DNA from: Lachnospiraceae bacterium
Lineage (GTDB): Bacteria; Bacillota; Clostridia; Lachnospirales; Lachnospiraceae
Assembly: GCA_910575005.1 (NCBI GenBank)
Contig: CAJTCL010000002.1
Coordinates: forward strand, 248,001-312,000
Length of the DNA: 64,000 nucleotides
Reading direction: 5' to 3'
Shown: positions 1 to 64,000 of the stretch, piece by piece
Layout of the letters: each line of letters starts with the position of its first letter
Position numbering within the stretch: position 1 is the stretch's first letter
Notes under the pieces: generated by a model
Databases searched by the model: none
What the model was told of the DNA's origin: nothing
Seen by the model: only the letters and a program-made list of their open reading frames with translations
Position numbers and translations under genes: made by a program

Positions 1-249
1 AAAGAAGAAATTCCCAGACATTTGTTTGAAATACCCATTCAGGCTGCTGTGGGCAGTAAAGTCATTGCCAGAGAGACCGTGAAAGCAATGCGCAAAGATG
101 TACTTGCAAAATGCTATGGCGGCGATATTTCCAGAAAACGTAAATTGTTGGAAAAACAGAAGGAAGGCAAGAAGAGGATGCGCCAGATTGGGAATGTGGA
201 AATTCCTCAGAAAGCGTTTATGAGTGTATTAAAACTGGATGAGAAATGA
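1..249 (+). CDS. lepA: Elongation factor 4 (LepA), C-terminal fragment
   Basis: This is the end of LepA (EF4), the ribosome-bound translational GTPase. The frame is open at base 1, so the gene starts outside the window and only the last 82 residues are visible. They are the LepA-specific C-terminal domain, recognised by the stretches [16 protein letters not shown] and [17 protein letters not shown] and a basic Lys/Arg-rich tail. The GTPase domains are not visible, so their integrity cannot be judged. The stop codon overlaps an in-frame ATG of the next gene (ATGA), and lepA followed by hemW is a common order in Firmicutes. Confidence 0.95.
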
Positions 250-266
250 GAATAGAGGGAAGCAGT

Positions 267-1436
267 ATGCCAAGCAAGGAGTTAGAATTATATCTTCATA
301 TTCCTTTCTGTGTACGAAAGTGTGACTATTGTGATTTTCTGTCAATGCCTGCGGATGAGGATCTCCGTAGGCATTATGTAGATTGCCTAATCGAAGAAAT
401 CAAACAGAAAGCAGCACTGTGCAGTGAATATCGGGTAACATCTGTGTTTTTTGGCGGCGGAACGCCATCCATTCTTCCTGGCGTACAGATCTGGGAACTT
501 ATGGAGGCCCTGCAAAGGAATTTTAAGATTTGTGAGGATGCAGAGGTCACGGTGGAATGTAATCCAGGAACGTTGACACGGCAGAAATTAATTTATTATA
601 AAATGGCAGGTGTCAACCGTCTCAGTATCGGACTGCAGTCCGCAAATAATCAGGAGTTACAAAGACTTGGCCGGATCCATACTTATGAGGAATTTTTAGA
701 TAGCTTTGGACAGGCGCGGGCGATGGGATTTAAAAATATCAATGTAGATCTGATGTCTGCTTTGCCAGGCCAGAAACAGGAAGACTGGATAGATACACTG
801 AATAAGGTATTAGCTGTGCGGCCAGAACATATTTCTGCCTATAGTTTGATGGTAGAGGAGGGCACGCCATTTTATGATCAGTATGGGGAAGATGAACGAC
901 GCAGGGAGCAGGGGGAACCGCCATTGTATCTCCCTTCTGAGGAGATGGAGCGGGAAATGTATCTGATTACACAGGAATTATTGAGAAATAAGGGTTATGT
1001 CAGATACGAGATTTCTAATTATACTTTTCCTGGCAGAGAATGTCGCCACAATATCGGTTACTGGAAGCTGATACCTTATCTGGGTTTGGGGCTTGGAAGT
1101 TCTTCTTTTTTGGAAGAAGTGAGATTTTCCAATACCAAGAATTTGAAGACTTATCTAAGCGGAGAGAATTTTAGCCAGGAAGATTGTGCATATGTTTTTC
1201 TGGATAAGCGGCAGCGGATGGAGGAGTTTATGTTTTTGGGGCTGCGGATGATGGAGGGTATTTCCCGCAGTGTGTTTCAACAAATGTTTGGGATCAAATT
1301 GGAGGCTGTTTATGGTAATGTTCTTGAGCAATTGCAGCAGCAGGGATTGTTGAAGCAGCAAGAGGGAAGGGTGGCCTTGACTGAGGCGGGAATCTCTGTC
1401 AGTAATTATGTCTTGAGTGAATTTTTGTTACTGTAA
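267..1436 (+). CDS. hemW: Radical SAM heme chaperone HemW
   Basis: HemW is a cytoplasmic radical SAM protein related to oxygen-independent coproporphyrinogen oxidase (HemN). Family work indicates that it carries and delivers heme rather than oxidising coproporphyrinogen. The start is placed at 267 because GAGGGA lies 6 bases upstream; the earlier in-frame ATG at 246 has no ribosome binding site. The product has 389 residues. The cluster motif CVRKCDYC gives C15, C19 and C22, and FFGGGTPS is the SAM-binding GGGTP motif. The HemW-type C-terminal region with RHNIGYW follows. It lacks the longer N-terminus of true HemN. It is probably co-transcribed with lepA. A residual HemN activity cannot be excluded from sequence. 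Confidence 0.93.
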   Translation: MPSKELELYLHIPFCVRKCDYCDFLSMPADEDLRRHYVDCLIEEIKQKAALCSEYRVTSVFFGGGTPSILPGVQIWELMEALQRNFKICEDAEVTVECNPGTLTRQKLIYYKMAGVNRLSIGLQSANNQELQRLGRIHTYEEFLDSFGQARAMGFKNINVDLMSALPGQKQEDWIDTLNKVLAVRPEHISAYSLMVEEGTPFYDQYGEDERRREQGEPPLYLPSEEMEREMYLITQELLRNKGYVRYEISNYTFPGRECRHNIGYWKLIPYLGLGLGSSSFLEEVRFSNTKNLKTYLSGENFSQEDCAYVFLDKRQRMEEFMFLGLRMMEGISRSVFQQMFGIKLEAVYGNVLEQLQQQGLLKQQEGRVALTEAGISVSNYVLSEFLLL

Positions 1437-1530
1437 TTGTAAGAAATATATGTAAGGTGAGTTTTTGTTCTTATAGTAACAGTGATGCTGCAGAGGGCAG
1501 AATCACTGAAATTATTAGGAGGTGGAAGTA

Positions 1531-2203
1531 ATGAAAAAAGCATTACCTATTGGAGTAGATATTTTTGAGAAAATTATTGAAAGTGGATATTATTATGTTG
1601 ATAAAACTATGATGATCAAAGAGTTGATGGATTTAATATGTGATATTATCCGGTGATCAATTTGACTTTAAAGTCAGCCAAACAGAATACCCGCGAGTCT
1701 TCCTTTTATAAATTAAAAAATATTTTAATAACTGAATTTGATCGTCATAGTACAATGATTGATTAAGGAAAATTTTCGGAGAAGGAAAGAAAACAGTATG
1801 ATAGATTTGTCAATGAGGAGGCTTCTATAGATGAATATTCTGGTTCTCTGGAATTTATTTTTACAGGATTGAATCATTTGAACATTATATCTGTGCTGGA
1901 TGAAAAATATAGCGAACATTTCGGGTTTACGCTGCCAGAAGCAACACAAATCATGTCTTATTATGGCGCCGAAAGCCGCATGGAGGATTTGAAAGCCTGG
2001 TACAACGGATATTTATTTGGAAATACACAAATATTGACGATCTTGAAAAAGATGCAAGAAAAGCATTACAACAGATTGAAGATCGAAATTATATGGAAGA
2101 ACTTCGCACAGAGGGATATCGCAGAATTAGTTGTTGGGGAATCTCTTTTTATCACAAAGATTGTGGAGTGTGCTGTGGAGAAGAGAGCAAAATCGGCAGA
2201 TGA
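1531..2203 (+). pseudogene. Decayed AAA-ATPase-like / PD-(D/E)XK nuclease family gene
   Basis: This is the wreck of a gene from the family with an AAA-ATPase-like N-terminus (PF09820 type) and a PD-(D/E)XK C-terminus, common in multiple copies in gut Clostridia and Bacteroidetes. AGGAGGTGG at 1517-1525 precedes an ATG and a typical N-terminus (LPIGVDIFEKI, YYYVDKTMMIKELMD). The frame stops at 1654-1656. The P-loop segment is missing. A shifted frame resumes with PVINLTLKSAKQNT, breaks again near 1765, and continues with FTGLNHLNIISVLDEKY and [13 protein letters not shown]. After another junction near 2030 the nuclease end appears ([27 protein letters not shown]) up to a stop at 2201-2203. At least two frame changes and two internal deletions make it non-functional. 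A terminator follows directly. Confidence 0.88.
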
Positions 2204-2226
2204 GTGTTATCATCTGCCGATTTTTG
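2191..2226 (+). terminator. Rho-independent terminator after the pseudogene
   Basis: A 13-bp perfect stem (AATCGGCAGATGA pairing with TCATCTGCCGATT) is closed by a short loop and followed by a T run. The left arm overlaps the last codons of the pseudogene. Confidence 0.85.
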
Positions 2227-2954
2227 CGTATAAAAAAATTAAGTATGAAATGATATTTCTAAATTTTTATTGTTTTTATTGATGAATCAAGGGGAAAAAG
2301 GGGATGTATAGGCTCTATTAATAACTGTAGCATAGAATAAAAATTATGTTATAAAGAAATTTTATATATTAAAATTATTCAATGAAATTGATTTATATCA
2401 TGTTTTTCGATAATGGTCTGTTTGTTTAGTTGTTTTTGTGATTAGGTTTTACTGCTTTTGAGACAGGCTTTTATTGGTATATAGGATTTAAACTTATTGT
2501 AACTCTTGGGGGAGATTGACAACTCGAACGTAGTTTTTTGTATAGTATTTAAACCTATTGTAATAACTTTTGAAATCTTATCATCAGCAGCCACTCTTTT
2601 TGTATAAGTATTTAAATCTATTGTAATATCAAATAATTCATTTGATTTTAGGGGTCTAAATTTTTCTGCAATATAAGCTTTTATAATAGTGCTTAAAGTC
2701 GTTTCCTTACAATCTAGTTATATACAAAATTTATTATACTGCCAAATATATTCAGAATAAGGTTAAATTATTTATGGAATAACAGGCAATTTTATTCTCT
2801 CAAAATGCCCAAAAAAATGAAGGGACTAATAAAAAAATTAACTAAAATCATAAAAAACAAAACTGTTCTTGGAAAAAAGTGCACAAAAAAATATCTCTTG
2901 AGATTAGAAATCATAAAAAAACCAACCAAGAGAGGAAGATATTATATTGATTTT
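2227..2954. other. AT-rich gene-free stretch
   Basis: Between the pseudogene terminator and the leader of the first exported protein there is very AT-rich DNA. I see no convincing gene in it. The CRISPR-like repeats are the only organised feature. A Lys-rich open frame at 2805-3062 lacks a ribosome binding site and any family signature and looks like chance. Confidence 0.6.
2477..2630 (+). repeat. Three degenerate, regularly spaced CRISPR-like repeats
   Basis: Three related units occur at about 2477-2503, 2533-2567 and 2597-2630. They share the core GTATTTAAAYYTATTGTAAY; the TTTAAA centres lie at 2487, 2548 and 2611, a spacing of 61 and 63 bases. The middle unit starts with GTTTTTTG and ends with AAC, as many 35-36 nt type II repeats do. 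The stretches between units are about 29-30 nt and unrelated to each other. No cas gene is in the window and the units differ at several positions, so at best this is a decayed array. Another origin, such as a decayed AT-rich repeat, is possible. Confidence 0.4.
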
Positions 2955-2983
2955 TTGAAGATAAAATGCTCTAATAGTATTAC
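2955..2983 (+). promoter_or_regulatory. Candidate sigma-A promoter for the GH43-like gene
   Basis: TTGAAG (2955-2960) and TATTAC (2978-2983) are separated by 17 bases. The match is fair, in an AT-rich context. It would give a leader of about 190 nt before the ATG at 3179. Confidence 0.4.
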
Positions 2984-3024
2984 AGTCGCAATGTATGTTT
3001 ATTGTGGGGAGGTTCGTATGCCCT

Positions 3025-3160
3025 GCAATGTCTCAGGGGAAAGGAGTGAGGATATTACCTGAGAGAAAGGGATTAGCTTCAGAAAAAGAGTTAATAGACT
3101 TCAGGAGCCAAGAACTTTTAGAGAAGCTTACACTGTAGAATAAGGTGTGTAACACCGATA
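3025..3160 (+). promoter_or_regulatory. Structured leader upstream of the first exported protein
   Basis: Several nested pairings can be drawn. TCTCAGG (3031-3037) pairs with CCTGAGA (3058-3064). AGCTTC (3075-3080) pairs with GAAGCT (3123-3128) around an inner AAAAGAGTT/AACTTTT pairing. GGTG/CACC (3144-3147 with 3153-3156) forms a small hairpin near the start codon. TCTCAGGGGAAAGGAG and CTTCAGGAGCC recall the end of glycine riboswitch aptamers, but the conserved central part is missing, so I do not assign that class. Confidence 0.3.
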
Positions 3161-3178
3161 AGAAAGGGATGCAAGCAT

Positions 3179-5539
3179 ATGAAAAAGAAATTTCTGTCAG
3201 GCATATTGGCGTTTTCTATGTTGTTTGGACTTATAACACCAACGCCTCAGACAGTATCTGCGGCAGAGGCAGAGCCCAAAGAAATCGTGCTTGAGAAGAG
3301 TACGTTGGGCAATCCCATTGCAGGGTTTGATGAGAATGGGAATAACACCTATGCTGGAGATCCAGCAATCCTGGTTGACGGCGATACCGTATATCTCTAC
3401 GTTGGTCATGATTATACTGGTACTGGCGGAGGTTATACCATGCCAGATTACCTCTGTTATTCCACAAAGGATTTAAAAGAGTGGAAGTATGAGGGAGTAA
3501 CAATGAAAATGACGGATGTTGCCTGGGCAGATGATGTCAGCGCTTGGGCCAGCCAGGTGATTAAGTATAAGGATATGTACTATCTGTTATACTGTGCGGA
3601 AAAAGCAGGCGGCAGAGGTAAGGCGACAGCGGCGGCAGTATCAAATAGTCCTACTGGTCCATTTAAGGATGTGGGCATTTTGATTAATCCTGAAGATACC
3701 GATGCTTCTAACTATACCAGTGTTTCTGGTAAGAAGAGAAGGGGATCTTTTGGTTGGGAGGATATTGATCCCACCGCCTGGGTTGATACTGATGAAAACG
3801 GCGAGGAACACGTTTATATGGTATGGGGCAATACTAATTGCTACATGTGTGAATTAAAGATTGACGGCGAGAATGTTGTGGTAAAAGATCAGAATGGCGA
3901 TGGCGTCATTAAACAGGAAGACGATATCTGGTGGCAGGATGCAGGAGCTCTTGAAGTGCTTCCTTCCAATGGCACAAATACCAACGATATGGTGGATTTT
4001 ACAGAGGCGCCTTATCTGTATCGCAGACAGGATGACAAGGGCAATTATTATGGACAGTATTATCTGTTTTTTGCTACCCATTGGCGTGAAGAGATGGGCT
4101 ATTCAACGATTGATAAGCTGGAACCCCCAAGCGATGGCAAGCCATATAATGTATGGACCTATGGCGGCAAATTGATGGAACCTACAGCTACATCTAATAC
4201 CAATCATCCGGCAGTCTTTGATTTCCAGGGACATACATATTTTATCTATCACAATGGATCTCTTCCAGGAGGAAGCGGTTATCGACGGGTAATCTGTATT
4301 GAAGAGCTGAAATTTAATGAGGATGGTTCCATTGACTATATTCCAGAGACCTCCACAGGTTTGACAGGGGTTTCCAGTCAGATTTTTGATAGCAGCAAGA
4401 AGCCTCTGGCACACGATCCTTACAACAATTCTCTGAATGATGCCGTTTATCCATATAAAGACGTCGCTGTTACACCAAATATCAGCGCAGAGGATGCAGA
4501 CGCACGTTGGGAGATTGAAGAGGGTAAGGCAGACCGGAAAAAGGATTCTTATGTTACGATTGAATCTTACAATAAACCTGGCTTATATCTGATGGCAGAC
4601 GAGGATTATAACGTAGTGCTGGCACACGATCATAATAATGATAAGGCATGTACAGCAGATGGTATTACTAAGGATTCTGAGGCCATGACATTCCGTACTC
4701 TGGAAGGTTTCAATAAAGATGTGGCAGGCGGAGTTACGTTTGAGAGTGTAAAATATCCAGGATATTATATTACCTCTAAAGATGGAGCGTTGACAGTAAG
4801 TGAGAATCCAGCGCCGGCAGATTGTACTTTTACTATTGAGACAGGAGAAGCGCTTCTCTCACCTTTGGAATCTGTGACCGCACAGAAGTCTGTCAAAACA
4901 TATGAAGTTGGTGAGAAGATCAATTTTGATGATATCCGCATCAAGGCAAAATATGAGAATGGCACTACATTTACACGTAATGGAGGGTTTACCACTAACG
5001 CGGATGCAATTGATACCAAGACGCCAGGAACTAAGAAACTTAACATTACATACAAGGAACGTGGGATAGAAAAGACTTGTAGTATTGATATTAAAGTTCG
5101 GGCAAAGGCTGGCAGCATTACAGACACAAACGTCACACCTGCAAAAGATCTTCCAAAGAAGAACAGTACCCATACCGTTAAGAACCTGAAATATAAGGTT
5201 ACAAAGACAGACGAGTATAATACAGATGGAACGAATGGTACAGTTTCCGTAGTGGGAATTAAGAGCAGTAAGCTGACATCTGTGGTAATACCAGATACCG
5301 TGGCGATTGGCGGTTATACCTTTAAGGTAAAAGCGATTGCAGCAAAGGCATTCTATAAGAAGTCTAAGCTAAAGACAATCACGATCGGCAGCAATGTTAC
5401 CAGTATTGGCAAGAATGCGATTACTGGTATCAATAAGAAGGCTACTATCAAAGTGCCTTCTGCAAGATATAAGGCAGTGAAGAAACTGCTTACCAGCAAG
5501 ACAGGTTTTAAGAAGACCATGAAGATTAAGAAGGTCTGA
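3179..5539 (+). CDS. Exported GH43-like glycosidase with AbfB-like, Ig-like and LRR_5 modules
   Basis: This is a secreted five-bladed beta-propeller glycoside hydrolase, most like GH43 (arabinanase, arabinofuranosidase or exo-galactanase activities). The 786 residues begin with a signal peptide (about 1-28). The three GH43 acidic residues can be placed: D61 in AGDPAI (base), D197 in EDIDPTAW (pKa modulator) and E276 in FTEAPYLY (acid). An AbfB/CBM42-like beta-trefoil follows (about 450-565, with SYVTIESYNKPGLYL and FESVKYPGYYI). Next come a Big_3-type Ig-like domain (about 565-645) and a short BspA-type leucine-rich segment (LTSVVIPDTV, LKTITIGSNV) with a basic end. No LPXTG or membrane anchor is seen. 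It is first of three exported genes in line. The exact linkage cut cannot be read from sequence. Confidence 0.8.
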   Translation: MKKKFLSGILAFSMLFGLITPTPQTVSAAEAEPKEIVLEKSTLGNPIAGFDENGNNTYAGDPAILVDGDTVYLYVGHDYTGTGGGYTMPDYLCYSTKDLKEWKYEGVTMKMTDVAWADDVSAWASQVIKYKDMYYLLYCAEKAGGRGKATAAAVSNSPTGPFKDVGILINPEDTDASNYTSVSGKKRRGSFGWEDIDPTAWVDTDENGEEHVYMVWGNTNCYMCELKIDGENVVVKDQNGDGVIKQEDDIWWQDAGALEVLPSNGTNTNDMVDFTEAPYLYRRQDDKGNYYGQYYLFFATHWREEMGYSTIDKLEPPSDGKPYNVWTYGGKLMEPTATSNTNHPAVFDFQGHTYFIYHNGSLPGGSGYRRVICIEELKFNEDGSIDYIPETSTGLTGVSSQIFDSSKKPLAHDPYNNSLNDAVYPYKDVAVTPNISAEDADARWEIEEGKADRKKDSYVTIESYNKPGLYLMADEDYNVVLAHDHNNDKACTADGITKDSEAMTFRTLEGFNKDVAGGVTFESVKYPGYYITSKDGALTVSENPAPADCTFTIETGEALLSPLESVTAQKSVKTYEVGEKINFDDIRIKAKYENGTTFTRNGGFTTNADAIDTKTPGTKKLNITYKERGIEKTCSIDIKVRAKAGSITDTNVTPAKDLPKKNSTHTVKNLKYKVTKTDEYNTDGTNGTVSVVGIKSSKLTSVVIPDTVAIGGYTFKVKAIAAKAFYKKSKLKTITIGSNVTSIGKNAITGINKKATIKVPSARYKAVKKLLTSKTGFKKTMKIKKV

Positions 5540-5602
5540 ATAGGAATACAGAAATCTGGAAAATCAGATCAATAAAATCTCTAAGGGAAGGGAGAAAAAG
5601 AA

Positions 5603-8600
5603 ATGAAGTATAAAAAAATAGTCAGTGGATTGCTGGCATGCGCTATGGTGGTTACTTCCGTATTTTCTGGAAATGTAACAACAGCAAAGGCGGCAGAGCA
5701 GCCCACACCAATTGGAACTTATGATTTTAACACAAAGAAAGATCAAGTTTCCCCTGATTTGGGAACAAATGTAGTAGCAAAGTCAAGTTGTGGTGTAAAC
5801 TCTGATATACTTTTGGATTATAATGATCCGATTAAATATGTGCCTGGAAGAAGTGGAGAAGCAGGGGATTATGCAGTTGATACCCAGGGGAAGCATGGCT
5901 TGATCTTGCCAGAGAAACAGCTTGGTGATAATTATACGATTTCCTTCTGGGTGAAACCGACAGATATTTCTAAAGGAAAGTGGGCAACCTCTCTGTTATT
6001 TGTAGGTAGACATACATCAAATAATGAAAAATGGGTATCTATCGCTACACGTAATAATGCTGGTGCAGTAGCATGTTGGTCTCCAGGCAATGAAAATGGA
6101 GATATTCAAATTGTTCAGGATCAATGGCAGATGATAACGCTTGTACAGCGCGGAACAGATGCAGATGTTTATCTCAATGGAGAGAAAAAAGTAACAAATC
6201 CAGAAGGTAAAACATGGAATAAAGGTATGGAAGATGCGGATCAGTTTATTGCCCTTGCCACCAATAAGTGGGATGGCAATTTCTATGGCTGTTATGATGA
6301 CGTCAATGTATACAATCAGGCTTTGACAGAGGATCAAGTAAGATACTTATATTTAGGTACAGATGACAAGTCTGAGATCTTACAGAACTTCACTGCGACA
6401 GAGACACTAGAATTGGTAGAAGGACAGGAAGGCCAGATTGAGACAACAATTCCTACAGGGATTGAAGAATCAGAAGTAACCTTTTCTTATCAGTCAAACG
6501 ATACCGCAAAGGCAACAGTAGATACTAATGGAAAAGTAACCGCAGTTGCAGCAGGTACTGCCAAAATTACAACAACAGCAACACTTGCAAACAATGGCGG
6601 TACTGCAACTAAGAAGACTACTGTTACTGTAAAGAGCAAGGGTGATGTGCTTGCAGAAAAAGGAATCACAGTAGATAAAACAATGCTTTTGGCAGAGGGA
6701 GAGCATCAGACAATTAAGGTGACACTTCCAGAAGGTCTTACAAAGGATGATGTTACACTTACTTTTGAATCAAGTGATCCCACAAAAGCAACAGTAGATG
6801 CAACTGGAAAAGTTACTGCAGTTGCAGCAGGTGAAACAGATATCACTACCACAGCAGCAAGTAAAAGTGATGAGGCAAAAAAGGCAACAGCCACAACAAA
6901 GGTTACTGTTAGAGGAGCAGTTCAGGCGACGATAGATTATAACTTTAATGACAGCGCATTGCCAGCAGATGTAGAAGTGGTAGGAAAAGGTGCTGTAGCT
7001 TCTACAGCTACACCTGCGTTTGATACAGGTAGAACTGGTGAGACGACAGATAAAGCAATCAAACTGGGAGACTATGGTTTGCAGTTGCCTGTTGAAAATA
7101 TTGGTTCTAAGTATACAGTATCTGTATGGGTAAATCCGAGTGCAGCTCTTGTAAATAATCAGGCCGTTATGCTTGCAGGAGATGGTACAGCAAAAGCAGA
7201 AGAGTGGGTTGCTTTTGCAGGAGAGAATGGCAATACTACAACAACTAATAAAGTAAAACTTTGGTCCAATTCGCAGGCATCAGGAGAAGCAAACTATGCT
7301 TATCAGACCTATGCTCAGCCAGAAGTTCCATTGAATACCTGGACCATGCTTACTTTAACCCAGGATGGTTCTACCTTAAAGTTCTATAAAAATGGTACAT
7401 TGGTTAAGACTCAGGAAGGTGTTACCGAGGCTCTGAATGGAGCAGGCAGAAAACTCTTTGTAGGAGCAACTTACTGGGGTGGCGACGCTTTATTCAAAGG
7501 TCTGGTAGATGATATTGTTGTATACAGTGATGTATTGTCAGATGGTGAAGTAAGAAAATTATTTGTTGGCGATAAGACAGAAGAAGAGCTTCTGGGAGAA
7601 GGTGAGATTACAGCAGCTCCTAGTAAATTAAGTGTTAATATGGGTGAAAGTAAGGACTTTACTATAACTCTTCCAGATGGCGTTACCACAGAAAATGCAG
7701 AGATCACTTATACCAGTGGTACTCCAGCAGTAGCAACTGTTGCTAAAGATAATGAAAATCCATTAAAAGCTACTGTAACAGGTGCAGCAGCAGGTGATGC
7801 TGTAATTACAGCAAAAGTAAAAATTGGAACAACAACAAAAGAAACTACTGTAACTGTCAAAGTAAACGATCCATCAGCAGAGAAACCGGAAGTAGCAGCA
7901 GATTATGATTTTGCTGGCGCTCAAACAGGTGATAATACCTTAGTTGACAAATCTGAAAATGGCAATGACGCATGGCTTGAGGGTAATAATATTACCTTTA
8001 AGGATGGGGTTATGACTTTAGGAGATCAGTCATATGTTGAGCTTCCTCTTGAGATTATGGAGAGCTTAGACGATCAAGAGAAGTTTACAATTGAAGTAGA
8101 ATTTGCAAAGAATAAGAATTGCGGAAAGAATGCATGGTTATTCTGTTTAGGTTCCAAGGTTAAAAGTTCAGGTACCAATTATCTGTTCCTTTCACCAAAC
8201 TTTGAAGGTAAGACTTTGAGATCTGGTATTAAGAACAGCAGTACAGAGAAATTGTTTGCTACATCTACGCAGCCAGAGATTGATAAGACATATACAGTAA
8301 ATATGGTATTTGATCATGGTACAATCAGACTTTACTGGAATGGTATCCAGGTTAAGGGAGATAATGGCAATGAACTGAAGTCCGGCTATAGTATTATGGA
8401 TGATGTAGTGACGCCAGGAACAGAGAATGGTGTTCTGGGCTTTATTGGTAGATCTTGCTGGGCTCCAGATGGTTACTATCAAGGAAAAGTTTCCAAGTTT
8501 AAAGTTTACAATAAGGCTATGACCAATGATGAAATACAAACTGCTTACAAAGAGCCATTTGAGAAGAATTTCAAAGATAACTTTACTGTTGACAAGATTC

Positions 8601-9781
8601 TTGGCAGCAAGAATCCATCTAAGGATGAAGTGAAATATAACTTGTCCCTGCCATCTTCCTTTGAAGAAATGCCAATTACTTGGAAGACATCAAATAAAGA
8701 TGTAATCACAGAGAAGGGTATTGTAAAGAATCAAGCAGCAGATACACAGGTAACATTGACTGCAGAAGTTGGAAGCGGTATCTTAACCGCAGAGACCACA
8801 TTTACTCTGACCGTTAAGCCAGCAGATAAAACAGCATTGACGACTGCTGTCGCTGAAGCAAAGAAGGCGTTGGATGATCCATATCGTTCAGATAATTCAA
8901 AGGCTAAGATTAAGGCTCTTGTAGAGAAAGCAGAAGCAGTTTTGTCACAGACAGAAGTAGACATTTTAGTGAAAAATATTGAAAAGGCAATTGCCAATAA
9001 GGAATATAGTGATCTTTATCTCGATCCATTTACAGAGATTGATAAAGTTGATCTGGTAAAAGAGAATGTTTCTGTAATGCCTAAGGGAACTGTAAGCGTA
9101 ATGAATAAGGCTGTTCCAACAGCTGTAAAAGATATTGTAACTGTTACCTATAAGTCTCAGACACCATCTGTAGCTACCGTAAATTCTAGTGGTACAGTGA
9201 CTGGAGTGAAAGCAGGATATGCACTGATTCTCACCACAGTAACTGCAAAATCTGACGGCTATGCAGTAGAATACCAGACATTGGTTAAGGTAGATCTGGA
9301 TGTGAAGAAGATCACAGCTAAGGCAAAAAAAGCTAAATTGGCAAAGGGTAAGACTACTACAATCTCTGTTACTTATCCAAAGACCTATTCAACTGCATTA
9401 AAGAATTCTGCTAAGGTAACATACCGTGCAACTGGCGCCGTTTCTGTAAATAAGAGTGGTAGAATAACTGCTAAGAAAGCCGGAACCGGAAAAGTTTATG
9501 TAAAGGTTTCTTTAGCTGGCAAGAGTATTACTAAGACTGTTACCGTTAAGGTTGGTGAGATTACCGGTCCTACCAGCGTAAAAATTAAGAAATCTATTCA
9601 ATTAAAAGTAAAAGGAATTAGTGGTAAAGTTAAATGGTCTTTAGATAAGAAGGGCAAGAAACTGGCGAAGATTACCCAGAAAGGAAAACTGACTGCTTTG
9701 AAGAAGACTGGTAAAGTAAAAGTAACTGCTAAGGTTGGTGGTGTCACCATGACAAAGACCATTACCATCAAGAAAAAATAA
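5603..9781 (+). CDS. Exported multidomain protein with three LamG-like and several Big_2 domains
   Basis: This is a 1392-residue secreted protein with no recognisable catalytic domain, probably a carbohydrate-binding surface protein. After a signal peptide (about 1-31) come a concanavalin A-like LamG_3 domain (about 37-255), two Big_2 domains (265-440), a second LamG (445-655) and a Big domain (665-750). A third LamG (760-990) and an Ig-like plus short helical stretch (1000-1145) precede a series of Big_2 repeats that become very rich in lysine. Repeated phrases such as TISFWVKPT, TVSVWVNPS and GLVDDIVVYSD mark the LamG units; KVTAVAAG repeats mark Big_2. It lies 63 bp after the GH43-like gene and 27 bp before the next, so it is probably in the same operon and helps hold the same polysaccharide. 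Confidence 0.8.
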   Translation: MKYKKIVSGLLACAMVVTSVFSGNVTTAKAAEQPTPIGTYDFNTKKDQVSPDLGTNVVAKSSCGVNSDILLDYNDPIKYVPGRSGEAGDYAVDTQGKHGLILPEKQLGDNYTISFWVKPTDISKGKWATSLLFVGRHTSNNEKWVSIATRNNAGAVACWSPGNENGDIQIVQDQWQMITLVQRGTDADVYLNGEKKVTNPEGKTWNKGMEDADQFIALATNKWDGNFYGCYDDVNVYNQALTEDQVRYLYLGTDDKSEILQNFTATETLELVEGQEGQIETTIPTGIEESEVTFSYQSNDTAKATVDTNGKVTAVAAGTAKITTTATLANNGGTATKKTTVTVKSKGDVLAEKGITVDKTMLLAEGEHQTIKVTLPEGLTKDDVTLTFESSDPTKATVDATGKVTAVAAGETDITTTAASKSDEAKKATATTKVTVRGAVQATIDYNFNDSALPADVEVVGKGAVASTATPAFDTGRTGETTDKAIKLGDYGLQLPVENIGSKYTVSVWVNPSAALVNNQAVMLAGDGTAKAEEWVAFAGENGNTTTTNKVKLWSNSQASGEANYAYQTYAQPEVPLNTWTMLTLTQDGSTLKFYKNGTLVKTQEGVTEALNGAGRKLFVGATYWGGDALFKGLVDDIVVYSDVLSDGEVRKLFVGDKTEEELLGEGEITAAPSKLSVNMGESKDFTITLPDGVTTENAEITYTSGTPAVATVAKDNENPLKATVTGAAAGDAVITAKVKIGTTTKETTVTVKVNDPSAEKPEVAADYDFAGAQTGDNTLVDKSENGNDAWLEGNNITFKDGVMTLGDQSYVELPLEIMESLDDQEKFTIEVEFAKNKNCGKNAWLFCLGSKVKSSGTNYLFLSPNFEGKTLRSGIKNSSTEKLFATSTQPEIDKTYTVNMVFDHGTIRLYWNGIQVKGDNGNELKSGYSIMDDVVTPGTENGVLGFIGRSCWAPDGYYQGKVSKFKVYNKAMTNDEIQTAYKEPFEKNFKDNFTVDKILGSKNPSKDEVKYNLSLPSSFEEMPITWKTSNKDVITEKGIVKNQAADTQVTLTAEVGSGILTAETTFTLTVKPADKTALTTAVAEAKKALDDPYRSDNSKAKIKALVEKAEAVLSQTEVDILVKNIEKAIANKEYSDLYLDPFTEIDKVDLVKENVSVMPKGTVSVMNKAVPTAVKDIVTVTYKSQTPSVATVNSSGTVTGVKAGYALILTTVTAKSDGYAVEYQTLVKVDLDVKKITAKAKKAKLAKGKTTTISVTYPKTYSTALKNSAKVTYRATGAVSVNKSGRITAKKAGTGKVYVKVSLAGKSITKTVTVKVGEITGPTSVKIKKSIQLKVKGISGKVKWSLDKKGKKLAKITQKGKLTALKKTGKVKVTAKVGGVTMTKTITIKKK

Positions 9782-9808
9782 TAAATAATAGGCAGGAGGT
9801 AAGTCTAT

Positions 9809-12337
9809 ATGAGACGTAGAATCGTGAGCGTATTACTTGCTGCTTGTCTTACCGCAGGCTTGGCAGTCGGCTCTTGGCCGGCTGCTGGCCTGGGAGTAAA
9901 GGCAGCAGTAAATCCTAACACTGCGGTAGAAGAAGGCTTGACGATCCGTGAATCTGAGATTAATCAGCTTCTGACAGGTGATCTGCAGCTTCCAACCACG
10001 ATAGAAGGATTAGACGGTGCAACTATTGCGTACAGTGTGGAGGCCAAAGACGCAAAATATGCTTCCATTGAAGGAAATACATTAAAAATAACAAGACCAG
10101 CTGCTGGTGAGGACGACTATCAGTTTACTCTTACTGCAACCATAACACCGCCGGCAGGTGTGGAAGTGACATCAGAAGACGGCAAGCTGGTGAAGAAATT
10201 CCCATTAACGATCCGTGCAGGATTGACGGAGGATTCTTATGCAGGATATGTGTATGTGTGCTTTTCCGTGCCTAAGGGTACAGATTATGATGTACAGCAG
10301 ATCCATTTCTTTTTAAGTGAAGATGGATTAAACTGGACGGCCTTGAACGGTTGTAAGCCGATTTTTGAGACTGGTACAGATTTTGAGGCTAATATCGAGA
10401 GATGCGCGTCGAACAGCGTCAATTATAACGTGGTAGATGGTACAGATATTGAACAGACTACCAGTGGAGATGCTTCAGTATTATTCCCATTTGAAGGCAG
10501 AGATCAGGGTGTCCGTGATCCATATTTGATCCGTGGCTGTAAGCCGGATGGAAGCGATTCCAATAAAGTATGGCTGCTTGCAACTGATTTGAATACTCAT
10601 TCTGATCAATATAATGGGGATAAAGTGAACAATGTCTGTGGTAACTGGGGATTGACTTCTCAGGTAGGTGTGGGAAGCACAAACCTGTTTGTATGGGAGA
10701 CAGAAGACTGGGTACATTGGGAGAGACGTTATATTGATGTAGGTAAAGAAGTTGGTGCTGCGATGGCCTGGGCGCCAGAAGCAATTTACAATCCAGAGAA
10801 GGATAATTATCTGGTATATTGGTCTGCTCGTGTGGACGCAGATGGAGCTACTAGAAATCGTCTGTACTGCAATGAGACCAAAGATTTTAAGACTTTTGGC
10901 CCAACGAAACTCTATGAAGCAGAACCCTATTATAAGAATTATGGTAACAAAGGTCAGAGTAACAACAGTGGATATGGAAACATTGATACTTCTCAGCTCT
11001 GGGTAGCAGGAAAAGATAAAGATAACAAAGATACTTCGTTTGGAACGCTTTATCGTGTGGTAAAAGATGAGACAAATAATCATATTGAATTGATGAGTTC
11101 CAATACAGTATTAGATCCAGCTAAGGATTATGATGCTACAAATCCAGTTGGCATCAAGCCATTTACTTTGGATAATGTTACTTATAGCTCAAAGGATGAT
11201 CTGAGTAAGATTACAGGAGATACCAATGAGATTAAGCGTGCGCAGATTGTACATAATTGGTTTGCAGATCAGTCAGTGGGAAATCATTTCCAGAAGATTA
11301 ATCAGAAAAATATTGAGAAATTGACAGGGGCTTATGAGGGCGCTACCATGTTTAAGTTTATCGACCGCGATGAGTGGTGTGTGATGATTGATTTCTATGG
11401 CAATATGCAGGTGCGTTATGAGCCGTATGTTACCTCAGATTTGTCAAAACCAAACAGTGTACAGAAAATGCCAGAAGGTACCTATGGACGCACAGGCGGT
11501 GATGTTGGTACACATGGTGGCATGATTCCAATTACAGTGGAAGAGTACAATACAATGATTGATACTTACAATGCAGATCCATCCATTGATAATTTCCATA
11601 AGATTGATTATATCTCTGTTGATACCAGAGAATATGATGCCAAGATGGAGGAATTGAGAAAAGCAGCAACAAGCAGCGCATACAGTGACAATGTAAAAGC
11701 TCAGATGAAAAAAATGCTTGAAAAGAAACTGAAAGGCAACGAGACGATTGCAGATCTTGACACTCTGATTGACCGTGCAGACAGGTTGATTGACAGTAAG
11801 CTTAAGACAGTGCCAGAACTCAAAGCCGGCGCAGTGACAATTGTTTCGGAACCTACGCTCACTATCTGTACAAAGGCAACAGACGGACTGAAGAAGACTG
11901 CAACTGTGAAGGCAGAGGCAGATCTTGATTCTGAAACCAGCAAGATTACCTTTAAGAGCAGTGCGCCTAAGACTGCATCCGTGAATCCTAAGACTGGCGT
12001 AGTTACCGCTAAGAAAAAAGGAAATGTTACAATTACAGCGACAGCACCTGGCGGTGCCAAAGCAACTTGTAAAGTGACAGTGAAGGGGATTCCAAGTAAG
12101 ATTACTTTAAATAAGAAATCTATAACCTTGAAAAAGAAGAAAACCTTCCAGATCAAAGTAACGATTCCAAAAGGAACTGTATGCTCTAAGTTTACATATA
12201 AGTCTAATAAGTCCAAGATTGCAGCCGTTTCCAAGACTGGTAAGATTACTGCCAAAAAGAAGGGAACTGCCAAAGTAACAGTTACAGCAGGTAACAATAA
12301 GAAGGCAAAGGCAACGATCACTGTGAAGGTAAAATAA
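9809..12337 (+). CDS. Exported GH43-like glycosidase with C-terminal Big_2 repeats
   Basis: This is a second secreted beta-propeller hydrolase of GH43 type, 842 residues long. A signal peptide (about 1-32) precedes an atrophied Ig-like N-terminal domain (to about 140). The propeller spans about 220-620. GVRDPYLIRG puts a candidate catalytic base at D237, WAPEAIYN (E324) sits at the second acidic position, and YEGATMFKF is the likely acid motif. A short helical linker and Big_2 repeats (670-842) with a Lys-rich end follow. The ATG at 9809 has AGGAGGT upstream. The WAPE motif with Glu instead of Asp is seen in a subset of GH43-like enzymes. With its two upstream neighbours it probably acts on arabinan or arabinogalactan; the precise activity is inferred. 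Confidence 0.75.
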   Translation: MRRRIVSVLLAACLTAGLAVGSWPAAGLGVKAAVNPNTAVEEGLTIRESEINQLLTGDLQLPTTIEGLDGATIAYSVEAKDAKYASIEGNTLKITRPAAGEDDYQFTLTATITPPAGVEVTSEDGKLVKKFPLTIRAGLTEDSYAGYVYVCFSVPKGTDYDVQQIHFFLSEDGLNWTALNGCKPIFETGTDFEANIERCASNSVNYNVVDGTDIEQTTSGDASVLFPFEGRDQGVRDPYLIRGCKPDGSDSNKVWLLATDLNTHSDQYNGDKVNNVCGNWGLTSQVGVGSTNLFVWETEDWVHWERRYIDVGKEVGAAMAWAPEAIYNPEKDNYLVYWSARVDADGATRNRLYCNETKDFKTFGPTKLYEAEPYYKNYGNKGQSNNSGYGNIDTSQLWVAGKDKDNKDTSFGTLYRVVKDETNNHIELMSSNTVLDPAKDYDATNPVGIKPFTLDNVTYSSKDDLSKITGDTNEIKRAQIVHNWFADQSVGNHFQKINQKNIEKLTGAYEGATMFKFIDRDEWCVMIDFYGNMQVRYEPYVTSDLSKPNSVQKMPEGTYGRTGGDVGTHGGMIPITVEEYNTMIDTYNADPSIDNFHKIDYISVDTREYDAKMEELRKAATSSAYSDNVKAQMKKMLEKKLKGNETIADLDTLIDRADRLIDSKLKTVPELKAGAVTIVSEPTLTICTKATDGLKKTATVKAEADLDSETSKITFKSSAPKTASVNPKTGVVTAKKKGNVTITATAPGGAKATCKVTVKGIPSKITLNKKSITLKKKKTFQIKVTIPKGTVCSKFTYKSNKSKIAAVSKTGKITAKKKGTAKVTVTAGNNKKAKATITVKVK

Positions 12338-12349
12338 GAACTGTAAATT

Positions 12350-12445
12350 TATACCTTATGACACGCCGTATGGCATGATGGGGTGCCCTTGGGTATACCT
12401 TATGACACGCCGTATGGCATGATGGGGTGCACTTGGGTATACCTT
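12350..12445. repeat. 44-bp tandem repeat, two copies plus a partial third
   Basis: Two nearly identical 44-bp units (12350-12393 and 12394-12437, one C/A difference) are followed by the first bases of a third. Each unit carries CGCCGTATGGCA, a small dyad, and the junctions form the palindrome GGTATACC. The block sits between the GH43-like stop codon and its terminator. Confidence 0.9.
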
Positions 12446-12452
12446 TTAAAAG

Positions 12453-12491
12453 AACCACAATCCTTGATTATTTCGGGGTTGTGGTTTTTTT
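12453..12491 (+). terminator. Rho-independent terminator of the exported-glycosidase operon
   Basis: The stem AACCACAATCC pairs with GGGTTGTGGTT (with a G-T or bulge at the top), followed by seven T residues. Confidence 0.85.
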
Positions 12492-12640
12492 GACATGGTA
12501 GTATACTAAAGATAAGAAAAAATACCATATATAATGAGCAGATGATAGAAATTTATGGATAATTACTAATGATAATCTCAGAAATATTAAAATAAAAGTA
12601 GACATTAAATTTATCGTTTACAAATAAAAAAGGAAAAAGT

Positions 12641-13534
12641 ATGGAAGACACAAAGATACAATGGCATCCTGGATTTACGGCGGCCATGATGCTGGAGTTA
12701 AAGGAAAACAGAAAAGATTTAATTTTTGAGAAAGAATATAATTTAAATACAAAACCGCTGGAGATAGATCTGTTGGTAATCCGTAAAGAAGCAGGGGTAA
12801 TGATAGCCAATGAGATTGGAGAATTTTTTAGAATCCATAACATAATAGAATATAAATCACCAGGAGATCATTTAGATATTGATGATTTTTATAAAGTACA
12901 GGGATATGCAAGTTTGTATAAATCGTATGGAAAATATGTGGATGAGAGGAAAGCAGAAGAGATCACAGTAACATTGATTCGAGAGGGAAAACCAGAAGGA
13001 TTATTTGCATATTTTACAGAGCGTGGGGAGCAGATCCGACAAGAAAAAAGAGGGATCTATTATGTGGAAGGGAAGATTGTGTTTCCAACGCAGATCCTTG
13101 TCACCAGAGAACTGGAACAGGAGACACATACATGGCTGCGAGTTCTGTCAGGAAATGTAGAGAAAAGCGATGCAGGAAAATTACTGGAAAGGATCCAAGA
13201 ATTGAAGGAGAAAGGTGAGAGAGAACTTGCGGATTCCGTATTGCGAGTGATGTTGGAAGCAAATCAGAAATTAGTGGAAGAATGGAAGGGAGATGGAAAG
13301 ATGTTTGAAGCGCTGATGGAGATTGTGGAGCCTCAGATTCAATTGAGAGAAAAAGCATTAGCTGAAAAAGTGTGGAAAGAGGGAAGAGAAGAAGGAAGAG
13401 AAGAAGGAAGAAGAGAGGGAATAAAGGGAACCATAGATGTACTGAGAGGTATCGGATATGGAGATACAAAGATCCAGGAGTTAATAATAGAAAAATATAA
13501 TTTATCCAAAGAAGAAATCATGGAATACTTTTAA
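12641..13534 (+). CDS. PD-(D/E)XK nuclease family protein (Rpn/PDDEXK_2-like)
   Basis: This is a 297-residue cytoplasmic protein of the PD-(D/E)XK superfamily, of the kind often found in many copies in Lachnospiraceae. The core shows an acidic residue in EIDLLVIRK and the NIIEYKSPGD segment with the E-x-K pair (about residues 67-75). The C-terminal half is helical and ends in a charged tail with repeated EGREEGREEGRREG, as in Rpn-type and related transposase-associated nucleases. It has its own ribosome binding site (AAAGGA) and terminator and no functional link to its neighbours, so it looks like a solo selfish or housekeeping nuclease. The function is not known to me. Confidence 0.7.
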   Translation: MEDTKIQWHPGFTAAMMLELKENRKDLIFEKEYNLNTKPLEIDLLVIRKEAGVMIANEIGEFFRIHNIIEYKSPGDHLDIDDFYKVQGYASLYKSYGKYVDERKAEEITVTLIREGKPEGLFAYFTERGEQIRQEKRGIYYVEGKIVFPTQILVTRELEQETHTWLRVLSGNVEKSDAGKLLERIQELKEKGERELADSVLRVMLEANQKLVEEWKGDGKMFEALMEIVEPQIQLREKALAEKVWKEGREEGREEGRREGIKGTIDVLRGIGYGDTKIQELIIEKYNLSKEEIMEYF

Positions 13535-13622
13535 ATATATATAAAATTTTGGAATGGTTTATAAGGAAGAAATGATGAGATATTGGTAACTACTTTCATT
13601 TTAATAATATAAAAAATTAAGA

Positions 13623-13659
13623 GGCAATGGAATTCCAGAATGGATTTCATTGCCTTTTT
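13623..13659 (+). terminator. Rho-independent terminator after the PD-(D/E)XK gene
   Basis: GGCAATGGAATTCC pairs with GGATTTCATTGCC with one mismatch, followed by five T residues. Confidence 0.8.
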
Positions 13660-13715
13660 ATGCACAGGGGCGCATAAGGAATTTACTGCTGACACAGTAT
13701 GCACCCCGCGCGCAG

Positions 13716-13745
13716 CGAGTAGAGGAAGAAAATCTTCTCTACTCG
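13716..13745. repeat. Inverted repeat upstream of hrcA
   Basis: CGAGTAGAGGAAGA and TCTTCTCTACTCG pair over 13 bp with one bulged G and a 3-nt loop. There is no T run on the + side. It lies between the previous terminator and the hrcA promoter. Its role is unclear; it may be a scar or a short repeat element. Confidence 0.6.
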
Positions 13746-13793
13746 ATTATGCATCATATAATTCTAAAGAAATTATAAAATTACAAAATAGTA

Positions 13794-13822
13794 TTGACAA
13801 TAAAAAATGATAGTGCTATCTT
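13794..13822 (+). promoter_or_regulatory. Sigma-A type promoter of the hrcA-dnaJ operon
   Basis: A perfect TTGACA (13794-13799) is followed after 17 bases by TATCTT (13817-13822). The predicted transcription start falls just before the CIRCE element, so a bound repressor would block transcription initiation or early elongation. Confidence 0.85.
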
Positions 13823-13835
13823 AAGTACATAGATG

Positions 13836-13862
13836 TTAGCACTCTTTATGGTTGAGTGCTAA
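13836..13862. promoter_or_regulatory. CIRCE operator (HrcA binding site)
   Basis: TTAGCACTC, nine spacer bases, then GAGTGCTAA: a perfect match to the CIRCE inverted repeat bound by HrcA. It lies between the promoter and the hrcA ribosome binding site, as in other Firmicutes heat-shock operons. Confidence 0.98.
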
Positions 13863-13882
13863 CAAAAGTAAGGAGGATTGTG

Positions 13883-14920
13883 ATGCAGGAACTGGATGAA
13901 CGGAAAACGAGGATATTAAATGCCATTATCCGCAATTATCTAGATACTGGCGAGCCAGTGGGTTCTAGAACCATCTCCAAATATTCGGATTTGAATTTAA
14001 GTTCCGCCACAATCCGCAATGAGATGTCAGATTTAGAAGAGCTTGGTTATATTTTACAGCCTCATACATCTGCTGGCCGTATTCCTTCTGATAAGGGTTA
14101 TCGCTTTTATGTAGATAATCTGATGAAAGAAAAAGATCAGGAAGTTACAGAGATGAAGGAGTTTATGATTGAGCATACAGAGCGGATGGAACAGGTGCTA
14201 AAGCAAATGGCAAAGGTTTTGGCAGCGAATACCAATTATACCGCAATGATTACAGCTCCTTCTTATCAGCGCAATAAGGTGAAATTTCTACAGCTCTCCC
14301 AGGTGGATGAGGAACAACTTCTGGCAGTTATTGTGACAGAAGGAAATTTAGTGAAGAATAAGATGATTTCTACCAGGGAAGCCTTAGATAATGAGACTTT
14401 GTTGAAATTGAATATTCTTTTGAATACTAGTTTAAATGGGCTCTCTGCAGAACAGATCAATTTGGGAACGATTGCCAGACTGAAAGAGCAGGCTGGAATC
14501 CACAGTAATATTGTAAGCGATGTTTTGGATGCATTGGCAGGGGCTTTTCAGGAGGATGAGGATCTGGAGGTATACACCAGTGGAACGACCAATATTTTGA
14601 AATATCCAGAATTAAATGATTCTCAGAAGGCAAGTGAGCTGTTAAATGCATTTGAGGAAAAGAAACAGCTGGTAACATTGGTAAATGAAACTTTGGCATC
14701 CCAGGAGCAGACAGGAATTCAAGTTTATATTGGGGATGAATCTCCGATTCAGAACATGAAGGATTGTAGTGTGGTGACAGCTACCTATCAGCTTGGAGAG
14801 GGCATGAAGGGAACCATAGGGATTATTGGTCCTAAACGAATGGATTATGAAAATGTTGTAGACAATCTGAAAACCTTGAAAAATCAATTAGATACTGTGT
14901 TTCAGAAAAAGAGAGAGTAA
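13883..14920 (+). CDS. hrcA: Heat-inducible transcription repressor HrcA
   Basis: HrcA is the repressor that binds CIRCE and shuts off the groE and dnaK operons; its folding depends on chaperonin GroEL. The start is placed at 13883 because AGGAGG (13871-13876) lies 6 bases upstream; an in-frame ATG further upstream falls inside CIRCE and lacks a ribosome binding site. The 345-residue product has the N-terminal winged-helix domain (LDTGEPVGSRTIS, SSATIRNEMSDLEELGY, HTSAGRIPSDKGYR) and the GAF-like dimerisation domain. It is first in the operon hrcA-grpE-dnaK-dnaJ and autoregulated through the operator directly upstream. Confidence 0.97.
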   Translation: MQELDERKTRILNAIIRNYLDTGEPVGSRTISKYSDLNLSSATIRNEMSDLEELGYILQPHTSAGRIPSDKGYRFYVDNLMKEKDQEVTEMKEFMIEHTERMEQVLKQMAKVLAANTNYTAMITAPSYQRNKVKFLQLSQVDEEQLLAVIVTEGNLVKNKMISTREALDNETLLKLNILLNTSLNGLSAEQINLGTIARLKEQAGIHSNIVSDVLDALAGAFQEDEDLEVYTSGTTNILKYPELNDSQKASELLNAFEEKKQLVTLVNETLASQEQTGIQVYIGDESPIQNMKDCSVVTATYQLGEGMKGTIGIIGPKRMDYENVVDNLKTLKNQLDTVFQKKRE

Positions 14921-14941
14921 TAAACAGAAAGGTGAGTTGAT

Positions 14942-15619
14942 ATGGCAGATACAGAGAGCAGAGAGAAGGATTGGGAACAGGAAGTGCAGTCGGAGGACAA
15001 TGATGTAGATAATGTGGAAGTAGCAGACTGGGAGGAAGAGACAGATATAGAAGATACAGATGAGTTGGCAGAAGACATCGAGGACGAAGACTGTTTGGAT
15101 GAGGAGGCTGAGGCATCTTCGGAAGAAGATGTGGAGGCTGAGAGTGAAAAGAAAGGATTTTTTAAGAAGAGGGAAAAGAAAAATAAACAGGAAGAAAAGA
15201 TCGCAGAGTTGACCGATTGTTTGAAGCGTCAGCTTGCAGAATTTGATAATTTCCGCAAGCGTACAGAACGGGAAAAAGCCCAGATGTTTGAGGTTGGCGC
15301 CAAGAGCGTAATTGAAAAGATGCTTCCTGTGGTAGACAATTTTGAGCGAGGATTATCCGCTGTCCCTGAAGATGCAAAAGAAGATCCTTTTGTGCAAGGG
15401 ATGGATAAAATATATAAGCAGTTTATAACAGAGTTAGAAAACTTAGAAGTGAAACCCATAGAAGCAGTTGGAACTGAGTTTAACCCAGATTTTCACAATG
15501 CCGTCATGCAGGTGGAAAGTGAAGAATATGAATCCGGCGTGGTAGCGCAGGAGCTGCAAAAGGGTTATATGTATCGTGACAGCGTGGTAAGACACAGTAT
15601 GGTAGCAGTAGTACAGTAA
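14942..15619 (+). CDS. grpE: Nucleotide exchange factor GrpE
   Basis: GrpE releases ADP from DnaK to reset the chaperone cycle. The 225-residue protein has a long, very acidic N-terminal extension (about 1-75, mostly Asp and Glu), a coiled coil containing FDNFRKRTEREK, and the C-terminal beta domain with FNPDFHNAVMQVE and YRDSVVRHSMV. It lies 21 bp after hrcA with its own ribosome binding site. The acidic extension is longer than in E. coli GrpE; acidic tails of variable length are usual in the family. Confidence 0.97.
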   Translation: MADTESREKDWEQEVQSEDNDVDNVEVADWEEETDIEDTDELAEDIEDEDCLDEEAEASSEEDVEAESEKKGFFKKREKKNKQEEKIAELTDCLKRQLAEFDNFRKRTEREKAQMFEVGAKSVIEKMLPVVDNFERGLSAVPEDAKEDPFVQGMDKIYKQFITELENLEVKPIEAVGTEFNPDFHNAVMQVESEEYESGVVAQELQKGYMYRDSVVRHSMVAVVQ

Positions 15620-15630
15620 CAAACAATTAA

Positions 15631-17529
<1,899 letters not shown>

Positions 17530-17531
17530 TC

Positions 17532-18725
17532 ATGGCAGAACAGAAGAGAGATTACTATGAAGTCCTCGGAATTGATAGAAATGCGGATGATGCGGCAATT
17601 AAAAAGGCATATCGTGCACTGGCCAAGAAATATCATCCAGATATGAATCCAGGGGATGCAGAGGCGGAGAAAAAGTTTAAAGAAGCATCTGAGGCTTATG
17701 CCGTATTGAGTGATCCAGAGAAGAAGCGTCAATATGATCAGTTTGGCCATGCCGCTTTTGACGGCGGTATGGGCGGCGGAGCCGGAGGATTTGATTTCTC
17801 TGGTATGGATATGGGAGATATCTTCGGTGATATTTTTGGAGATTTGTTTGGCGGAGGAAGAAGACGTTCCTCCGCCAGCAATGGTCCCATGAGGGGCGCT
17901 AATCTGCGTGCAGCGGTACGTATAAGCTTTGAAGAAGCGGCATTTGGCTGTGAAAAGGAAATTGAGATTACATTAAAGGATGAGTGTACCACTTGTCATA
18001 CTACCGGAGCAAAGCCTGGAACAACCCCAGAGACTTGTACAAAATGCGGCGGCAAAGGGAAAGTGGTTTATACACAACAGTCATTTTTGGGAATGGTTCA
18101 GAATGTCCAGACTTGTCCAGAGTGTCATGGTACTGGAAAGATAATCAAAGACAAATGTCCTGATTGCCGCGGAACAGGTTATATTGCCAAACGAAGAAAA
18201 ATCAAAGTTTCTATTCCAGCAGGAATTGATAATGGACAGAGTGTTCGTATTCGGGATAAAGGAGAACCAGGCACCAATGGAGGTCCCAGAGGAGATCTGC
18301 TGGTGGAGGTAAATGTCAGCAGACATCCAATTTTCCAGCGTCAGGATATGAATGTCTATTCCACAGCGCCAATATCTTTTGCACAGGCGGCTTTGGGCGG
18401 AGAAGTGCGTATCAGTACAATAGATGGAGATATTTTGTATGATGTGAAACCAGGAACGCAGACTGATACCAGAATTCGTCTAAAGAATAAGGGAATTCCT
18501 TCTTTGCGCAATTCCTCTGTGCGTGGAGATCACTATGTAACGCTTGTCGTTCAGGTGCCTACCAGTTTAAATGAGGAAGCAAAAGAAGCTCTGCGTAGGT
18601 TTGACGAGGCCAGCGGGCAGTCCTTAAAGAAACAGAATGGCGCTGCAACTACAGAGAAGAAGAAAAAAGGATTTATGGATAAAATTAAAGAAACATTTGA
18701 GGATATTACAGATACCAATGGATGA
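17532..18725 (+). CDS. dnaJ: Chaperone protein DnaJ (type A Hsp40)
   Basis: DnaJ stimulates DnaK ATP hydrolysis and delivers substrates. The 397-residue protein has the full type A layout. The J domain (1-70) has H35-P36-D37; a Gly/Phe-rich stretch follows (about 76-115). Four zinc-binding repeats come next: [24 protein letters not shown] and CPDCRGTG. The C-terminal substrate-binding domains complete it. The first zinc repeat has Thr where the usual CxxCxGxG has Gly; the cysteines are intact. It is the last gene of the heat-shock operon, followed by a strong terminator. Confidence 0.98.
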
Positions 18726-18728
18726 CGG

Positions 18729-18770
18729 GCTGGAAACTGTGAAGAAAGCATCACAGTTTCCAGCTTTTTC
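18729..18770 (+). terminator. Rho-independent terminator of the heat-shock operon
   Basis: A perfect 14-bp stem (GCTGGAAACTGTGA with TCACAGTTTCCAGC) is followed by five T residues, directly after dnaJ. Confidence 0.95.
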
Positions 18771-18771
18771 C

Positions 18772-18800
18772 TTGTCAATCCAGGAATCATATTATATAAT
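18772..18800 (+). promoter_or_regulatory. Sigma-A type promoter of the transglutaminase-like gene
   Basis: TTGTCA (18772-18777), 17 bases, and a perfect TATAAT (18795-18800). It lies just after the dnaJ terminator and 78 bp before the next start codon. Confidence 0.8.
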
Positions 18801-18877
18801 AGTAGCAGAACAATGGGAATAATTAGGGACAACTACTTTCAGGCAGGCATACAAATGCATGAACAAGGAGGTATTGT

Positions 18878-21800
18878 ATGAAAAAGAGATATGTTTTGCC
18901 AGTTTTAACGTTGCTATTTTTGTTTTTAGGTTTCCTGCCAGTACAGGCACAGACAGACGATATTAAGACAGAGAGTGTGACATTGACGGAGGATAACCGT
19001 TACAATCCTGAATATTACCGGAAACCGGAAGTGCGTTATCCAGCTGCAAAGACAAGAGCATACAGTGTCGATCGCTCAGCACAGACATTAGAGGAGTATA
19101 TTGTTGCTGCATTGGAGAATTTTGAGACAGAGATTGACGTTCTAGCTTACAGGATTCCAAGAGCGGAGGGCGGTAGTCGTTATTTACAGATTTTAAATAA
19201 TCATCCAGGACTGTTTTATGTAAAGAGCGCGATAAAATGGACATATTCAAGTCAAGATTTCGTATGGAAGTATACGGTGACGTATATCAGTACCAAAGAA
19301 GAATTTTCACAACAGAAGAAGGCTTTTGAAATTGCCGCTGATCAGGCAGTAGCACAGGTGGAACCTTCTATGAGCGATCTGGAAAAAGCTCTGGTTGTAC
19401 ATGATTATCTGGTGCAAAATTGTGAGTATGATTATGAAAGATATTCAGCAAATCCTGACAGTGTGCCAGAGGTTTCTCATACGGCATATGGCGGACTGGT
19501 AGAAAAAATGGCCGTGTGTGATGGATATGGGAAGGCTTATGCCTACATTATGAACGATAAATTGGGGCTTCCCTGTGAAGTGGTGATTAGCGATGCCATG
19601 AATCACGCCTGGAATTTAATTCAGATTGACGGCGAATGGTACCATGTGGACGCGACCTGGGATGATCCCACCTGGGACAGTATTGGCAGAGTGGTACATA
19701 AATATTTCCTGCTCAGCGATACTGCAATCAGTGACGCCGAACACAAACACCATGACTGGGCGACAACACGTACTGCCAATTCCACCCTTTATGATACCGA
19801 ATACTGGTCGAAGATAAACTCTGCCTTCTGTTATAATCAGGGAACATGGTATTATTCGCAGTATCAGGAAGAATCAAGCAAAACAAGTCTGCTTAAGAGA
19901 AATGAACTTTTAAGCGGTACAACAGAGAATGTATATACAGAATCTGCTACCTGGAATAATTATGGTAACAGTTATATGTATCTGACAAAGGAAAATGAGG
20001 CTATTTATTTTAATACTCCTACAGCGATCAAGCGTCTGGATGCGGATGGCACCATTACAGAGGTCTATAAGCCCACAATTCCTTCCGGTCAAGTAATTTT
20101 TGGTTTTACAGTGCGTGGGGGGAAGTTGTGTTATGCACCTTGGACGGATCCAAATCTGAAAAGTAAACAGCAGATCTTAACTTATACTTTGCCAGAGTTC
20201 AGTCTGCCAGAGATTGAAGGTATTACTGCTGAAAAAGTAAATACTGTCTATGATGGAACAGCGAAGACGATTGCTGTGGAGGGTACTCAGTCAAGTGACA
20301 TTGTCCAATATGCTCTAGGGTATGGGGCATTTCAGAAAGAACAGCCAGAGTTGACTGATGCCGGAACATACCAGGTGTTATATAAAGTACAGAGAACAGG
20401 TTATCAGACCTTGTATGGTGAGGTGCAGGTAGAAATTGAGAAAGCTATCCCAGAATATACATTACCCACCGGATTAACTGGATGGAGCGGAAATCCGCTT
20501 TCTTCCGTATTTTTGAAGAGCGGATTTAGATGGATGGATTCAAGCATTAAGATGTATCGTGAAGGGAAACATAAATATTTGGCAAGTTATACGCCGAGTG
20601 ATCAGAACAATTATCAGATTGTCACAGGTATTGAAGTGGAAGTGACTGTGACATGTCCGAAAGCAAACTCTGGACATCAGTATAAGTCTGAGATTACCAA
20701 AGAGCCGACTGAGACAGAGAATGGAGAGAAGACCTTTACCTGTAGTGTCTGCGGAGACAGTTATGTAGAAGAAATTGCAATAGATTTGCCGGAAATTCAG
20801 GGAATCCAGGCAGAAAATGTAAAGATCGTATACAATGGCCGCGCGCAGGGAATAACTGTGGAAGGAACCCAGACAGGGGATATTGTGCAGTATGCTGGGG
20901 AAGATAAAGTATATGGAGACAATCAGCCAGAAATGATCAATGCTGGAGTATATCAGGTATTATATAAGGTCACAAGAACAGGGCACCAGCCTTTCTATGG
21001 AACCGCACAGGTGGAGATTGAAAAGGCTGTCCCAGAATATACAATTCCTGCCGATTTAAAGGGAGATAGTGGAACCACATTGGAGAGTGTAAGATTGCCA
21101 GAAGGGTTTGCTTGGCAGACGGATCCACAGACGAAACTGTATCAGGAAGGAAAAGTCGTCTATTTGGCAAGTTATACACCAAAGGATTTGACAAATTATG
21201 TGACAGTTGAAGATATTGAGATTGAGGTAACAGTGAGGTGTCCGGGGCATCAGTATACCTCAGAAGTGACCAAAGAACCGACTGCGACAGAAAAGGGTGA
21301 GGAAACTTATACTTGTCAGCACTGTGGTGATTCGTATACAATAGAGATTAGTGATCCCAGTCTGCCTAAGATTGACGGTATTTATGCAGAGAATATCAGT
21401 GCTGTATTTGATGGTACAGCCAAGACAATCACTGTGGAAGGAATACAGACAGGGGATATTGTGCAGTATGCTAGAGAAGATAACGTATATGGAGAAAGTC
21501 AGCCGGAAATGATTCATGCAGGAACATATCTGGTCATGTACAAAGTGGAGCGGGAAGGATATCAAATATACTATGGAAGAGCAAATGTAGTGATCGAAAA
21601 AGCTGTCCCAGAATATACAATTCCGAAAGATTTGCAAGGAGTTAGCGGAACGACATTAGAGAGCATAAAATTGCCAGAAGGTTTTGTGTGGCAGATAGAT
21701 CCACAGACCAAGCTTTATCAGGAAGGAAAAATTGTTTATCTGGCAAATTATATTCCTGAGGATTCAGATAATTATGTCACTGTTGAGCAAATTGAGATTG

Positions 21801-22624
21801 AGGTGACAGTAAAATGTCCAGGACATCAGTATACTTCAGAAGTGACAAAAAAGCCGACCGCGACAGAAAAGGGTGAGGAAACTTATACCTGCCAGAACTG
21901 TGGTGATACGTATGTAAAGGAGATTGAAGCACAGAATCAGGGGTGTAAACACCAATATCAGGCTGTCATTACAAAAAAAGCAACAGAGACCAGTAAGGGC
22001 TTGAAGACTTATACTTGTAGTTTATGTGGCGATAGTTATACAGAAGATATTCCTATGCTTGAGCCGACAAAACCATCAAATGTGACTGGGCTTAAGGTAA
22101 AGAAAAATACAAGTACATCTTTGACATTTACTTGGAAGAAAGTGAATGGTGTGAATTATCGTCTGGTATTTTACAAGGGAAGTAAGAAGATTTCTACAAA
22201 ATATCTGACAGGCAACAGTTATACTTACAAGAAACTGAAGGCGGCGACAGGATATACACTTAAAATTACTCCTTACCGTGTGGTAAATGGGAAAAATATT
22301 TATGCCCCTGCAGCAAAACAAGTGAAGACTGCTACTGCTCCAGCCGCAGTAAAGCTAAAAGCTGTGAAGAAAACCGGTCGCTCTAAGGTAAAATTAACTT
22401 GGAAAAAGACAACGGGAGCCACTGGTTATGAGATTTATATGAAGACAAACAATGCAGGATATAAAAAGATTAAGTCGATTAGCAAAGCAAAAACCGTTTC
22501 CTATGCCAAAACTGGACTGAAAAAGGGGAAGACCTATAGTTTTCGGTTGCGTGCCTATAAAACGGTAAATGGAAGCAAAATATATGGTGCATACAGTAAT
22601 GTAAAAAAGATAAAGCTCCGTTAA
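18878..22624 (+). CDS. Exported transglutaminase-like protein with repeat modules and Fn3 domains
   Basis: This is a 1248-residue secreted protein with a papain-fold transglutaminase-like domain. A signal peptide (about 1-25) is followed by the catalytic domain (about 160-280) with an intact triad: C214 in AVCDGYGKAY, H243 in NHAWNLIQI and D258 in YHVDATWDDP. Three long repeats (about 440-1000) contain an MBG-like segment (YDGTAKTI, DAGTYQVLYKV) and a module with one His and two CxxC-type cysteines (GHQY, then TYTCQHCGDSY); a fourth copy of the last module follows. Two fibronectin type III domains and a basic end close the protein. Such domains may act as proteases or peptide cross-linkers at the cell surface; the substrate is unknown. 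It has its own promoter and follows the heat-shock operon. Confidence 0.8.
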   Translation: MKKRYVLPVLTLLFLFLGFLPVQAQTDDIKTESVTLTEDNRYNPEYYRKPEVRYPAAKTRAYSVDRSAQTLEEYIVAALENFETEIDVLAYRIPRAEGGSRYLQILNNHPGLFYVKSAIKWTYSSQDFVWKYTVTYISTKEEFSQQKKAFEIAADQAVAQVEPSMSDLEKALVVHDYLVQNCEYDYERYSANPDSVPEVSHTAYGGLVEKMAVCDGYGKAYAYIMNDKLGLPCEVVISDAMNHAWNLIQIDGEWYHVDATWDDPTWDSIGRVVHKYFLLSDTAISDAEHKHHDWATTRTANSTLYDTEYWSKINSAFCYNQGTWYYSQYQEESSKTSLLKRNELLSGTTENVYTESATWNNYGNSYMYLTKENEAIYFNTPTAIKRLDADGTITEVYKPTIPSGQVIFGFTVRGGKLCYAPWTDPNLKSKQQILTYTLPEFSLPEIEGITAEKVNTVYDGTAKTIAVEGTQSSDIVQYALGYGAFQKEQPELTDAGTYQVLYKVQRTGYQTLYGEVQVEIEKAIPEYTLPTGLTGWSGNPLSSVFLKSGFRWMDSSIKMYREGKHKYLASYTPSDQNNYQIVTGIEVEVTVTCPKANSGHQYKSEITKEPTETENGEKTFTCSVCGDSYVEEIAIDLPEIQGIQAENVKIVYNGRAQGITVEGTQTGDIVQYAGEDKVYGDNQPEMINAGVYQVLYKVTRTGHQPFYGTAQVEIEKAVPEYTIPADLKGDSGTTLESVRLPEGFAWQTDPQTKLYQEGKVVYLASYTPKDLTNYVTVEDIEIEVTVRCPGHQYTSEVTKEPTATEKGEETYTCQHCGDSYTIEISDPSLPKIDGIYAENISAVFDGTAKTITVEGIQTGDIVQYAREDNVYGESQPEMIHAGTYLVMYKVEREGYQIYYGRANVVIEKAVPEYTIPKDLQGVSGTTLESIKLPEGFVWQIDPQTKLYQEGKIVYLANYIPEDSDNYVTVEQIEIEVTVKCPGHQYTSEVTKKPTATEKGEETYTCQNCGDTYVKEIEAQNQGCKHQYQAVITKKATETSKGLKTYTCSLCGDSYTEDIPMLEPTKPSNVTGLKVKKNTSTSLTFTWKKVNGVNYRLVFYKGSKKISTKYLTGNSYTYKKLKAATGYTLKITPYRVVNGKNIYAPAAKQVKTATAPAAVKLKAVKKTGRSKVKLTWKKTTGATGYEIYMKTNNAGYKKIKSISKAKTVSYAKTGLKKGKTYSFRLRAYKTVNGSKIYGAYSNVKKIKLR

Positions 22625-22699
22625 AATCTCTTGAGATAAGGGGTTAGGGCATGAAAGCGGGTTTACTCGTTTTAGGACAGATACGAAGGAGGCAGGGGA

Positions 22700-24202
22700 A
22701 TGAATCAGCCGAAGCTGCAATGGGAGAACCAACAGAAGATTCAACCAAAGCCACAGTGGGAAGGGCAGCAAAAGACACAGCCTACGTTCTCATGGGAAAG
22801 GCAGGAAAAGACCCAGCCTAAGTTTTCGTGGGAGGGGCAGCAAAAGACACAGCCTAAGTCGCAGTGGACAGGGCAACAAAAGACCCAAGATAAAGTACAG
22901 TGGGCAGGACAGCAAAAGACGCAGCCTAAGTTTTTGTGGGAAGAACAGCAAAAGCAGGCAAAACCACAGTGGGCAGGGCAAGAGAAAATCCAATCAAGGC
23001 CATTGTGGGAAGAGCAGCAAAAGCAGGCAAAATCACAGTGGGCAGAACAACAGAAGACCCAAGATAGAACACAATGGGCAGGGCAGCAAAAGACACAGCC
23101 TAGATTTTCGTGGGAGAGTCAGCAAACACAGGCAAAATCACAATGGGAGGGGCAGCAAAAGGCGCAGCCTAAGTTTTCTTGGGAGAGTCAACAAACACAG
23201 GTAAAACCACAATGGAAGGGCCAACAGAATACGCAGGCAAAACCACAATGGAACAGACAACAAAGTGGGCAGTCTAGACCATTGTGGGAGGGCCAACAAA
23301 ACGTTCAGCCAAACACACAATTCGGAGGGCAGCAAAACGTTCAGCCAAACACACAATTCGGAGGGCAGCAAAATATCCAGTCAAAACCATTGTGGGAAGG
23401 ACAGCAAAATGCACAGCCGAAGACACAATGGGAGGATCCCAATGAACAATCAAAGCTTCAGCGGGGAGAACAGCAGAATGATCAGTCGAAGCCACAGTTT
23501 GAGGATTTGCAAAGCCAGTTAAAACCACAAGGGGAGGAAGAACAGAGTACTCAGCCCAAAACACAGTGGGAGGAACAGCAGAGCATTGGATCTAAGACAC
23601 AATGGGAAGAGCAAAGCGATTCCCAACCAAAGCTGCAATGGGAAGAAAAGCATAAATTCCACCAAGAGCAACAGAGGCTGAAGTGGGAACAGCAGCAAAA
23701 ACTTGCCGAAGAGCGGCGAGCCTTTCAACGAGGGCTTGCCGAGGAACGACTCCAGTTTCAACAAGGGATTGCGGAGGAGCGTCGTAAGTTCCAGGAAGGA
23801 ATGGCAGAAGATAAACGTAAACTTGAACAGGAGAAACAAGATTTTTATCTGAAAAGAGATCTCGAGGAAAAACGGATTTCTGAACAGGAGCGTTTATTTC
23901 AGATTAAGTGGAAAATCTTGGAGGAAGAATTGCGCAAGCTTGCAAATGAAAAAGAAAATGCTGAAAAGACGAAACGGCATAATAATTATCACAGATCTTC
24001 CAGACATCAGGAAAAAACACGGTCTAGCTATTCAACAGAGGCAGAACTCTTTTTTACAGGTGTTGAAAATAAAACGCAGTTAAAAAAACGCTATAAAGAG
24101 CTTATTAAGATTTTTCACCCAGATAATTCAGCGGGTGATACAGAGACCTTACAGATGATTAACAGAGCTTATGAGGAATTGAAGAAACAGTTTGGACTGT
24201 AA
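22700..24202 (+). CDS. Trp/Gln-repeat protein with coiled coil and C-terminal J domain
   Basis: This is a 500-residue cytoplasmic protein without a signal peptide. Residues 1 to about 310 consist of about two dozen short repeats of roughly 13 residues with the pattern QWEGQQKTQPKF, rich in Gln, Lys and Trp and probably disordered. A charged coiled coil follows (about 310-425, with AEERRAFQRGLAEER). The last 60 residues are a J domain with H473-P474-D475 in IFHPDNSAGD and a typical final helix (INRAYEELKKQF). J domains are usually N-terminal, so this is an inverted class C layout. It presumably recruits DnaK, encoded 5 kb upstream, to something bound by the repeats. GGAGGCAGGGG precedes the ATG. 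I know no named family with this architecture. Confidence 0.75.
   Translation: MNQPKLQWENQQKIQPKPQWEGQQKTQPTFSWERQEKTQPKFSWEGQQKTQPKSQWTGQQKTQDKVQWAGQQKTQPKFLWEEQQKQAKPQWAGQEKIQSRPLWEEQQKQAKSQWAEQQKTQDRTQWAGQQKTQPRFSWESQQTQAKSQWEGQQKAQPKFSWESQQTQVKPQWKGQQNTQAKPQWNRQQSGQSRPLWEGQQNVQPNTQFGGQQNVQPNTQFGGQQNIQSKPLWEGQQNAQPKTQWEDPNEQSKLQRGEQQNDQSKPQFEDLQSQLKPQGEEEQSTQPKTQWEEQQSIGSKTQWEEQSDSQPKLQWEEKHKFHQEQQRLKWEQQQKLAEERRAFQRGLAEERLQFQQGIAEERRKFQEGMAEDKRKLEQEKQDFYLKRDLEEKRISEQERLFQIKWKILEEELRKLANEKENAEKTKRHNNYHRSSRHQEKTRSSYSTEAELFFTGVENKTQLKKRYKELIKIFHPDNSAGDTETLQMINRAYEELKKQFGL
22720..23640 (+). repeat. Tandem 39-42 bp repeats inside the J-domain gene
   Basis: The 5' two thirds of the gene are built from 39-42 bp units containing GGGCAGCAAAAGACACAG or close variants. 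An exact 39-bp duplication occurs near 23297-23375. Identity is high at the DNA level in places, which points to recent expansion, and copy number may vary between strains. Confidence 0.85.
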
Positions 24203-24253
24203 GGAGTGGTGTATTGATACATTTAAATTCGGCAGAACTATTTGCCCTTTTAC

Positions 24254-24320
24254 TCATCTGCAAGTTAGATTTTCTAGTCTTAGCCACCAATGTGCTGTTG
24301 AAAATCTAACTTGCAGATGA
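24254..24320. repeat. Perfect 21-bp inverted repeat before the Dlt-like cluster
   Basis: Positions 24254-24274 are the exact reverse complement of 24300-24320, separated by 25 bases. The right arm is not followed by a T run, so it is not an ordinary intrinsic terminator. Its right arm overlaps the candidate -35 box of the next operon. Confidence 0.9.
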
Positions 24321-24338
24321 ACAAATATCCTGTATATT
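24311..24338 (+). promoter_or_regulatory. Weak candidate promoter of the Dlt-like cluster
   Basis: TTGCAG (24311-24316), 16 bases, TATATT (24333-24338). The match is modest. If real, the -35 box lies in the right arm of the inverted repeat, so a protein bound there could control the operon. Confidence 0.35.
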
Positions 24339-24398
24339 TTTATGAAATATCAAGGGACAGTACTCTAGCAATATGACAGAAAAGAATGGTAACAGAAA

Positions 24399-25931
24399 AT
24401 GACAAATGTATTAGAATATTTAGAACAGTCGGCAGAAAAATATCCGCATAAGACAGCTTTTGCAGATCAGGAGCATTCTTGTACCTGGCAGGAGTTACAG
24501 AGACGGGCACAAAAGATTGGCAGTGCATTGGCGCTAAGAATAGAGCCTGGAAAGCCTGTTGCAGTATGGATGGAGAAAAGTGTAGATGCAATAGCGGTAT
24601 TTATGGGGATTGTTTCTGCAGGCTGTTTTTATGTGATGCTGGACACAAAACAGCCAGCGCAGCGTATCGCACAGATTTTAGGAACCTTAAGGCAGCCTTT
24701 GACCATTACCAATATCAAAGAGGAAAAGCTGCTTGGCAGCCTGCAAAACGCAGGAAAACCAGAGGAAGGATTTCAGATACTAGAGCTGTGGCAGTTAGAA
24801 CAAGAAGAGCCGTCAGAGGAGATCTTGGCTCAAATTCGTAAATCGGCGGTAGATACAGCGCCGCTCTATGGAATTTTTACATCTGGCTCCACTGGCGTTC
24901 CCAAAGGAGTGGTGGTCAGTCATCGTTCTGTGATTGATTTTATGGAATATTTTACAGAGAATTTTCACATTACAGACGCAGATGTGATTGGCAATCAAGC
25001 GCCTTTCGATTTTGATGTATCGGTGAAAGATATTTACAGTACTTTAAAAATGGGTGCCACCATGCAGATTATTCCCAGACAGGTATTTTCATTTCCAGTA
25101 CAGTTATTAGATTATCTGTGTGATCGGAAAGTGACAACACTGATCTGGGCTGTTTCTGCACTGTGTATTGTCAGTGAATTAAACGGTTTTACTTACAGGG
25201 TACCAAAGCTTGTGGACAAGGTATTGTTCAGCGGAGAAGTGATGCCTGTGCGTCATTTGAATATCTGGCGGCAGTATCTTCCCCATGCCATGTATGTAAA
25301 TCTCTATGGACCTACGGAGATTACATGCAATTGTACCTATTATATTGTAGATCGGGAATTTCAGCCAGGTGATGTGATACCGATTGGCAGGCCTTTTCAG
25401 AATGAAAAGGTATTTCTGTTGGATGAGAAGAACCAGTTAGTGGTGGAGGCAGGGCAGCGGGGAGAGATCTGTGTCGCTGGCACGGCCTTGTCCCTGGGAT
25501 ATTATAACAACCCAGAGCAGACCAAGAAAGCATTTGTACAGAATCCATTAAACAATAGTTTTCTGGAAATGATTTACAGAACGGGGGATTTAGGGTATTA
25601 TAATGAGCAGGGTGAACTTTGCTATGCTACCCGCAAGGATTTTCAGATTAAGCATATGGGACACCGGATTGAATTGGGGGAGATTGAGGCCGCGATGGAG
25701 CGAGTGGAACAGATTCGGCGGGTGTGCTGTGTGTTTGATGAGGCTTCCTCAAAAATCATTGCCTTTTATGAGGGAGAAGCACAGAAACGGGAGATTGTGC
25801 GGATTTTGCGAGGTCAACTGCCAGCGTTTATGATACCGAATATATTTTGTATGCGTGAAAAGCTTCCCCTTACCAAAAATGGTAAGATAGACAGAGGCAC
25901 TTTAAAAAAATCATATCAGGAGGAGCAGTAA
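24399..25931 (+). CDS. DltA-like amino-acid adenylating enzyme
   Basis: This is a stand-alone adenylation enzyme (510 residues) that should activate an amino acid with ATP and load it on a carrier protein, like D-alanine--D-alanyl carrier protein ligase DltA. The P-loop-like motif is TSGSTGVPKG (161-170). NQAPFDFDVS (from N199), LFSGEVMPV, NLYGPTEI, YRTGDLG and the final NGKIDR lysine motif are present. It resembles DltA overall, but S278 stands where DltA has the cysteine of its FCGEV motif that favours D-alanine, and the pocket-lining sequence after the core differs (LIWAVSALC). The substrate may therefore not be D-alanine. Its stop overlaps the start of the decarboxylase gene. The ribosome binding site is weak. 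Confidence 0.8.
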   Translation: MTNVLEYLEQSAEKYPHKTAFADQEHSCTWQELQRRAQKIGSALALRIEPGKPVAVWMEKSVDAIAVFMGIVSAGCFYVMLDTKQPAQRIAQILGTLRQPLTITNIKEEKLLGSLQNAGKPEEGFQILELWQLEQEEPSEEILAQIRKSAVDTAPLYGIFTSGSTGVPKGVVVSHRSVIDFMEYFTENFHITDADVIGNQAPFDFDVSVKDIYSTLKMGATMQIIPRQVFSFPVQLLDYLCDRKVTTLIWAVSALCIVSELNGFTYRVPKLVDKVLFSGEVMPVRHLNIWRQYLPHAMYVNLYGPTEITCNCTYYIVDREFQPGDVIPIGRPFQNEKVFLLDEKNQLVVEAGQRGEICVAGTALSLGYYNNPEQTKKAFVQNPLNNSFLEMIYRTGDLGYYNEQGELCYATRKDFQIKHMGHRIELGEIEAAMERVEQIRRVCCVFDEASSKIIAFYEGEAQKREIVRILRGQLPAFMIPNIFCMREKLPLTKNGKIDRGTLKKSYQEEQ

Positions 25932-27133
25932 TGAAAGTTTCGGATATCGAAGCAATTTTAGGGAAATGTGCAACTCCGGCCTATGTATTTGACCTGGATG
26001 CACTGCGGGAACGTGTGGGAAAAATCCATGCATTTTTGCAGCAAAAGAACATTGATCTTGTGTTTGCGATGAAGGCTAATCCCTTTTTAGTAAGGGTGAT
26101 CGAGCCTCTGGCAGAACGGTTTGAAGTGTGTTCTCCAGGGGAATTTCGGATCTGTGAGCGGGAAAAGCTGCCAGTAAGCAGACTGGTGATATCCGGCGTC
26201 AATAAAGAGTATAAGGATATTGCTCGTATTGTGTCAGCTTATCAGGGACAGGGCATCTACACAATAGAATCTTTGCAGCAATTACAGCTTTTGACAAAGT
26301 GTGCAAAGGAATCTGGTTTTCGCTTGGAGGCGCTGATACGAATCAGCAGTGGCAATCAGTTTGGCGTAGATTTTGGACAGGCAAAGGAAATACTCACAAA
26401 TCAGAAACATTATCCAGGGCTGCACTTTAGAGGAATCCAGTATTATTCAGGTACACAGAAGAAGATTGGCAGGATTGAAAAGGAAATTCAGAGACTGGAT
26501 CAATGGATTGAGGAATTACAGGCACAAGGTGTTTGTATTGAAGAACTGGAGTATGGACCAGGTTTTTATGTACCATATTTTCGCTCTGAGCAGGACGAAG
26601 ATTTAGAGGAATTGCTGGAACAATTTACTGGTTTTGTGCAGCAGATGCATTTTCAGGGCAAGATTACTCTGGAAATGGGCAGGTTTTTGGTGGCGGACTG
26701 CGGCAGTTTTCTGACTTCCATTGTGGAGCGCAAAGAGACAGAGGGACAAATTTATGGAATTGTGGATGGAGGCATCCATCACTTAAATTATTATGGACAG
26801 ATGATGGCCATGAAATTGCCTTATATACAACATATTTCCTGTCATGAAAATATACAGTGTGAGCAGCAAGTAGAAGAAAAATGGGATATCTGCGGCTCAC
26901 TGTGTACGGTGGCGGATGTGATTGTAAAACAGCTGCCTTTGCTTGGAGCACAGGTGGGCGATGTGCTGGTATTTGAGCGGGTCGGAGCGTATTCTGTGAT
27001 GGAGGGGATTAATTTATTTTTAAGCCGTGATCTCCCTTGCGTGCTGTTTTACTCTCGGAAAGAGGGCGTTTGGGTTGTGCGTAAGACACAGAGTACCGAT
27101 CTACTCAATAGCCGTACTGTGATGGAATTATAA
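25931..27133 (+). CDS. PLP-dependent decarboxylase, fold type III (LysA/BtrK-like)
   Basis: This is a 400-residue enzyme of the alanine-racemase-fold decarboxylase family (diaminopimelate and ornithine decarboxylases and relatives). The PLP lysine is K48 in FAMKANPF. The glycine-rich phosphate-binding region is present, and C325 in CGSLCTVADV is at the position of the active-site cysteine of decarboxylases. The GSLCTxxD form is closer to the BtrK-like branch than to LysA (which has CES). In butirosin synthesis BtrK decarboxylates an amino acid while it is bound to a carrier protein. The ATG overlaps the stop of the adenylating enzyme (TAATG), so translation is coupled. A free amino acid decarboxylase or racemase remains possible. 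Confidence 0.78.
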   Translation: MKVSDIEAILGKCATPAYVFDLDALRERVGKIHAFLQQKNIDLVFAMKANPFLVRVIEPLAERFEVCSPGEFRICEREKLPVSRLVISGVNKEYKDIARIVSAYQGQGIYTIESLQQLQLLTKCAKESGFRLEALIRISSGNQFGVDFGQAKEILTNQKHYPGLHFRGIQYYSGTQKKIGRIEKEIQRLDQWIEELQAQGVCIEELEYGPGFYVPYFRSEQDEDLEELLEQFTGFVQQMHFQGKITLEMGRFLVADCGSFLTSIVERKETEGQIYGIVDGGIHHLNYYGQMMAMKLPYIQHISCHENIQCEQQVEEKWDICGSLCTVADVIVKQLPLLGAQVGDVLVFERVGAYSVMEGINLFLSRDLPCVLFYSRKEGVWVVRKTQSTDLLNSRTVMEL

Positions 27134-27159
27134 GGAAGAGACAGAAAGGAATTAGAATT

Positions 27160-27387
27160 ATGGATAAGTTATTAGAGATTTTGGAAGATATTCAGCCAGA
27201 TGCAGATTATGAAAACTGCGAGACTTTGATTGATGATGGAATTTTAGATTCTTTTGCAATTCTTTCTATTGTCAGCGAGCTGCAGGATGAATTTGAAATT
27301 ACGATCACGCCTTCACAGGTAATACCGGAAAATTTTAATTCTGCGAAAGCGTTGTGGGCAATGGTACAGAGACTTAAGGAAGATTAG
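27160..27387 (+). CDS. Acyl/aminoacyl carrier protein (DltC-like)
   Basis: This is a 75-residue carrier protein with one four-helix phosphopantetheine-binding domain. The modified serine is S31 in GILDSFAIL, the position of the DS motif in DltC and ACPs. The adjoining helix II (ILSIVSELQDEFEI) is typical. It lies between the PLP decarboxylase and the MBOAT gene and should carry the residue activated by the upstream enzyme. It is the length of DltC (about 78). The ribosome binding site is GAAAGGA. Confidence 0.88.
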   Translation: MDKLLEILEDIQPDADYENCETLIDDGILDSFAILSIVSELQDEFEITITPSQVIPENFNSAKALWAMVQRLKED

Positions 27388-27399
27388 GCGGTGTAAAAT

Positions 27400-28932
27400 A
27401 TGTCGCTGATTTCAATGAAATTTCTGCTGTTTGTGATAGTGGCAGCAGTAGGTTATTACTGGATTCCTAAAAAATATCAGTGGATATGGCTCTTATTGTT
27501 TAGCTATATTTACTATGTCAGTGGTGGGCTTAAGGTGACATGTTTTTTGGCATTTACTACAATCACCACCTGGTTTGCCGGAATGCGGTTGGAGGTTATC
27601 ACTCAGGCGGAGCAAGATAAAACAAAAAGGAAGCGCAGGAAGAAACAAATTTTAGTGCTGACATTATTATTGAATTTTGGTGTTCTCGCAGTGTTGAAAT
27701 ATACGAATTTTGCTATCACCACATATAACTTAATTTCTGGTGCTAGTTACAGAGAATTGTCCTTGTTGCTGCCTTTGGGAATTTCATTTTATACATTTCA
27801 GTCTATGGGCTATCTTTTAGATGTATATTGGGACAGGACAAAAGCGGAACATAATTTGTTCCGTTTTGCGTTGTTTGTTTCCTTCTTTCCGCAGATTCTT
27901 CAAGGTCCGATCGGGCGGTTTAGTCGTCTGGGTGAACAGCTTTATGCTTCTCACCGTTTTGATTTGCAAAAAGCGGAACGGAGTCTGCTTAGAATTCTTT
28001 GGGGCTATTTTAAGAAAATGGTCATTGCTGACAATGCAGTAATTTTTGTAAATGCCATTTTTGGAGAGCCAGAACGTTATTCTGGACTTGGAATCATAGC
28101 TGTGCTTGCCTATAGTATACAGCTTTACTGTGATTTCTCGGGCGGAATGGATGTGGTGATTGGGATTGCTGGATTGTTTGGCATTCAGATGGATGAGAAT
28201 TTCAAGCGGCCTTATTTTGCCATTTCTATTACAGATTTTTGGCACCGCTGGCATATTACGCTCGGAACCTGGATGAAAGATTATGTGTTCTATCCTGTGT
28301 CCTTGTCTGGCTGGATGAAACATTTTTCTAAATTTGCCAAAAAAGTATTTGGCAAACAGACAGGCCGAACACTTCCCATCTGTTTGGCAAATTTGATTGT
28401 GTTTCTGGTAGTAGGTATTTGGCATGGGGCAGCCTGGAAATTTATTGTATATGGTCTCTACAATGGTATGATTATTGCCTTTAGCGGCCTGATGGCGCCA
28501 AGGTATCGGAAATGGAAACAGGCGCTGCATATTTCAGACAACAATCCAGGGTTTCATCTGTTTCAAATTTTGCGGACATTTGTATTAGTCAATATCAGTT
28601 GGTTTTTTGACCGTGCGGATGATGTGGGGACAGCATTGCGGATGATGAAATATGCAGTAACGCGATTTGATTTGTCACAACTTTTAACGGTTCAGATTGG
28701 TGAGGCCAGCGGAACCGCATACACTTTGATTTTTCTGATTGTGATTGTGGCTGGCTGTCTGGTTGTCTTTCTTATTAGTCTGCTCCAAGAGCATGGGCGT
28801 GATCTGGACGGATTCTATGATAGGCAGCATTGGTTAGTGAAATGTATGTTGTTTGCAGGGCTTTTCCTGTTGCTTCCAGCTTTGGGACAGCCTTCGGGGG
28901 AGGCAGGAGGTTTTATTTATGCGCAATTTTAA
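27400..28932 (+). CDS. MBOAT family membrane acyltransferase (DltB/AlgI-like)
   Basis: This is a polytopic membrane protein of 510 residues in the membrane-bound O-acyltransferase family, which moves acyl or aminoacyl groups from the cytoplasmic side to surface polymers. The family motifs are FFPQILQGPIGRF, YSIQLYCDFSG, ITDFWHRWHITLGTWMKDYV and GIWHGAAWKF; the last contains the catalytic histidine, H342. It resembles AlgI/PatA-type MBOATs as much as DltB. With the carrier protein just upstream and the SGNH protein downstream it should transfer the activated residue across the membrane. It is 12 bp after the carrier protein gene and overlaps the next gene by 14 bp. Confidence 0.9.
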   Translation: MSLISMKFLLFVIVAAVGYYWIPKKYQWIWLLLFSYIYYVSGGLKVTCFLAFTTITTWFAGMRLEVITQAEQDKTKRKRRKKQILVLTLLLNFGVLAVLKYTNFAITTYNLISGASYRELSLLLPLGISFYTFQSMGYLLDVYWDRTKAEHNLFRFALFVSFFPQILQGPIGRFSRLGEQLYASHRFDLQKAERSLLRILWGYFKKMVIADNAVIFVNAIFGEPERYSGLGIIAVLAYSIQLYCDFSGGMDVVIGIAGLFGIQMDENFKRPYFAISITDFWHRWHITLGTWMKDYVFYPVSLSGWMKHFSKFAKKVFGKQTGRTLPICLANLIVFLVVGIWHGAAWKFIVYGLYNGMIIAFSGLMAPRYRKWKQALHISDNNPGFHLFQILRTFVLVNISWFFDRADDVGTALRMMKYAVTRFDLSQLLTVQIGEASGTAYTLIFLIVIVAGCLVVFLISLLQEHGRDLDGFYDRQHWLVKCMLFAGLFLLLPALGQPSGEAGGFIYAQF

Positions 28933-29932
28933 GAAAATAATTCTTCCAGGTCTTTGTATGATACTGATTTTGGTAGTGGTAAATACAGTGATGAATTATG
29001 CTTTAATTCCGTATAGTTATGTGCGGATTATGATGCATCAAATAGAAACAGAGGAGTATGATACCGTTTTTCTGGGAACTTCTCATGGTCTAAATGGTAT
29101 CAGTCCGAAAATAGTGGAGCGTGAAACTGGCAGATCATGTATCAATCTTTGTCTTGGCGGAGAATATCCTAGGGATGCCTATTATCTTTTGCGAAAAGTT
29201 TGTGAGAAAAGTATTCCAAAAAGAGTTGTATATGAGCTGGATGCCTGTTATTGGTGTACCAAGGAAGGGCAGCGCGGGGATTTTAACCGTATCTATTATG
29301 AAATGCCCTGGTCGAAAGCCAAATTAGAATATTTTGCGGCAAAAATGCTGGAACTGGATTTTCGTGCTGCATTGTTTCCCTGGTTTTATTACCGAGGGCA
29401 GTTTAAAGAGATCAAAGAGACGATTGCCTGTAAACAGAGCCAGGATTACAAGGAATATGGCTCTCAAGCTTTTCAGAAACCACATCAGGGGTTTGTGGAT
29501 GGTTTTATTAAGAACAACACCGCGCCAAGCGACAAACCAGAAGAAGAGATAGAATTGTGGAATGAAAAACAGAAAAATCTGGATTCGTTCCGATATTTTG
29601 AGAAGCTTGTCAGTTTTTGCCGCAAGCATAATGTGGAGTTGGTGGTGATTACAACCCCAGTACCTCAGGAGACTTTGGAAAAGCACCAAAAAGAGTATCA
29701 GCAGATGAACGCTTATTTCAGCGCTTATATGCGAGAACGAGGCATACCTTATTGGAATTATAATTTACCAGAATACAAAATGGATGATTTTGACTATAGT
29801 TTACGCATTTTCAGCGATTACGAAGGTCATATGAATGGAGATCAGGCGGAGATTTTTAGCTTACGCCTGTCCAAAGATTTGAATCGAGGAAGTTATGAAG
29901 TGGAAGAAATACACAATAGAGACGACAACTGA
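28919..29932 (+). CDS. Membrane-anchored SGNH-type protein (DltD-like role)
   Basis: This is a 337-residue protein with one N-terminal membrane segment (about 7-28) and an extracellular SGNH-hydrolase-like domain. S55 in LGTSHGL is the candidate nucleophile; D300 and H304 in SDYEGHMNGDQA fit the Asp-His block. The start is set at 28919 because GGCAGGAGG lies 8 bases upstream; an earlier in-frame start would lie well inside the MBOAT gene. DltD and the SGNH partners of MBOAT enzymes complete transfer to the extracellular polymer, and the same role is inferred here. Similarity to DltD itself is not clear. The end overlaps prmA by 38 bp. Confidence 0.75.
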   Translation: MRNFKKIILPGLCMILILVVVNTVMNYALIPYSYVRIMMHQIETEEYDTVFLGTSHGLNGISPKIVERETGRSCINLCLGGEYPRDAYYLLRKVCEKSIPKRVVYELDACYWCTKEGQRGDFNRIYYEMPWSKAKLEYFAAKMLELDFRAALFPWFYYRGQFKEIKETIACKQSQDYKEYGSQAFQKPHQGFVDGFIKNNTAPSDKPEEEIELWNEKQKNLDSFRYFEKLVSFCRKHNVELVVITTPVPQETLEKHQKEYQQMNAYFSAYMRERGIPYWNYNLPEYKMDDFDYSLRIFSDYEGHMNGDQAEIFSLRLSKDLNRGSYEVEEIHNRDDN

Positions 29933-30842
29933 AGCGGAGGATTTTATCAGCAGTATGTTGGCAGATTTGGGTGTTGAGGGAGTGCAGGTTGAGGACAATA
30001 TTCCCTTGTCACAGGCAGATCAGGAGAAAATGTACATTGATATTCTGCCAGAGTTGGCGCCCGATGAAGGCATTGCTTATATCAGTTTTTTTCTGGATGC
30101 CGAACAGGAACAGGAGCAATTTCTGGTGCAGGTACAAAAAGAATTAGAGGAGCTGCAAAACTTTGTGGAGATTGGCACAGCAAAAATCACGCAGGAAGAG
30201 ACCGAGGATAAGGACTGGATTAACAATTGGAAACAGTATTTTACCTCTTTTGCAATTGACGATATTTTGATTAAGCCTACCTGGGAGGAGCATACCACAG
30301 AGGGAGAGTATCGCTGTGTGATTGAGATTGATCCAGGCACTTCTTTTGGAACGGGCAAGCATGAGACCACTCAGCTTTGTATTCGTCAGCTTTTAAAGTA
30401 TATTAAGCCTGGGGATCAGGTGTTGGATGTTGGATGCGGCAGCGGGATTTTATCTGTGGTCAGTTTAAAGCTTGGTGCGAGCCATGTCACAGGTATTGAT
30501 ATTGATCCTATTTGCATGGAAGCAGTGGCAGAAAATATGCAGGTAAACGGCCTGCCGCCAGAAAAGGGCAGCTTTTATCAGGGAAATTTGATTGATGATC
30601 TCAACCTTCAGAGAGAAGTAGGGGGAGAATATGAGATTGTTGTCGCTAATATTTTGGCGGATATTATAATACCCTTGACGCCTGTAATTCCAGAGCGCCT
30701 GAAAAAGGGAGGGCTTTACATTACCAGCGGTATTATTGATTTTAAGGAAGAATCGGTAAAGCAGGCATTGTTAGAGGCAGGTCTTGAAGTGTTGGAAATC
30801 CAACACCAAGGAGAGTGGGTCAGTATTACCGCCAGAAAATAG
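29895..30842 (+). CDS. prmA: Ribosomal protein L11 methyltransferase
   Basis: PrmA methylates ribosomal protein L11 with S-adenosylmethionine in the cytoplasm. The 315 residues have the small N-terminal recognition domain (about 1-90) and a Rossmann methyltransferase domain with VLDVGCGSGILSV as the SAM-binding motif. PGTSFGTGKHETT and the NILADIII motif are diagnostic for PrmA. The start overlaps the end of the SGNH gene. It is followed 15 bp later by rsmE, a conserved pairing in Firmicutes. Confidence 0.96.
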   Translation: MKWKKYTIETTTEAEDFISSMLADLGVEGVQVEDNIPLSQADQEKMYIDILPELAPDEGIAYISFFLDAEQEQEQFLVQVQKELEELQNFVEIGTAKITQEETEDKDWINNWKQYFTSFAIDDILIKPTWEEHTTEGEYRCVIEIDPGTSFGTGKHETTQLCIRQLLKYIKPGDQVLDVGCGSGILSVVSLKLGASHVTGIDIDPICMEAVAENMQVNGLPPEKGSFYQGNLIDDLNLQREVGGEYEIVVANILADIIIPLTPVIPERLKKGGLYITSGIIDFKEESVKQALLEAGLEVLEIQHQGEWVSITARK

Positions 30843-30857
30843 GACAGGAGCAGAGAA

Positions 30858-31589
30858 ATGTTTCAATTTTTTGTAGACCCAAAGCAGATTCGTAAGACAG
30901 ATGTCTTAATTATGGGGAAGGATGTAAACCATATAAAAAATGTGCTTCGCATGCGGCCAGGAGAGCGGGTGCGTGTCAGCGACAATGAGGGGCGGGATTT
31001 TTATTGTCAGATTCGTGAAGTTGGCAGAGAACAAGTTATCCTGGATATATTGGGTGAGGCAGAGGGAACAGAGCCGCCAGTGAAGATTACTTTATTCCAG
31101 GGGCTTCCCAAAGGAGATAAAATGGAGACGGTAATCCAGAAGGCAGTGGAGCTTGGAGTATCTGAAATCATTCCAGTTGCCATGAGAAATTGTGTGGTGA
31201 AGCTTGATCAGAAAAAGGCACAGTCAAAGCAGATAAGATGGCAGGCGATTGCAGAGAGTGCAGCCAAACAGTCTAAACGCAGCCTGATTCCCACAGTGGG
31301 ACCACTGATGCAGTTTCAGGATGCCGCAGCGTATGCAAAAAAATTGGATGTAAGGCTTTTGCCCTATGAAAATCAGCGTGGGATGGCACATACCAGGGAA
31401 GTGCTGCAAAAGATTAAAAAGGGCAGTACAGTGGGGATTTTTATTGGACCAGAGGGCGGTTATGCCTCCGTGGAAATTGAGCAGGTGCAAGAAGAGATGG
31501 AATTGATTTCTCTGGGAAATCGTGTTCTGCGCACAGAGACAGCAGGACTTTGTGCGCTCTCGATGCTGATCTATGCATTGGAGGATTAG
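30858..31589 (+). CDS. rsmE: 16S rRNA (uracil1498-N3)-methyltransferase RsmE
   Basis: RsmE methylates U1498 of 16S rRNA. The 243-residue protein has the N-terminal PUA-like domain (HIKNVLRMRPGERVRV) and a SPOUT methyltransferase domain with the knotted C-terminal motif (IGPEGGYASVEI, LGNRVLRTETA). Length and motifs are normal. It stands between prmA and the cysteine desulfurase with 3 bp to the latter, so the four genes from prmA to thiI are likely one transcript. Confidence 0.96.
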   Translation: MFQFFVDPKQIRKTDVLIMGKDVNHIKNVLRMRPGERVRVSDNEGRDFYCQIREVGREQVILDILGEAEGTEPPVKITLFQGLPKGDKMETVIQKAVELGVSEIIPVAMRNCVVKLDQKKAQSKQIRWQAIAESAAKQSKRSLIPTVGPLMQFQDAAAYAKKLDVRLLPYENQRGMAHTREVLQKIKKGSTVGIFIGPEGGYASVEIEQVQEEMELISLGNRVLRTETAGLCALSMLIYALED

Positions 31590-31592
31590 GAA

Positions 31593-32747
31593 ATGGAAGT
31601 ATATTTTGATAATTCGGCGACAACCCGCTGTTCGGATGGAGCTACAGCGAAGATGATACAGGTATTGTCCGAGGACTATGGCAATCCTTCCTCTCTGCAT
31701 GGAAAGGGAATGGAAGGGGAACAGTATATAAAAGATGCAAGTACAAAGATTGCTAAGACTATGAAGATTAATCCAACAGAGCTAATTTTTACCTCAGGTG
31801 GTACAGAATCAAATAATCTAGCAATTTTAGGGGGCGCTATGGCCAATAAGCGCAGCGGCAGACATCTGATTACCACAAAGATCGAACACCCAGCGGTAGC
31901 GGCGCCCATGAAATTTTTAGAAGAGCAGGGTTTTTCAGTGACATATCTAAATGTAGATCAGGATGGTATGATATCTTTGGAGGAGCTTTTAGAGGCGGTG
32001 ACACCAGAGACTATTTTAGTTTCCATTATGTATGTCAATAATGAGATTGGCGCAGTGGAACCGATTGCAGAAGCTGCAAAAGTGATAAAAGAAAAAAATC
32101 CTGGTGTACTGTTTCATGTAGATGCAATCCAGGCATATGGAAAATATTTGATTTATCCTAAGAAATTGGGAATTGACCTAATGTCTGTCAGTGGCCATAA
32201 GATACATGGGCCTAAGGGAAGCGGATTTTTGTATGTAAAGGAAAAAACGAAACTAAAACCAATTATTTACGGCGGCGGCCAACAGCGAAATCTGCGCTCT
32301 GGCACGGAAAATGTACCAGCTATTGCCGGACTTGGACAGGCGGCATGGGAGGCATATGAAGATCTGCCAGCAAAACAGGAACATCTGTACCAATTAAAGC
32401 AGACCTTACTTCAAGGACTTTCAGATGTAGACTGGGCACATATCAATGGCAGGACAGGGACAGACAGTGCCCCGCATATCGTCAGTCTCAGTGTGGATGG
32501 AGTGCGCAGTGAAGTACTGCTGCATGCGCTAGAGGAGCGAAAGATCTATGTATCGGCGGGCAGCGCTTGTTCTTCCAATAAGCCTGCACCCAGTGCAACA
32601 CTGAAGGCAATTGGCGTCAAACGGGATTATCTGGATTCTACCGTGCGTATCAGTTTTAGTGCGGAGAATACCTTACAGGAAGTGGAATATTGTCTTACAA
32701 ATCTCAAAGAGCTGGTGCCTATGCTTCAAAGATTTACCAGACATTAG
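31593..32747 (+). CDS. Cysteine desulfurase (NifS/IscS family), ThiI partner
   Basis: This PLP enzyme of 384 residues takes sulfur from cysteine as a persulfide. K203 in SGHKIHGPKGSG binds PLP, and C326 in SAGSACSSNK on the mobile loop carries the sulfur. The N-terminus YFDNSATTR is typical. The position directly before thiI matches the NifZ-ThiI pair of Bacillus subtilis, in which this desulfurase supplies sulfur for 4-thiouridine in tRNA without a rhodanese domain. That pairing is inferred from context; general Fe-S supply cannot be excluded. Confidence 0.92.
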   Translation: MEVYFDNSATTRCSDGATAKMIQVLSEDYGNPSSLHGKGMEGEQYIKDASTKIAKTMKINPTELIFTSGGTESNNLAILGGAMANKRSGRHLITTKIEHPAVAAPMKFLEEQGFSVTYLNVDQDGMISLEELLEAVTPETILVSIMYVNNEIGAVEPIAEAAKVIKEKNPGVLFHVDAIQAYGKYLIYPKKLGIDLMSVSGHKIHGPKGSGFLYVKEKTKLKPIIYGGGQQRNLRSGTENVPAIAGLGQAAWEAYEDLPAKQEHLYQLKQTLLQGLSDVDWAHINGRTGTDSAPHIVSLSVDGVRSEVLLHALEERKIYVSAGSACSSNKPAPSATLKAIGVKRDYLDSTVRISFSAENTLQEVEYCLTNLKELVPMLQRFTRH

Positions 32748-32759
32748 AAAGGAAAGCTT

Positions 32760-33938
32760 ATGTTTAAAGCATTTTTAATAAAATACGGGGAGATTGGAAT
32801 TAAGGGCAAGAATCGTCATTTGTTTGAAGATGCATTGGTACATCAGATCAAATATGCCTTAAAGCCAGTGGAAGGTGAATTTCTGATCACCAAAGAGCAG
32901 GGACGGATCTACATTGAAGCACAATCCGAGTTTGATTATGAGGAGACCGTGGAAAGTCTGCAGCATGTATTTGGAATAGTGGGTATCTGTCCAATGGTAG
33001 TCAATGAAGATCAAGGTTTTGAGCAGCTTGCAGCAGATGTGACTGACTATCTTAACAATCGTTATCCCAATAAGAAGAAAACTTTTAAAGTTCATACCAG
33101 ACGTGCGCGCAAGAACTATCCTATGAGTTCTATGGAAGTGAATGCGGCCTTGGGAGAAAAGATTTTGCAGGCATTTCCAGAAATGACAGTGGACGTGCAT
33201 ACACCAGATATTTTGGTAAATGTTGAGATTCGGGCAAAGATCCATATTTATTCAGAAGTAATCCCAGGGCCGGGCGGTATGCCAGTGGGAACCAATGGCA
33301 AGGGGATGCTGTTGTTATCTGGCGGGATTGATAGTCCAGTGGCGGGCTATATGGTCGCTAAGCGCGGAGTAAAGATTGATGCAGTCTATTTTCATGCACC
33401 GCCCTACACCAGTGAACGTGCCAAACAGAAAGTAGTGGATTTGGCAAAGTTGGTAGCAAAATATACAGGTCCTATTTACCTAAAAGTAGTGAATTTTACC
33501 GAAATCCAGATGTATATCTATGAGCAGTGTCCTCATGAGGAATTAACGATTATTATGCGCCGCTACATGATGCGGATTGCGGAGCATTTTGCAGAAGAGA
33601 CAGGTTCTTTAGGTCTGATTACAGGCGAGAGTATTGGACAGGTGGCAAGCCAGACCATGCAGTCTCTGGCAGCGACAAATGAAGTATGCCATATGCCAGT
33701 TTACCGTCCACTGATTGGCTTTGACAAACAGGAGATTGTGGCAGTTTCAGAAAAGATTGGCACTTATGAAACTTCTATTTTGCCCTACGAAGACTGTTGT
33801 ACAATCTTTGTTGCCAAACATCCTGTGACAAAGCCTAGTCTTAAGGTAATCAGGCGTTCTGAGCTGCGGCTCAAAGAAAAGATTGATCAGATGGTTCAGA
33901 CAGCCATTGAGACGGCAGAAACGATTGTGGTGCAGTAA
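32760..33938 (+). CDS. thiI: tRNA 4-thiouridine synthase ThiI (no rhodanese domain)
   Basis: ThiI adenylates U8 of tRNA and inserts sulfur to make 4-thiouridine. The 392 residues contain a ferredoxin-like plus THUMP RNA-binding region (about 1-165) and a PP-loop ATPase domain with LLSGGIDSPVAGYM. The C-terminal LPYEDCCTIF motif is typical. The rhodanese domain found in E. coli ThiI is absent, as in Bacilli and Clostridia, which fits direct sulfur transfer from the desulfurase encoded 12 bp upstream. A role in thiamin synthesis cannot be assumed without the rhodanese part. Confidence 0.95.
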   Translation: MFKAFLIKYGEIGIKGKNRHLFEDALVHQIKYALKPVEGEFLITKEQGRIYIEAQSEFDYEETVESLQHVFGIVGICPMVVNEDQGFEQLAADVTDYLNNRYPNKKKTFKVHTRRARKNYPMSSMEVNAALGEKILQAFPEMTVDVHTPDILVNVEIRAKIHIYSEVIPGPGGMPVGTNGKGMLLLSGGIDSPVAGYMVAKRGVKIDAVYFHAPPYTSERAKQKVVDLAKLVAKYTGPIYLKVVNFTEIQMYIYEQCPHEELTIIMRRYMMRIAEHFAEETGSLGLITGESIGQVASQTMQSLAATNEVCHMPVYRPLIGFDKQEIVAVSEKIGTYETSILPYEDCCTIFVAKHPVTKPSLKVIRRSELRLKEKIDQMVQTAIETAETIVVQ

Positions 33939-34014
33939 TACGAATTTGTTTTTGTTAGCAGAGCTGACTTGCATGCCACAATATGAACGCTGATGGGTTT
34001 TGGAAATACAAAAA

Positions 34015-34040
34015 TACCCCCATGAATTGACTCATGGGGG
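34015..34040 (-). terminator. Terminator of the HPr-like gene
   Basis: CCCCCATGA and TCATGGGGG form a perfect 9-bp stem. Read on the - strand, the hairpin is followed by TATTTTTG, so it ends transcription from the - strand gene. On the + strand there is no T run. Confidence 0.75.
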
Positions 34041-34100
34041 AGATATAAAAATTCTGATGTGTTGTTCGGCTATAAAGCCCCTGCCTGAAAAATGGAAGGA

Positions 34101-34331
34101 TTAAATCAGATATGGCTTTAATGCTTCCATAATCTCGTCCTTGTTAGCCTCAGCATGAATGGCGAGATCAATAGGTTTAGATAAGTCAAGACTGAAAATA
34201 CCCATGATGGATTTTGCGTCAATTACGTATCTTCCAGAAATCAGGTCGAAATCAAACTCAAACTGAGTGATTGCATTTACGAAAGATTTCACCTTGTCAA
34301 TGGAATTTAAAGAAATTTGTACTGTTATCAT
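34101..34331 (-). CDS. HPr-like protein lacking the phosphorylatable histidine
   Basis: This is a 76-residue protein with the HPr fold of the sugar phosphotransferase system. AKSIMGIFSL matches the region around the regulatory serine (Ser46) of HPr, and the C-terminal helix is present. The usual GLHARPA motif with the active histidine is replaced by NSIDKVK, so it cannot act as the normal phosphocarrier. The start is placed at 34331, with AAGGAGGC just upstream on this strand. It stands alone with its own promoter and terminator. A regulatory role, by analogy with Crh-like proteins that also lack the histidine, is an inference. Confidence 0.8.
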   Translation of the reverse strand: MITVQISLNSIDKVKSFVNAITQFEFDFDLISGRYVIDAKSIMGIFSLDLSKPIDLAIHAEANKDEIMEALKPYLI

Positions 34332-34406
34332 TGTAAAAGCCTCCTTCAATAAAAGAAATAGTTGTTGTAAATAATTGTTCCAAATAATCTAACAAATATT
34401 TCCTTT

Positions 34407-34435
34407 ATAGTAACGTCTTTTACAGAAAAAGTCAA
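34407..34435 (-). promoter_or_regulatory. Promoter of the HPr-like gene
   Basis: On the - strand TTGACT (complement of 34430-34435), 17 bases, then TACTAT (complement of 34407-34412). It lies about 75 bp before the start codon. Confidence 0.65.
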
Positions 34436-34510
34436 TGGCACCATAACCAATTTAGAAAAAGAAATGTACGACGTTTTTCGGCAGATTGTCACTGAGAGGA
34501 TGGAAGTAAG

Positions 34511-35905
34511 ATGAGGAAAGCAGCATTACACAATCTGGGCTGTAAAGTAAATGCATATGAGACGGAGAGTATGCAGCAGCTCTTAGAGGAGGCAGGCTAT
34601 AAGATTGTCCCCTTTGATGAGACAGCAGATGTCTATGTGGTGAATACTTGTTCCGTAACAAATATTGCAGACCGTAAATCTAGGCAGATGCTTCACCGTG
34701 CCAAAAAGAGGAATCCAGACAGCGTGGTGGTAGCAGCAGGATGTTATGTGCAGACTGCGATGGAGCAGGCGCTTACCGATGTGGCAGTTGATATTTTGAT
34801 TGGGAATAATAAAAAACATCAACTACCAGAGATGTTGGAGCAATTTTTTGCTGCCAGACAGGAGGAACAGGCCAAAGAAAATGGAGCCGCAAAAGAGCAG
34901 CAGAACCCGAATGTCTGTGACTGTGCAGGGGCTCTGGCAGTGGTGGATATTGCAAAAGAGCATGAATATGAGAAATTATCAGTCAGCCGCACCACAGAGC
35001 ATACCAGGGCTTTTCTCAAGGTTCAGGATGGCTGTAACCAATTTTGCAGTTACTGTATCATTCCATATGCCAGAGGAAGAGTCAGAAGCAGAGCGGTTTC
35101 TGATGTATTACAAGAAGTGCAGCGTCTATCAGCAAGCGGTTGTCGGGAGGTAGTGCTCACAGGAATACATCTCAGTTCTTATGGTATGGATCTAGGCACA
35201 GATTTGCTGTCTCTGGTTCAGAAGGTACATGAAATTTCAGGAATTGCCCGTATTCGTCTTGGTTCGCTGGAACCTAAGATTGTGACGGAGGAATTTGCAC
35301 AGCAGTTGTCAAAACTGCCCAAGCTCTGTCCACATTTTCACCTCTCCCTGCAAAGTGGGTGTGATGCCACATTGCAGCGGATGAATCGCAAATATACTTG
35401 TGAGCAATATGCACAGGGGTGTGAGCTTTTGCGAAAATATTTCGATCATCCAGCGCTTACCACAGATGTAATTGTAGGATTTCCAGGTGAGACAGCGGAA
35501 GAATTTGAGATGACAAGGGCCTTTTTAAAGAAGATTGGCTTTTTTGAAATTCATATTTTTAAATATTCTCTGCGTAAGGGTACACAGGCGGCTAAAATGT
35601 TTAATCAGGTTACAGAAGATGTAAAGCATGACCGCAGTGAACAATTATTTTTTGATCAGGCTCCTAGAAATGAAGCATTTTTAAACTGGTATCAAGACAG
35701 ACAGGTACAGGTATTACTTGAGGAAAAGATTTGTTTTGAGGGAACGGAATATCTTATCGGACATACAAGAGAGTATGTGAAAGCAGCAGTTTTGGCAACA
35801 GGGGCACTGTGTCAAAATCCAGAGAATAAATTGATTACTGGAACGGTAGTTTCCAGGCTGAAAGAAGATGTTTTTCTGTTGGAAGATGTTTCAGAAGAAA
35901 AATAG
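34511..35905 (+). CDS. mtaB: tRNA t6A37 methylthiotransferase MtaB
   Basis: MtaB is a radical SAM enzyme that adds a methylthio group to t6A37 in tRNA. The 464 residues have the N-terminal MTTase domain with three cluster cysteines (NLGCKVNAYET, NTCSVTN, AAGCYVQ). The radical SAM motif is CNQFCSYC followed by IIPYARGRVRSR, and a C-terminal TRAM region completes it. The absence of MiaB-specific features and the HNLGCKVN start favour MtaB. It begins with an ATG 110 bp after the HPr-like promoter region, on the other strand. Confidence 0.93.
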   Translation: MRKAALHNLGCKVNAYETESMQQLLEEAGYKIVPFDETADVYVVNTCSVTNIADRKSRQMLHRAKKRNPDSVVVAAGCYVQTAMEQALTDVAVDILIGNNKKHQLPEMLEQFFAARQEEQAKENGAAKEQQNPNVCDCAGALAVVDIAKEHEYEKLSVSRTTEHTRAFLKVQDGCNQFCSYCIIPYARGRVRSRAVSDVLQEVQRLSASGCREVVLTGIHLSSYGMDLGTDLLSLVQKVHEISGIARIRLGSLEPKIVTEEFAQQLSKLPKLCPHFHLSLQSGCDATLQRMNRKYTCEQYAQGCELLRKYFDHPALTTDVIVGFPGETAEEFEMTRAFLKKIGFFEIHIFKYSLRKGTQAAKMFNQVTEDVKHDRSEQLFFDQAPRNEAFLNWYQDRQVQVLLEEKICFEGTEYLIGHTREYVKAAVLATGALCQNPENKLITGTVVSRLKEDVFLLEDVSEEK

Positions 35906-36022
35906 ATTGAATTTTCCGAACATTTGTAATAAAATAGACAAAAGGAAGTATGCCGCGGGGAAATTAAAATACCAAAGGCATTCTTATTTAGAACGAAAGA
36001 GCAAAAATAAGGGCGTGAAAAT

Positions 36023-36286
36023 ATGCAGGATAAATACAATACTCAATTTTTTAAAGTAGAAAAAGAACAGCAGATCCGGGTGGATGACGTGCTGGAAATC
36101 GTATACAGTGCGCTGCGGGAGAAAGGTTATAACCCGGTGAACCAGATTGTCGGGTATATTATGTCCGGGGACCCTACCTATATAACAAGTCATAGGAATG
36201 CCAGAAGCCTGATTATGAAGGTAGAACGTGATGAATTGGTAGAAGAGGTTTTGCGTCAGTATATTAAGAATAATTCCTGGGAATAG
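36023..36286 (+). CDS. ireB: IreB family regulatory phosphoprotein
   Basis: This is an 87-residue protein of the UPF0297/IreB family. In Enterococcus IreB is a target of the Ser/Thr kinase IreK and affects cell-envelope stress resistance. The family signature is clear: [34 protein letters not shown] and [16 protein letters not shown]. It is the first gene of the conserved Firmicutes series ireB-ruvX-DUF1292. No kinase gene is in the window. Confidence 0.93.
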
Positions 36287-36296
36287 GGGGAAGCAG

Positions 36297-36734
36297 ATGC
36301 GAATCATGGGGTTGGACTTTGGTTCAAAGACAGTAGGCGTTGCAGTCAGTGATGCGCTGCTTCTGACCGCACAGGGAGTGGAGACCATACAGAGGAAGTC
36401 ACCTAGTAAGCTTAGACAGACGTTGGCAAGGCTGGAAGCCTTGATTGTGGAGTATCAGGTAGGGCGAATTGTACTTGGGTTTCCTAAGAATATGAATAAT
36501 ACAGAGGGTGAACGTTGTGAGCGGACTTTAGAATTTCGGGAGATGCTTGAGAGACGCTGTGGCTTGGAAGTGATTTTGTGGGACGAGCGTCTGACAACGG
36601 CGGCGGCAGACAGAGTATTGATCGAGAGCGGTGTGCGCAGAGAGAATCGCAAGAGTTATGTAGACCAGATTGCAGCTGTATTGATATTGCAGGGGTATCT
36701 GGATGCATTGGCATTTCAGGGACAACAGTCTTAG
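36297..36734 (+). CDS. ruvX: Holliday junction resolvase-like protein RuvX/YqgF
   Basis: YqgF/RuvX is an RNase H-fold nuclease, essential in several bacteria and linked to pre-16S rRNA 5' end processing and Holliday junctions. The 145 residues show [16 protein letters not shown] with the first catalytic Asp, [14 protein letters not shown], and [12 protein letters not shown] with the second acidic pair. The end has [16 protein letters not shown]. Length is normal. It follows ireB after 10 bp. Confidence 0.95.
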
Positions 36735-36784
36735 GCGGAATTGGATGTAAGTAACAGCCGAAATAGAACAGAATAGGAAATAAT

Positions 36785-37045
36785 ATGGAAAAAGTGATCT
36801 TTCAGTCTCCCCAGAATGGAGAGGCTTTGGAATTTTACGTGGTAGAGCAGACCACGATTGGCGGGGTAAATTACCTGCTGGTGACAGAGGAAGAACAGGG
36901 AGACTGTGATGCTTTTATTTTAAAGGAAGTATCAGAGGATCATCAGACAGAAGCGACTTATGAAATGATTGAATCTGAGGAAGAATTAGAATCCATATTC
37001 AAAGTGTTTGCAGAACTCTTGGAGGATGTGGATCTTACAATTTAA
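36785..37045 (+). CDS. DUF1292 family protein (YrzB-like)
   Basis: This is an 86-residue acidic protein of the DUF1292 family, of unknown function and usually found after ruvX. The family pattern is present: an N-terminal segment with FQSPQNGEALEFYVVEQ, a central beta-rich part, and the end EEELESIFKVFAELLED. In many Firmicutes a Fur-type regulator gene follows; here the next real gene is rnjA. Confidence 0.85.
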   Translation: MEKVIFQSPQNGEALEFYVVEQTTIGGVNYLLVTEEEQGDCDAFILKEVSEDHQTEATYEMIESEEELESIFKVFAELLEDVDLTI

Positions 37046-37324
37046 TTTGGTTATAAAGATTATAACGACAAATCTATAAAGATAGATAAGGTTCCTGGGA
37101 GCAGGGACTGGCAACTGTCTCTAATATGTACAGAAAAATGAGGATGCCAAAGCAGGCAGCATGGAAGATGGTTTTAGCGTATCGGAACATTGATGAGAGA
37201 AAGCACAAGATCATCCGTATTTTGTATGTCTGAAAAGAGACAGAGGTTTTGTACCTGTTGTCTGTTCTAAGAATGGGAAGAAAGACAGATAAGCCAGGGG
37301 ACCGACAGCATTTGGAGGTGCGAT
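37046..37324. other. Gap between the DUF1292 gene and rnjA
   Basis: I see no supported gene here. A 35-codon frame from 37126 (MYRKMRMPKQAAWKM, ending at a TGA near 37233) has no clear ribosome binding site and I do not recognise it. GGAGGT at 37314-37319 is the rnjA ribosome binding site. Confidence 0.5.
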
Positions 37325-38989
37325 TTGAAAAGACAAAATAACTCGAAATTGAAAATCATTCCCTTAGGAGGATTGGAGCAGGTCGGTATGAATATTACTG
37401 CCTTTGAATATGAGGACAGTATTATTGTGGTAGATTGCGGCTTGGCATTTCCTGAGGATGACATGCTGGGGATTGATTTAGTGATCCCAGATGTCACTTA
37501 TCTGAAAAATAATATTGACAAGGTGAAAGGATTTTTCATTACTCATGGCCATGAGGATCATATTGGGGCTATTCCCTATATTCTCCGAGACATCAATGTG
37601 CCAATCTATGCTACAAAGCTGACAATTGGTATCATTGAGAACAAACTGCGGGAGCATAACTTAATGACAAAGGTTAAGCGCAAGGTAGTGAAGTATGGAC
37701 AACATATCAATCTGGGCTGTTTTCGTGTGGAATTTATTAAGACAAACCACAGTATTCAGGACGCGGCAGCTTTGGCCATCTATTCTCCGGCAGGAATTGT
37801 GGTGCACACAGGGGATTTTAAAGTAGATTATACGCCAGTATTTGGGGATGCCATTGATTTACAGCGTTTTGGAGAGATTGGCAAGAAAGGTGTTTTGGCA
37901 TTGATGTGTGACAGTACCAACGCAGAACGTCCTGGTTTTACCAATTCTGAGCGCACCGTCGGAAAGACGTTTGACAATATTTTTGCCGAGCATAAAAATA
38001 CACGTATTATTATCGCCACTTTTGCCTCTAATGTTGACCGTGTGCAGCAGATTATCAATTCCGCCTATAAATTTGGCAGAAAAGTTGTGGTGGAAGGGCG
38101 CAGTATGGTAAATATTATTTCCACTGCCACAGAACTGGGTTATCTGCAAATTCCAGAGAACACGTTGATTGATATTGAGGAGCTAAAAAATTATCCCGAT
38201 GAACAGACGGTATTGATCACGACTGGAAGCCAGGGAGAATCTATGGCGGCGTTGTCCCGTATGGCAGCAAATCTTCATAAAAAGGTGACAATTAAGCCTG
38301 GAGATACCATTATTTTTAGTTCTAATCCAATTCCAGGAAATGAGAAAGCTGTGTCCAATGTAATCAATGAACTGTTTATGAAGGGGGCTGAGGTGATTTT
38401 TCAAGATGCACATGTGTCTGGACATGCCTGCAGAGAGGAAATCAAGCTGATTTATTCATTGGTAAAGCCCAAGTATGCAGTTCCAATTCATGGAGAGTAC
38501 AAGCATCTGAAAGCACAGGAATCTATTGCACAGGAGTTGGGATTTGACAAGGAGCATATTTTTATCCTTTCCTCTGGTAATGTATTGGAGTTAGACCAAA
38601 ATGAGGCCAGGATTGCCGGACAAGTTCCGGTAGGAGATATTCTTGTGGATGGTCTTGGCGTCGGGGACGTAGGAAATATAGTGCTGCGTGATCGTCAACA
38701 TCTTGCAGAGGATGGAATTATTATTGTGGTTATGACGCTTGAATCCGGCAGCGGTCAGGTGTTGGCAGGGCCAGATATTGTAAGCCGCGGTTTCGTGTAT
38801 GTCAGAGGCGCAGAAAGTCTTATGGATGAAGCAAAAAAAGTACTAGATGATGCTATGGATTACTGTATGGACCGTAATATAACAGATTGGGGCAGGATTA
38901 AGACGGAGATCAAGGAAGGACTGGGTGAGTTTGTCTGGAAAAAGACCAAGCGCAGACCAATGATTATGCCGATTATTATGGAGGTTTAG
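37325..38989 (+). CDS. rnjA: Ribonuclease J
   Basis: RNase J is a metallo-beta-lactamase-fold nuclease with 5'-3' exonuclease and endonuclease activity that drives mRNA decay and 16S rRNA maturation in Firmicutes. The 554 residues include the zinc-binding THGHEDHIGAIPY motif and the beta-CASP region with MCDSTNAERPGFTNSE, followed by the C-terminal dimerisation part. Translation begins with TTG at 37325, supported by GGAGGT 5 bases upstream and the usual KLKIIPLGGLEQVG start of the fold. Only one RNase J is seen; a second copy outside the window is possible. Confidence 0.95.
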   Translation: MKRQNNSKLKIIPLGGLEQVGMNITAFEYEDSIIVVDCGLAFPEDDMLGIDLVIPDVTYLKNNIDKVKGFFITHGHEDHIGAIPYILRDINVPIYATKLTIGIIENKLREHNLMTKVKRKVVKYGQHINLGCFRVEFIKTNHSIQDAAALAIYSPAGIVVHTGDFKVDYTPVFGDAIDLQRFGEIGKKGVLALMCDSTNAERPGFTNSERTVGKTFDNIFAEHKNTRIIIATFASNVDRVQQIINSAYKFGRKVVVEGRSMVNIISTATELGYLQIPENTLIDIEELKNYPDEQTVLITTGSQGESMAALSRMAANLHKKVTIKPGDTIIFSSNPIPGNEKAVSNVINELFMKGAEVIFQDAHVSGHACREEIKLIYSLVKPKYAVPIHGEYKHLKAQESIAQELGFDKEHIFILSSGNVLELDQNEARIAGQVPVGDILVDGLGVGDVGNIVLRDRQHLAEDGIIIVVMTLESGSGQVLAGPDIVSRGFVYVRGAESLMDEAKKVLDDAMDYCMDRNITDWGRIKTEIKEGLGEFVWKKTKRRPMIMPIIMEV

Positions 38990-39032
38990 TGCCTTTCTAT
39001 CTGTAACAGTAAACTGAAAGTAAGAGGTTATT

Positions 39033-39371
39033 ATGAATCAGATAGACGAAATTTTAGAAAATTTAATTATAGCTATTCAGGAAAGCAAGGAGTATCAGGA
39101 ATATTTGAGGCTGCGGGAATTAATTCACCAGGATCCAGATAAAGAACGGGCAATCACAGAATTGCGCAGAAGGAATTTTGAGCTGCATAAGTGTCGGAAT
39201 GTGGATCTGTATACGGAAATGGATCGGCTGGAAAATGAATTTGCGTCCTTGCGCGCAGAGCCATATGTCAATGAGTATCTGGCAGCAGAACTTTCATTGT
39301 GCCGTATGGTGCAGCGAATCAATTTCCGTTTGATGGAGGAAATTGAGTTTGATCTGGGGTTTGAACATTAA
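39033..39371 (+). CDS. YlbF/YmcA family protein
   Basis: This is a 112-residue helical protein of the YlbF/YmcA family (DUF964). In Bacillus subtilis these proteins form the Y-complex that works with RNase Y in mRNA maturation and influences competence, biofilm and sporulation. The pattern of an N-terminal helical pair with PDKERAITELRRRNFEL and a second helix with ENEFASLRAEPYVNEYL fits. It lies 43 bp after the RNase J gene, which suits a role in RNA turnover. Confidence 0.85.
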   Translation: MNQIDEILENLIIAIQESKEYQEYLRLRELIHQDPDKERAITELRRRNFELHKCRNVDLYTEMDRLENEFASLRAEPYVNEYLAAELSLCRMVQRINFRLMEEIEFDLGFEH

Positions 39372-39381
39372 AGGTAATACT

Positions 39382-39762
39382 ATGGGAAACAGTAAGGTAA
39401 TGCTGAATATTTTATACAGTGCGTTGAGTATCCTGATGATTGTGCTGATTGTGTTTGTGCTCTTAAAGGCAGGGGATGTTGCCTATGACCTGGGCTATCG
39501 TGTCTTTACAGAACCCGCCTTAGAGAAGGCTCCAGGAAGAGATTCTACGGTGAAGATCGAAAAGGGAATGTCTGCTTTGGAACTAGGAAATTTATTGGAG
39601 GAAAAGCAGTTGGTTGACAATGGACTTTTGTTCGCCATTCAACTCCAGATATCTGATTACAAAGACAAGATTAAGGCTGGGAAGTATACACTAAATACTT
39701 CCCAGACAGCAAAGGAAATGATGCAGGTTATGTCAGAAGAGATCGAGGAAACAGCAGAATGA
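39382..39762 (+). CDS. Short MltG/YceG-like membrane protein without catalytic domain
   Basis: This is a 126-residue protein with one N-terminal membrane helix (about 10-33) and a LysM-like segment as at the front of MltG (VKIEKGMSALELGNLLEEKQ, then AGKYTLNTSQTAKEMMQVM). The catalytic YceG domain with its glutamate is missing; full MltG has more than 300 residues. The frame ends cleanly and overlaps the next gene by 4 bp, so this is a stable short form and not a recent break. In Bacillus subtilis mltG also stands directly before trmR and trhP. The start at 39382 has AAAGGT upstream. Confidence 0.75.
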   Translation: MGNSKVMLNILYSALSILMIVLIVFVLLKAGDVAYDLGYRVFTEPALEKAPGRDSTVKIEKGMSALELGNLLEEKQLVDNGLLFAIQLQISDYKDKIKAGKYTLNTSQTAKEMMQVMSEEIEETAE

Positions 39763-40406
39763 TAGTGGAAGAACGTTTAGTCACATATCTTAATTCTCTG
39801 GATTTGGGAAATCCCTTATTTTTAATGCAATTGGAAGAGGAGGCACATAAGAATTTTGTGCCTGTGATTCGAGCACAGACACAGAATCTTTTAAAACTCC
39901 TGCTTGCCATGAACCGCCCGAAACGTATTTTGGAGGTGGGAACGGCAGTGGGATTTTCCGCGTTATTGATGGAGTATTATAATCCAACAGCGTGTAAAAT
40001 CACTACCATAGAGAACTATGCAAAGCGGATTCCCATTGCCCGTGAGAATTTTATGCGTGCAGGAAAGGAAAATGTAATAGAATTATTGGAGGGAGATGCA
40101 GCAGAGGTGATGAAAGAGCTGACAGAGCCTTATAATTTTATCTTTATGGATGCCGCAAAGGGACAGTATATTCATTTTTTACCTGAGGTTTTACGCCTTT
40201 TGGCGCCTGGCGGCGTGCTGGTCTCTGACAATGTACTGCAGGATGGAGATATCATTGAATCGCGTTTCGCTGTCACAAGAAGAAACCGTACCATTCACAA
40301 ACGAATGCGAGAGTACCTGTACGAACTGACGCATATGGAAACACTGACTACTTCTGTGCTTCCAATCGGTGATGGTGTAACAGTCAGTGTAAGGAGGGAC
40401 TTATGA
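39759..40406 (+). CDS. trmR: tRNA 5-hydroxyuridine methyltransferase TrmR (O-methyltransferase)
   Basis: This is a class I SAM-dependent O-methyltransferase of 215 residues. Motif I is ILEVGTAVGFSALLM, and DAAKGQYIHFL and LVSDNVLQDG are typical for the family. Its place before a U32 peptidase-like gene matches yrrM (trmR) and yrrN/yrrO (trhP) of Bacillus subtilis, where TrmR makes 5-methoxyuridine at tRNA position 34 from 5-hydroxyuridine. The start overlaps the mltG-like stop (ATGA), and the end overlaps the next start by 4 bp. Confidence 0.85.
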   Translation: MIVEERLVTYLNSLDLGNPLFLMQLEEEAHKNFVPVIRAQTQNLLKLLLAMNRPKRILEVGTAVGFSALLMEYYNPTACKITTIENYAKRIPIARENFMRAGKENVIELLEGDAAEVMKELTEPYNFIFMDAAKGQYIHFLPEVLRLLAPGGVLVSDNVLQDGDIIESRFAVTRRNRTIHKRMREYLYELTHMETLTTSVLPIGDGVTVSVRRDL

Positions 40407-41644
40407 AAAAACCAGAATTGCTTGTGCCTGCAAGCAGTCTAGAAGTCTTAAAGATAGCTGTGATTTTTGGTGCTGATGCCGTATATATCGGCGGGGAAGA
40501 GTTCGGTCTGCGTGCAAAGGCCAAGAATTTTTCCACAGAGGATATGAGGGAAGGTATTTTATTTGCCCATCAGCATGGCGTTAGGGTCTATGTGACAGCA
40601 AATATTCTGGCACACAATGATGATCTTTTAGGCGTCAAGGTATATTTTAAGGAACTGAAAGAATTGCAGCCAGATGCGCTGATTATTTCCGATCCTGGTA
40701 TATTTGCAATTGCCAGAGAAATTTGTCCAGAATTAGAAATCCATATCTCTACCCAGGCCAATAATACCAATTATGGCACATATCAGTTTTGGCATAAATT
40801 GGGAGCAAAGCGGGTGGTTTCCGCGCGGGAGCTGTCATTACAGGAGATTGGCGAGATCCGTAAAAATATTCCTGAGGATATGGAGATTGAGACATTTATT
40901 CATGGGGCGATGTGTATCTCTTACTCTGGCAGATGTCTTCTCAGCAATTATTTTACTGGCAGGGATGCCAATCAGGGAGCCTGTACCCATCCCTGCCGCT
41001 GGAAATATGCTGTGGCAGAAGAGACCAGGCCGGGAGAGTATCTGCCTGTCTATGAAAATGAACGGGGTACTTATATTTTTAATTCCAAGGATCTTTGTAT
41101 GGTGGAACATATCCCAGAGTTGGTGGAAGCGGGAATTGATAGTTTTAAGATTGAGGGCAGGATGAAAACAGCGCTCTATGTGGCGACTGTGGCGCGCACT
41201 TACCGAAAAGCAATTGATGATTATTTTATTTCCAGGGAATGTTATCAGCAAAATATACCCTGGTATTTGGAACAGATTGTGGGTTGTACGTATCGGCAGT
41301 TTACGACAGGATTTTTCTTTGGGAAACCAGACAGCGATACACAGATTTATGACAATAATACTTATATTAAGGAATATACGTATCTTGGTATTGTCGGGGA
41401 ACAGGATGATAAAGGCTATCGGATTGAGCAGAGAAATAAGTTCTCTGTGGGGGAGAAGATTGAGGTGATGAAGCCTGATGGTCAGAATCAAACTGTGATT
41501 GTGCAGGCAATTCGAGATGAGAAGGGCAATGAGATGGAGTCAGCGCCCCATCCCAAACAAGTGTTATATATTGATTTAGGACAGCCATTGGCGAAGTATG
41601 ATATTCTGCGCAGGCAAGAGAAGGAGGAGCAGGCAGATGAGTAA
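40403..41644 (+). CDS. trhP: U32 family protein, tRNA hydroxylation protein TrhP
   Basis: This is a 413-residue member of peptidase family U32. In tRNA modification these proteins hydroxylate U34 using prephenate-derived chemistry rather than acting as proteases. The U32 core is clear: ADAVYIGGEEFGLRAKA, the HGAMCISYSGRC signature, and further cysteines in ACTHPCRW that complete an Fe-S site. SFKIEGRMKTALYVA and a C-terminal beta domain follow. It overlaps trmR, which uses its product. One longer gene replaces the yrrN-yrrO pair of Bacillus subtilis. Confidence 0.85.
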   Translation: MKKPELLVPASSLEVLKIAVIFGADAVYIGGEEFGLRAKAKNFSTEDMREGILFAHQHGVRVYVTANILAHNDDLLGVKVYFKELKELQPDALIISDPGIFAIAREICPELEIHISTQANNTNYGTYQFWHKLGAKRVVSARELSLQEIGEIRKNIPEDMEIETFIHGAMCISYSGRCLLSNYFTGRDANQGACTHPCRWKYAVAEETRPGEYLPVYENERGTYIFNSKDLCMVEHIPELVEAGIDSFKIEGRMKTALYVATVARTYRKAIDDYFISRECYQQNIPWYLEQIVGCTYRQFTTGFFFGKPDSDTQIYDNNTYIKEYTYLGIVGEQDDKGYRIEQRNKFSVGEKIEVMKPDGQNQTVIVQAIRDEKGNEMESAPHPKQVLYIDLGQPLAKYDILRRQEKEEQADE

Positions 41645-42701
41645 AGACAGATATGTAGCATATGTAGGAACTTATACGCATGGAACCAGTGTGGGAATCC
41701 ATATTTATGATATGGATGTAGAAGCAGGAAAATTGACAGAACGCAAGGTAGTGCCGATCAACAATCCTTCGGATCTGACCGTGGCTGCAAATGGCAAATT
41801 TTTATATTCCATAGCAGATGAAGGTGTGGCTGCATTTCGGATTATGGAAGATGGGGATTTGGAGCCTATGAATGAGAAATGGATTGGCGGTATGCGTGGA
41901 TGTTATGTGGCTGTGGATAATGAGAATCGTTATTTGTTTGTCGGTGGATATCATGATGGGCGTGTTACAATGATGCGGCTGAATCAGGACGGCAGTATTG
42001 GGGAGATTGCAGATGGGATTTTTCATACTGGAATTGGCAGAAGTATTGCGGAACACAATTACCGCCCTCATGTAAATTGTGTGGAGCTGACACCGTGGCA
42101 GCATTATCTCTGTGCAGTGGATGGCGGTTTAGATCATGTGAAAATTTATGAGATTGATTATGAGAAAGGGAAGTTAAAGATTGCAGATATTCTCAGAGAA
42201 CGCATTGATTCTTCACCGCGTATGATTCGTTTCAGCAAGGATGGAGCACATGCTTTTGTACTGTGTGAGGAGCGTAATGAAGTCAATGCTTATCTCTATC
42301 AGTGTACACCGGAAGGACCAGTATTTGAGCGGGTACAGACATTGCCAACTGTGAATGAGAAGGAGAAAAAGAACTGTGCTGCTTCTGGTATGGAGATCAG
42401 TGAAGATGGAAAGTATCTGTTTTGTTCTAATGCAGGCGCTAATTCTGTGATCATTTATGCCATCAATGAGGAGAGCGGGGAACTGACAGAAATCTGTGAA
42501 TCCAAGATCAGTGGGGATTATCCTAAGACTTTGGCTATTTTCCCAGATGGCAGGCATTTTGTAAGCCTTAATCATGATACTAATGAGATTACTACCTTTA
42601 AGATGGATTATGAGAAGAAATGTTTTCTGATGTCAAATAAGCCAATTGCCATAGATCAGCCCAATTGCATTCATATTCATAAGCTGGTATCTGGTGCATA
42701 A
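41637..42701 (+). CDS. Lactonase family beta-propeller protein (6-phosphogluconolactonase type)
   Basis: This is a 355-residue seven-bladed beta-propeller of the YbhE/Pgl lactonase family; members hydrolyse 6-phosphogluconolactone or related lactones. Family features include YVAYVGTYTHGTSVGIHIY at the N-terminus, HPH-like PHVNCVELTPW, SPRMIRFSKDGAHAFVL, and NSVIIYAINEESGEL near the end. The start at 41637 overlaps the trhP stop by 8 bp and has AAGGAGGAG upstream, so it may be translated with trhP. A role in the pentose phosphate pathway is plausible but the substrate is unproven. Confidence 0.8.
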   Translation: MSKDRYVAYVGTYTHGTSVGIHIYDMDVEAGKLTERKVVPINNPSDLTVAANGKFLYSIADEGVAAFRIMEDGDLEPMNEKWIGGMRGCYVAVDNENRYLFVGGYHDGRVTMMRLNQDGSIGEIADGIFHTGIGRSIAEHNYRPHVNCVELTPWQHYLCAVDGGLDHVKIYEIDYEKGKLKIADILRERIDSSPRMIRFSKDGAHAFVLCEERNEVNAYLYQCTPEGPVFERVQTLPTVNEKEKKNCAASGMEISEDGKYLFCSNAGANSVIIYAINEESGELTEICESKISGDYPKTLAIFPDGRHFVSLNHDTNEITTFKMDYEKKCFLMSNKPIAIDQPNCIHIHKLVSGA

Positions 42702-42756
42702 TATGTGGAAGCCATTTCCCATTGGGGTGGATAGTTAAATATAAAAAGAAAAATCA

Positions 42757-42797
42757 CCAGGCAGATTCTGGAAGGCTTACGAATCTGCCTGGTTGTT
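42757..42797. terminator. Bidirectional terminator between the lactonase gene and aroC
   Basis: A perfect 12-bp stem (CCAGGCAGATTC with GAATCTGCCTGG) is followed on the + strand by TTGTTTGTTT and on the - strand by TGATTTTTC. It separates two convergent genes. Confidence 0.9.
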
Positions 42798-42809
42798 TGT
42801 TTCAAGGAT

Positions 42810-43940
42810 TTATTTATTTGATGGATAGAAATTTTTTAAATAATCCATCTGTGAACTCATATTTTCCAGCATTAAATCCAAAATTGTCAATGCAGCCATA
42901 GATTCTACAACAACCACAGCTCTGGGAACGATAATCGGGTCGTGTCGTCCGTGGATGGAGATAGAAATCGTTTCACCCGCTTTATTGACAGTCTGTTGTG
43001 CGGCAGCAATGGAGGGAGTGGGTTTGACTGCAGCGCGGAAAATAATCGGGGCGCCGCTGCTGATACCGCCTAAAATACCACCAGCATGATTGGTGGCAGC
43101 AGTAACTTGTCCATCCTGCATGGAAAAGTGGTCATTGTTCTTAGAGCCAGTCGCAGAAGCAGCTAGGAATCCATCTCCGATCTCAAAACCCTTGACAGCT
43201 CCAATGGAGAAGATTGCTTTGGCGAGATTTGCGTCTAATTTGTCAAACACGGGCTCCCCAATTCCAGCGGGAACACCAGTGATAATACCTTCAATGATTC
43301 CGCCGGCAGAGTCTGTGTTCTTCATACATTCCTCCAGATAATCCTGTGCTTTTTGAGATGAGTCTGCATCTGGCATGTACAGAGGATTGGCCAAGGTTTG
43401 TTCCTGGGCTTCTTTATAATTGGAAAGCAGATCATTCGCGCTCTGTGGAATGGTAATTGCACCTATCGCGCGAGTGTAGGTAAAAAAAGAGATGCCAAGC
43501 TGCTCTAATATTTTAATGGCGATGGCGCCTCCCGCTACTCTGCCGATTGTTTCTCTTCCAGAAGAACGTCCGCCGCCTCGATAGTCCCGAAAACCATATT
43601 TCTGGTCAAAGGTGTAATCTGCATGTCCTGGACGATAGTAGGAGGCAATCTCCCCATAATCTCTCGAACGCTGGTTCTCGTTAAATACAGCCAGGCTGAT
43701 GGGGGTGCCAGTGGTCTGCCCCTCAAAGACGCCGGAAAGTATCTCCACCTTGTCATCTTCTTTGCGCGGGGTAGCATATCTGGATTGTCCAGGTTTTCTT
43801 CTATTTAAAAATTTTTGTATATCCGCTTCACACAGAGAAAGTCCTGCCGGACAGCCGTCCACAACCACACCGATGCCCTTGCCATGAGATTCTCCCCAGG
43901 TGTTGATCTGAAAGTGACTGCCAAATGATGAACCTGCCAT
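42810..43940 (-). CDS. aroC: Chorismate synthase
   Basis: AroC makes chorismate from 5-enolpyruvylshikimate-3-phosphate with reduced FMN, the last step of the shikimate pathway. The 376 residues start with SSFGSHFQINTWGESHGKGI and contain RRKPGQSRYATPR, the RGGGRSSGRETIGRVAGGAI motif and SGAPIIFRAAVKPTPS. All three chorismate synthase signatures are intact. The ribosome binding site on this strand (AAGGAGG) lies 7-8 bases before the ATG. It stands alone on the - strand with its own promoter. Confidence 0.98.
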   Translation of the reverse strand: MAGSSFGSHFQINTWGESHGKGIGVVVDGCPAGLSLCEADIQKFLNRRKPGQSRYATPRKEDDKVEILSGVFEGQTTGTPISLAVFNENQRSRDYGEIASYYRPGHADYTFDQKYGFRDYRGGGRSSGRETIGRVAGGAIAIKILEQLGISFFTYTRAIGAITIPQSANDLLSNYKEAQEQTLANPLYMPDADSSQKAQDYLEECMKNTDSAGGIIEGIITGVPAGIGEPVFDKLDANLAKAIFSIGAVKGFEIGDGFLAASATGSKNNDHFSMQDGQVTAATNHAGGILGGISSGAPIIFRAAVKPTPSIAAAQQTVNKAGETISISIHGRHDPIIVPRAVVVVESMAALTILDLMLENMSSQMDYLKNFYPSNK

Positions 43941-44012
43941 AAATAGTCCTCCTTATAGTTAAGATAAAAACAATATGCGCATGAATGCAGCAGTGTTCTG
44001 CTGCGCAAATCT

Positions 44013-44041
44013 ATCATAACATAACAGTTTTTTTCATTCAA
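44013..44041 (-). promoter_or_regulatory. Promoter of aroC
   Basis: On the - strand TTGAAT (complement of 44036-44041), 17 bases, TATGAT (complement of 44013-44018). A small GCAGCA/TGCTGC hairpin (43987-44004) lies in the leader. Confidence 0.65.
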
Positions 44042-44136
44042 CGAATATTCTAAAATCCATTGGATGTATATGAAGTTTATAAATTGATTGGGATTCGCAA
44101 TGATCCAAGTTCACTTACAACAGAAAGGAATATGAT

Positions 44137-45264
44137 ATGTATCAATTATTAAAACAAGAAGGAAGAGCAAAGAGAGGGGAATTTCATACGGTACATGGCG
44201 TGATTCAAACGCCAGTGTTTATGAATGTGGGTACCGCAGCGGCCATTAAAGGTGCAGTTTCCACCCAGGATTTACAGCAGATTGGGACACAAGTACAACT
44301 TTCTAATACCTATCATCTTCATGTGCGTCCAGGGGATGCGTTAGTCAAAAAATTGGGCGGACTGCATAAATTTATGGTATGGGATAAGCCAATTCTCACC
44401 GATTCTGGCGGTTTCCAAGTATTTTCTCTTGCGGGGCTTCGTAAAATCAAAGAGGAAGGCGTATATTTTCAGTCACACATTGATGGAAAAAAGATTTTTA
44501 TGGGACCAGAAGAGAGTATGCAGATTCAGTCCAATCTCGCTTCTACCATTGCAATGGCTTTTGACGAGTGTCCTTCCAGCGTGGCAGAACGCTCCTATGT
44601 GGAGGCTTCTGTTGCTCGGACTACCCGTTGGCTCAAACGCTGCAAACAGGAAATGAATCGGCTCAATGGTCTGGAATCAACCATCAATCAAAATCAGATG
44701 TTGTTTGGCATCAACCAGGGAGCTATTTTCGATGATATTCGTATTGACCATGCAAAAGCAATCTCAGAACTGGATTTGGATGGATATGCGGTCGGAGGGC
44801 TGGCAGTGGGAGAGAGCCATGAAGAGATGTATCATATTTTGGATGTGACAGTGCCTCATCTTCCAAAGGACAAGCCTACTTATTTGATGGGCGTGGGAAC
44901 ACCAGCCAATATTTTAGAAGGGGTGGAGCGAGGGATAGACTTTTTTGACTGTGTATATCCCAGCCGCAATGGACGGCATGGCCATGTTTACACCAATCAA
45001 GGAAAGTTAAATCTGTTTAACCAAAAATTTGAGCTGGATGCAAAGCCTATTGAAGAGGGCTGCCAGTGTCCGGCGTGTCAGCATTACAGCAGAGCGTATA
45101 TTCGTCATCTTCTGAAAGCGAAAGAAATGTTAGGCATGCGTCTTTGTGTGCTTCATAATCTGTATTTTTATAATACCATGATGGAAGAGATTCGAGATGC
45201 CTTAGATCAGAATAGATTTCAATCCTATAAAGAGGAAAAGTTGTATCGGATGACGCAGGGATAG
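44137..45264 (+). CDS. tgt: tRNA-guanine transglycosylase (Tgt)
   Basis: Tgt exchanges guanine 34 of certain tRNAs for a queuine precursor. The 375 residues carry the substrate motif ILTDSGGFQVFSL, FDECPSSVAERSY, and CVYPSRNGRHGHVYTNQG with the catalytic Asp region. The zinc-binding cysteines and histidine are in CQCPACQHYSRAYIRHL. Length is normal. It has a ribosome binding site (AGAAAGGA) and stands alone. No queC-F genes are in the window, so the base may be imported or made from genes elsewhere. Confidence 0.97.
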   Translation: MYQLLKQEGRAKRGEFHTVHGVIQTPVFMNVGTAAAIKGAVSTQDLQQIGTQVQLSNTYHLHVRPGDALVKKLGGLHKFMVWDKPILTDSGGFQVFSLAGLRKIKEEGVYFQSHIDGKKIFMGPEESMQIQSNLASTIAMAFDECPSSVAERSYVEASVARTTRWLKRCKQEMNRLNGLESTINQNQMLFGINQGAIFDDIRIDHAKAISELDLDGYAVGGLAVGESHEEMYHILDVTVPHLPKDKPTYLMGVGTPANILEGVERGIDFFDCVYPSRNGRHGHVYTNQGKLNLFNQKFELDAKPIEEGCQCPACQHYSRAYIRHLLKAKEMLGMRLCVLHNLYFYNTMMEEIRDALDQNRFQSYKEEKLYRMTQG

Positions 45265-45633
45265 TGAACAACTTTTTGCGCACTCTGCATGCGCAATCTA
45301 TTGTGCAATAGTGCTATTTTCTATGGAAAAAGTTTGTCTATAATGTGAATTGTGTTAGACAAGAAGAAAGTCTACAATTAAATTGTAAGAGTAAATGCGC
45401 AAAAATGCGCAAAAAAAGAATGTTGCAGTAAGAAAAACAGATTAACCGTGAAATGTGACATTTTTTACGGTTGTCTAGAACCGATGTATAGGTAATTTTG
45501 GAATGGATGATTTAGTAGTTTTGCAATTACCTGAATCGATGAAATCAGAAAGGAGAGATAACAGCGACATCATAATTGGGACAGACAGAAGTAACACGAT
45601 AACTTTTTTCAAGAAATAGACAGAGGGATGCAT
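45265..45633. promoter_or_regulatory. Long intergenic region before the GH53 gene, with repeated TGCGCA and inverted repeats
   Basis: No gene is seen. The palindrome TGCGCA occurs four times, in two close pairs (45277, 45290 and 45396, 45406). ACAATTAAATTGT-like dyads lie at about 45371-45388. AGGTAATT (45490-45497) pairs with AATTACCT (45525-45532), flanked by CGAT/ATCG, and would form a leader hairpin before the GH53 start. These are candidate operator or leader elements; no known motif is assigned. Confidence 0.4.
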
Positions 45634-48600
45634 ATGAGAGTGAGAAAAAGAATTTTTTCGGCATTTTTAGCGGTGGTGCTTACGATTACTATGTGTGATT
45701 TTACCAGCATAGCAGGAAAAATAAGCCTGACCGCAGAGGCAGCGGCAGTTTCCGGCAGCGAAAATGCCAATTTTGATTTTGAAGACGGATTAACCGGATG
45801 GGAAAAGACAGGAACGGCTGAGATCAAAAACAGCGGTGCGCAGCATGGAAGCAGTTATCTGCATCTAGAAAAAGATTCATCAGTCACCATGACCTTGACA
45901 GATATCAAACAGGGCAGCTATACACTTTCCGCTTGGGTAAAAGGGACAGCGGGCAAGGATGCCAGAATTATGGTGTCTAAGATAGGCGGACCAGATTCTG
46001 TGGCCTTGATTGATACCTGGAAGAAGGCGGATGCCTGGAATCAGATGGGACATCGGAATGTATTGGTGTACAATGGCCAGATGGAAATTACCGTTTTTTC
46101 TGGTAATCAGCCATTGGATTTAGATCATTTGGAGCTGGTGTTGGATGCGCAAGACCAGCATGCCATTGCCAACTGGGATTTTGAGGCGGGACTAACCTCC
46201 TGGAATCAGACAGGAACAACTGCAGAAGACGGAAACAATGCAGACACAGGCACAAAAGCAGTGCGTCTGGCCGCCGACAGTGAAGTTTCACAGATTGTTG
46301 CAGTGGAGCCTAATACCAAATATGCCCTGACAATGCGGGCTAAAGTAGATAAACAGGATGTCTTTCAAACCACTAAGGTAGAAAGCTCTTACCGCAAGGA
46401 CAGTACTGGAAAACCGGCAATTATGGGAGAGCTGCAGGAACGCACTTCCCTAGGTGACAGGGTGAACTTAGGGGTGCGGCGTGCAGATGGCACAGTGCTC
46501 AGGCAGGCGCCTTCTGGGACAGAAGATTATTCTTTGATTTCTCTGACCTTTACCACAGGACCCAGTGATACGTCGGTAGAGATTTATGCGAATACCAAAT
46601 ATGATCAAAATTATAAGGATTCTGTGACCATTTATAAGACAAACGGGACTGAGCTTGCCGACAATTGGCAGGGGAATGGCTCTGACAATGCCTATGTAGA
46701 TAATTTTGATCTCTTCCAAATCCAGGATGCCAATAATCTTAAAGGGGCAGATGTATCTTTCCTGCCAGCCATTGAGGATCTGGGCGGAAAATATTTTGCC
46801 AATGGTGTGCAGCAGGACTGCCTGCGAATTCTGTCCAATCATGGAGTCAATTCCATCACAAATATGCTGTTTGTCAAAGCAGGAGAGCCAGCGCATTACC
46901 CAGATTCTCTAAAGACGGTTTATATTGATGAGTATTGGAAAGATAATTACTGGTTTAAGGAGGATGGCAGCCAGGCAGAGCTAAAGATGATTCAGGGCGG
47001 ATATTTTGACAAAGAGCATTCTCTGGAGCTTGGCAAGCGTGCCACCGCTCTTGGCATGAGTTATCTGCCCAGCTTCCATTACAGTGACACCTGGATGAGT
47101 GCTGCCAAGGCTTTTTGTCCAGTGGAGTGGTTAGATACTGATTATAATTCGGAAACAGGTTATCAGAATACAGATCTTGCACATATGCAGTCGATTGTCT
47201 ACAACTATGTCTATGATTTTGTAAAGGCGCTGGCGGACAATCAGGTAAATGTCTGCGGCGTCAAGCACGGCAATGAGCAGGATGGCGGTATTATCCGGCC
47301 AGTTGGAAATGGCGCAGCCACGGAAGGCCATGCAAAATTGATTGCGGCCTCTTATCATGCCGCAGAGGATGCAATGCCAGGAGTCAGCGGTTATGTACAT
47401 ACCAACAGCGGCTATGAGACGGCTAAGTTTGGAAATTTCTTCCAGCCGCTGCGTGACAAGGGTGCACAGATGGACGGCACGGCATTCTCACTGTATGGAG
47501 GACGTTCTTCCGGCAATACAGTGAAGATTGCAAATTTTATGGCTAAGGATCCCGCTTTGCGCTATCTGGATTATATCAATGTGGAGACAGGATTTACCTT
47601 TACACGCTATATGCCGACCGTTGATACCGCCAAAAGCAGCATGTACCAGGCGGCCTATTATTATTTATCCCCAAACGGGCAGTATAATTGGCTGCTGGAT
47701 TATGCGCAGGCAGCCTTGGATGCGCCCAATCCTTATGGGCAGACTAGAGGTTTCTACTATTGGGAGACAGATTGGATTCCCACACCGGGAGCGGGTTCTA
47801 CAGACGGCGGTTCTGCAGATGTAAATCAGAGAATTATGTTTAATAATGGCGATACAGCGATTCTGGAGATGGGAAGTTCTCAGCCTGGAAAGGCTGGCGA
47901 TATGATGGATAGTATGTATGCCTATCTGATTCGCGGATGTGCAAAGAATAAAGCACAGACACTGCATACTGAAACCAGCGGGGAAGGCGAGTATGCTGTG
48001 GAAGTGGCAGAACCGACTGGAATTACCCTGTCCAAGACAAGCCTGACACTTGCAGAGGGAGAAAAAGAGCGTCTGAAACCCACGGTTACGCCTGTGGAGA
48101 AGGTACTTTCAGACAGTAATATCACCTATACCTCTTCGGATGCCTCTGTTGCCAAGGTGACAAGAGATGGATTTGTATGCGGCGTCAAAGCGGGCACGGC
48201 AACAATTACGGCTTCTGTGAAAGGTGGACACAGCGCCAATGTAAATGTGACAGTGACCGCAGCGGCAAAAGCTTCTGGCATTACCGTGCAGGCGGACGGA
48301 CAAAAGATTGCTGATCAGGGAACAAAAACAGCCAAGCTTTTTGACAAAATCCAGCTTACGGCCGCATTGGCAGGTTCTGCAACGAATCAGACTGTGATTT
48401 ATACTTCCTCCAACCCTAAGGTGGCTTCTTTCTTAGGGGAGACCTGGCAGACACCAGAGGGGCAGATGCGCCAGGAGACGGAGAAAACAGATACCGAGGT
48501 TCAGTTAAATGTCATTGGAGCAGGAACGACCACCATTACAGCGGCTTCTGCAGATGGCGGAGCTTCTGTAAGTTTTATATTGAATACAACCAAGGTAGAC

Positions 48601-51600
48601 GCCCAGAGTGTGACGGTGGAACCTGGTGAGGTGAGTATCAGTTATGGCCGCAGTAAACAGCTTACTGCAAAAGTGACGCCGGAAGATACCACCCGTTATA
48701 AGATTCATTGGGAATCTTCGGACGAGAAGATTGCAACCGTAGATGAAACTGGTCTGGTGACAGCAACGGGAGTTGGCGATGTGACCATCAAAGCCATTTC
48801 AGATGACAATGACCAGGTGTTTGGCACCTGTATGGTACATGCTGAAAATGTCAGGGCAGAGGGTGTGGAAGTGGATAAGGAAAGCCTTACCCTGCAGGTT
48901 GGCTCTCGCAAAACTTTACATGCCTTAGTATCACCGACAGATACTTATAATAAAAAAGTGAGTTGGACATCCAGCAATCCAGCGATTGCTTCTGTAAATG
49001 AAGATGGTGAGGTGACAGGGGTTGCTATTGGAGGACCTGTTGCGATCACTGCCACCACCGAAGACGGCGGATTTAGCGCTTCCTGTCAGGTGACAGTACA
49101 AAAAGACGCCATTCCTGTGACAGGTATTCTTCTGGAGGAAGAAGAATATTATTTTGCCTCAGATTATTTCTCAGAGACAAATCCTCTGCCAGATCAGCCC
49201 ATTCACCGTCTGAGCGCAAAGGTTGAGCCAGAAACAGCGACTAATACCGATGTGCTTTGGACGTCTGATACCCCAGAAGTGGCTGCAGTAGATGATTTTG
49301 GACGCATCACAGCAGTTGGCGAGGGTGTGGCAGTGATTACCGCAGCCACCAAAGATGGCGATTTTTCCGCCCAGACTAAAGTTTATGTGCCCTCTGTCAG
49401 TGAAAGTTTTGATAACCGCGAAGATGGCGATACCTGGGGAACAAAAGTCAGCGCTACAGGAGGAGGCGCCATTGGAGGTGCTGTTGCAGCTCATACAGAT
49501 CAGAGTGGTAAATTTTTTCAGATGAACGGTTCTGGAAGCGGCAACCGCAGCATTCAAAAGCAATTTGCCAAGAGTATTGCCAATGATATTGTGGAGCTTG
49601 ATTTTGACTGGAATGCAGGCACCTTTGTGGGTGTTGCCGGAAGTACGGCAGGATATATGGCGATCACAGACAGCAGTAACAACCGTTATCTCAGCTTTCA
49701 GATTAATCCAGCTGGGGAGCTTTCCTGGAAGGTTGGCGGAGCAGTGGACGGAGAAATTTTAACGGATGCTGTCTCTCTGGGAGAAAAATTTACCGGAAAA
49801 AATGTCTGGTATCATCTCCATGTGAAACTGGATATGAAACAGAAGAAAACATTCTTTACCATCACAAATAAAGAGAACAAAGAAATCACAACTTCCTGTG
49901 AACAGGCTTTTGATGCCAAGACAGCATATACTGGTGATGTGGCGGCTATTCAGCTTGTGGGAAAACGGGTCAGCGGTTCCAATCTGTCCTGGAATCCAGC
50001 TCTGGATAATGTAAATATTTATAAGACAGCAGTTTTGGCAAGAGGAATTAAAACAGACAGAGAGAAAATAAAACTGATACCGATCAAAGAAACGCTGGGA
50101 GCAAAATGCCAGGTAAAAGCGTCCGTTCTGCCAGCCAGCGCACCTCAGGAATTGAAATGGGAATCTTCCAATACGGATTTAGTGACGGTAGATCAAAATG
50201 GATTGGTTACTCCAAAGGCTACTTATAATTCTCTGGATCAAATTGTGCCGGGAACATGCAGTATTAAGGTTTCTTCTGTGGATGATCCCACTGTGTTCAA
50301 GGAGATTCCGGTAGAGATCAGCAACACGCCCAATGCCTCAGAATTTTTCTCCATTTATGATGAGGCAGGCAAGGAGGTATATCCTGGTGACGAGGCGATC
50401 AATCTTGAGACAGGCGATCGCAGACAGTATCTTCCAAGATTGACGGGAGGAGATGGAGACAGTGATATTGCCGGAATAAAATGGGAATCCAGTGATGACA
50501 AGGTGGTGACAGTGGATCCAGTCAGTGGATTGGTGACAGCAGTAGGAGCTGGCAATGCCCAGGTAACACTTACTGTGACAATGTATGCCGGAAAACCACA
50601 AGTTGGAACACTTCATTTTAAGGTGACAGGCGATACTTTGGCAGATACATCGGCTTTACAGGCAGCAATTGCAGCTGCAAAGGCAGCAAAGAATCAAGAA
50701 GATACTTATTATACAGAGGAAAGTTTGACAGCGTATCAACAAGCACTGCAAAAAGCAGAGGATGATTTGGCTAAGGCTTTGACAGAAAAATGGGATGTCT
50801 CCAAACAATCTTTACTCGACCAAGATGTTGCCGATTTGAATGCAGCCGTTGAGGGATTAAAGAAAGATCATGGGATTAAGAAAATTACCATAGAGGGAAT
50901 TAATGGCAGATTGTGGCTCAATAAGAGTGTTTTGCTTACCGCAGTCACTGAGCCTGCAGATGCAGAGGAAAAGGTGATCTGGTCTTCGAGTGATACTTCT
51001 GTGGTTGTTGTGGATAAGACAAAGGGTCTGGTGATTCCGGTAGGTGCAGGGACAGCAATAATTACTGCTTCTGGAATATATGGAAAAGTGTCTGCCCAAA
51101 CAGAGGTCACAGTCACAGATATGACAGATTTGAGTTCTTGGTATGATGAAAATGGCGTCACAATTTCTGCCACCAATACCAAGGCGGGCAGAGATGTGGA
51201 TTATGCCTTTACCAATGCGCGCACAATGGCGCTTAAGGGTGGGCCCAAAGGGGAACAGGCTTGGTCTACTGGTTCCAATGCAGTCGGTATTATCACGGTA
51301 GATCTCGGAGCCAGAGCCAGAATTGATAACGTTAAGACATGTTTCTATACTTTGTTAAAATATACTTTGGATGTGTCAGACGATGGGGAAAACTGGAGTA
51401 CTGCGGTGGATCATTCTGGGGAAGGAGCAGGTGTCTTAAATGACACAGCTACAGAGCCATTTGTAGATACATTCCCAGAAAATACAGAGGCACGTTTTGT
51501 CAGACTTAATATTCTGGAAAACTGCGGAAAAGCCACAGATTGGACGGGTGTAACCGTGATGCAGGTCAATGGCGCTTTTGTATCAGATATCACTTATGTA

Positions 51601-53076
51601 AAGAGTATTAACTGTGAACCAGTTGAACTGCCAGGAGATACAGAGCTTACTGCGGCAGTCCTTCCTAAGAAAGTATCAGCTCTCTTAAGCACTGGAATCA
51701 CAGAGGAATTGGAGGTTATCTGGGATCAGGAATCCATAGACCAGGTGATAAAAGCACATAAAATAGGCGAATACCAGGTTACAGGAACCATTACCGTGGA
51801 TGATATTGATTATCTTGTCGTCTGCAAATTGACACTCACCGAAGTGGATTTGAGTGGTGCCAAGGTAACATTGGAGCATGACAGTTATGCGTATACCGGA
51901 AATCCAATTGAGCCGGAAGTGACTGTGGTGTGCAATGGAAAGACATTGACAAAGAAAGATTATACAGTGACTTATACAAATAATACAGAGGTAGGAACTG
52001 CCACAGTGACCATAGAGGGAACGGGCATTTATCGCGGAACTGTGACAAAGGAGTTTACGATCACCGAACAGAACACACAAGAAAGAGACTTAAAGGATGC
52101 GGTGGTGACGCTGGAAAAAGATACTTATGTCTATGATGGGAAAGAGAAAACGCCGGCAGTGACAGTGGTACTGAATGAAGAGGAAGTTGCCAAAGAGCAT
52201 TATCAGGTTACATATGCCAACAATATCAATGCTGGCACAGCAGTGGTGACAGTCACCGCAGCAGGCGATGGATATACGGGAATGGTTCAGAAAACCTTTG
52301 TAATTACCAAAAAAGATATCAGTGAGGCTAAGATTAAGCTGAAGACAACCGTATATACTTATAATGGCAAGAAAAAAGCTCCAGCAGTCACAGAAGTAAC
52401 CTTAGATGGCAAAAAATTGGCGGCCAACCGTTATAGAGTGGCTTATAGCAGAAACGTTAATGCGGGTAAAGCAGTGGTGACAGTCAGCGGCACAGGAAAT
52501 TATCAGGGAACTGCAGTGCAGAACTTTACGATCAACAAAGCGGCCGCAAAGATTAAATTTAAGAGCGCTTCCTTTAAGAAAGCATTGGGAGCTAAGAATT
52601 TTGGATTGGGGGCATCCGTCAACAGCAAAGGAAAATTGACTTATGTTTCCAACAACAAAAAAGTGATTAAGATTGTCAAAGGGAAAGCAAAGATTGTGGG
52701 AATTGGTGAGGCCACTGTTACCGTGAAAGCCGCGGCAACCTCCAATTATAAGGCTGCCAGCAAGAAGTTAAAAATCACAGTGACACCAAAAAAGACAGTG
52801 ATAAAATCTGTAAAGAGTACGAAAGCTGGAAAAATAACAGTAAGCTGGAAAAAAGACAGCAAGGCAAGCGGTTATAAGATTCTTTACGCTACGAATAGGA
52901 ACTTTAAAAAAGCCAAAACCACAACTGTGAAATCCAATAAGACCATGAAAAAGACCTTGAGCAAATTAAAGAGAGGCAAGACCTATTATGTAAAGGTCTG
53001 CGCATATAAGACTGTCAAAGGCAAGAAAATTGCTGGCCCTTACAGTGCTGTCAAAAAGGTCAAAGTAAAACGGTAA
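45634..53076 (+). CDS. Giant exported GH53 endo-beta-1,4-galactanase
   Basis: This 2480-residue secreted enzyme should cut beta-1,4-galactan, a pectin side chain. The start is set at 45634 because AGAGGG lies 6 bases upstream; the ATG at 45628 abuts it. A signal peptide (about 1-36) precedes two CBM_4_9-like modules (to about 360). The GH53 domain (about 375-795) shows GADVSFLPAIEDLGGKYF, FHYSDTWMS, E548 in HGNEQDGG (acid/base) and E651 in INVETGF (nucleophile). Then follow about four Big_2 domains, a LamG-like domain (about 1255-1475), more Big_2, a helical FIVAR-like stretch, and an F5/8C-like domain (about 1830-1990). A Big_4-like unit, three MBG-like repeats and a Lys-rich Fn3 end close it. 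No sortase signal is seen. It is a single-gene unit. Confidence 0.85.
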   Translation: MRVRKRIFSAFLAVVLTITMCDFTSIAGKISLTAEAAAVSGSENANFDFEDGLTGWEKTGTAEIKNSGAQHGSSYLHLEKDSSVTMTLTDIKQGSYTLSAWVKGTAGKDARIMVSKIGGPDSVALIDTWKKADAWNQMGHRNVLVYNGQMEITVFSGNQPLDLDHLELVLDAQDQHAIANWDFEAGLTSWNQTGTTAEDGNNADTGTKAVRLAADSEVSQIVAVEPNTKYALTMRAKVDKQDVFQTTKVESSYRKDSTGKPAIMGELQERTSLGDRVNLGVRRADGTVLRQAPSGTEDYSLISLTFTTGPSDTSVEIYANTKYDQNYKDSVTIYKTNGTELADNWQGNGSDNAYVDNFDLFQIQDANNLKGADVSFLPAIEDLGGKYFANGVQQDCLRILSNHGVNSITNMLFVKAGEPAHYPDSLKTVYIDEYWKDNYWFKEDGSQAELKMIQGGYFDKEHSLELGKRATALGMSYLPSFHYSDTWMSAAKAFCPVEWLDTDYNSETGYQNTDLAHMQSIVYNYVYDFVKALADNQVNVCGVKHGNEQDGGIIRPVGNGAATEGHAKLIAASYHAAEDAMPGVSGYVHTNSGYETAKFGNFFQPLRDKGAQMDGTAFSLYGGRSSGNTVKIANFMAKDPALRYLDYINVETGFTFTRYMPTVDTAKSSMYQAAYYYLSPNGQYNWLLDYAQAALDAPNPYGQTRGFYYWETDWIPTPGAGSTDGGSADVNQRIMFNNGDTAILEMGSSQPGKAGDMMDSMYAYLIRGCAKNKAQTLHTETSGEGEYAVEVAEPTGITLSKTSLTLAEGEKERLKPTVTPVEKVLSDSNITYTSSDASVAKVTRDGFVCGVKAGTATITASVKGGHSANVNVTVTAAAKASGITVQADGQKIADQGTKTAKLFDKIQLTAALAGSATNQTVIYTSSNPKVASFLGETWQTPEGQMRQETEKTDTEVQLNVIGAGTTTITAASADGGASVSFILNTTKVDAQSVTVEPGEVSISYGRSKQLTAKVTPEDTTRYKIHWESSDEKIATVDETGLVTATGVGDVTIKAISDDNDQVFGTCMVHAENVRAEGVEVDKESLTLQVGSRKTLHALVSPTDTYNKKVSWTSSNPAIASVNEDGEVTGVAIGGPVAITATTEDGGFSASCQVTVQKDAIPVTGILLEEEEYYFASDYFSETNPLPDQPIHRLSAKVEPETATNTDVLWTSDTPEVAAVDDFGRITAVGEGVAVITAATKDGDFSAQTKVYVPSVSESFDNREDGDTWGTKVSATGGGAIGGAVAAHTDQSGKFFQMNGSGSGNRSIQKQFAKSIANDIVELDFDWNAGTFVGVAGSTAGYMAITDSSNNRYLSFQINPAGELSWKVGGAVDGEILTDAVSLGEKFTGKNVWYHLHVKLDMKQKKTFFTITNKENKEITTSCEQAFDAKTAYTGDVAAIQLVGKRVSGSNLSWNPALDNVNIYKTAVLARGIKTDREKIKLIPIKETLGAKCQVKASVLPASAPQELKWESSNTDLVTVDQNGLVTPKATYNSLDQIVPGTCSIKVSSVDDPTVFKEIPVEISNTPNASEFFSIYDEAGKEVYPGDEAINLETGDRRQYLPRLTGGDGDSDIAGIKWESSDDKVVTVDPVSGLVTAVGAGNAQVTLTVTMYAGKPQVGTLHFKVTGDTLADTSALQAAIAAAKAAKNQEDTYYTEESLTAYQQALQKAEDDLAKALTEKWDVSKQSLLDQDVADLNAAVEGLKKDHGIKKITIEGINGRLWLNKSVLLTAVTEPADAEEKVIWSSSDTSVVVVDKTKGLVIPVGAGTAIITASGIYGKVSAQTEVTVTDMTDLSSWYDENGVTISATNTKAGRDVDYAFTNARTMALKGGPKGEQAWSTGSNAVGIITVDLGARARIDNVKTCFYTLLKYTLDVSDDGENWSTAVDHSGEGAGVLNDTATEPFVDTFPENTEARFVRLNILENCGKATDWTGVTVMQVNGAFVSDITYVKSINCEPVELPGDTELTAAVLPKKVSALLSTGITEELEVIWDQESIDQVIKAHKIGEYQVTGTITVDDIDYLVVCKLTLTEVDLSGAKVTLEHDSYAYTGNPIEPEVTVVCNGKTLTKKDYTVTYTNNTEVGTATVTIEGTGIYRGTVTKEFTITEQNTQERDLKDAVVTLEKDTYVYDGKEKTPAVTVVLNEEEVAKEHYQVTYANNINAGTAVVTVTAAGDGYTGMVQKTFVITKKDISEAKIKLKTTVYTYNGKKKAPAVTEVTLDGKKLAANRYRVAYSRNVNAGKAVVTVSGTGNYQGTAVQNFTINKAAAKIKFKSASFKKALGAKNFGLGASVNSKGKLTYVSNNKKVIKIVKGKAKIVGIGEATVTVKAAATSNYKAASKKLKITVTPKKTVIKSVKSTKAGKITVSWKKDSKASGYKILYATNRNFKKAKTTTVKSNKTMKKTLSKLKRGKTYYVKVCAYKTVKGKKIAGPYSAVKKVKVKR

Positions 53077-53120
53077 AAGTAGTTAATTCCTTGAAAAAAG
53101 AATAAAAAAAGAGTATATTA

Positions 53121-53222
53121 GATGGGAGATTAGATTCCGCCGCAAAGTTACAGGGAAACATGCTTATTACTCTGGCATTTAACATGGCAGAGTAAAAGAC
53201 CGGCGGGAGCTACTCTCCCATT
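53121..53222 (+). ncRNA. Candidate structured leader RNA before mrp, class unassigned
   Basis: ATGGGAGA (53122-53129) pairs with TCTCCCAT (53214-53221). CCGCCG (53137-53142) pairs with CGGCGG (53201-53206). TTACTCTG (53167-53174) pairs with CAGAGTAA (53188-53195). The stems are nested with purine-rich internal loops, the layout of a riboswitch aptamer, and the element ends 36 bases before the mrp start codon. ATGC in the long left loop could pair with GCAT in the apical loop. I could not match it by eye to THF, glycine, SAM, cobalamin, fluoride, Mn or c-di-GMP classes. Confidence 0.55.
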
Positions 53223-53257
53223 TTATATGTTACAGTTAAGAAACAGGAGGAAATAAC

Positions 53258-54103
53258 ATGGCAGAAAGTAAAAATTGCAGCGGTGCTGAGGGCTGTTCAA
53301 GGGAAAGCTGTGAGGGATGTCCCAGTCAGGGCAAAGCGCCTCAGAGCTTGATAGAAGAATGCAATCCTTTTTCCAGTGTCAAGAAAGTAATCGGTGTGGT
53401 CAGTGGTAAGGGCGGAGTGGGCAAATCTTTTGTCACGGCTTCTTTGGCTTGTGCAATGCGTGAGAAAGGATATGAGACGGGGATTTTGGACGCAGATATC
53501 ACAGGACCGTCAATTCCTAAAATGTATGGCGTACATGGACCAGCAGAAGGAACGGATATGGGGTTGTTTCCAGTGCCGGCAGCAGACGGTACAAAGATTA
53601 TGTCCTTAAATCTTTTGATGGATGACGAGGAGGCTCCTGTCGTGTGGCGTGGGCCGGTCATTGCTTCTACTGTAAAACAGTTTTGGCATGATGTATATTG
53701 GGGGGATTTGGATTATCTGTTTGTAGATATGCCTCCGGGAACTGGAGATGTGCCGCTTACTGTGTTCCAGTCCTTACCAGTGGATGGGATAATCATAGTC
53801 ACTTCCCCGCAGGAATTGGTACAATTGATTGTCAAAAAGGCCGTCAATATGGCAAATATGATGAATATCCCAGTGCTTGGACTGGTGGAAAACTACAGTT
53901 TTTTGAAATGTCCCGACTGTGGGAAGGAGATCAAATTATTTGGTGAGAGCAAGATTGAGGAAGTAGCAGCACAGATGGAACTTCCAGTACTTGGAAAGAT
54001 GCCTTTGGATCCAGAGTATGCTAAAATAGCAGATCAAGGACAGTTCCATAAAATGAAAAATCCATATTTGGAAGATGCAGTGGAAAAAGTAGAAAATTTA
54101 TAA
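53258..54103 (+). CDS. Mrp/NBP35-type Fe-S cluster carrier ATPase
   Basis: This is a 281-residue cytoplasmic P-loop ATPase of the Mrp/NBP35 (ApbC) family, which binds and hands over Fe-S clusters. An N-terminal cysteine-rich segment (CSGAEGCSRESCEGC) resembles the NBP35 type. The deviant Walker A is VSGKGGVGKS, then DADITGPSIPKMYG. The MPPGTGD motif and the cluster-binding CPDCG follow. It has AGGAGG before the ATG and sits alone between a structured leader and a terminator. Which enzymes it serves cannot be read from the neighbours. Confidence 0.9.
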   Translation: MAESKNCSGAEGCSRESCEGCPSQGKAPQSLIEECNPFSSVKKVIGVVSGKGGVGKSFVTASLACAMREKGYETGILDADITGPSIPKMYGVHGPAEGTDMGLFPVPAADGTKIMSLNLLMDDEEAPVVWRGPVIASTVKQFWHDVYWGDLDYLFVDMPPGTGDVPLTVFQSLPVDGIIIVTSPQELVQLIVKKAVNMANMMNIPVLGLVENYSFLKCPDCGKEIKLFGESKIEEVAAQMELPVLGKMPLDPEYAKIADQGQFHKMKNPYLEDAVEKVENL

Positions 54104-54120
54104 AGGGTTTTGACATTGCA

Positions 54121-54166
54121 AAGCCTTGTGGGAAGCGGAATTGCTTGCTGCAAGGCTTATTTTTTG
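54121..54166 (+). terminator. Rho-independent terminator after mrp
   Basis: AAGCCTTG (54121-54128) pairs with CAAGGCTT (54151-54158), with a smaller GAAGC/GCTTG pairing inside, followed by ATTTTTT. Confidence 0.85.
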
Positions 54167-54191
54167 GAAAAAATTTGTGATAAATGCATAA

Positions 54192-54220
54192 TTGCTTTTT
54201 TGAAAAGAACAGTATACAAT
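54192..54220 (+). promoter_or_regulatory. Promoter of the Tad-like locus
   Basis: TTGCTT (54192-54197), 17 bases, TACAAT (54215-54220). The expected start of transcription (about 54227) falls in the 20-bp palindrome that follows. Confidence 0.6.
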
Positions 54221-54224
54221 ACAC

Positions 54225-54244
54225 ATACGGAAAATTTTCCGTAT
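54225..54244. promoter_or_regulatory. 20-bp perfect palindrome at the predicted transcription start
   Basis: ATACGGAAAATTTTCCGTAT is a perfect palindrome with no spacer. Its place just after the -10 box suits a repressor operator; as RNA it would be a poor hairpin. No named regulator is recognised. Confidence 0.6.
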
Positions 54245-54256
54245 CGTTTCTAACCG

Positions 54257-54463
54257 TTGGCACTCTCTTTGCCAACACTACAGATCTTATTTATTTCAAT
54301 GTAAGAATTCATAAGAGGATTCTTAATCAATTGGCTTACCATTCGCCAATTACCAATGTAGGAAAGAATTAGAGGTTACATCAGGTGGAATTTCATGTAA
54401 GGATAAGCAGCGTCTCTGAGCGGTGAACCGTGTAATGGGCTCAGCGGCGGATAGTACTTTCCT
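54257..54463 (+). ncRNA. Long structured leader of the Tad-like locus
   Basis: The leader is about 300 nt and full of pairings. GTTGGCA (54257-54263) pairs with TGCCAAC (54271-54277). Hairpins TAAGAAT/ATTCTTA and AATTGGC/GCCAATT follow (about 54302-54350). A larger element is closed by AGGAAAG (54360-54366) with CTTTCCT (54457-54463), enclosing TTACAT/ATGTAA and CTGAGC/GCTCAG stems and conserved-looking loops. It ends 67 bases before the first small gene. It does not show the c-di-GMP-I or -II core sequences that often precede pilus genes, so the class is open. Confidence 0.5.
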
Positions 54464-54530
54464 TAAGATTGACCTCAAAAAAACTGTATGAAATTGAAAG
54501 ATTTCGGCAGTCAGAAAGGGGGGAACTGAT

Positions 54531-54692
54531 ATGAAAGTGATCTTCGAGGAATACAGCGGGATTATCATCACAGCCGTGGCAATTATTGCCTTGATTGCAG
54601 TGGTGGGATTGCTGCTTACAGCCAATGGTCCAGTACACACAGCTTTTGTGGATCTGATTGACACTTTGTTCAACAAGACAAAGGTTTCTTAG
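54531..54692 (+). CDS. Small pilin-like membrane peptide 1
   Basis: This 53-residue peptide starts MKVIFEEYSG, has one hydrophobic helix (about 11-32, IIITAVAIIALIAVVG) and a short polar end. GGGGGAA lies just before the ATG. It is the first gene of a locus with a Tad-type ATPase and membrane platform, where the major pilin usually sits. Its first ten residues match two further tiny peptides downstream (MKQVLEEFGG and MREVLEEYGK). No normal class III signal peptide with a Gly-x-Phe cleavage site is seen, but the conserved Glu pair next to the helix recalls pilin Glu5. Function is inferred from context. Confidence 0.65.
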   Translation: MKVIFEEYSGIIITAVAIIALIAVVGLLLTANGPVHTAFVDLIDTLFNKTKVS

Positions 54693-54813
54693 ACCAAGGC
54701 AGATGGGGCGGCCTGATCGTCTCAGGCTGTCCCCAATTCCAAATAAGACAGTTTGCAAAGGTCAGATATAAGAATAATAGATATTGAGAGGAATGACAGA
54801 ATGGAGGGAATAG

Positions 54814-55953
54814 ATGAAATATGAATGGGAATTGACAGAGGAGGAATTTGGCCCCTTTTTTCCCTATATTCAGGATAAAGATGTGACAGATATTGACTAT
54901 AATGGCAAGATGTTGTGGATTGCAGACTTAAGAAGAGGCAGGTATCGGGCAGATGTGGCAATTACAGAGGAATTTGTAGAGCGATTTACCCATAGAATTG
55001 CCAATCGGGTCAACAAACCCTTTAACCGTGCCAATAATGTACTTGAAGCTGAGACCAATGAACTTCGTATCAGTATTGTCCATGAATCGGCGGCGGTGTC
55101 TGGACGCAGTATTTGTATTCGCAAATCACTGCCCAAAGTTCGTCATACAGTGGAAAGTATACTTGACAGCGGATATTGTTCTCTAGAAATCTTAAGTCTT
55201 CTGATTAACTGTGTGAAAGCAAAGATGAATTTTGCATTTTGTGGGGAGCCAGGGGTTGGAAAGACAGAATGTGCTAAATTTTTTTCCCGCTTTATCCCCC
55301 CTAATCAGAGAGCCATCACCATAGAAGATAATTTAGAAATGCATTTTCATGAGATCAACCCTGAGAATGATTGCGTAGAACTGCAGGTCAGCAAAGAATT
55401 AAGCTATACAGACGCCATTAAGTTGTGCCTAAGGCAGAATCCAAAATGGATTATTTTATCGGAGGCTCGTTCCACAGAAGTACAGTATCTCTTAGAGCAG
55501 TGGTCGACAGGGGTTTATGGATTTACTACGCTGCATTTAGATGATTTAAGAAATCTTCCAGATCGGATTATGAATATGATTGGGCGTTCCCGAGATGCAG
55601 ACCGTCTTGAGAATTATATCTATGAATTTATCAGTGTCGGGGTATTGATTCGACAGTACGAAAATGATCAGGGAATGTTAGAGCGTTATGTTGATCAGAT
55701 GTGTTTTTACGATCGATTTGCAGGAAAAAATGAAATTTATCTACTGGTAGAGGATGGAAAACAAATTTCAGATGTAATTCCAACAGATATTTTAAAAAGG
55801 ATGCATCGGGCAGGGATTCAAGAGCCATTTCATTGCCCTGAAACTTGTGCCTATGAGCCGCTTGATGTGGAAGTGGTAAAGGCATACAAAGATCAGGAGA
55901 AGAAGATGGCCGCAAAGTCAGAAAAATATTTGGAAGCAGAGAAGGGGAGTTGA
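54814..55953 (+). CDS. Tad-type secretion/pilus ATPase (TadA/CpaF-like)
   Basis: This is a 379-residue cytoplasmic hexameric ATPase of the type II/IV secretion family that powers pilus assembly. An N-terminal domain (about 1-115) precedes the motor domain. Walker A is GEPGVGKT with K150; the Asp box follows near TIEDNLEMHF. Walker B is WIILSEARST, and the His box is GFTTLHLDD. It belongs with CpaF/TadA rather than PilB, which has zinc-binding cysteines. It is followed after 1 bp by the membrane platform gene. Confidence 0.85.
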   Translation: MKYEWELTEEEFGPFFPYIQDKDVTDIDYNGKMLWIADLRRGRYRADVAITEEFVERFTHRIANRVNKPFNRANNVLEAETNELRISIVHESAAVSGRSICIRKSLPKVRHTVESILDSGYCSLEILSLLINCVKAKMNFAFCGEPGVGKTECAKFFSRFIPPNQRAITIEDNLEMHFHEINPENDCVELQVSKELSYTDAIKLCLRQNPKWIILSEARSTEVQYLLEQWSTGVYGFTTLHLDDLRNLPDRIMNMIGRSRDADRLENYIYEFISVGVLIRQYENDQGMLERYVDQMCFYDRFAGKNEIYLLVEDGKQISDVIPTDILKRMHRAGIQEPFHCPETCAYEPLDVEVVKAYKDQEKKMAAKSEKYLEAEKGS

Positions 55954-55954
55954 T

Positions 55955-57469
55955 ATGAAGAAAAAAGAACAGACAGAGGGAAGAAAGAGAGTGGGAAAAT
56001 TTGAGTTATTTCATCCTGCCAATTTACAGAGACAGATTGACAGCTATGGTTATAGTTTTTCAATGGGAAAATACAGTGTATTTCTTACAATAGCTGTGGC
56101 AGGGGCAATTGGCTGTGGAGTGTTATTTTGCCTAAAATGGTATTTGATTTTGCCAGTTGTGCTTGCCTGTGCCGCAGCGCTGCCTAGATTGATTTTGGAT
56201 GGCTATAAGCAGATGTATGAGCATAAACAATTTCTGGATGTCTCCGATTATATCGAACAAATGTTGTATTCTTTTCGCCTGAATCAAAAAATACTGCTTT
56301 CATTGAGAGATACCCAAACTTTATATGCCAGAGGAAGAATGCATCAAATGATCGGAGCATCTATGGATTATATTGAACAGGGAATTTATCAGAGAGATTT
56401 GTATCGGGAAGCGCTAGAAATCATAGAACAGGCATATCCAACCAATCGCCTGTTAGCGGTACATGAATATCTGCGGACGGTGGAGAGCAACGGCGGATCC
56501 TGTGAGGAGGGGATTGAGCTTCTTTTGCAGGATAAGGCTGTCTGGGCGGATAATGTAATCTTATTGCAGGAGGAGAAGCGGGCGGCGCGCACACGGGTAA
56601 TTTTTTCTCTGGTCGTGACAATGCTGCTGGCTGTTATTTTTCACGGAGTCTATCGCTCTATGCCTTCACAATATACGATTGTCTATCACCCTGTGACACA
56701 GGTGACGACAACATTGTATCTGATTTTAAATATCCAGATTTTTTGTAAAGCGAACAGGCAGCTTGCAAAGAGTTGGTTAAAAGTGGAAAATCTGGAGCAG
56801 GAGAAGATTTTTCAATATTTTCAGATGGTAAGCAGCTTTGAGGAACAAAAAGAGGGCAGAAAAAGCTTGTTTTTTGGGGGAATATTTTTATCGGGTGCTG
56901 GTGTGGCATGGCTTTTGGGAAATCTTATTGTGGCGGTTCCTGTCACTGGATTTGGAATTTTCTTATTGAATCAGCACAAAATAGGATATCGTGTTGCCTA
57001 TGATAAGGTGGTTCGAGAGATCAATCGGGTATTTCCAAGCTGGCTGATGGAAATGGCGCTGCTATTGCAGGGCAATAATGTGCAGGTTGCCATAGAGAAG
57101 ACCATTGACCATGCAGCAGCGGTATTACGCACAGATTTGCAGAAACTGTCAGATAATCTCAAACGGACACCAGATGCCATAGAGCCATATCTGGAATTTC
57201 TGGGAATGTTTCAATTATCTTCCGTACTCTCCTCTATGAAAATGCTCTATGCTATTTCTGAGTCCGGCAGCGGAGATGCACAGGCGCAGATTCGGATTTT
57301 GGTACAGCGCAACAGCAAGATGATGGACAAATCGGAGAAGTTGTCCAATGAGAAAAGTCTTGCCGGAATCAATGGGGTATTTTATCTGCCGCAGGTGACA
57401 GTATCGGTTCAGACTATGGTCAATATGGTAGTGTTTATGTTGGTATTTTTGGGACAGATGAGATTGTAG
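55955..57469 (+). CDS. Tad-like inner-membrane platform protein (TadB/TadC-like, double length)
   Basis: This is a 504-residue membrane protein of the type II secretion F / TadB-TadC kind. Hydrophobic segments lie at about 42-80, 213-235, 245-262, 300-335 and 480-502, with helical cytoplasmic parts between. The second half contains EMALLLQGNNVQVAIEKTI and AISESGSGDAQAQIRILVQR, typical of the T2SSF core. Many Tad systems use two proteins of about 300 residues; here one protein of 504 may hold both halves. It is directly downstream of the ATPase, its usual partner. Confidence 0.72.
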   Translation: MKKKEQTEGRKRVGKFELFHPANLQRQIDSYGYSFSMGKYSVFLTIAVAGAIGCGVLFCLKWYLILPVVLACAAALPRLILDGYKQMYEHKQFLDVSDYIEQMLYSFRLNQKILLSLRDTQTLYARGRMHQMIGASMDYIEQGIYQRDLYREALEIIEQAYPTNRLLAVHEYLRTVESNGGSCEEGIELLLQDKAVWADNVILLQEEKRAARTRVIFSLVVTMLLAVIFHGVYRSMPSQYTIVYHPVTQVTTTLYLILNIQIFCKANRQLAKSWLKVENLEQEKIFQYFQMVSSFEEQKEGRKSLFFGGIFLSGAGVAWLLGNLIVAVPVTGFGIFLLNQHKIGYRVAYDKVVREINRVFPSWLMEMALLLQGNNVQVAIEKTIDHAAAVLRTDLQKLSDNLKRTPDAIEPYLEFLGMFQLSSVLSSMKMLYAISESGSGDAQAQIRILVQRNSKMMDKSEKLSNEKSLAGINGVFYLPQVTVSVQTMVNMVVFMLVFLGQMRL

Positions 57470-57478
57470 GAGGGTGAT

Positions 57479-57814
57479 ATGGGACAGGTAATTAAGACAT
57501 ATCTGGGACTGTTTTTTCTTTTGGTAACAGGGATGGTGGGAATTGGCGTGGTATCGGCTGGAATCCAGTCTGCCAATGCCAGAAGTTATCATGCAGATGT
57601 GATCAGTGAGATTGAGTGCAGTAATTTTAATGAAACAGTGATGGAGGCCTGCAGACAGCAGGCACAAAAAGAGGGCTATCGGCTGCAGGTAAAGACAATG
57701 GCTTACGATAAGCAGGGACATAAAAAGCTGGCAGAGGTGATTTTAGATTATCAATATGCAATCCCTATCTTGAACCTGGTGACAGATCATCAAGTGCGTG
57801 GGTTTGCAAAATAA
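57479..57814 (+). CDS. Small pilin-like protein of the Tad-like locus (111 aa)
   Basis: This 111-residue protein has one N-terminal hydrophobic helix (about 7-30, LGLFFLLVTGMVGIGVVSAG) directly followed by a polar ectodomain, the outline of TadE-like pseudopilins. The ectodomain has two cysteines (in IECSNFNETVMEACRQQ) that could form a disulfide. It lies 9 bp after the platform gene. No closer family is recognised. Confidence 0.6.
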   Translation: MGQVIKTYLGLFFLLVTGMVGIGVVSAGIQSANARSYHADVISEIECSNFNETVMEACRQQAQKEGYRLQVKTMAYDKQGHKKLAEVILDYQYAIPILNLVTDHQVRGFAK

Positions 57815-57829
57815 AGGAGGGAACTTAGA

Positions 57830-57937
57830 ATGAAGCAAGTGTTGGAGGAGTTTGGCGGTGCTTTGATCTATAGTATCGCAGGGGGAAGTATGCTGGGACT
57901 GTTTCTTTATCTTCTGGAGAAACTGCTTGGATCATGA
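57830..57937 (+). CDS. Small pilin-like membrane peptide 2 (35 aa)
   Basis: This is a 35-residue frame with AAAGGAGGG before its ATG at 57830. The sequence starts MKQVLEEFGG and is otherwise one hydrophobic helix with a short basic end (EKLLGS). The start motif is shared with the 53- and 46-residue peptides of the same locus, which is the main reason to call it a real gene despite its size. Confidence 0.6.
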   Translation: MKQVLEEFGGALIYSIAGGSMLGLFLYLLEKLLGS

Positions 57938-58106
57938 TGAGAGCAAAGAGGATGAGATCAGGAATGATTGGAGAATTATGATAACTAAGGAGAATGCGGA
58001 TGATAATGGAAAAATGGTGAAATGCAGATGATCACAACAGAAGCATAGAGAAGGTACTTACTTAATGCGTAATATATTTGAAAAATTGAAAGAGGAGGAA
58101 AAATTG

Positions 58107-58247
58107 ATGAGAGAAGTATTAGAAGAATATGGGAAAATGGTATTGGCAGTGATTACGGCAGCGTTATTATTGGGATTTACTACAATCTTTCTGACAGAGG
58201 GACAGTTTTATGAGGCAATCCAGACATTTTCGCAGAGTATCTGTTAG
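58107..58247 (+). CDS. Small pilin-like membrane peptide 3 (46 aa)
   Basis: This 46-residue peptide starts MREVLEEYGK, followed by a hydrophobic helix (MVLAVITAALLLGFTTIFL) and a short polar tail with a final cysteine. The start at 58107 is chosen because GAGGAGG lies 8-9 bases upstream; an upstream in-frame ATG at 58065 would add 14 charged residues and break the shared motif. Third member of the set with the MKxVxEEY/F start. Confidence 0.62.
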   Translation: MREVLEEYGKMVLAVITAALLLGFTTIFLTEGQFYEAIQTFSQSIC

Positions 58248-58255
58248 GGGGAGAG

Positions 58256-58720
58256 ATGAACAAAGTATTTCGAGAATTATCAGGATGGCTTGTTGCAGCA
58301 CTTGTATTTGCGGCGGTGGCAGCGATTTTGACAGGAGGTTCTCTGTTGGAAAATGTTGGACGGCGCATGGAGGTACAGGAAGAAGATTTTTCTAGTATGG
58401 CTGATAGCAAGGCAGTTGCAGCCGTGTGTGAGCGTAAAGAACCAATTATTCGCTGCATTGGAGAGAAAATATGGTCAGCAGGAGAGAACATCTCAATTTC
58501 TCAAGTGTTTGAAGCTGAAGATGCAGAGGGGAGAGAGCTTGAGATCACTGTGATAGATATCACTGACCAGGAGGGAAACAGTGTGATCAACTGCTATCGC
58601 GAGGATATGCAGCAGGCGGTATTTTGGGAGAAGGGGATTTATACTTTTTTACTAAAAGCAATTGACAAGGAACGTAAGACTTGTACAGAAAAGATGCCAA
58701 TTTTGATAGATCAAAGATAA
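58256..58720 (+). CDS. Minor-pilin-like protein with Ig-like ectodomain (154 aa)
   Basis: This 154-residue protein has an N-terminal hydrophobic helix (about 11-31) and an ectodomain (about 60-150) with the look of a DUF5011/HYR-like Ig fold (a first strand after PIIRCIGEKIW, then AEDAEGRELEITVID, GIYTFLLKAIDKERKT). The same kind of domain appears twice near the C-terminus of the 1221-residue protein of this locus. It lies 8 bp after the third small peptide. Confidence 0.6.
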   Translation: MNKVFRELSGWLVAALVFAAVAAILTGGSLLENVGRRMEVQEEDFSSMADSKAVAAVCERKEPIIRCIGEKIWSAGENISISQVFEAEDAEGRELEITVIDITDQEGNSVINCYREDMQQAVFWEKGIYTFLLKAIDKERKTCTEKMPILIDQR

Positions 58721-58734
58721 ATACAGGAGGGTAA

Positions 58735-59322
58735 ATGAAGTATTCGATTTATGGTGTAGTACTGATGGTGTTGGCAGTTTTAGCCATTGCCAGTGGTATG
58801 GTGGTCAGTGGCAAGGATATTCGTGAAAATGAGATGGATAAGGCCTTGAATACAGCAGTGGAGCAGACAATGGAGCAATTGAACAAAGAAGGCGGATATG
58901 AGATTCGAGATGCACAGGAGTTGATTGCTGATTTTCACCAGTCCCTGTTGCTGCATATCTCCTCTGACAGTGATTTGGAAGTAAAAATTCTCACCGCTGA
59001 CACCGAAAAGGGAGTGTTGGATGTGGAGGTGAGACAAACATATCAAACCCTGAGAGGAACCAAGAAAGAGGCAGTGTGCAGAAAGACGGTGCTTTTGGAA
59101 CAGTATTCTGATAAACAAGAGTATTGTGTAGTGGAATTTCTGGTAAATGGGACGATTTATGACAAGTATACCATATATCCGGGCGGCTCGCTTTCTCTGC
59201 CCCCAGAGCCCAAGGCAGAAGGTCATGTATTTCGGGGATGGAAGAGAATGGGCAGTCAAGGATTGGCATTAGATGGAATGTGTGTTGAGGAAAGTATGTC
59301 ATTTCAGGCAGAATTTTTGTAA
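58735..59322 (+). CDS. Minor-pilin-like protein with C-terminal InlB-type repeat (195 aa)
   Basis: This 195-residue protein has an N-terminal hydrophobic helix (about 4-24), a helical part (EMDKALNTAVEQTMEQL, as in the long N-terminal helix of pseudopilins), a beta-rich domain, and a C-terminal Listeria-Bacteroides repeat (YTIYPGGSLSLPPEPKAEGH, FRGWKRM). TadE/TadF-like minor pilins have a similar outline. The same repeat type occurs in the next gene. AGGAGG precedes the start. Confidence 0.62.
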   Translation: MKYSIYGVVLMVLAVLAIASGMVVSGKDIRENEMDKALNTAVEQTMEQLNKEGGYEIRDAQELIADFHQSLLLHISSDSDLEVKILTADTEKGVLDVEVRQTYQTLRGTKKEAVCRKTVLLEQYSDKQEYCVVEFLVNGTIYDKYTIYPGGSLSLPPEPKAEGHVFRGWKRMGSQGLALDGMCVEESMSFQAEFL

Positions 59323-59361
59323 GTTGTATAATCATATTGTAGTAGATAGAGGAGGGAAGGA

Positions 59362-62300
59362 ATGAGAGAAAAAGTATGGTCAATATTGCTTTCCATTGCA
59401 ATATTGGCAAGTGGTGTAAATACTTCAGCCATTGTCGAAAAACATACAAAAGAAACAGAGAAAATGGAGCAAAAGATTGTTTCGGAGCCAAAAAAACAAT
59501 CCCCTAAGCAGGTGTCACCAGAGGATGGGGAAAAAGAGAAGTCCGAGATTATGGAAATTCAGTCTAAAATTAATCAAAAGAAAGCATTTCCATCTGTCTG
59601 GTTTGCTGCACATGATGAAAGATATCAGGAGACAAAGGGATATTTTTATATTTATGTGCGCAAGGAAGGGCAATCAATAGAGGAAGGCCATTGGTATAGG
59701 GTGGATATGTCAGTTGACAGTCTGTCAGCGCAGATTTCTCAAAAGATTGACTGGAAAATGACTTATCTGGGGAATTTACCTGTCTCAAAAAAGGATTGTG
59801 TAGAAGAATGGATTAAGAAATCAGATAAAGATCCTACCAAAGATTTTGATTATTTTATGTTTGAAATTGAAAAAGGGAAGGCATGGCAGGCAACAAGACA
59901 GGATGCCTATGGCACAAAACCAGTATTGTCAGATCCAGCAGTGCTTACAGAGGAGCAGAAAAATCTGGGATTTCCTTATCCTGAGCGTTATTATATGCTG
60001 TGTGGAAAATTTTGTTATCAAGTGCGGGGTTATCAAATGTATTTTGACAATTCTGTATTTGAGGATTTGAAGTTAATGGATATTGAGAAAGAAAATAAGG
60101 ATATCCAAAAAATAGATCAAAAGCTGGAAAAGGATGAAAAGCCTTGGACTGGAGATGGTTATTTTAAATTTGCCATAGATACTAATAATGTAGGGATGAC
60201 CGCTGCAGGGGCATCTGGACAATTTCATCATGCCATGTATGGATTTTTTTTAAAGCCCAATCGATACACCATAAAATTTAATGCCAATGGCGGCACAGGA
60301 ACAATGAAGAGTCAAAATGCAATTTATGATAGGATGCTGCTCCTCAATGCCAATCAATACAGCAGAACAGGATATCAATTTTATGGATGGAATACAAAAA
60401 AAGAAACGTCGTCCGCCACAACAGATTTTGGAGATCGGGAAGTAGTGATGAATCTGACTGCAAAGCATCAAGAAACAGTCACACTGTATGCTCAATGGAA
60501 GCCGAACGTCTATATGGCTACTTTGGATAATCAAAAAGCTGATTTGGAAGCAGGGACAGCAAAATTGTATCAGAAATATGATACTGGCTGGTACAGCAAC
60601 AAAAAATGTACCGTTGCCTTGAGAGAACGAGAAAAACAGATTAATCAGGCCATTACCATACCTCAAAAGGAGGGCTATAAGTTTTTGGGATATTATGATA
60701 AAAAGAAAGGCGGTACAAAGATGGTCGGGCCTCGCGGAAAATTGACCACGGAGGGGGTGGCTGATTTTAAGATGCATCAAGATACCACCTGGTATGCCCA
60801 GTGGGAGCCAAAGATTTACAATATCACTTTGAATCATTGCCTGAAAAAACCAGAAGTTGCTGGGACAGATAAATTATATAAAAAATACCAGAAGGGTTTG
60901 TTTTTTGATGATATATGTGAGCAGAAAATTTATCAAGAGGAAACTGTTGCCACACCTAAGAAGGAAGGATTTGTGTTTCGAGGTTATTACAGTTCCAAGA
61001 CAGAGGGAGTAAAATTGATCAATGATGCTGGAAAATTGACCAAAGAAGGACAAAAGAGCAAGAATCAGCTCGGGAATGAAATTTGGTATGCACAATATAA
61101 TTATCAGATCAAATGTGAAGATTATGCAGATATTCCCTGTGATCTGGAAAAGACAGAGAATGATAACCGAGAAGAATTGGGTGTGCGTATTGCATATGAT
61201 GATAGTAAAAGAAAGGTGACAGCCATTACAAAACAGGCAGGGAGCATCATTTCCTTGCGTGGTCAGCCGATAGGCACAAAGGTAGGGAATTTTCAGTCAA
61301 GCGCAGGCGTAAATTCCTTCTCAACTGCGACTGCGAAAGCAAAAAGAGCAGAATTGTCACTAATTCCAGAGGAAGGAGCAGCATATCAATTGGAAGTAAC
61401 TGAGGGGAATCGTACCGTTTGCAGCCGCAAGGTATATTATCAAAATGGGCGTTTTCGTACCCTGGTTAAATTGGGTGAGCAGGAAACTATAACGATAAAG
61501 CATGGCAGTAGTATTGCTGGCAGCAGGTGGGGAGCGGATGCAAGTGAAAGTCATTATTATCCAATGTATCGTTATAGGGATTGTTCCGAAATAAAGAAAA
61601 TCAGTACACCGACAACAGTATACCGCTATTTCCAATATATAGGTGTAAACATGGCATACAGTGGAAATGGGGCTACAAAGGGAAAGAATATGCTGGAGTA
61701 TGATGTTTCTCTGGAGAATTTATATCAATTTCGTAAGAATGTTTTTGAGAAAGAATTATCAGAACACAAAAAGACAGCAGCAGGAACAAGTTATGATTGC
61801 AAGGTAAAATATGGTTTTGAGGGTTGGAATATGAAAGCGGGAATGAAAAAACAGCCAGCAGAGAAAAAGCTTGCGCTTGTATTTTATCGGGAGGCTGAGA
61901 GAGAAAAAATTCTTTCTGACAGCACCACAGAATCAGCCACATCTTATCTATCTGTGAAACCAATTACTGTTGTAGGAAACTTGTTGGCGGAAAGTCAAAC
62001 TCGACAGGGGCAGATGGAAGAACAAACGATTCTAGCAGCGGGAGCGAATAAACATGCTTCTAGTTATATCAATCTTACAGCGCAGTGGAATGCTTACCCT
62101 ACTATTGTAGTGACACCAGGAGAAGAGCTGGAATTTTATGAGGGGGAAGAGGTCAAAAAAGAAGACCTAATCCGTCATCTGACAGCACATGATACAGAGG
62201 ATAACGGTGGAGAGGCAGACAGATTGAATCCAAACTATCAAGCCTTAAATCAAAAGATCCGAATTATAAAGATTTCTTATCCAGCCTCAAAAAACGGTAC

Positions 62301-63027
62301 ACGCAAGGCAAGCGAAAAAGTATATCAAAAGGATGTGCCCAAAAGTTTTCTCTTAGATACCTATTATTTAAAATTGGAAAAAGGGGAAAACGTGGATATT
62401 TTAGTGACTTTTGCGGTCACAGACAGTGATGATCAAACGACAGAGGAAGTACTGAAAGTTAAGGTGAAATACAATCATCCGCCCAAAATCAGTTGTGATC
62501 AGCCATATTATTATCTCAAAGAAGAGGTAAACCAAGGGCAGATTACGGAGAAGACATTATTATCACGGGCAGCGGCAAAGGATGTGGAGGATGGAATTTT
62601 AACAAAAAAATTAAAATTGATCGATTTTAATCCTATGGCATTGAAAATGCAGACAGAGTATAAAACAGAATTTCCAATTACATATCAGGTGACAGATGCA
62701 TATCGAAAAACCACGATCTGTACAGCAAAGGTGATTGTATGGGATGAGATGGCTTATCAGGCAGAAGAAAATAAGAATTATGTTCGTTTTATATCAGAGG
62801 AATATCTGTGGACACTAGAAAAGGAATCCATTTGGAGAGACAAAGAAAATATATCATATCTAAAAGCAGTCTTAGGGAATACATCACCAATGGAAACCTG
62901 GAAATTTACACACCAGGATGTACTTGCCATACAAGCATGGATTACAGAACATGGAGAAGGCCATTGGAAAGCAGGTTCAAAAGCCAATCAGGAATTTCTA
63001 AATAAATTCGCCTATTGCAGACAATAA
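59362..63027 (+). CDS. Large exported protein with InlB/Flg_new repeats and Ig-like C-terminal domains
   Basis: This 1221-residue protein has an N-terminal signal sequence (about 1-24). An unrecognised domain (about 70-300) precedes Listeria-Bacteroides (InlB B / Flg_new) repeats at about 305-380, 385-490 and 490-580 (FNANGGTGTM, YGWNTKKE, WYAQWEPKIY). A middle part of unknown fold follows. Near the C-terminus are two DUF5011-like Ig domains (about 905-1025 and 1030-1130, AHDTEDNGG and AAKDVEDGILTKK). No LPXTG or Lys-rich end is seen. It is last in the Tad-like locus, just before the terminator, and may be the tip adhesin or exported cargo; that role is an inference from position and shared domains. 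Confidence 0.7.
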   Translation: MREKVWSILLSIAILASGVNTSAIVEKHTKETEKMEQKIVSEPKKQSPKQVSPEDGEKEKSEIMEIQSKINQKKAFPSVWFAAHDERYQETKGYFYIYVRKEGQSIEEGHWYRVDMSVDSLSAQISQKIDWKMTYLGNLPVSKKDCVEEWIKKSDKDPTKDFDYFMFEIEKGKAWQATRQDAYGTKPVLSDPAVLTEEQKNLGFPYPERYYMLCGKFCYQVRGYQMYFDNSVFEDLKLMDIEKENKDIQKIDQKLEKDEKPWTGDGYFKFAIDTNNVGMTAAGASGQFHHAMYGFFLKPNRYTIKFNANGGTGTMKSQNAIYDRMLLLNANQYSRTGYQFYGWNTKKETSSATTDFGDREVVMNLTAKHQETVTLYAQWKPNVYMATLDNQKADLEAGTAKLYQKYDTGWYSNKKCTVALREREKQINQAITIPQKEGYKFLGYYDKKKGGTKMVGPRGKLTTEGVADFKMHQDTTWYAQWEPKIYNITLNHCLKKPEVAGTDKLYKKYQKGLFFDDICEQKIYQEETVATPKKEGFVFRGYYSSKTEGVKLINDAGKLTKEGQKSKNQLGNEIWYAQYNYQIKCEDYADIPCDLEKTENDNREELGVRIAYDDSKRKVTAITKQAGSIISLRGQPIGTKVGNFQSSAGVNSFSTATAKAKRAELSLIPEEGAAYQLEVTEGNRTVCSRKVYYQNGRFRTLVKLGEQETITIKHGSSIAGSRWGADASESHYYPMYRYRDCSEIKKISTPTTVYRYFQYIGVNMAYSGNGATKGKNMLEYDVSLENLYQFRKNVFEKELSEHKKTAAGTSYDCKVKYGFEGWNMKAGMKKQPAEKKLALVFYREAEREKILSDSTTESATSYLSVKPITVVGNLLAESQTRQGQMEEQTILAAGANKHASSYINLTAQWNAYPTIVVTPGEELEFYEGEEVKKEDLIRHLTAHDTEDNGGEADRLNPNYQALNQKIRIIKISYPASKNGTRKASEKVYQKDVPKSFLLDTYYLKLEKGENVDILVTFAVTDSDDQTTEEVLKVKVKYNHPPKISCDQPYYYLKEEVNQGQITEKTLLSRAAAKDVEDGILTKKLKLIDFNPMALKMQTEYKTEFPITYQVTDAYRKTTICTAKVIVWDEMAYQAEENKNYVRFISEEYLWTLEKESIWRDKENISYLKAVLGNTSPMETWKFTHQDVLAIQAWITEHGEGHWKAGSKANQEFLNKFAYCRQ

Positions 63028-63062
63028 AGCTTTTTGAAAGAATCTTAGTAAGTGATTAGAGC

Positions 63063-63110
63063 ATCAGGGACGCCAAAAATTTTATGTGTTTGACGTCCCT
63101 GATAAGGTGA
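63063..63110. terminator. Hairpin between convergent genes, end of the Tad-like locus
   Basis: ATCAGGGACG (63063-63072) pairs perfectly with CGTCCCTGAT (63094-63103). There is no strong T run on either strand, so the termination strength is uncertain, but its place between convergent genes fits a shared terminator. Confidence 0.6.
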
Positions 63111-63116
63111 TTGTAA

Positions 63117-64000
63117 TTATTTGCCGGCAGCTTTTTCGGCGTAGGAGCAATCTACTAAGTCTTGATAGGAGGGACTATTGGCAAGTTCTCCGGCATCGGA
63201 CAAGATATCTAACAGTAGTTCATAGCTGTCTTCTCCAAAAATCAAGTTTTCTTTCCAGGTGTCCTGTTCATGATATCGGTTTACAATGGCGGTCAGAGTT
63301 TTGGAATCTGTCTCTTTAAATTGAGGAGCAATCACAGTTGCAATTTCTTCGGCTGTGTGAGTTTGTGTGTAATCTAAACCTTTTTGCAGAGCATTGGTAA
63401 ATTTTTGAATGGCTTCGGGATGCTTTTTCATAAAATCTGCTTTTGCGCTGAATGCAGTATAAGGAACATAACCAGAATCTATGCCAAGAGAAGCCACAAC
63501 AAAACCCTTATCTTCTAATTCGAGAGTGGTGGCACCTGGTTCAAATTCAACAGAGAAGTCCCCTTTTCCTCCCGCAAATGCAGCAGCAGTGGAACCAAAA
63601 TCAATGCTCTGGTCTATGACAAGATCTGCAGATGGATCAATATCATGCTGTCTTAAAATATACTCAAAGATCATTTCTGGCATTCCGCCTTTTCTTCCGC
63701 CTAGAACATTCTTGCCTTTGAGGTCAGACCAGGTAAAATCGGGCATTTGTTCTCGGGCAACTAGGAAATTTCCCGCACGTTGAGTTAATTGGGCAAAGTT
63801 TACCACATAATTTTGAGCACCTTCATTGTAGGTGTAAACGGTGGTTTCAGGTCCCATAAAACCAATTTCAGCCTCTCCAGAGAGTACTGCAGTCATGGTT
63901 TTATCAGCGCCAAAACCAGTGACGAGTGTAAGATCAATGCCTTCATCCTCAAAATATCCTTCCTGGATTGCCACATAAAGCGGAGCATAGAAGATGGAAT
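63117..64000 (-). CDS. ABC transporter substrate-binding protein (SsuA/THI5-like), partial
   Basis: This is the C-terminal 293 residues of a periplasmic-type (here lipoprotein) binding protein of the NMT1/SsuA family that captures sulfonates, nitrate-like anions, or thiamin precursors. The frame runs off the window end at 64000; the visible N-terminal side reads FYAPLYVAIQEGYFEDEGI, the typical start of the first lobe. TGFGADKTMTAVLSGEAEIG, MGPETTVY, LKGKNVLGGRKGGMPEM and the second lobe follow. The signal peptide is outside. The permease and ATPase genes should lie beyond the window. The ligand cannot be told. Confidence 0.88.
   Translation of the reverse strand, partial: SIFYAPLYVAIQEGYFEDEGIDLTLVTGFGADKTMTAVLSGEAEIGFMGPETTVYTYNEGAQNYVVNFAQLTQRAGNFLVAREQMPDFTWSDLKGKNVLGGRKGGMPEMIFEYILRQHDIDPSADLVIDQSIDFGSTAAAFAGGKGDFSVEFEPGATTLELEDKGFVVASLGIDSGYVPYTAFSAKADFMKKHPEAIQKFTNALQKGLDYTQTHTAEEIATVIAPQFKETDSKTLTAIVNRYHEQDTWKENLIFGEDSYELLLDILSDAGELANSPSYQDLVDCSYAEKAAGK

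Follow-up and report, generated by a model that had tools for sequence, protein, structure and literature searches.

A compact, probably Tad-derived locus of gut Clostridia encoding tiny pilin-like peptides that may be assembled without leader cleavage

The window, a 64,000-nucleotide stretch of a Lachnospiraceae genome of 4.29 Mb, is located on contig C2 and carries a series of nine + strand genes (54531-63027), downstream of a gene encoding an Mrp-type ATPase. Homologous loci were collected by means of the platform protein and comprised a close set, consisting of the window and 21 named relatives, and distant loci, in which platform identity is mostly 24-35%. The nine genes are as follows, with assignments predicted from sequence or modelled structure:

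54531..54692, + strand: 53-aa peptide, predicted major Flp-type pilin; ATG start, MKVIFEEYSG, then a hydrophobic helix, then a tail
54814..55953, + strand: TadA/VirB11-class ATPase, 379 aa; T2SSE match, E 4.7e-15
55955..57469, + strand: likely platform protein, a membrane protein of 504 aa with two predicted T2SSF-type domains
57479..57814, + strand: 111-aa subunit, predicted minor pilin; N-terminal helix, MGQVIKTYLG
57830..57937, + strand: 35-aa peptide MKQVLEEFGG, predicted minor pilin; ATG start, found in 20/22 close loci
58107..58247, + strand: 46-aa peptide MREVLEEYGK, predicted minor pilin; ATG start, found in 20/22 close loci
58256..58720, + strand: 154-aa subunit MNKVFRELSG with a predicted outer domain
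58735..59322, + strand: 195-aa subunit, candidate tip subunit; modelled fold with an InlB B-repeat domain
59362..63027, + strand: 1221-aa repeat protein, candidate adhesin partner; Listeria-Bacteroides repeats over cut-off

Family profile searches returned no credible match for six of the nine products, the exceptions being the ATPase and the 195- and 1221-aa proteins. The 111-aa protein is conserved in close and distant loci, and the same searches found no family common to its relatives. Positional counterparts of the 154-aa protein in distant loci bear the full N-terminal motif described below, and two of them, of 364 and 374 aa, match LRR_5 below the cut-off. For the 195-aa protein, the model predicts a long N-terminal helix, followed by a further helix, three strands and, last, the InlB B-repeat domain; acidic residues are absent from its first 27 residues, its match to the Listeria-Bacteroides repeat falls below the cut-off, and a weak match to SpoIIIAG was also recorded (E 0.028). 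The C-terminal region of the 1221-aa protein is similar to that of large proteins encoded in distant loci.

The genomic surroundings were inspected by eye. The Mrp-type P-loop ATPase gene (53258-54103) lies directly 5' of the operon and also occurs in most close loci and in the distant locus L077. Further upstream, positions 45628-53076 encode a 2482-aa surface protein with many Ig-like repeats and a catalytic part resembling galactanase-type glycosidases. In many close loci (e.g., L038, L039, L041-L043), the region is bounded by an opposite-strand gene resembling those of substrate-binding proteins, about 6-8 kb past the platform start.

The three tiny frames of 53, 35 and 46 residues reported in the preliminary description are present, each with its own ATG. 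For the third peptide, an in-frame upstream ATG would yield 60 aa; the start of the 46-aa form, preceded by a ribosome-site-like stretch, is the one kept by relatives. Orthologues of the 53-mer occur in 22/22 close loci, and the two loci in which the 35- and 46-mers are missing are those where the contig ends first (L051, L056). Across 20-22 close loci, dN/dS was approximately 0.08 for the 53-mer, 0.19 for the 35-mer and 0.29 for the 46-mer, values that are rough because of near-saturated synonymous sites. All 22 close loci share an identical stretch of 12 residues at the start of the 53-mer (MKVIFEEYSGII). The tiny frames are thus conserved genes under purifying selection. Two particulars were observed among the relatives: an Ile-Cys pair ends the peptide of 46-47 aa in all 20 close orthologues, and the first peptide occurs in L063 (5461-5854) as a tandem duplicate with identical protein sequences, as a highly expressed pilin might show.

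The ATPase and the platform-like protein were confirmed beside the peptides, as initially described. The ATPase exceeds the cut-off of the T2SSE model and matches the VirB11 (4.1e-26) and TadA-family (5.2e-22) models below their respective cut-offs. Walker A is present in 45/45 loci and a Walker B-like box in 43/45, while identity to the two canonical TadA proteins of the same genome is 27% over 215-260 residues. Judged from its sequence, the motor is an intact TadA/VirB11-class ATPase of the secretion superfamily. The 504-aa protein itself has no Pfam match, and T2SSF matches were obtained for 5/22 of its relatives. PilC, SpoIIIAB and EpsF are the nearest matches to its predicted fold, which makes it a likely platform; the C-terminal half is modelled as SpoIIIAB-like, with SpoIIIAB appearing in one match list with PilC and EpsF. 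We thus regard it as probably a two-domain PilC/GspF-like platform. Among the platform carriers of the family sample, the platform match falls within a single protein, its open frame measuring 425-549 aa, and no separate TadB and TadC are present.

The platform gene (E<=0.001) was detected in 26/200 genomes of the same family, in 4/295 genomes of an order sample and in 2/291 of a class sample, with the own genome counted in each and at most five candidates per genome scored in the last two samples. With the exception of G571, all order and class carriers belong to the same family. The lack of a prepilin peptidase gene in the window, also noted at the outset, is borne out by the location of the three PF01478 matches of the genome on contigs C1 and C3. 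In all 29 carriers, the vicinity of the locus, as far as the contigs reach (a few are short), is free of prepilin peptidase genes, and each carrier (26/26 and 3/3) encodes one elsewhere in the genome, the PF01478 matches being on other contigs in 27 and on the same contig, more than 1 Mb away, in two (G104, G138).

A common N-terminus unites the small proteins of these loci. To count as a carrier of the motif, an ORF had to begin M-x-x-phi-phi-x-[EQDK]-[YFHWN]-[mostly small], continue into a hydrophobic stretch and have sequence resembling a ribosome site ahead of its start. Across 45 loci (L076 was left out, being on the same contig as L041), the operon strand, 434.8 kb in all, yielded 138 such ORFs, one of which, a 39-aa frame in L089, looks spurious, vs none in 1212.2 kb elsewhere on both strands, a contrast far beyond chance. 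Sorted by length and place, 43 are upstream peptides, 37 have 32-40 aa, 41 have 42-65 aa and 17 have 139-374 aa; in distant loci, the N-terminus is found on more proteins than the three peptides, including those of 139-374 residues. Because the pattern fixes positions 4, 5, 7, 8 and 9 to sets of letters, residue counts at these positions in the 45 loci are partly so by construction. A stricter earlier count gave 86/548 ORFs inside operons and 1/1029 outside, the single outside match being a peptide that belongs to the L047 operon and has been shifted out of it by an insertion. In that locus, a 397-aa gene that appears transposase-like by eye (8706-9899) lies between the ATPase and the platform, and all three peptides are kept.

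The unchanged pattern was then applied to six held-out carriers (G034, G049, G056, G097, G108, G168), where it was present in 6/6 loci, with 16 ORFs in 59.0 kb of operon and none in 125.0 kb elsewhere. The preliminary description had specified that loss of the motif from loci keeping the ATPase and platform would speak against it; the motif was instead kept in 51/51 loci, the totals being 154 ORFs over 494 kb of operon strand and none over 1,337 kb elsewhere, although the presence of near relatives (such as L063/L066 and L048/L057) means that these are not 51 independent events.

Several lines of evidence bear on what the peptides are. When first peptides were compared one at a time with PDB sequences, three of the five searched matched the Caulobacter Tad pilin PilA (8u1k), with E values of 0.0015 (L060), 0.0032 (L065) and 0.0010 (L074); the window's own first peptide and that of L089 had no PDB match. 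In the L074 search, designed repeat proteins outscored PilA by summing weak stretches. A profile of 26 first peptides placed PilA and a second Flp pilin at the top of 177,635 PDB sequences (E 0.012 and 0.071). Flp_Fap (5) and Flp1_like (4) were the Pfam families matched by most of the 26 first peptides, all below cut-off: for Flp_Fap (PF04964), the cut-off of 32.2 bits was never reached, the five matches being at E<=10 and the best scoring 16.0 bits (L065). Among database relatives, P0292 and P0316 were named 'Flp pilus assembly pilin Flp' by JGI, and another 'hypothetical protein'. Taken together, the PilA matches, the profile, the Pfam families and the JGI names make it likely, from sequence comparison, that the tiny peptides are pilins. 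Of the roles initially left open, namely minimal pilins, assembly factors or exported peptides, the evidence favours minimal pilins of the Flp kind. The 53-aa first peptide would be the major pilin, and the 35-, 46-, 111-, 154- and 195-aa proteins minor pilins. The same genome also encodes, on other contigs, two canonical tad loci (L078, L079) with leader-bearing Flp pilins of 74 and 55 aa, whose leaders measure 13 and 29 residues by eye.

Type IV pilins are described as carrying a leader, ending in Gly or Ala, that is removed by a prepilin peptidase before assembly (excerpt of PMC10191384), and Glu+5 with Tyr+6 is stated, in a passage of PMC3244431, to be a mark of mature Flp pilins. In the three PDB matches, Glu7-Tyr8 of the peptides aligns with the mature Glu+5 and Tyr+6, and peptide residue 7 falls on mature residue 5 in each, the place of the mature end being taken from the alignment. 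For L060 and L065, Glu7-Tyr8-Gly9 lies on mature Glu5-Tyr6-Gly7, with one 2-residue gap and an alignment reaching the end of PilA. Pairwise alignments to PilA placed the first block at offset 2 in 21/26 first peptides, and 6 of these 21 had z >=4 against shuffled tails; part of this agreement comes from the EYG match itself, and the window's own peptide reached z = 1.5 against shuffled tails. As for the start itself, position 7, counted from the annotated start, immediately precedes the aromatic residue in 102 among the 120 relatives listed of 712, and an in-frame ATG, GTG or TTG upstream, before a stop, is absent in 70/113 motif ORFs, a possible in-frame start at least six codons upstream being present in 37/113. 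These data suggest that the mature pilin end is some two residues past the start codon, and that the peptides would be assembled without cleavage of a leader, a reading to which we give about an even chance.

The registers are not all in agreement. Besides the hydrophobic stretch, which is present, the register of the single PilA searches conflicts with that of the profile, whose alignment to PilA runs at offset 7 and not 2, and with that of Flp1_like. In the latter (L064, L065), residues 4-24 lie on 3-23, and Gly9 coincides with the glycine at -1 of the cleavage site, a placement obtained by arithmetic via the Flp of the own genome. The peptides might then be pilins with a short but ordinary leader (MKxxxEEYG, or one residue more), cut after Gly9 or Gly10 by the peptidase of a canonical tad locus elsewhere in the genome, and yielding products mostly lacking Glu5. 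This is the less probable of the two, though it deserves serious weight. A glycine is found at position 9 or 10 in 135/138 motif ORFs and in 30/36 rows of the 111-aa family, and nine to ten residues is near the usual length of a type IVa pilin leader. A hidden cleavage site would account for the constancy of Gly9/10, and the glycine may equally be that of EYG; Glu, Gln or Asp at position 7 is equally constant (135 ORFs, Glu alone in 117). All 29 carriers encode peptidases, and MSH pilus loci, likewise lacking a peptidase gene, may borrow one (excerpt of PMC6668835); the presence of a peptidase is, however, uninformative, because 199/200 family genomes have one. One of the two canonical Flp pilins of the genome, that of 74 aa, also seems by eye to lack Glu5. 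Against a short leader, cleavage would remove the conserved Glu-Tyr, the pair by which the passage cited (PMC3244431) marks out mature Flp pilins, and the residue at +5 after Gly9/10 is Glu in only five of the motif ORFs as listed. Five first peptides carry Gly9-Pro10, which is presumably an unlikely site of cleavage, and neither Gly nor Ala occurs within residues 6-11 in 4/36 rows of the 111-aa set and 6/36 of the 195/154-aa sets, the 111-aa and 195-aa sets having been picked by pattern and containing a double start in L066 as well as some 154-aa proteins. On balance, we lean towards assembly of uncleaved peptides. The held-out loci strengthen the observation of the motif, not the choice between these two readings.

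Two other explanations concern the nature of the subunits rather than their processing. The peptides could be small membrane subunits of a secretion machine, comparable to the small subunits of the SpoIIIA sporulation channel and exporting, for example, the large repeat protein. That no peptide passed a pilin cut-off, that the C-terminal half of the platform is SpoIIIAB-like, that the 195-aa protein weakly matches SpoIIIAG and that a large secreted protein often adjoins the operon would all fit, but Tad pilin similarity was found in 3/5 single searches, PilC and EpsF stand in the same platform match list as SpoIIIAB, and the 1221-aa protein has, by eye, a signal-peptide-like start of its own; moreover, the stretches examined of L058, L064, L067, L069, L070 and L091 contain no gene of more than 600 aa. 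We therefore hold a secretion machine to be improbable. Still less probable is that the first peptide alone is a pilin, and the 35- and 46-aa peptides are platform regulators or assembly chaperones merely sharing its N-terminal helix. The PDB searches and Tad pilin matches do cover relatives of the first peptide only, the 35-mer has little besides its helix, and the 35- and 46-mers show a higher dN/dS than the 53-mer. The start motif is, however, common to all, and is also borne by the 17 larger proteins (139-374 aa), which have outer parts; such a distribution over peptides and larger proteins is what would be expected for parts of one filament.

We accordingly propose, as a reading about evenly poised between right and wrong, that the locus is a compact Tad-derived pilus machine, whose three peptides are Flp-type pilins assembled without leader cleavage. 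The proposal starts from observations, namely a conserved gene set, the catalytic motifs of the ATPase, selection on the peptides and the motif in every homologous locus read. The single helix would insert each peptide in the membrane, with the short N-terminus staying cytoplasmic, and the ATPase and platform would push subunits outward one at a time. Glu6/Glu7 may take the role of the usual Glu5, while the amine of Met1 or the common Lys/Arg2 could substitute for the freed N-terminal amine. The 195-aa subunit, with its InlB-type domain and its first 27 residues free of acidic side chains, may cap the tip, where the 1221-aa repeat protein could be attached to it as an adhesin. More tentatively, and with somewhat less confidence than in the proposal itself, these loci may represent a gut-Clostridia branch of type IV filaments without the prepilin-peptidase step, in which all subunits (about 32-374 residues) are born with the mature N-terminus, and Lys/Arg2 and Glu6/Glu7 replace the contact of the cleaved amine with Glu5.

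The locus resembles Tad/Flp (type IVc) loci in its TadA-class ATPase, its platform of likely T2SSF fold, its small one-helix Glu-Tyr pilins and its several further small subunits. It differs in that TadV is absent nearby, no operon gene matched the TadZ or RcpC families, TadB and TadC are replaced by one two-domain platform of about 500 aa, and the peptides are predicted to lack the conventional leader of Tad/Flp pilins. A passage on Gram-positive tad-like loci (PMC3244431) describes a set mostly from Clostridia in which no protein has an apparent prepilin signal, as may be the case here; unlike in the present locus, the genes given for those loci include tadV, tadZ and rcpC as well as tadA and tadC, and small Glu-Tyr peptides are not described in that passage. 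MSH pili, according to an excerpt of PMC6668835, are also encoded by loci without a prepilin peptidase gene, but are derived from type IVa and not Tad systems, and perhaps use the peptidase of another system. Caulobacter PilA (8u1k) is likewise a small helical pilin, and its EYG and its tail can be aligned with those first peptides that matched it (L060, L065 and L074), but it is described in part of PMC11067988 as made with a 14-residue signal and cut to 45 residues. No account of leaderless pilins or of the present locus was found among the literature matches listed, whose coverage excludes subscription papers and preprints.

The system is real, widespread and compact, with several tiny pilin-like subunits, and is probably Tad-derived; nor is it rare, given the share of sampled family genomes (26/200) that carry the platform gene. 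If the peptides are assembled as made, leader cleavage would be a dispensable feature of the superfamily. Tools that seek a leader would then miss such systems, the more so as several of the genes have 32-50 codons; PilFind and SignalP are named as finders of type IV pilins (excerpt of PMC10191384). For study, the locus would provide a filament machine of very small size, as well as a candidate surface organelle of gut commensals, equipped with an internalin-type domain.
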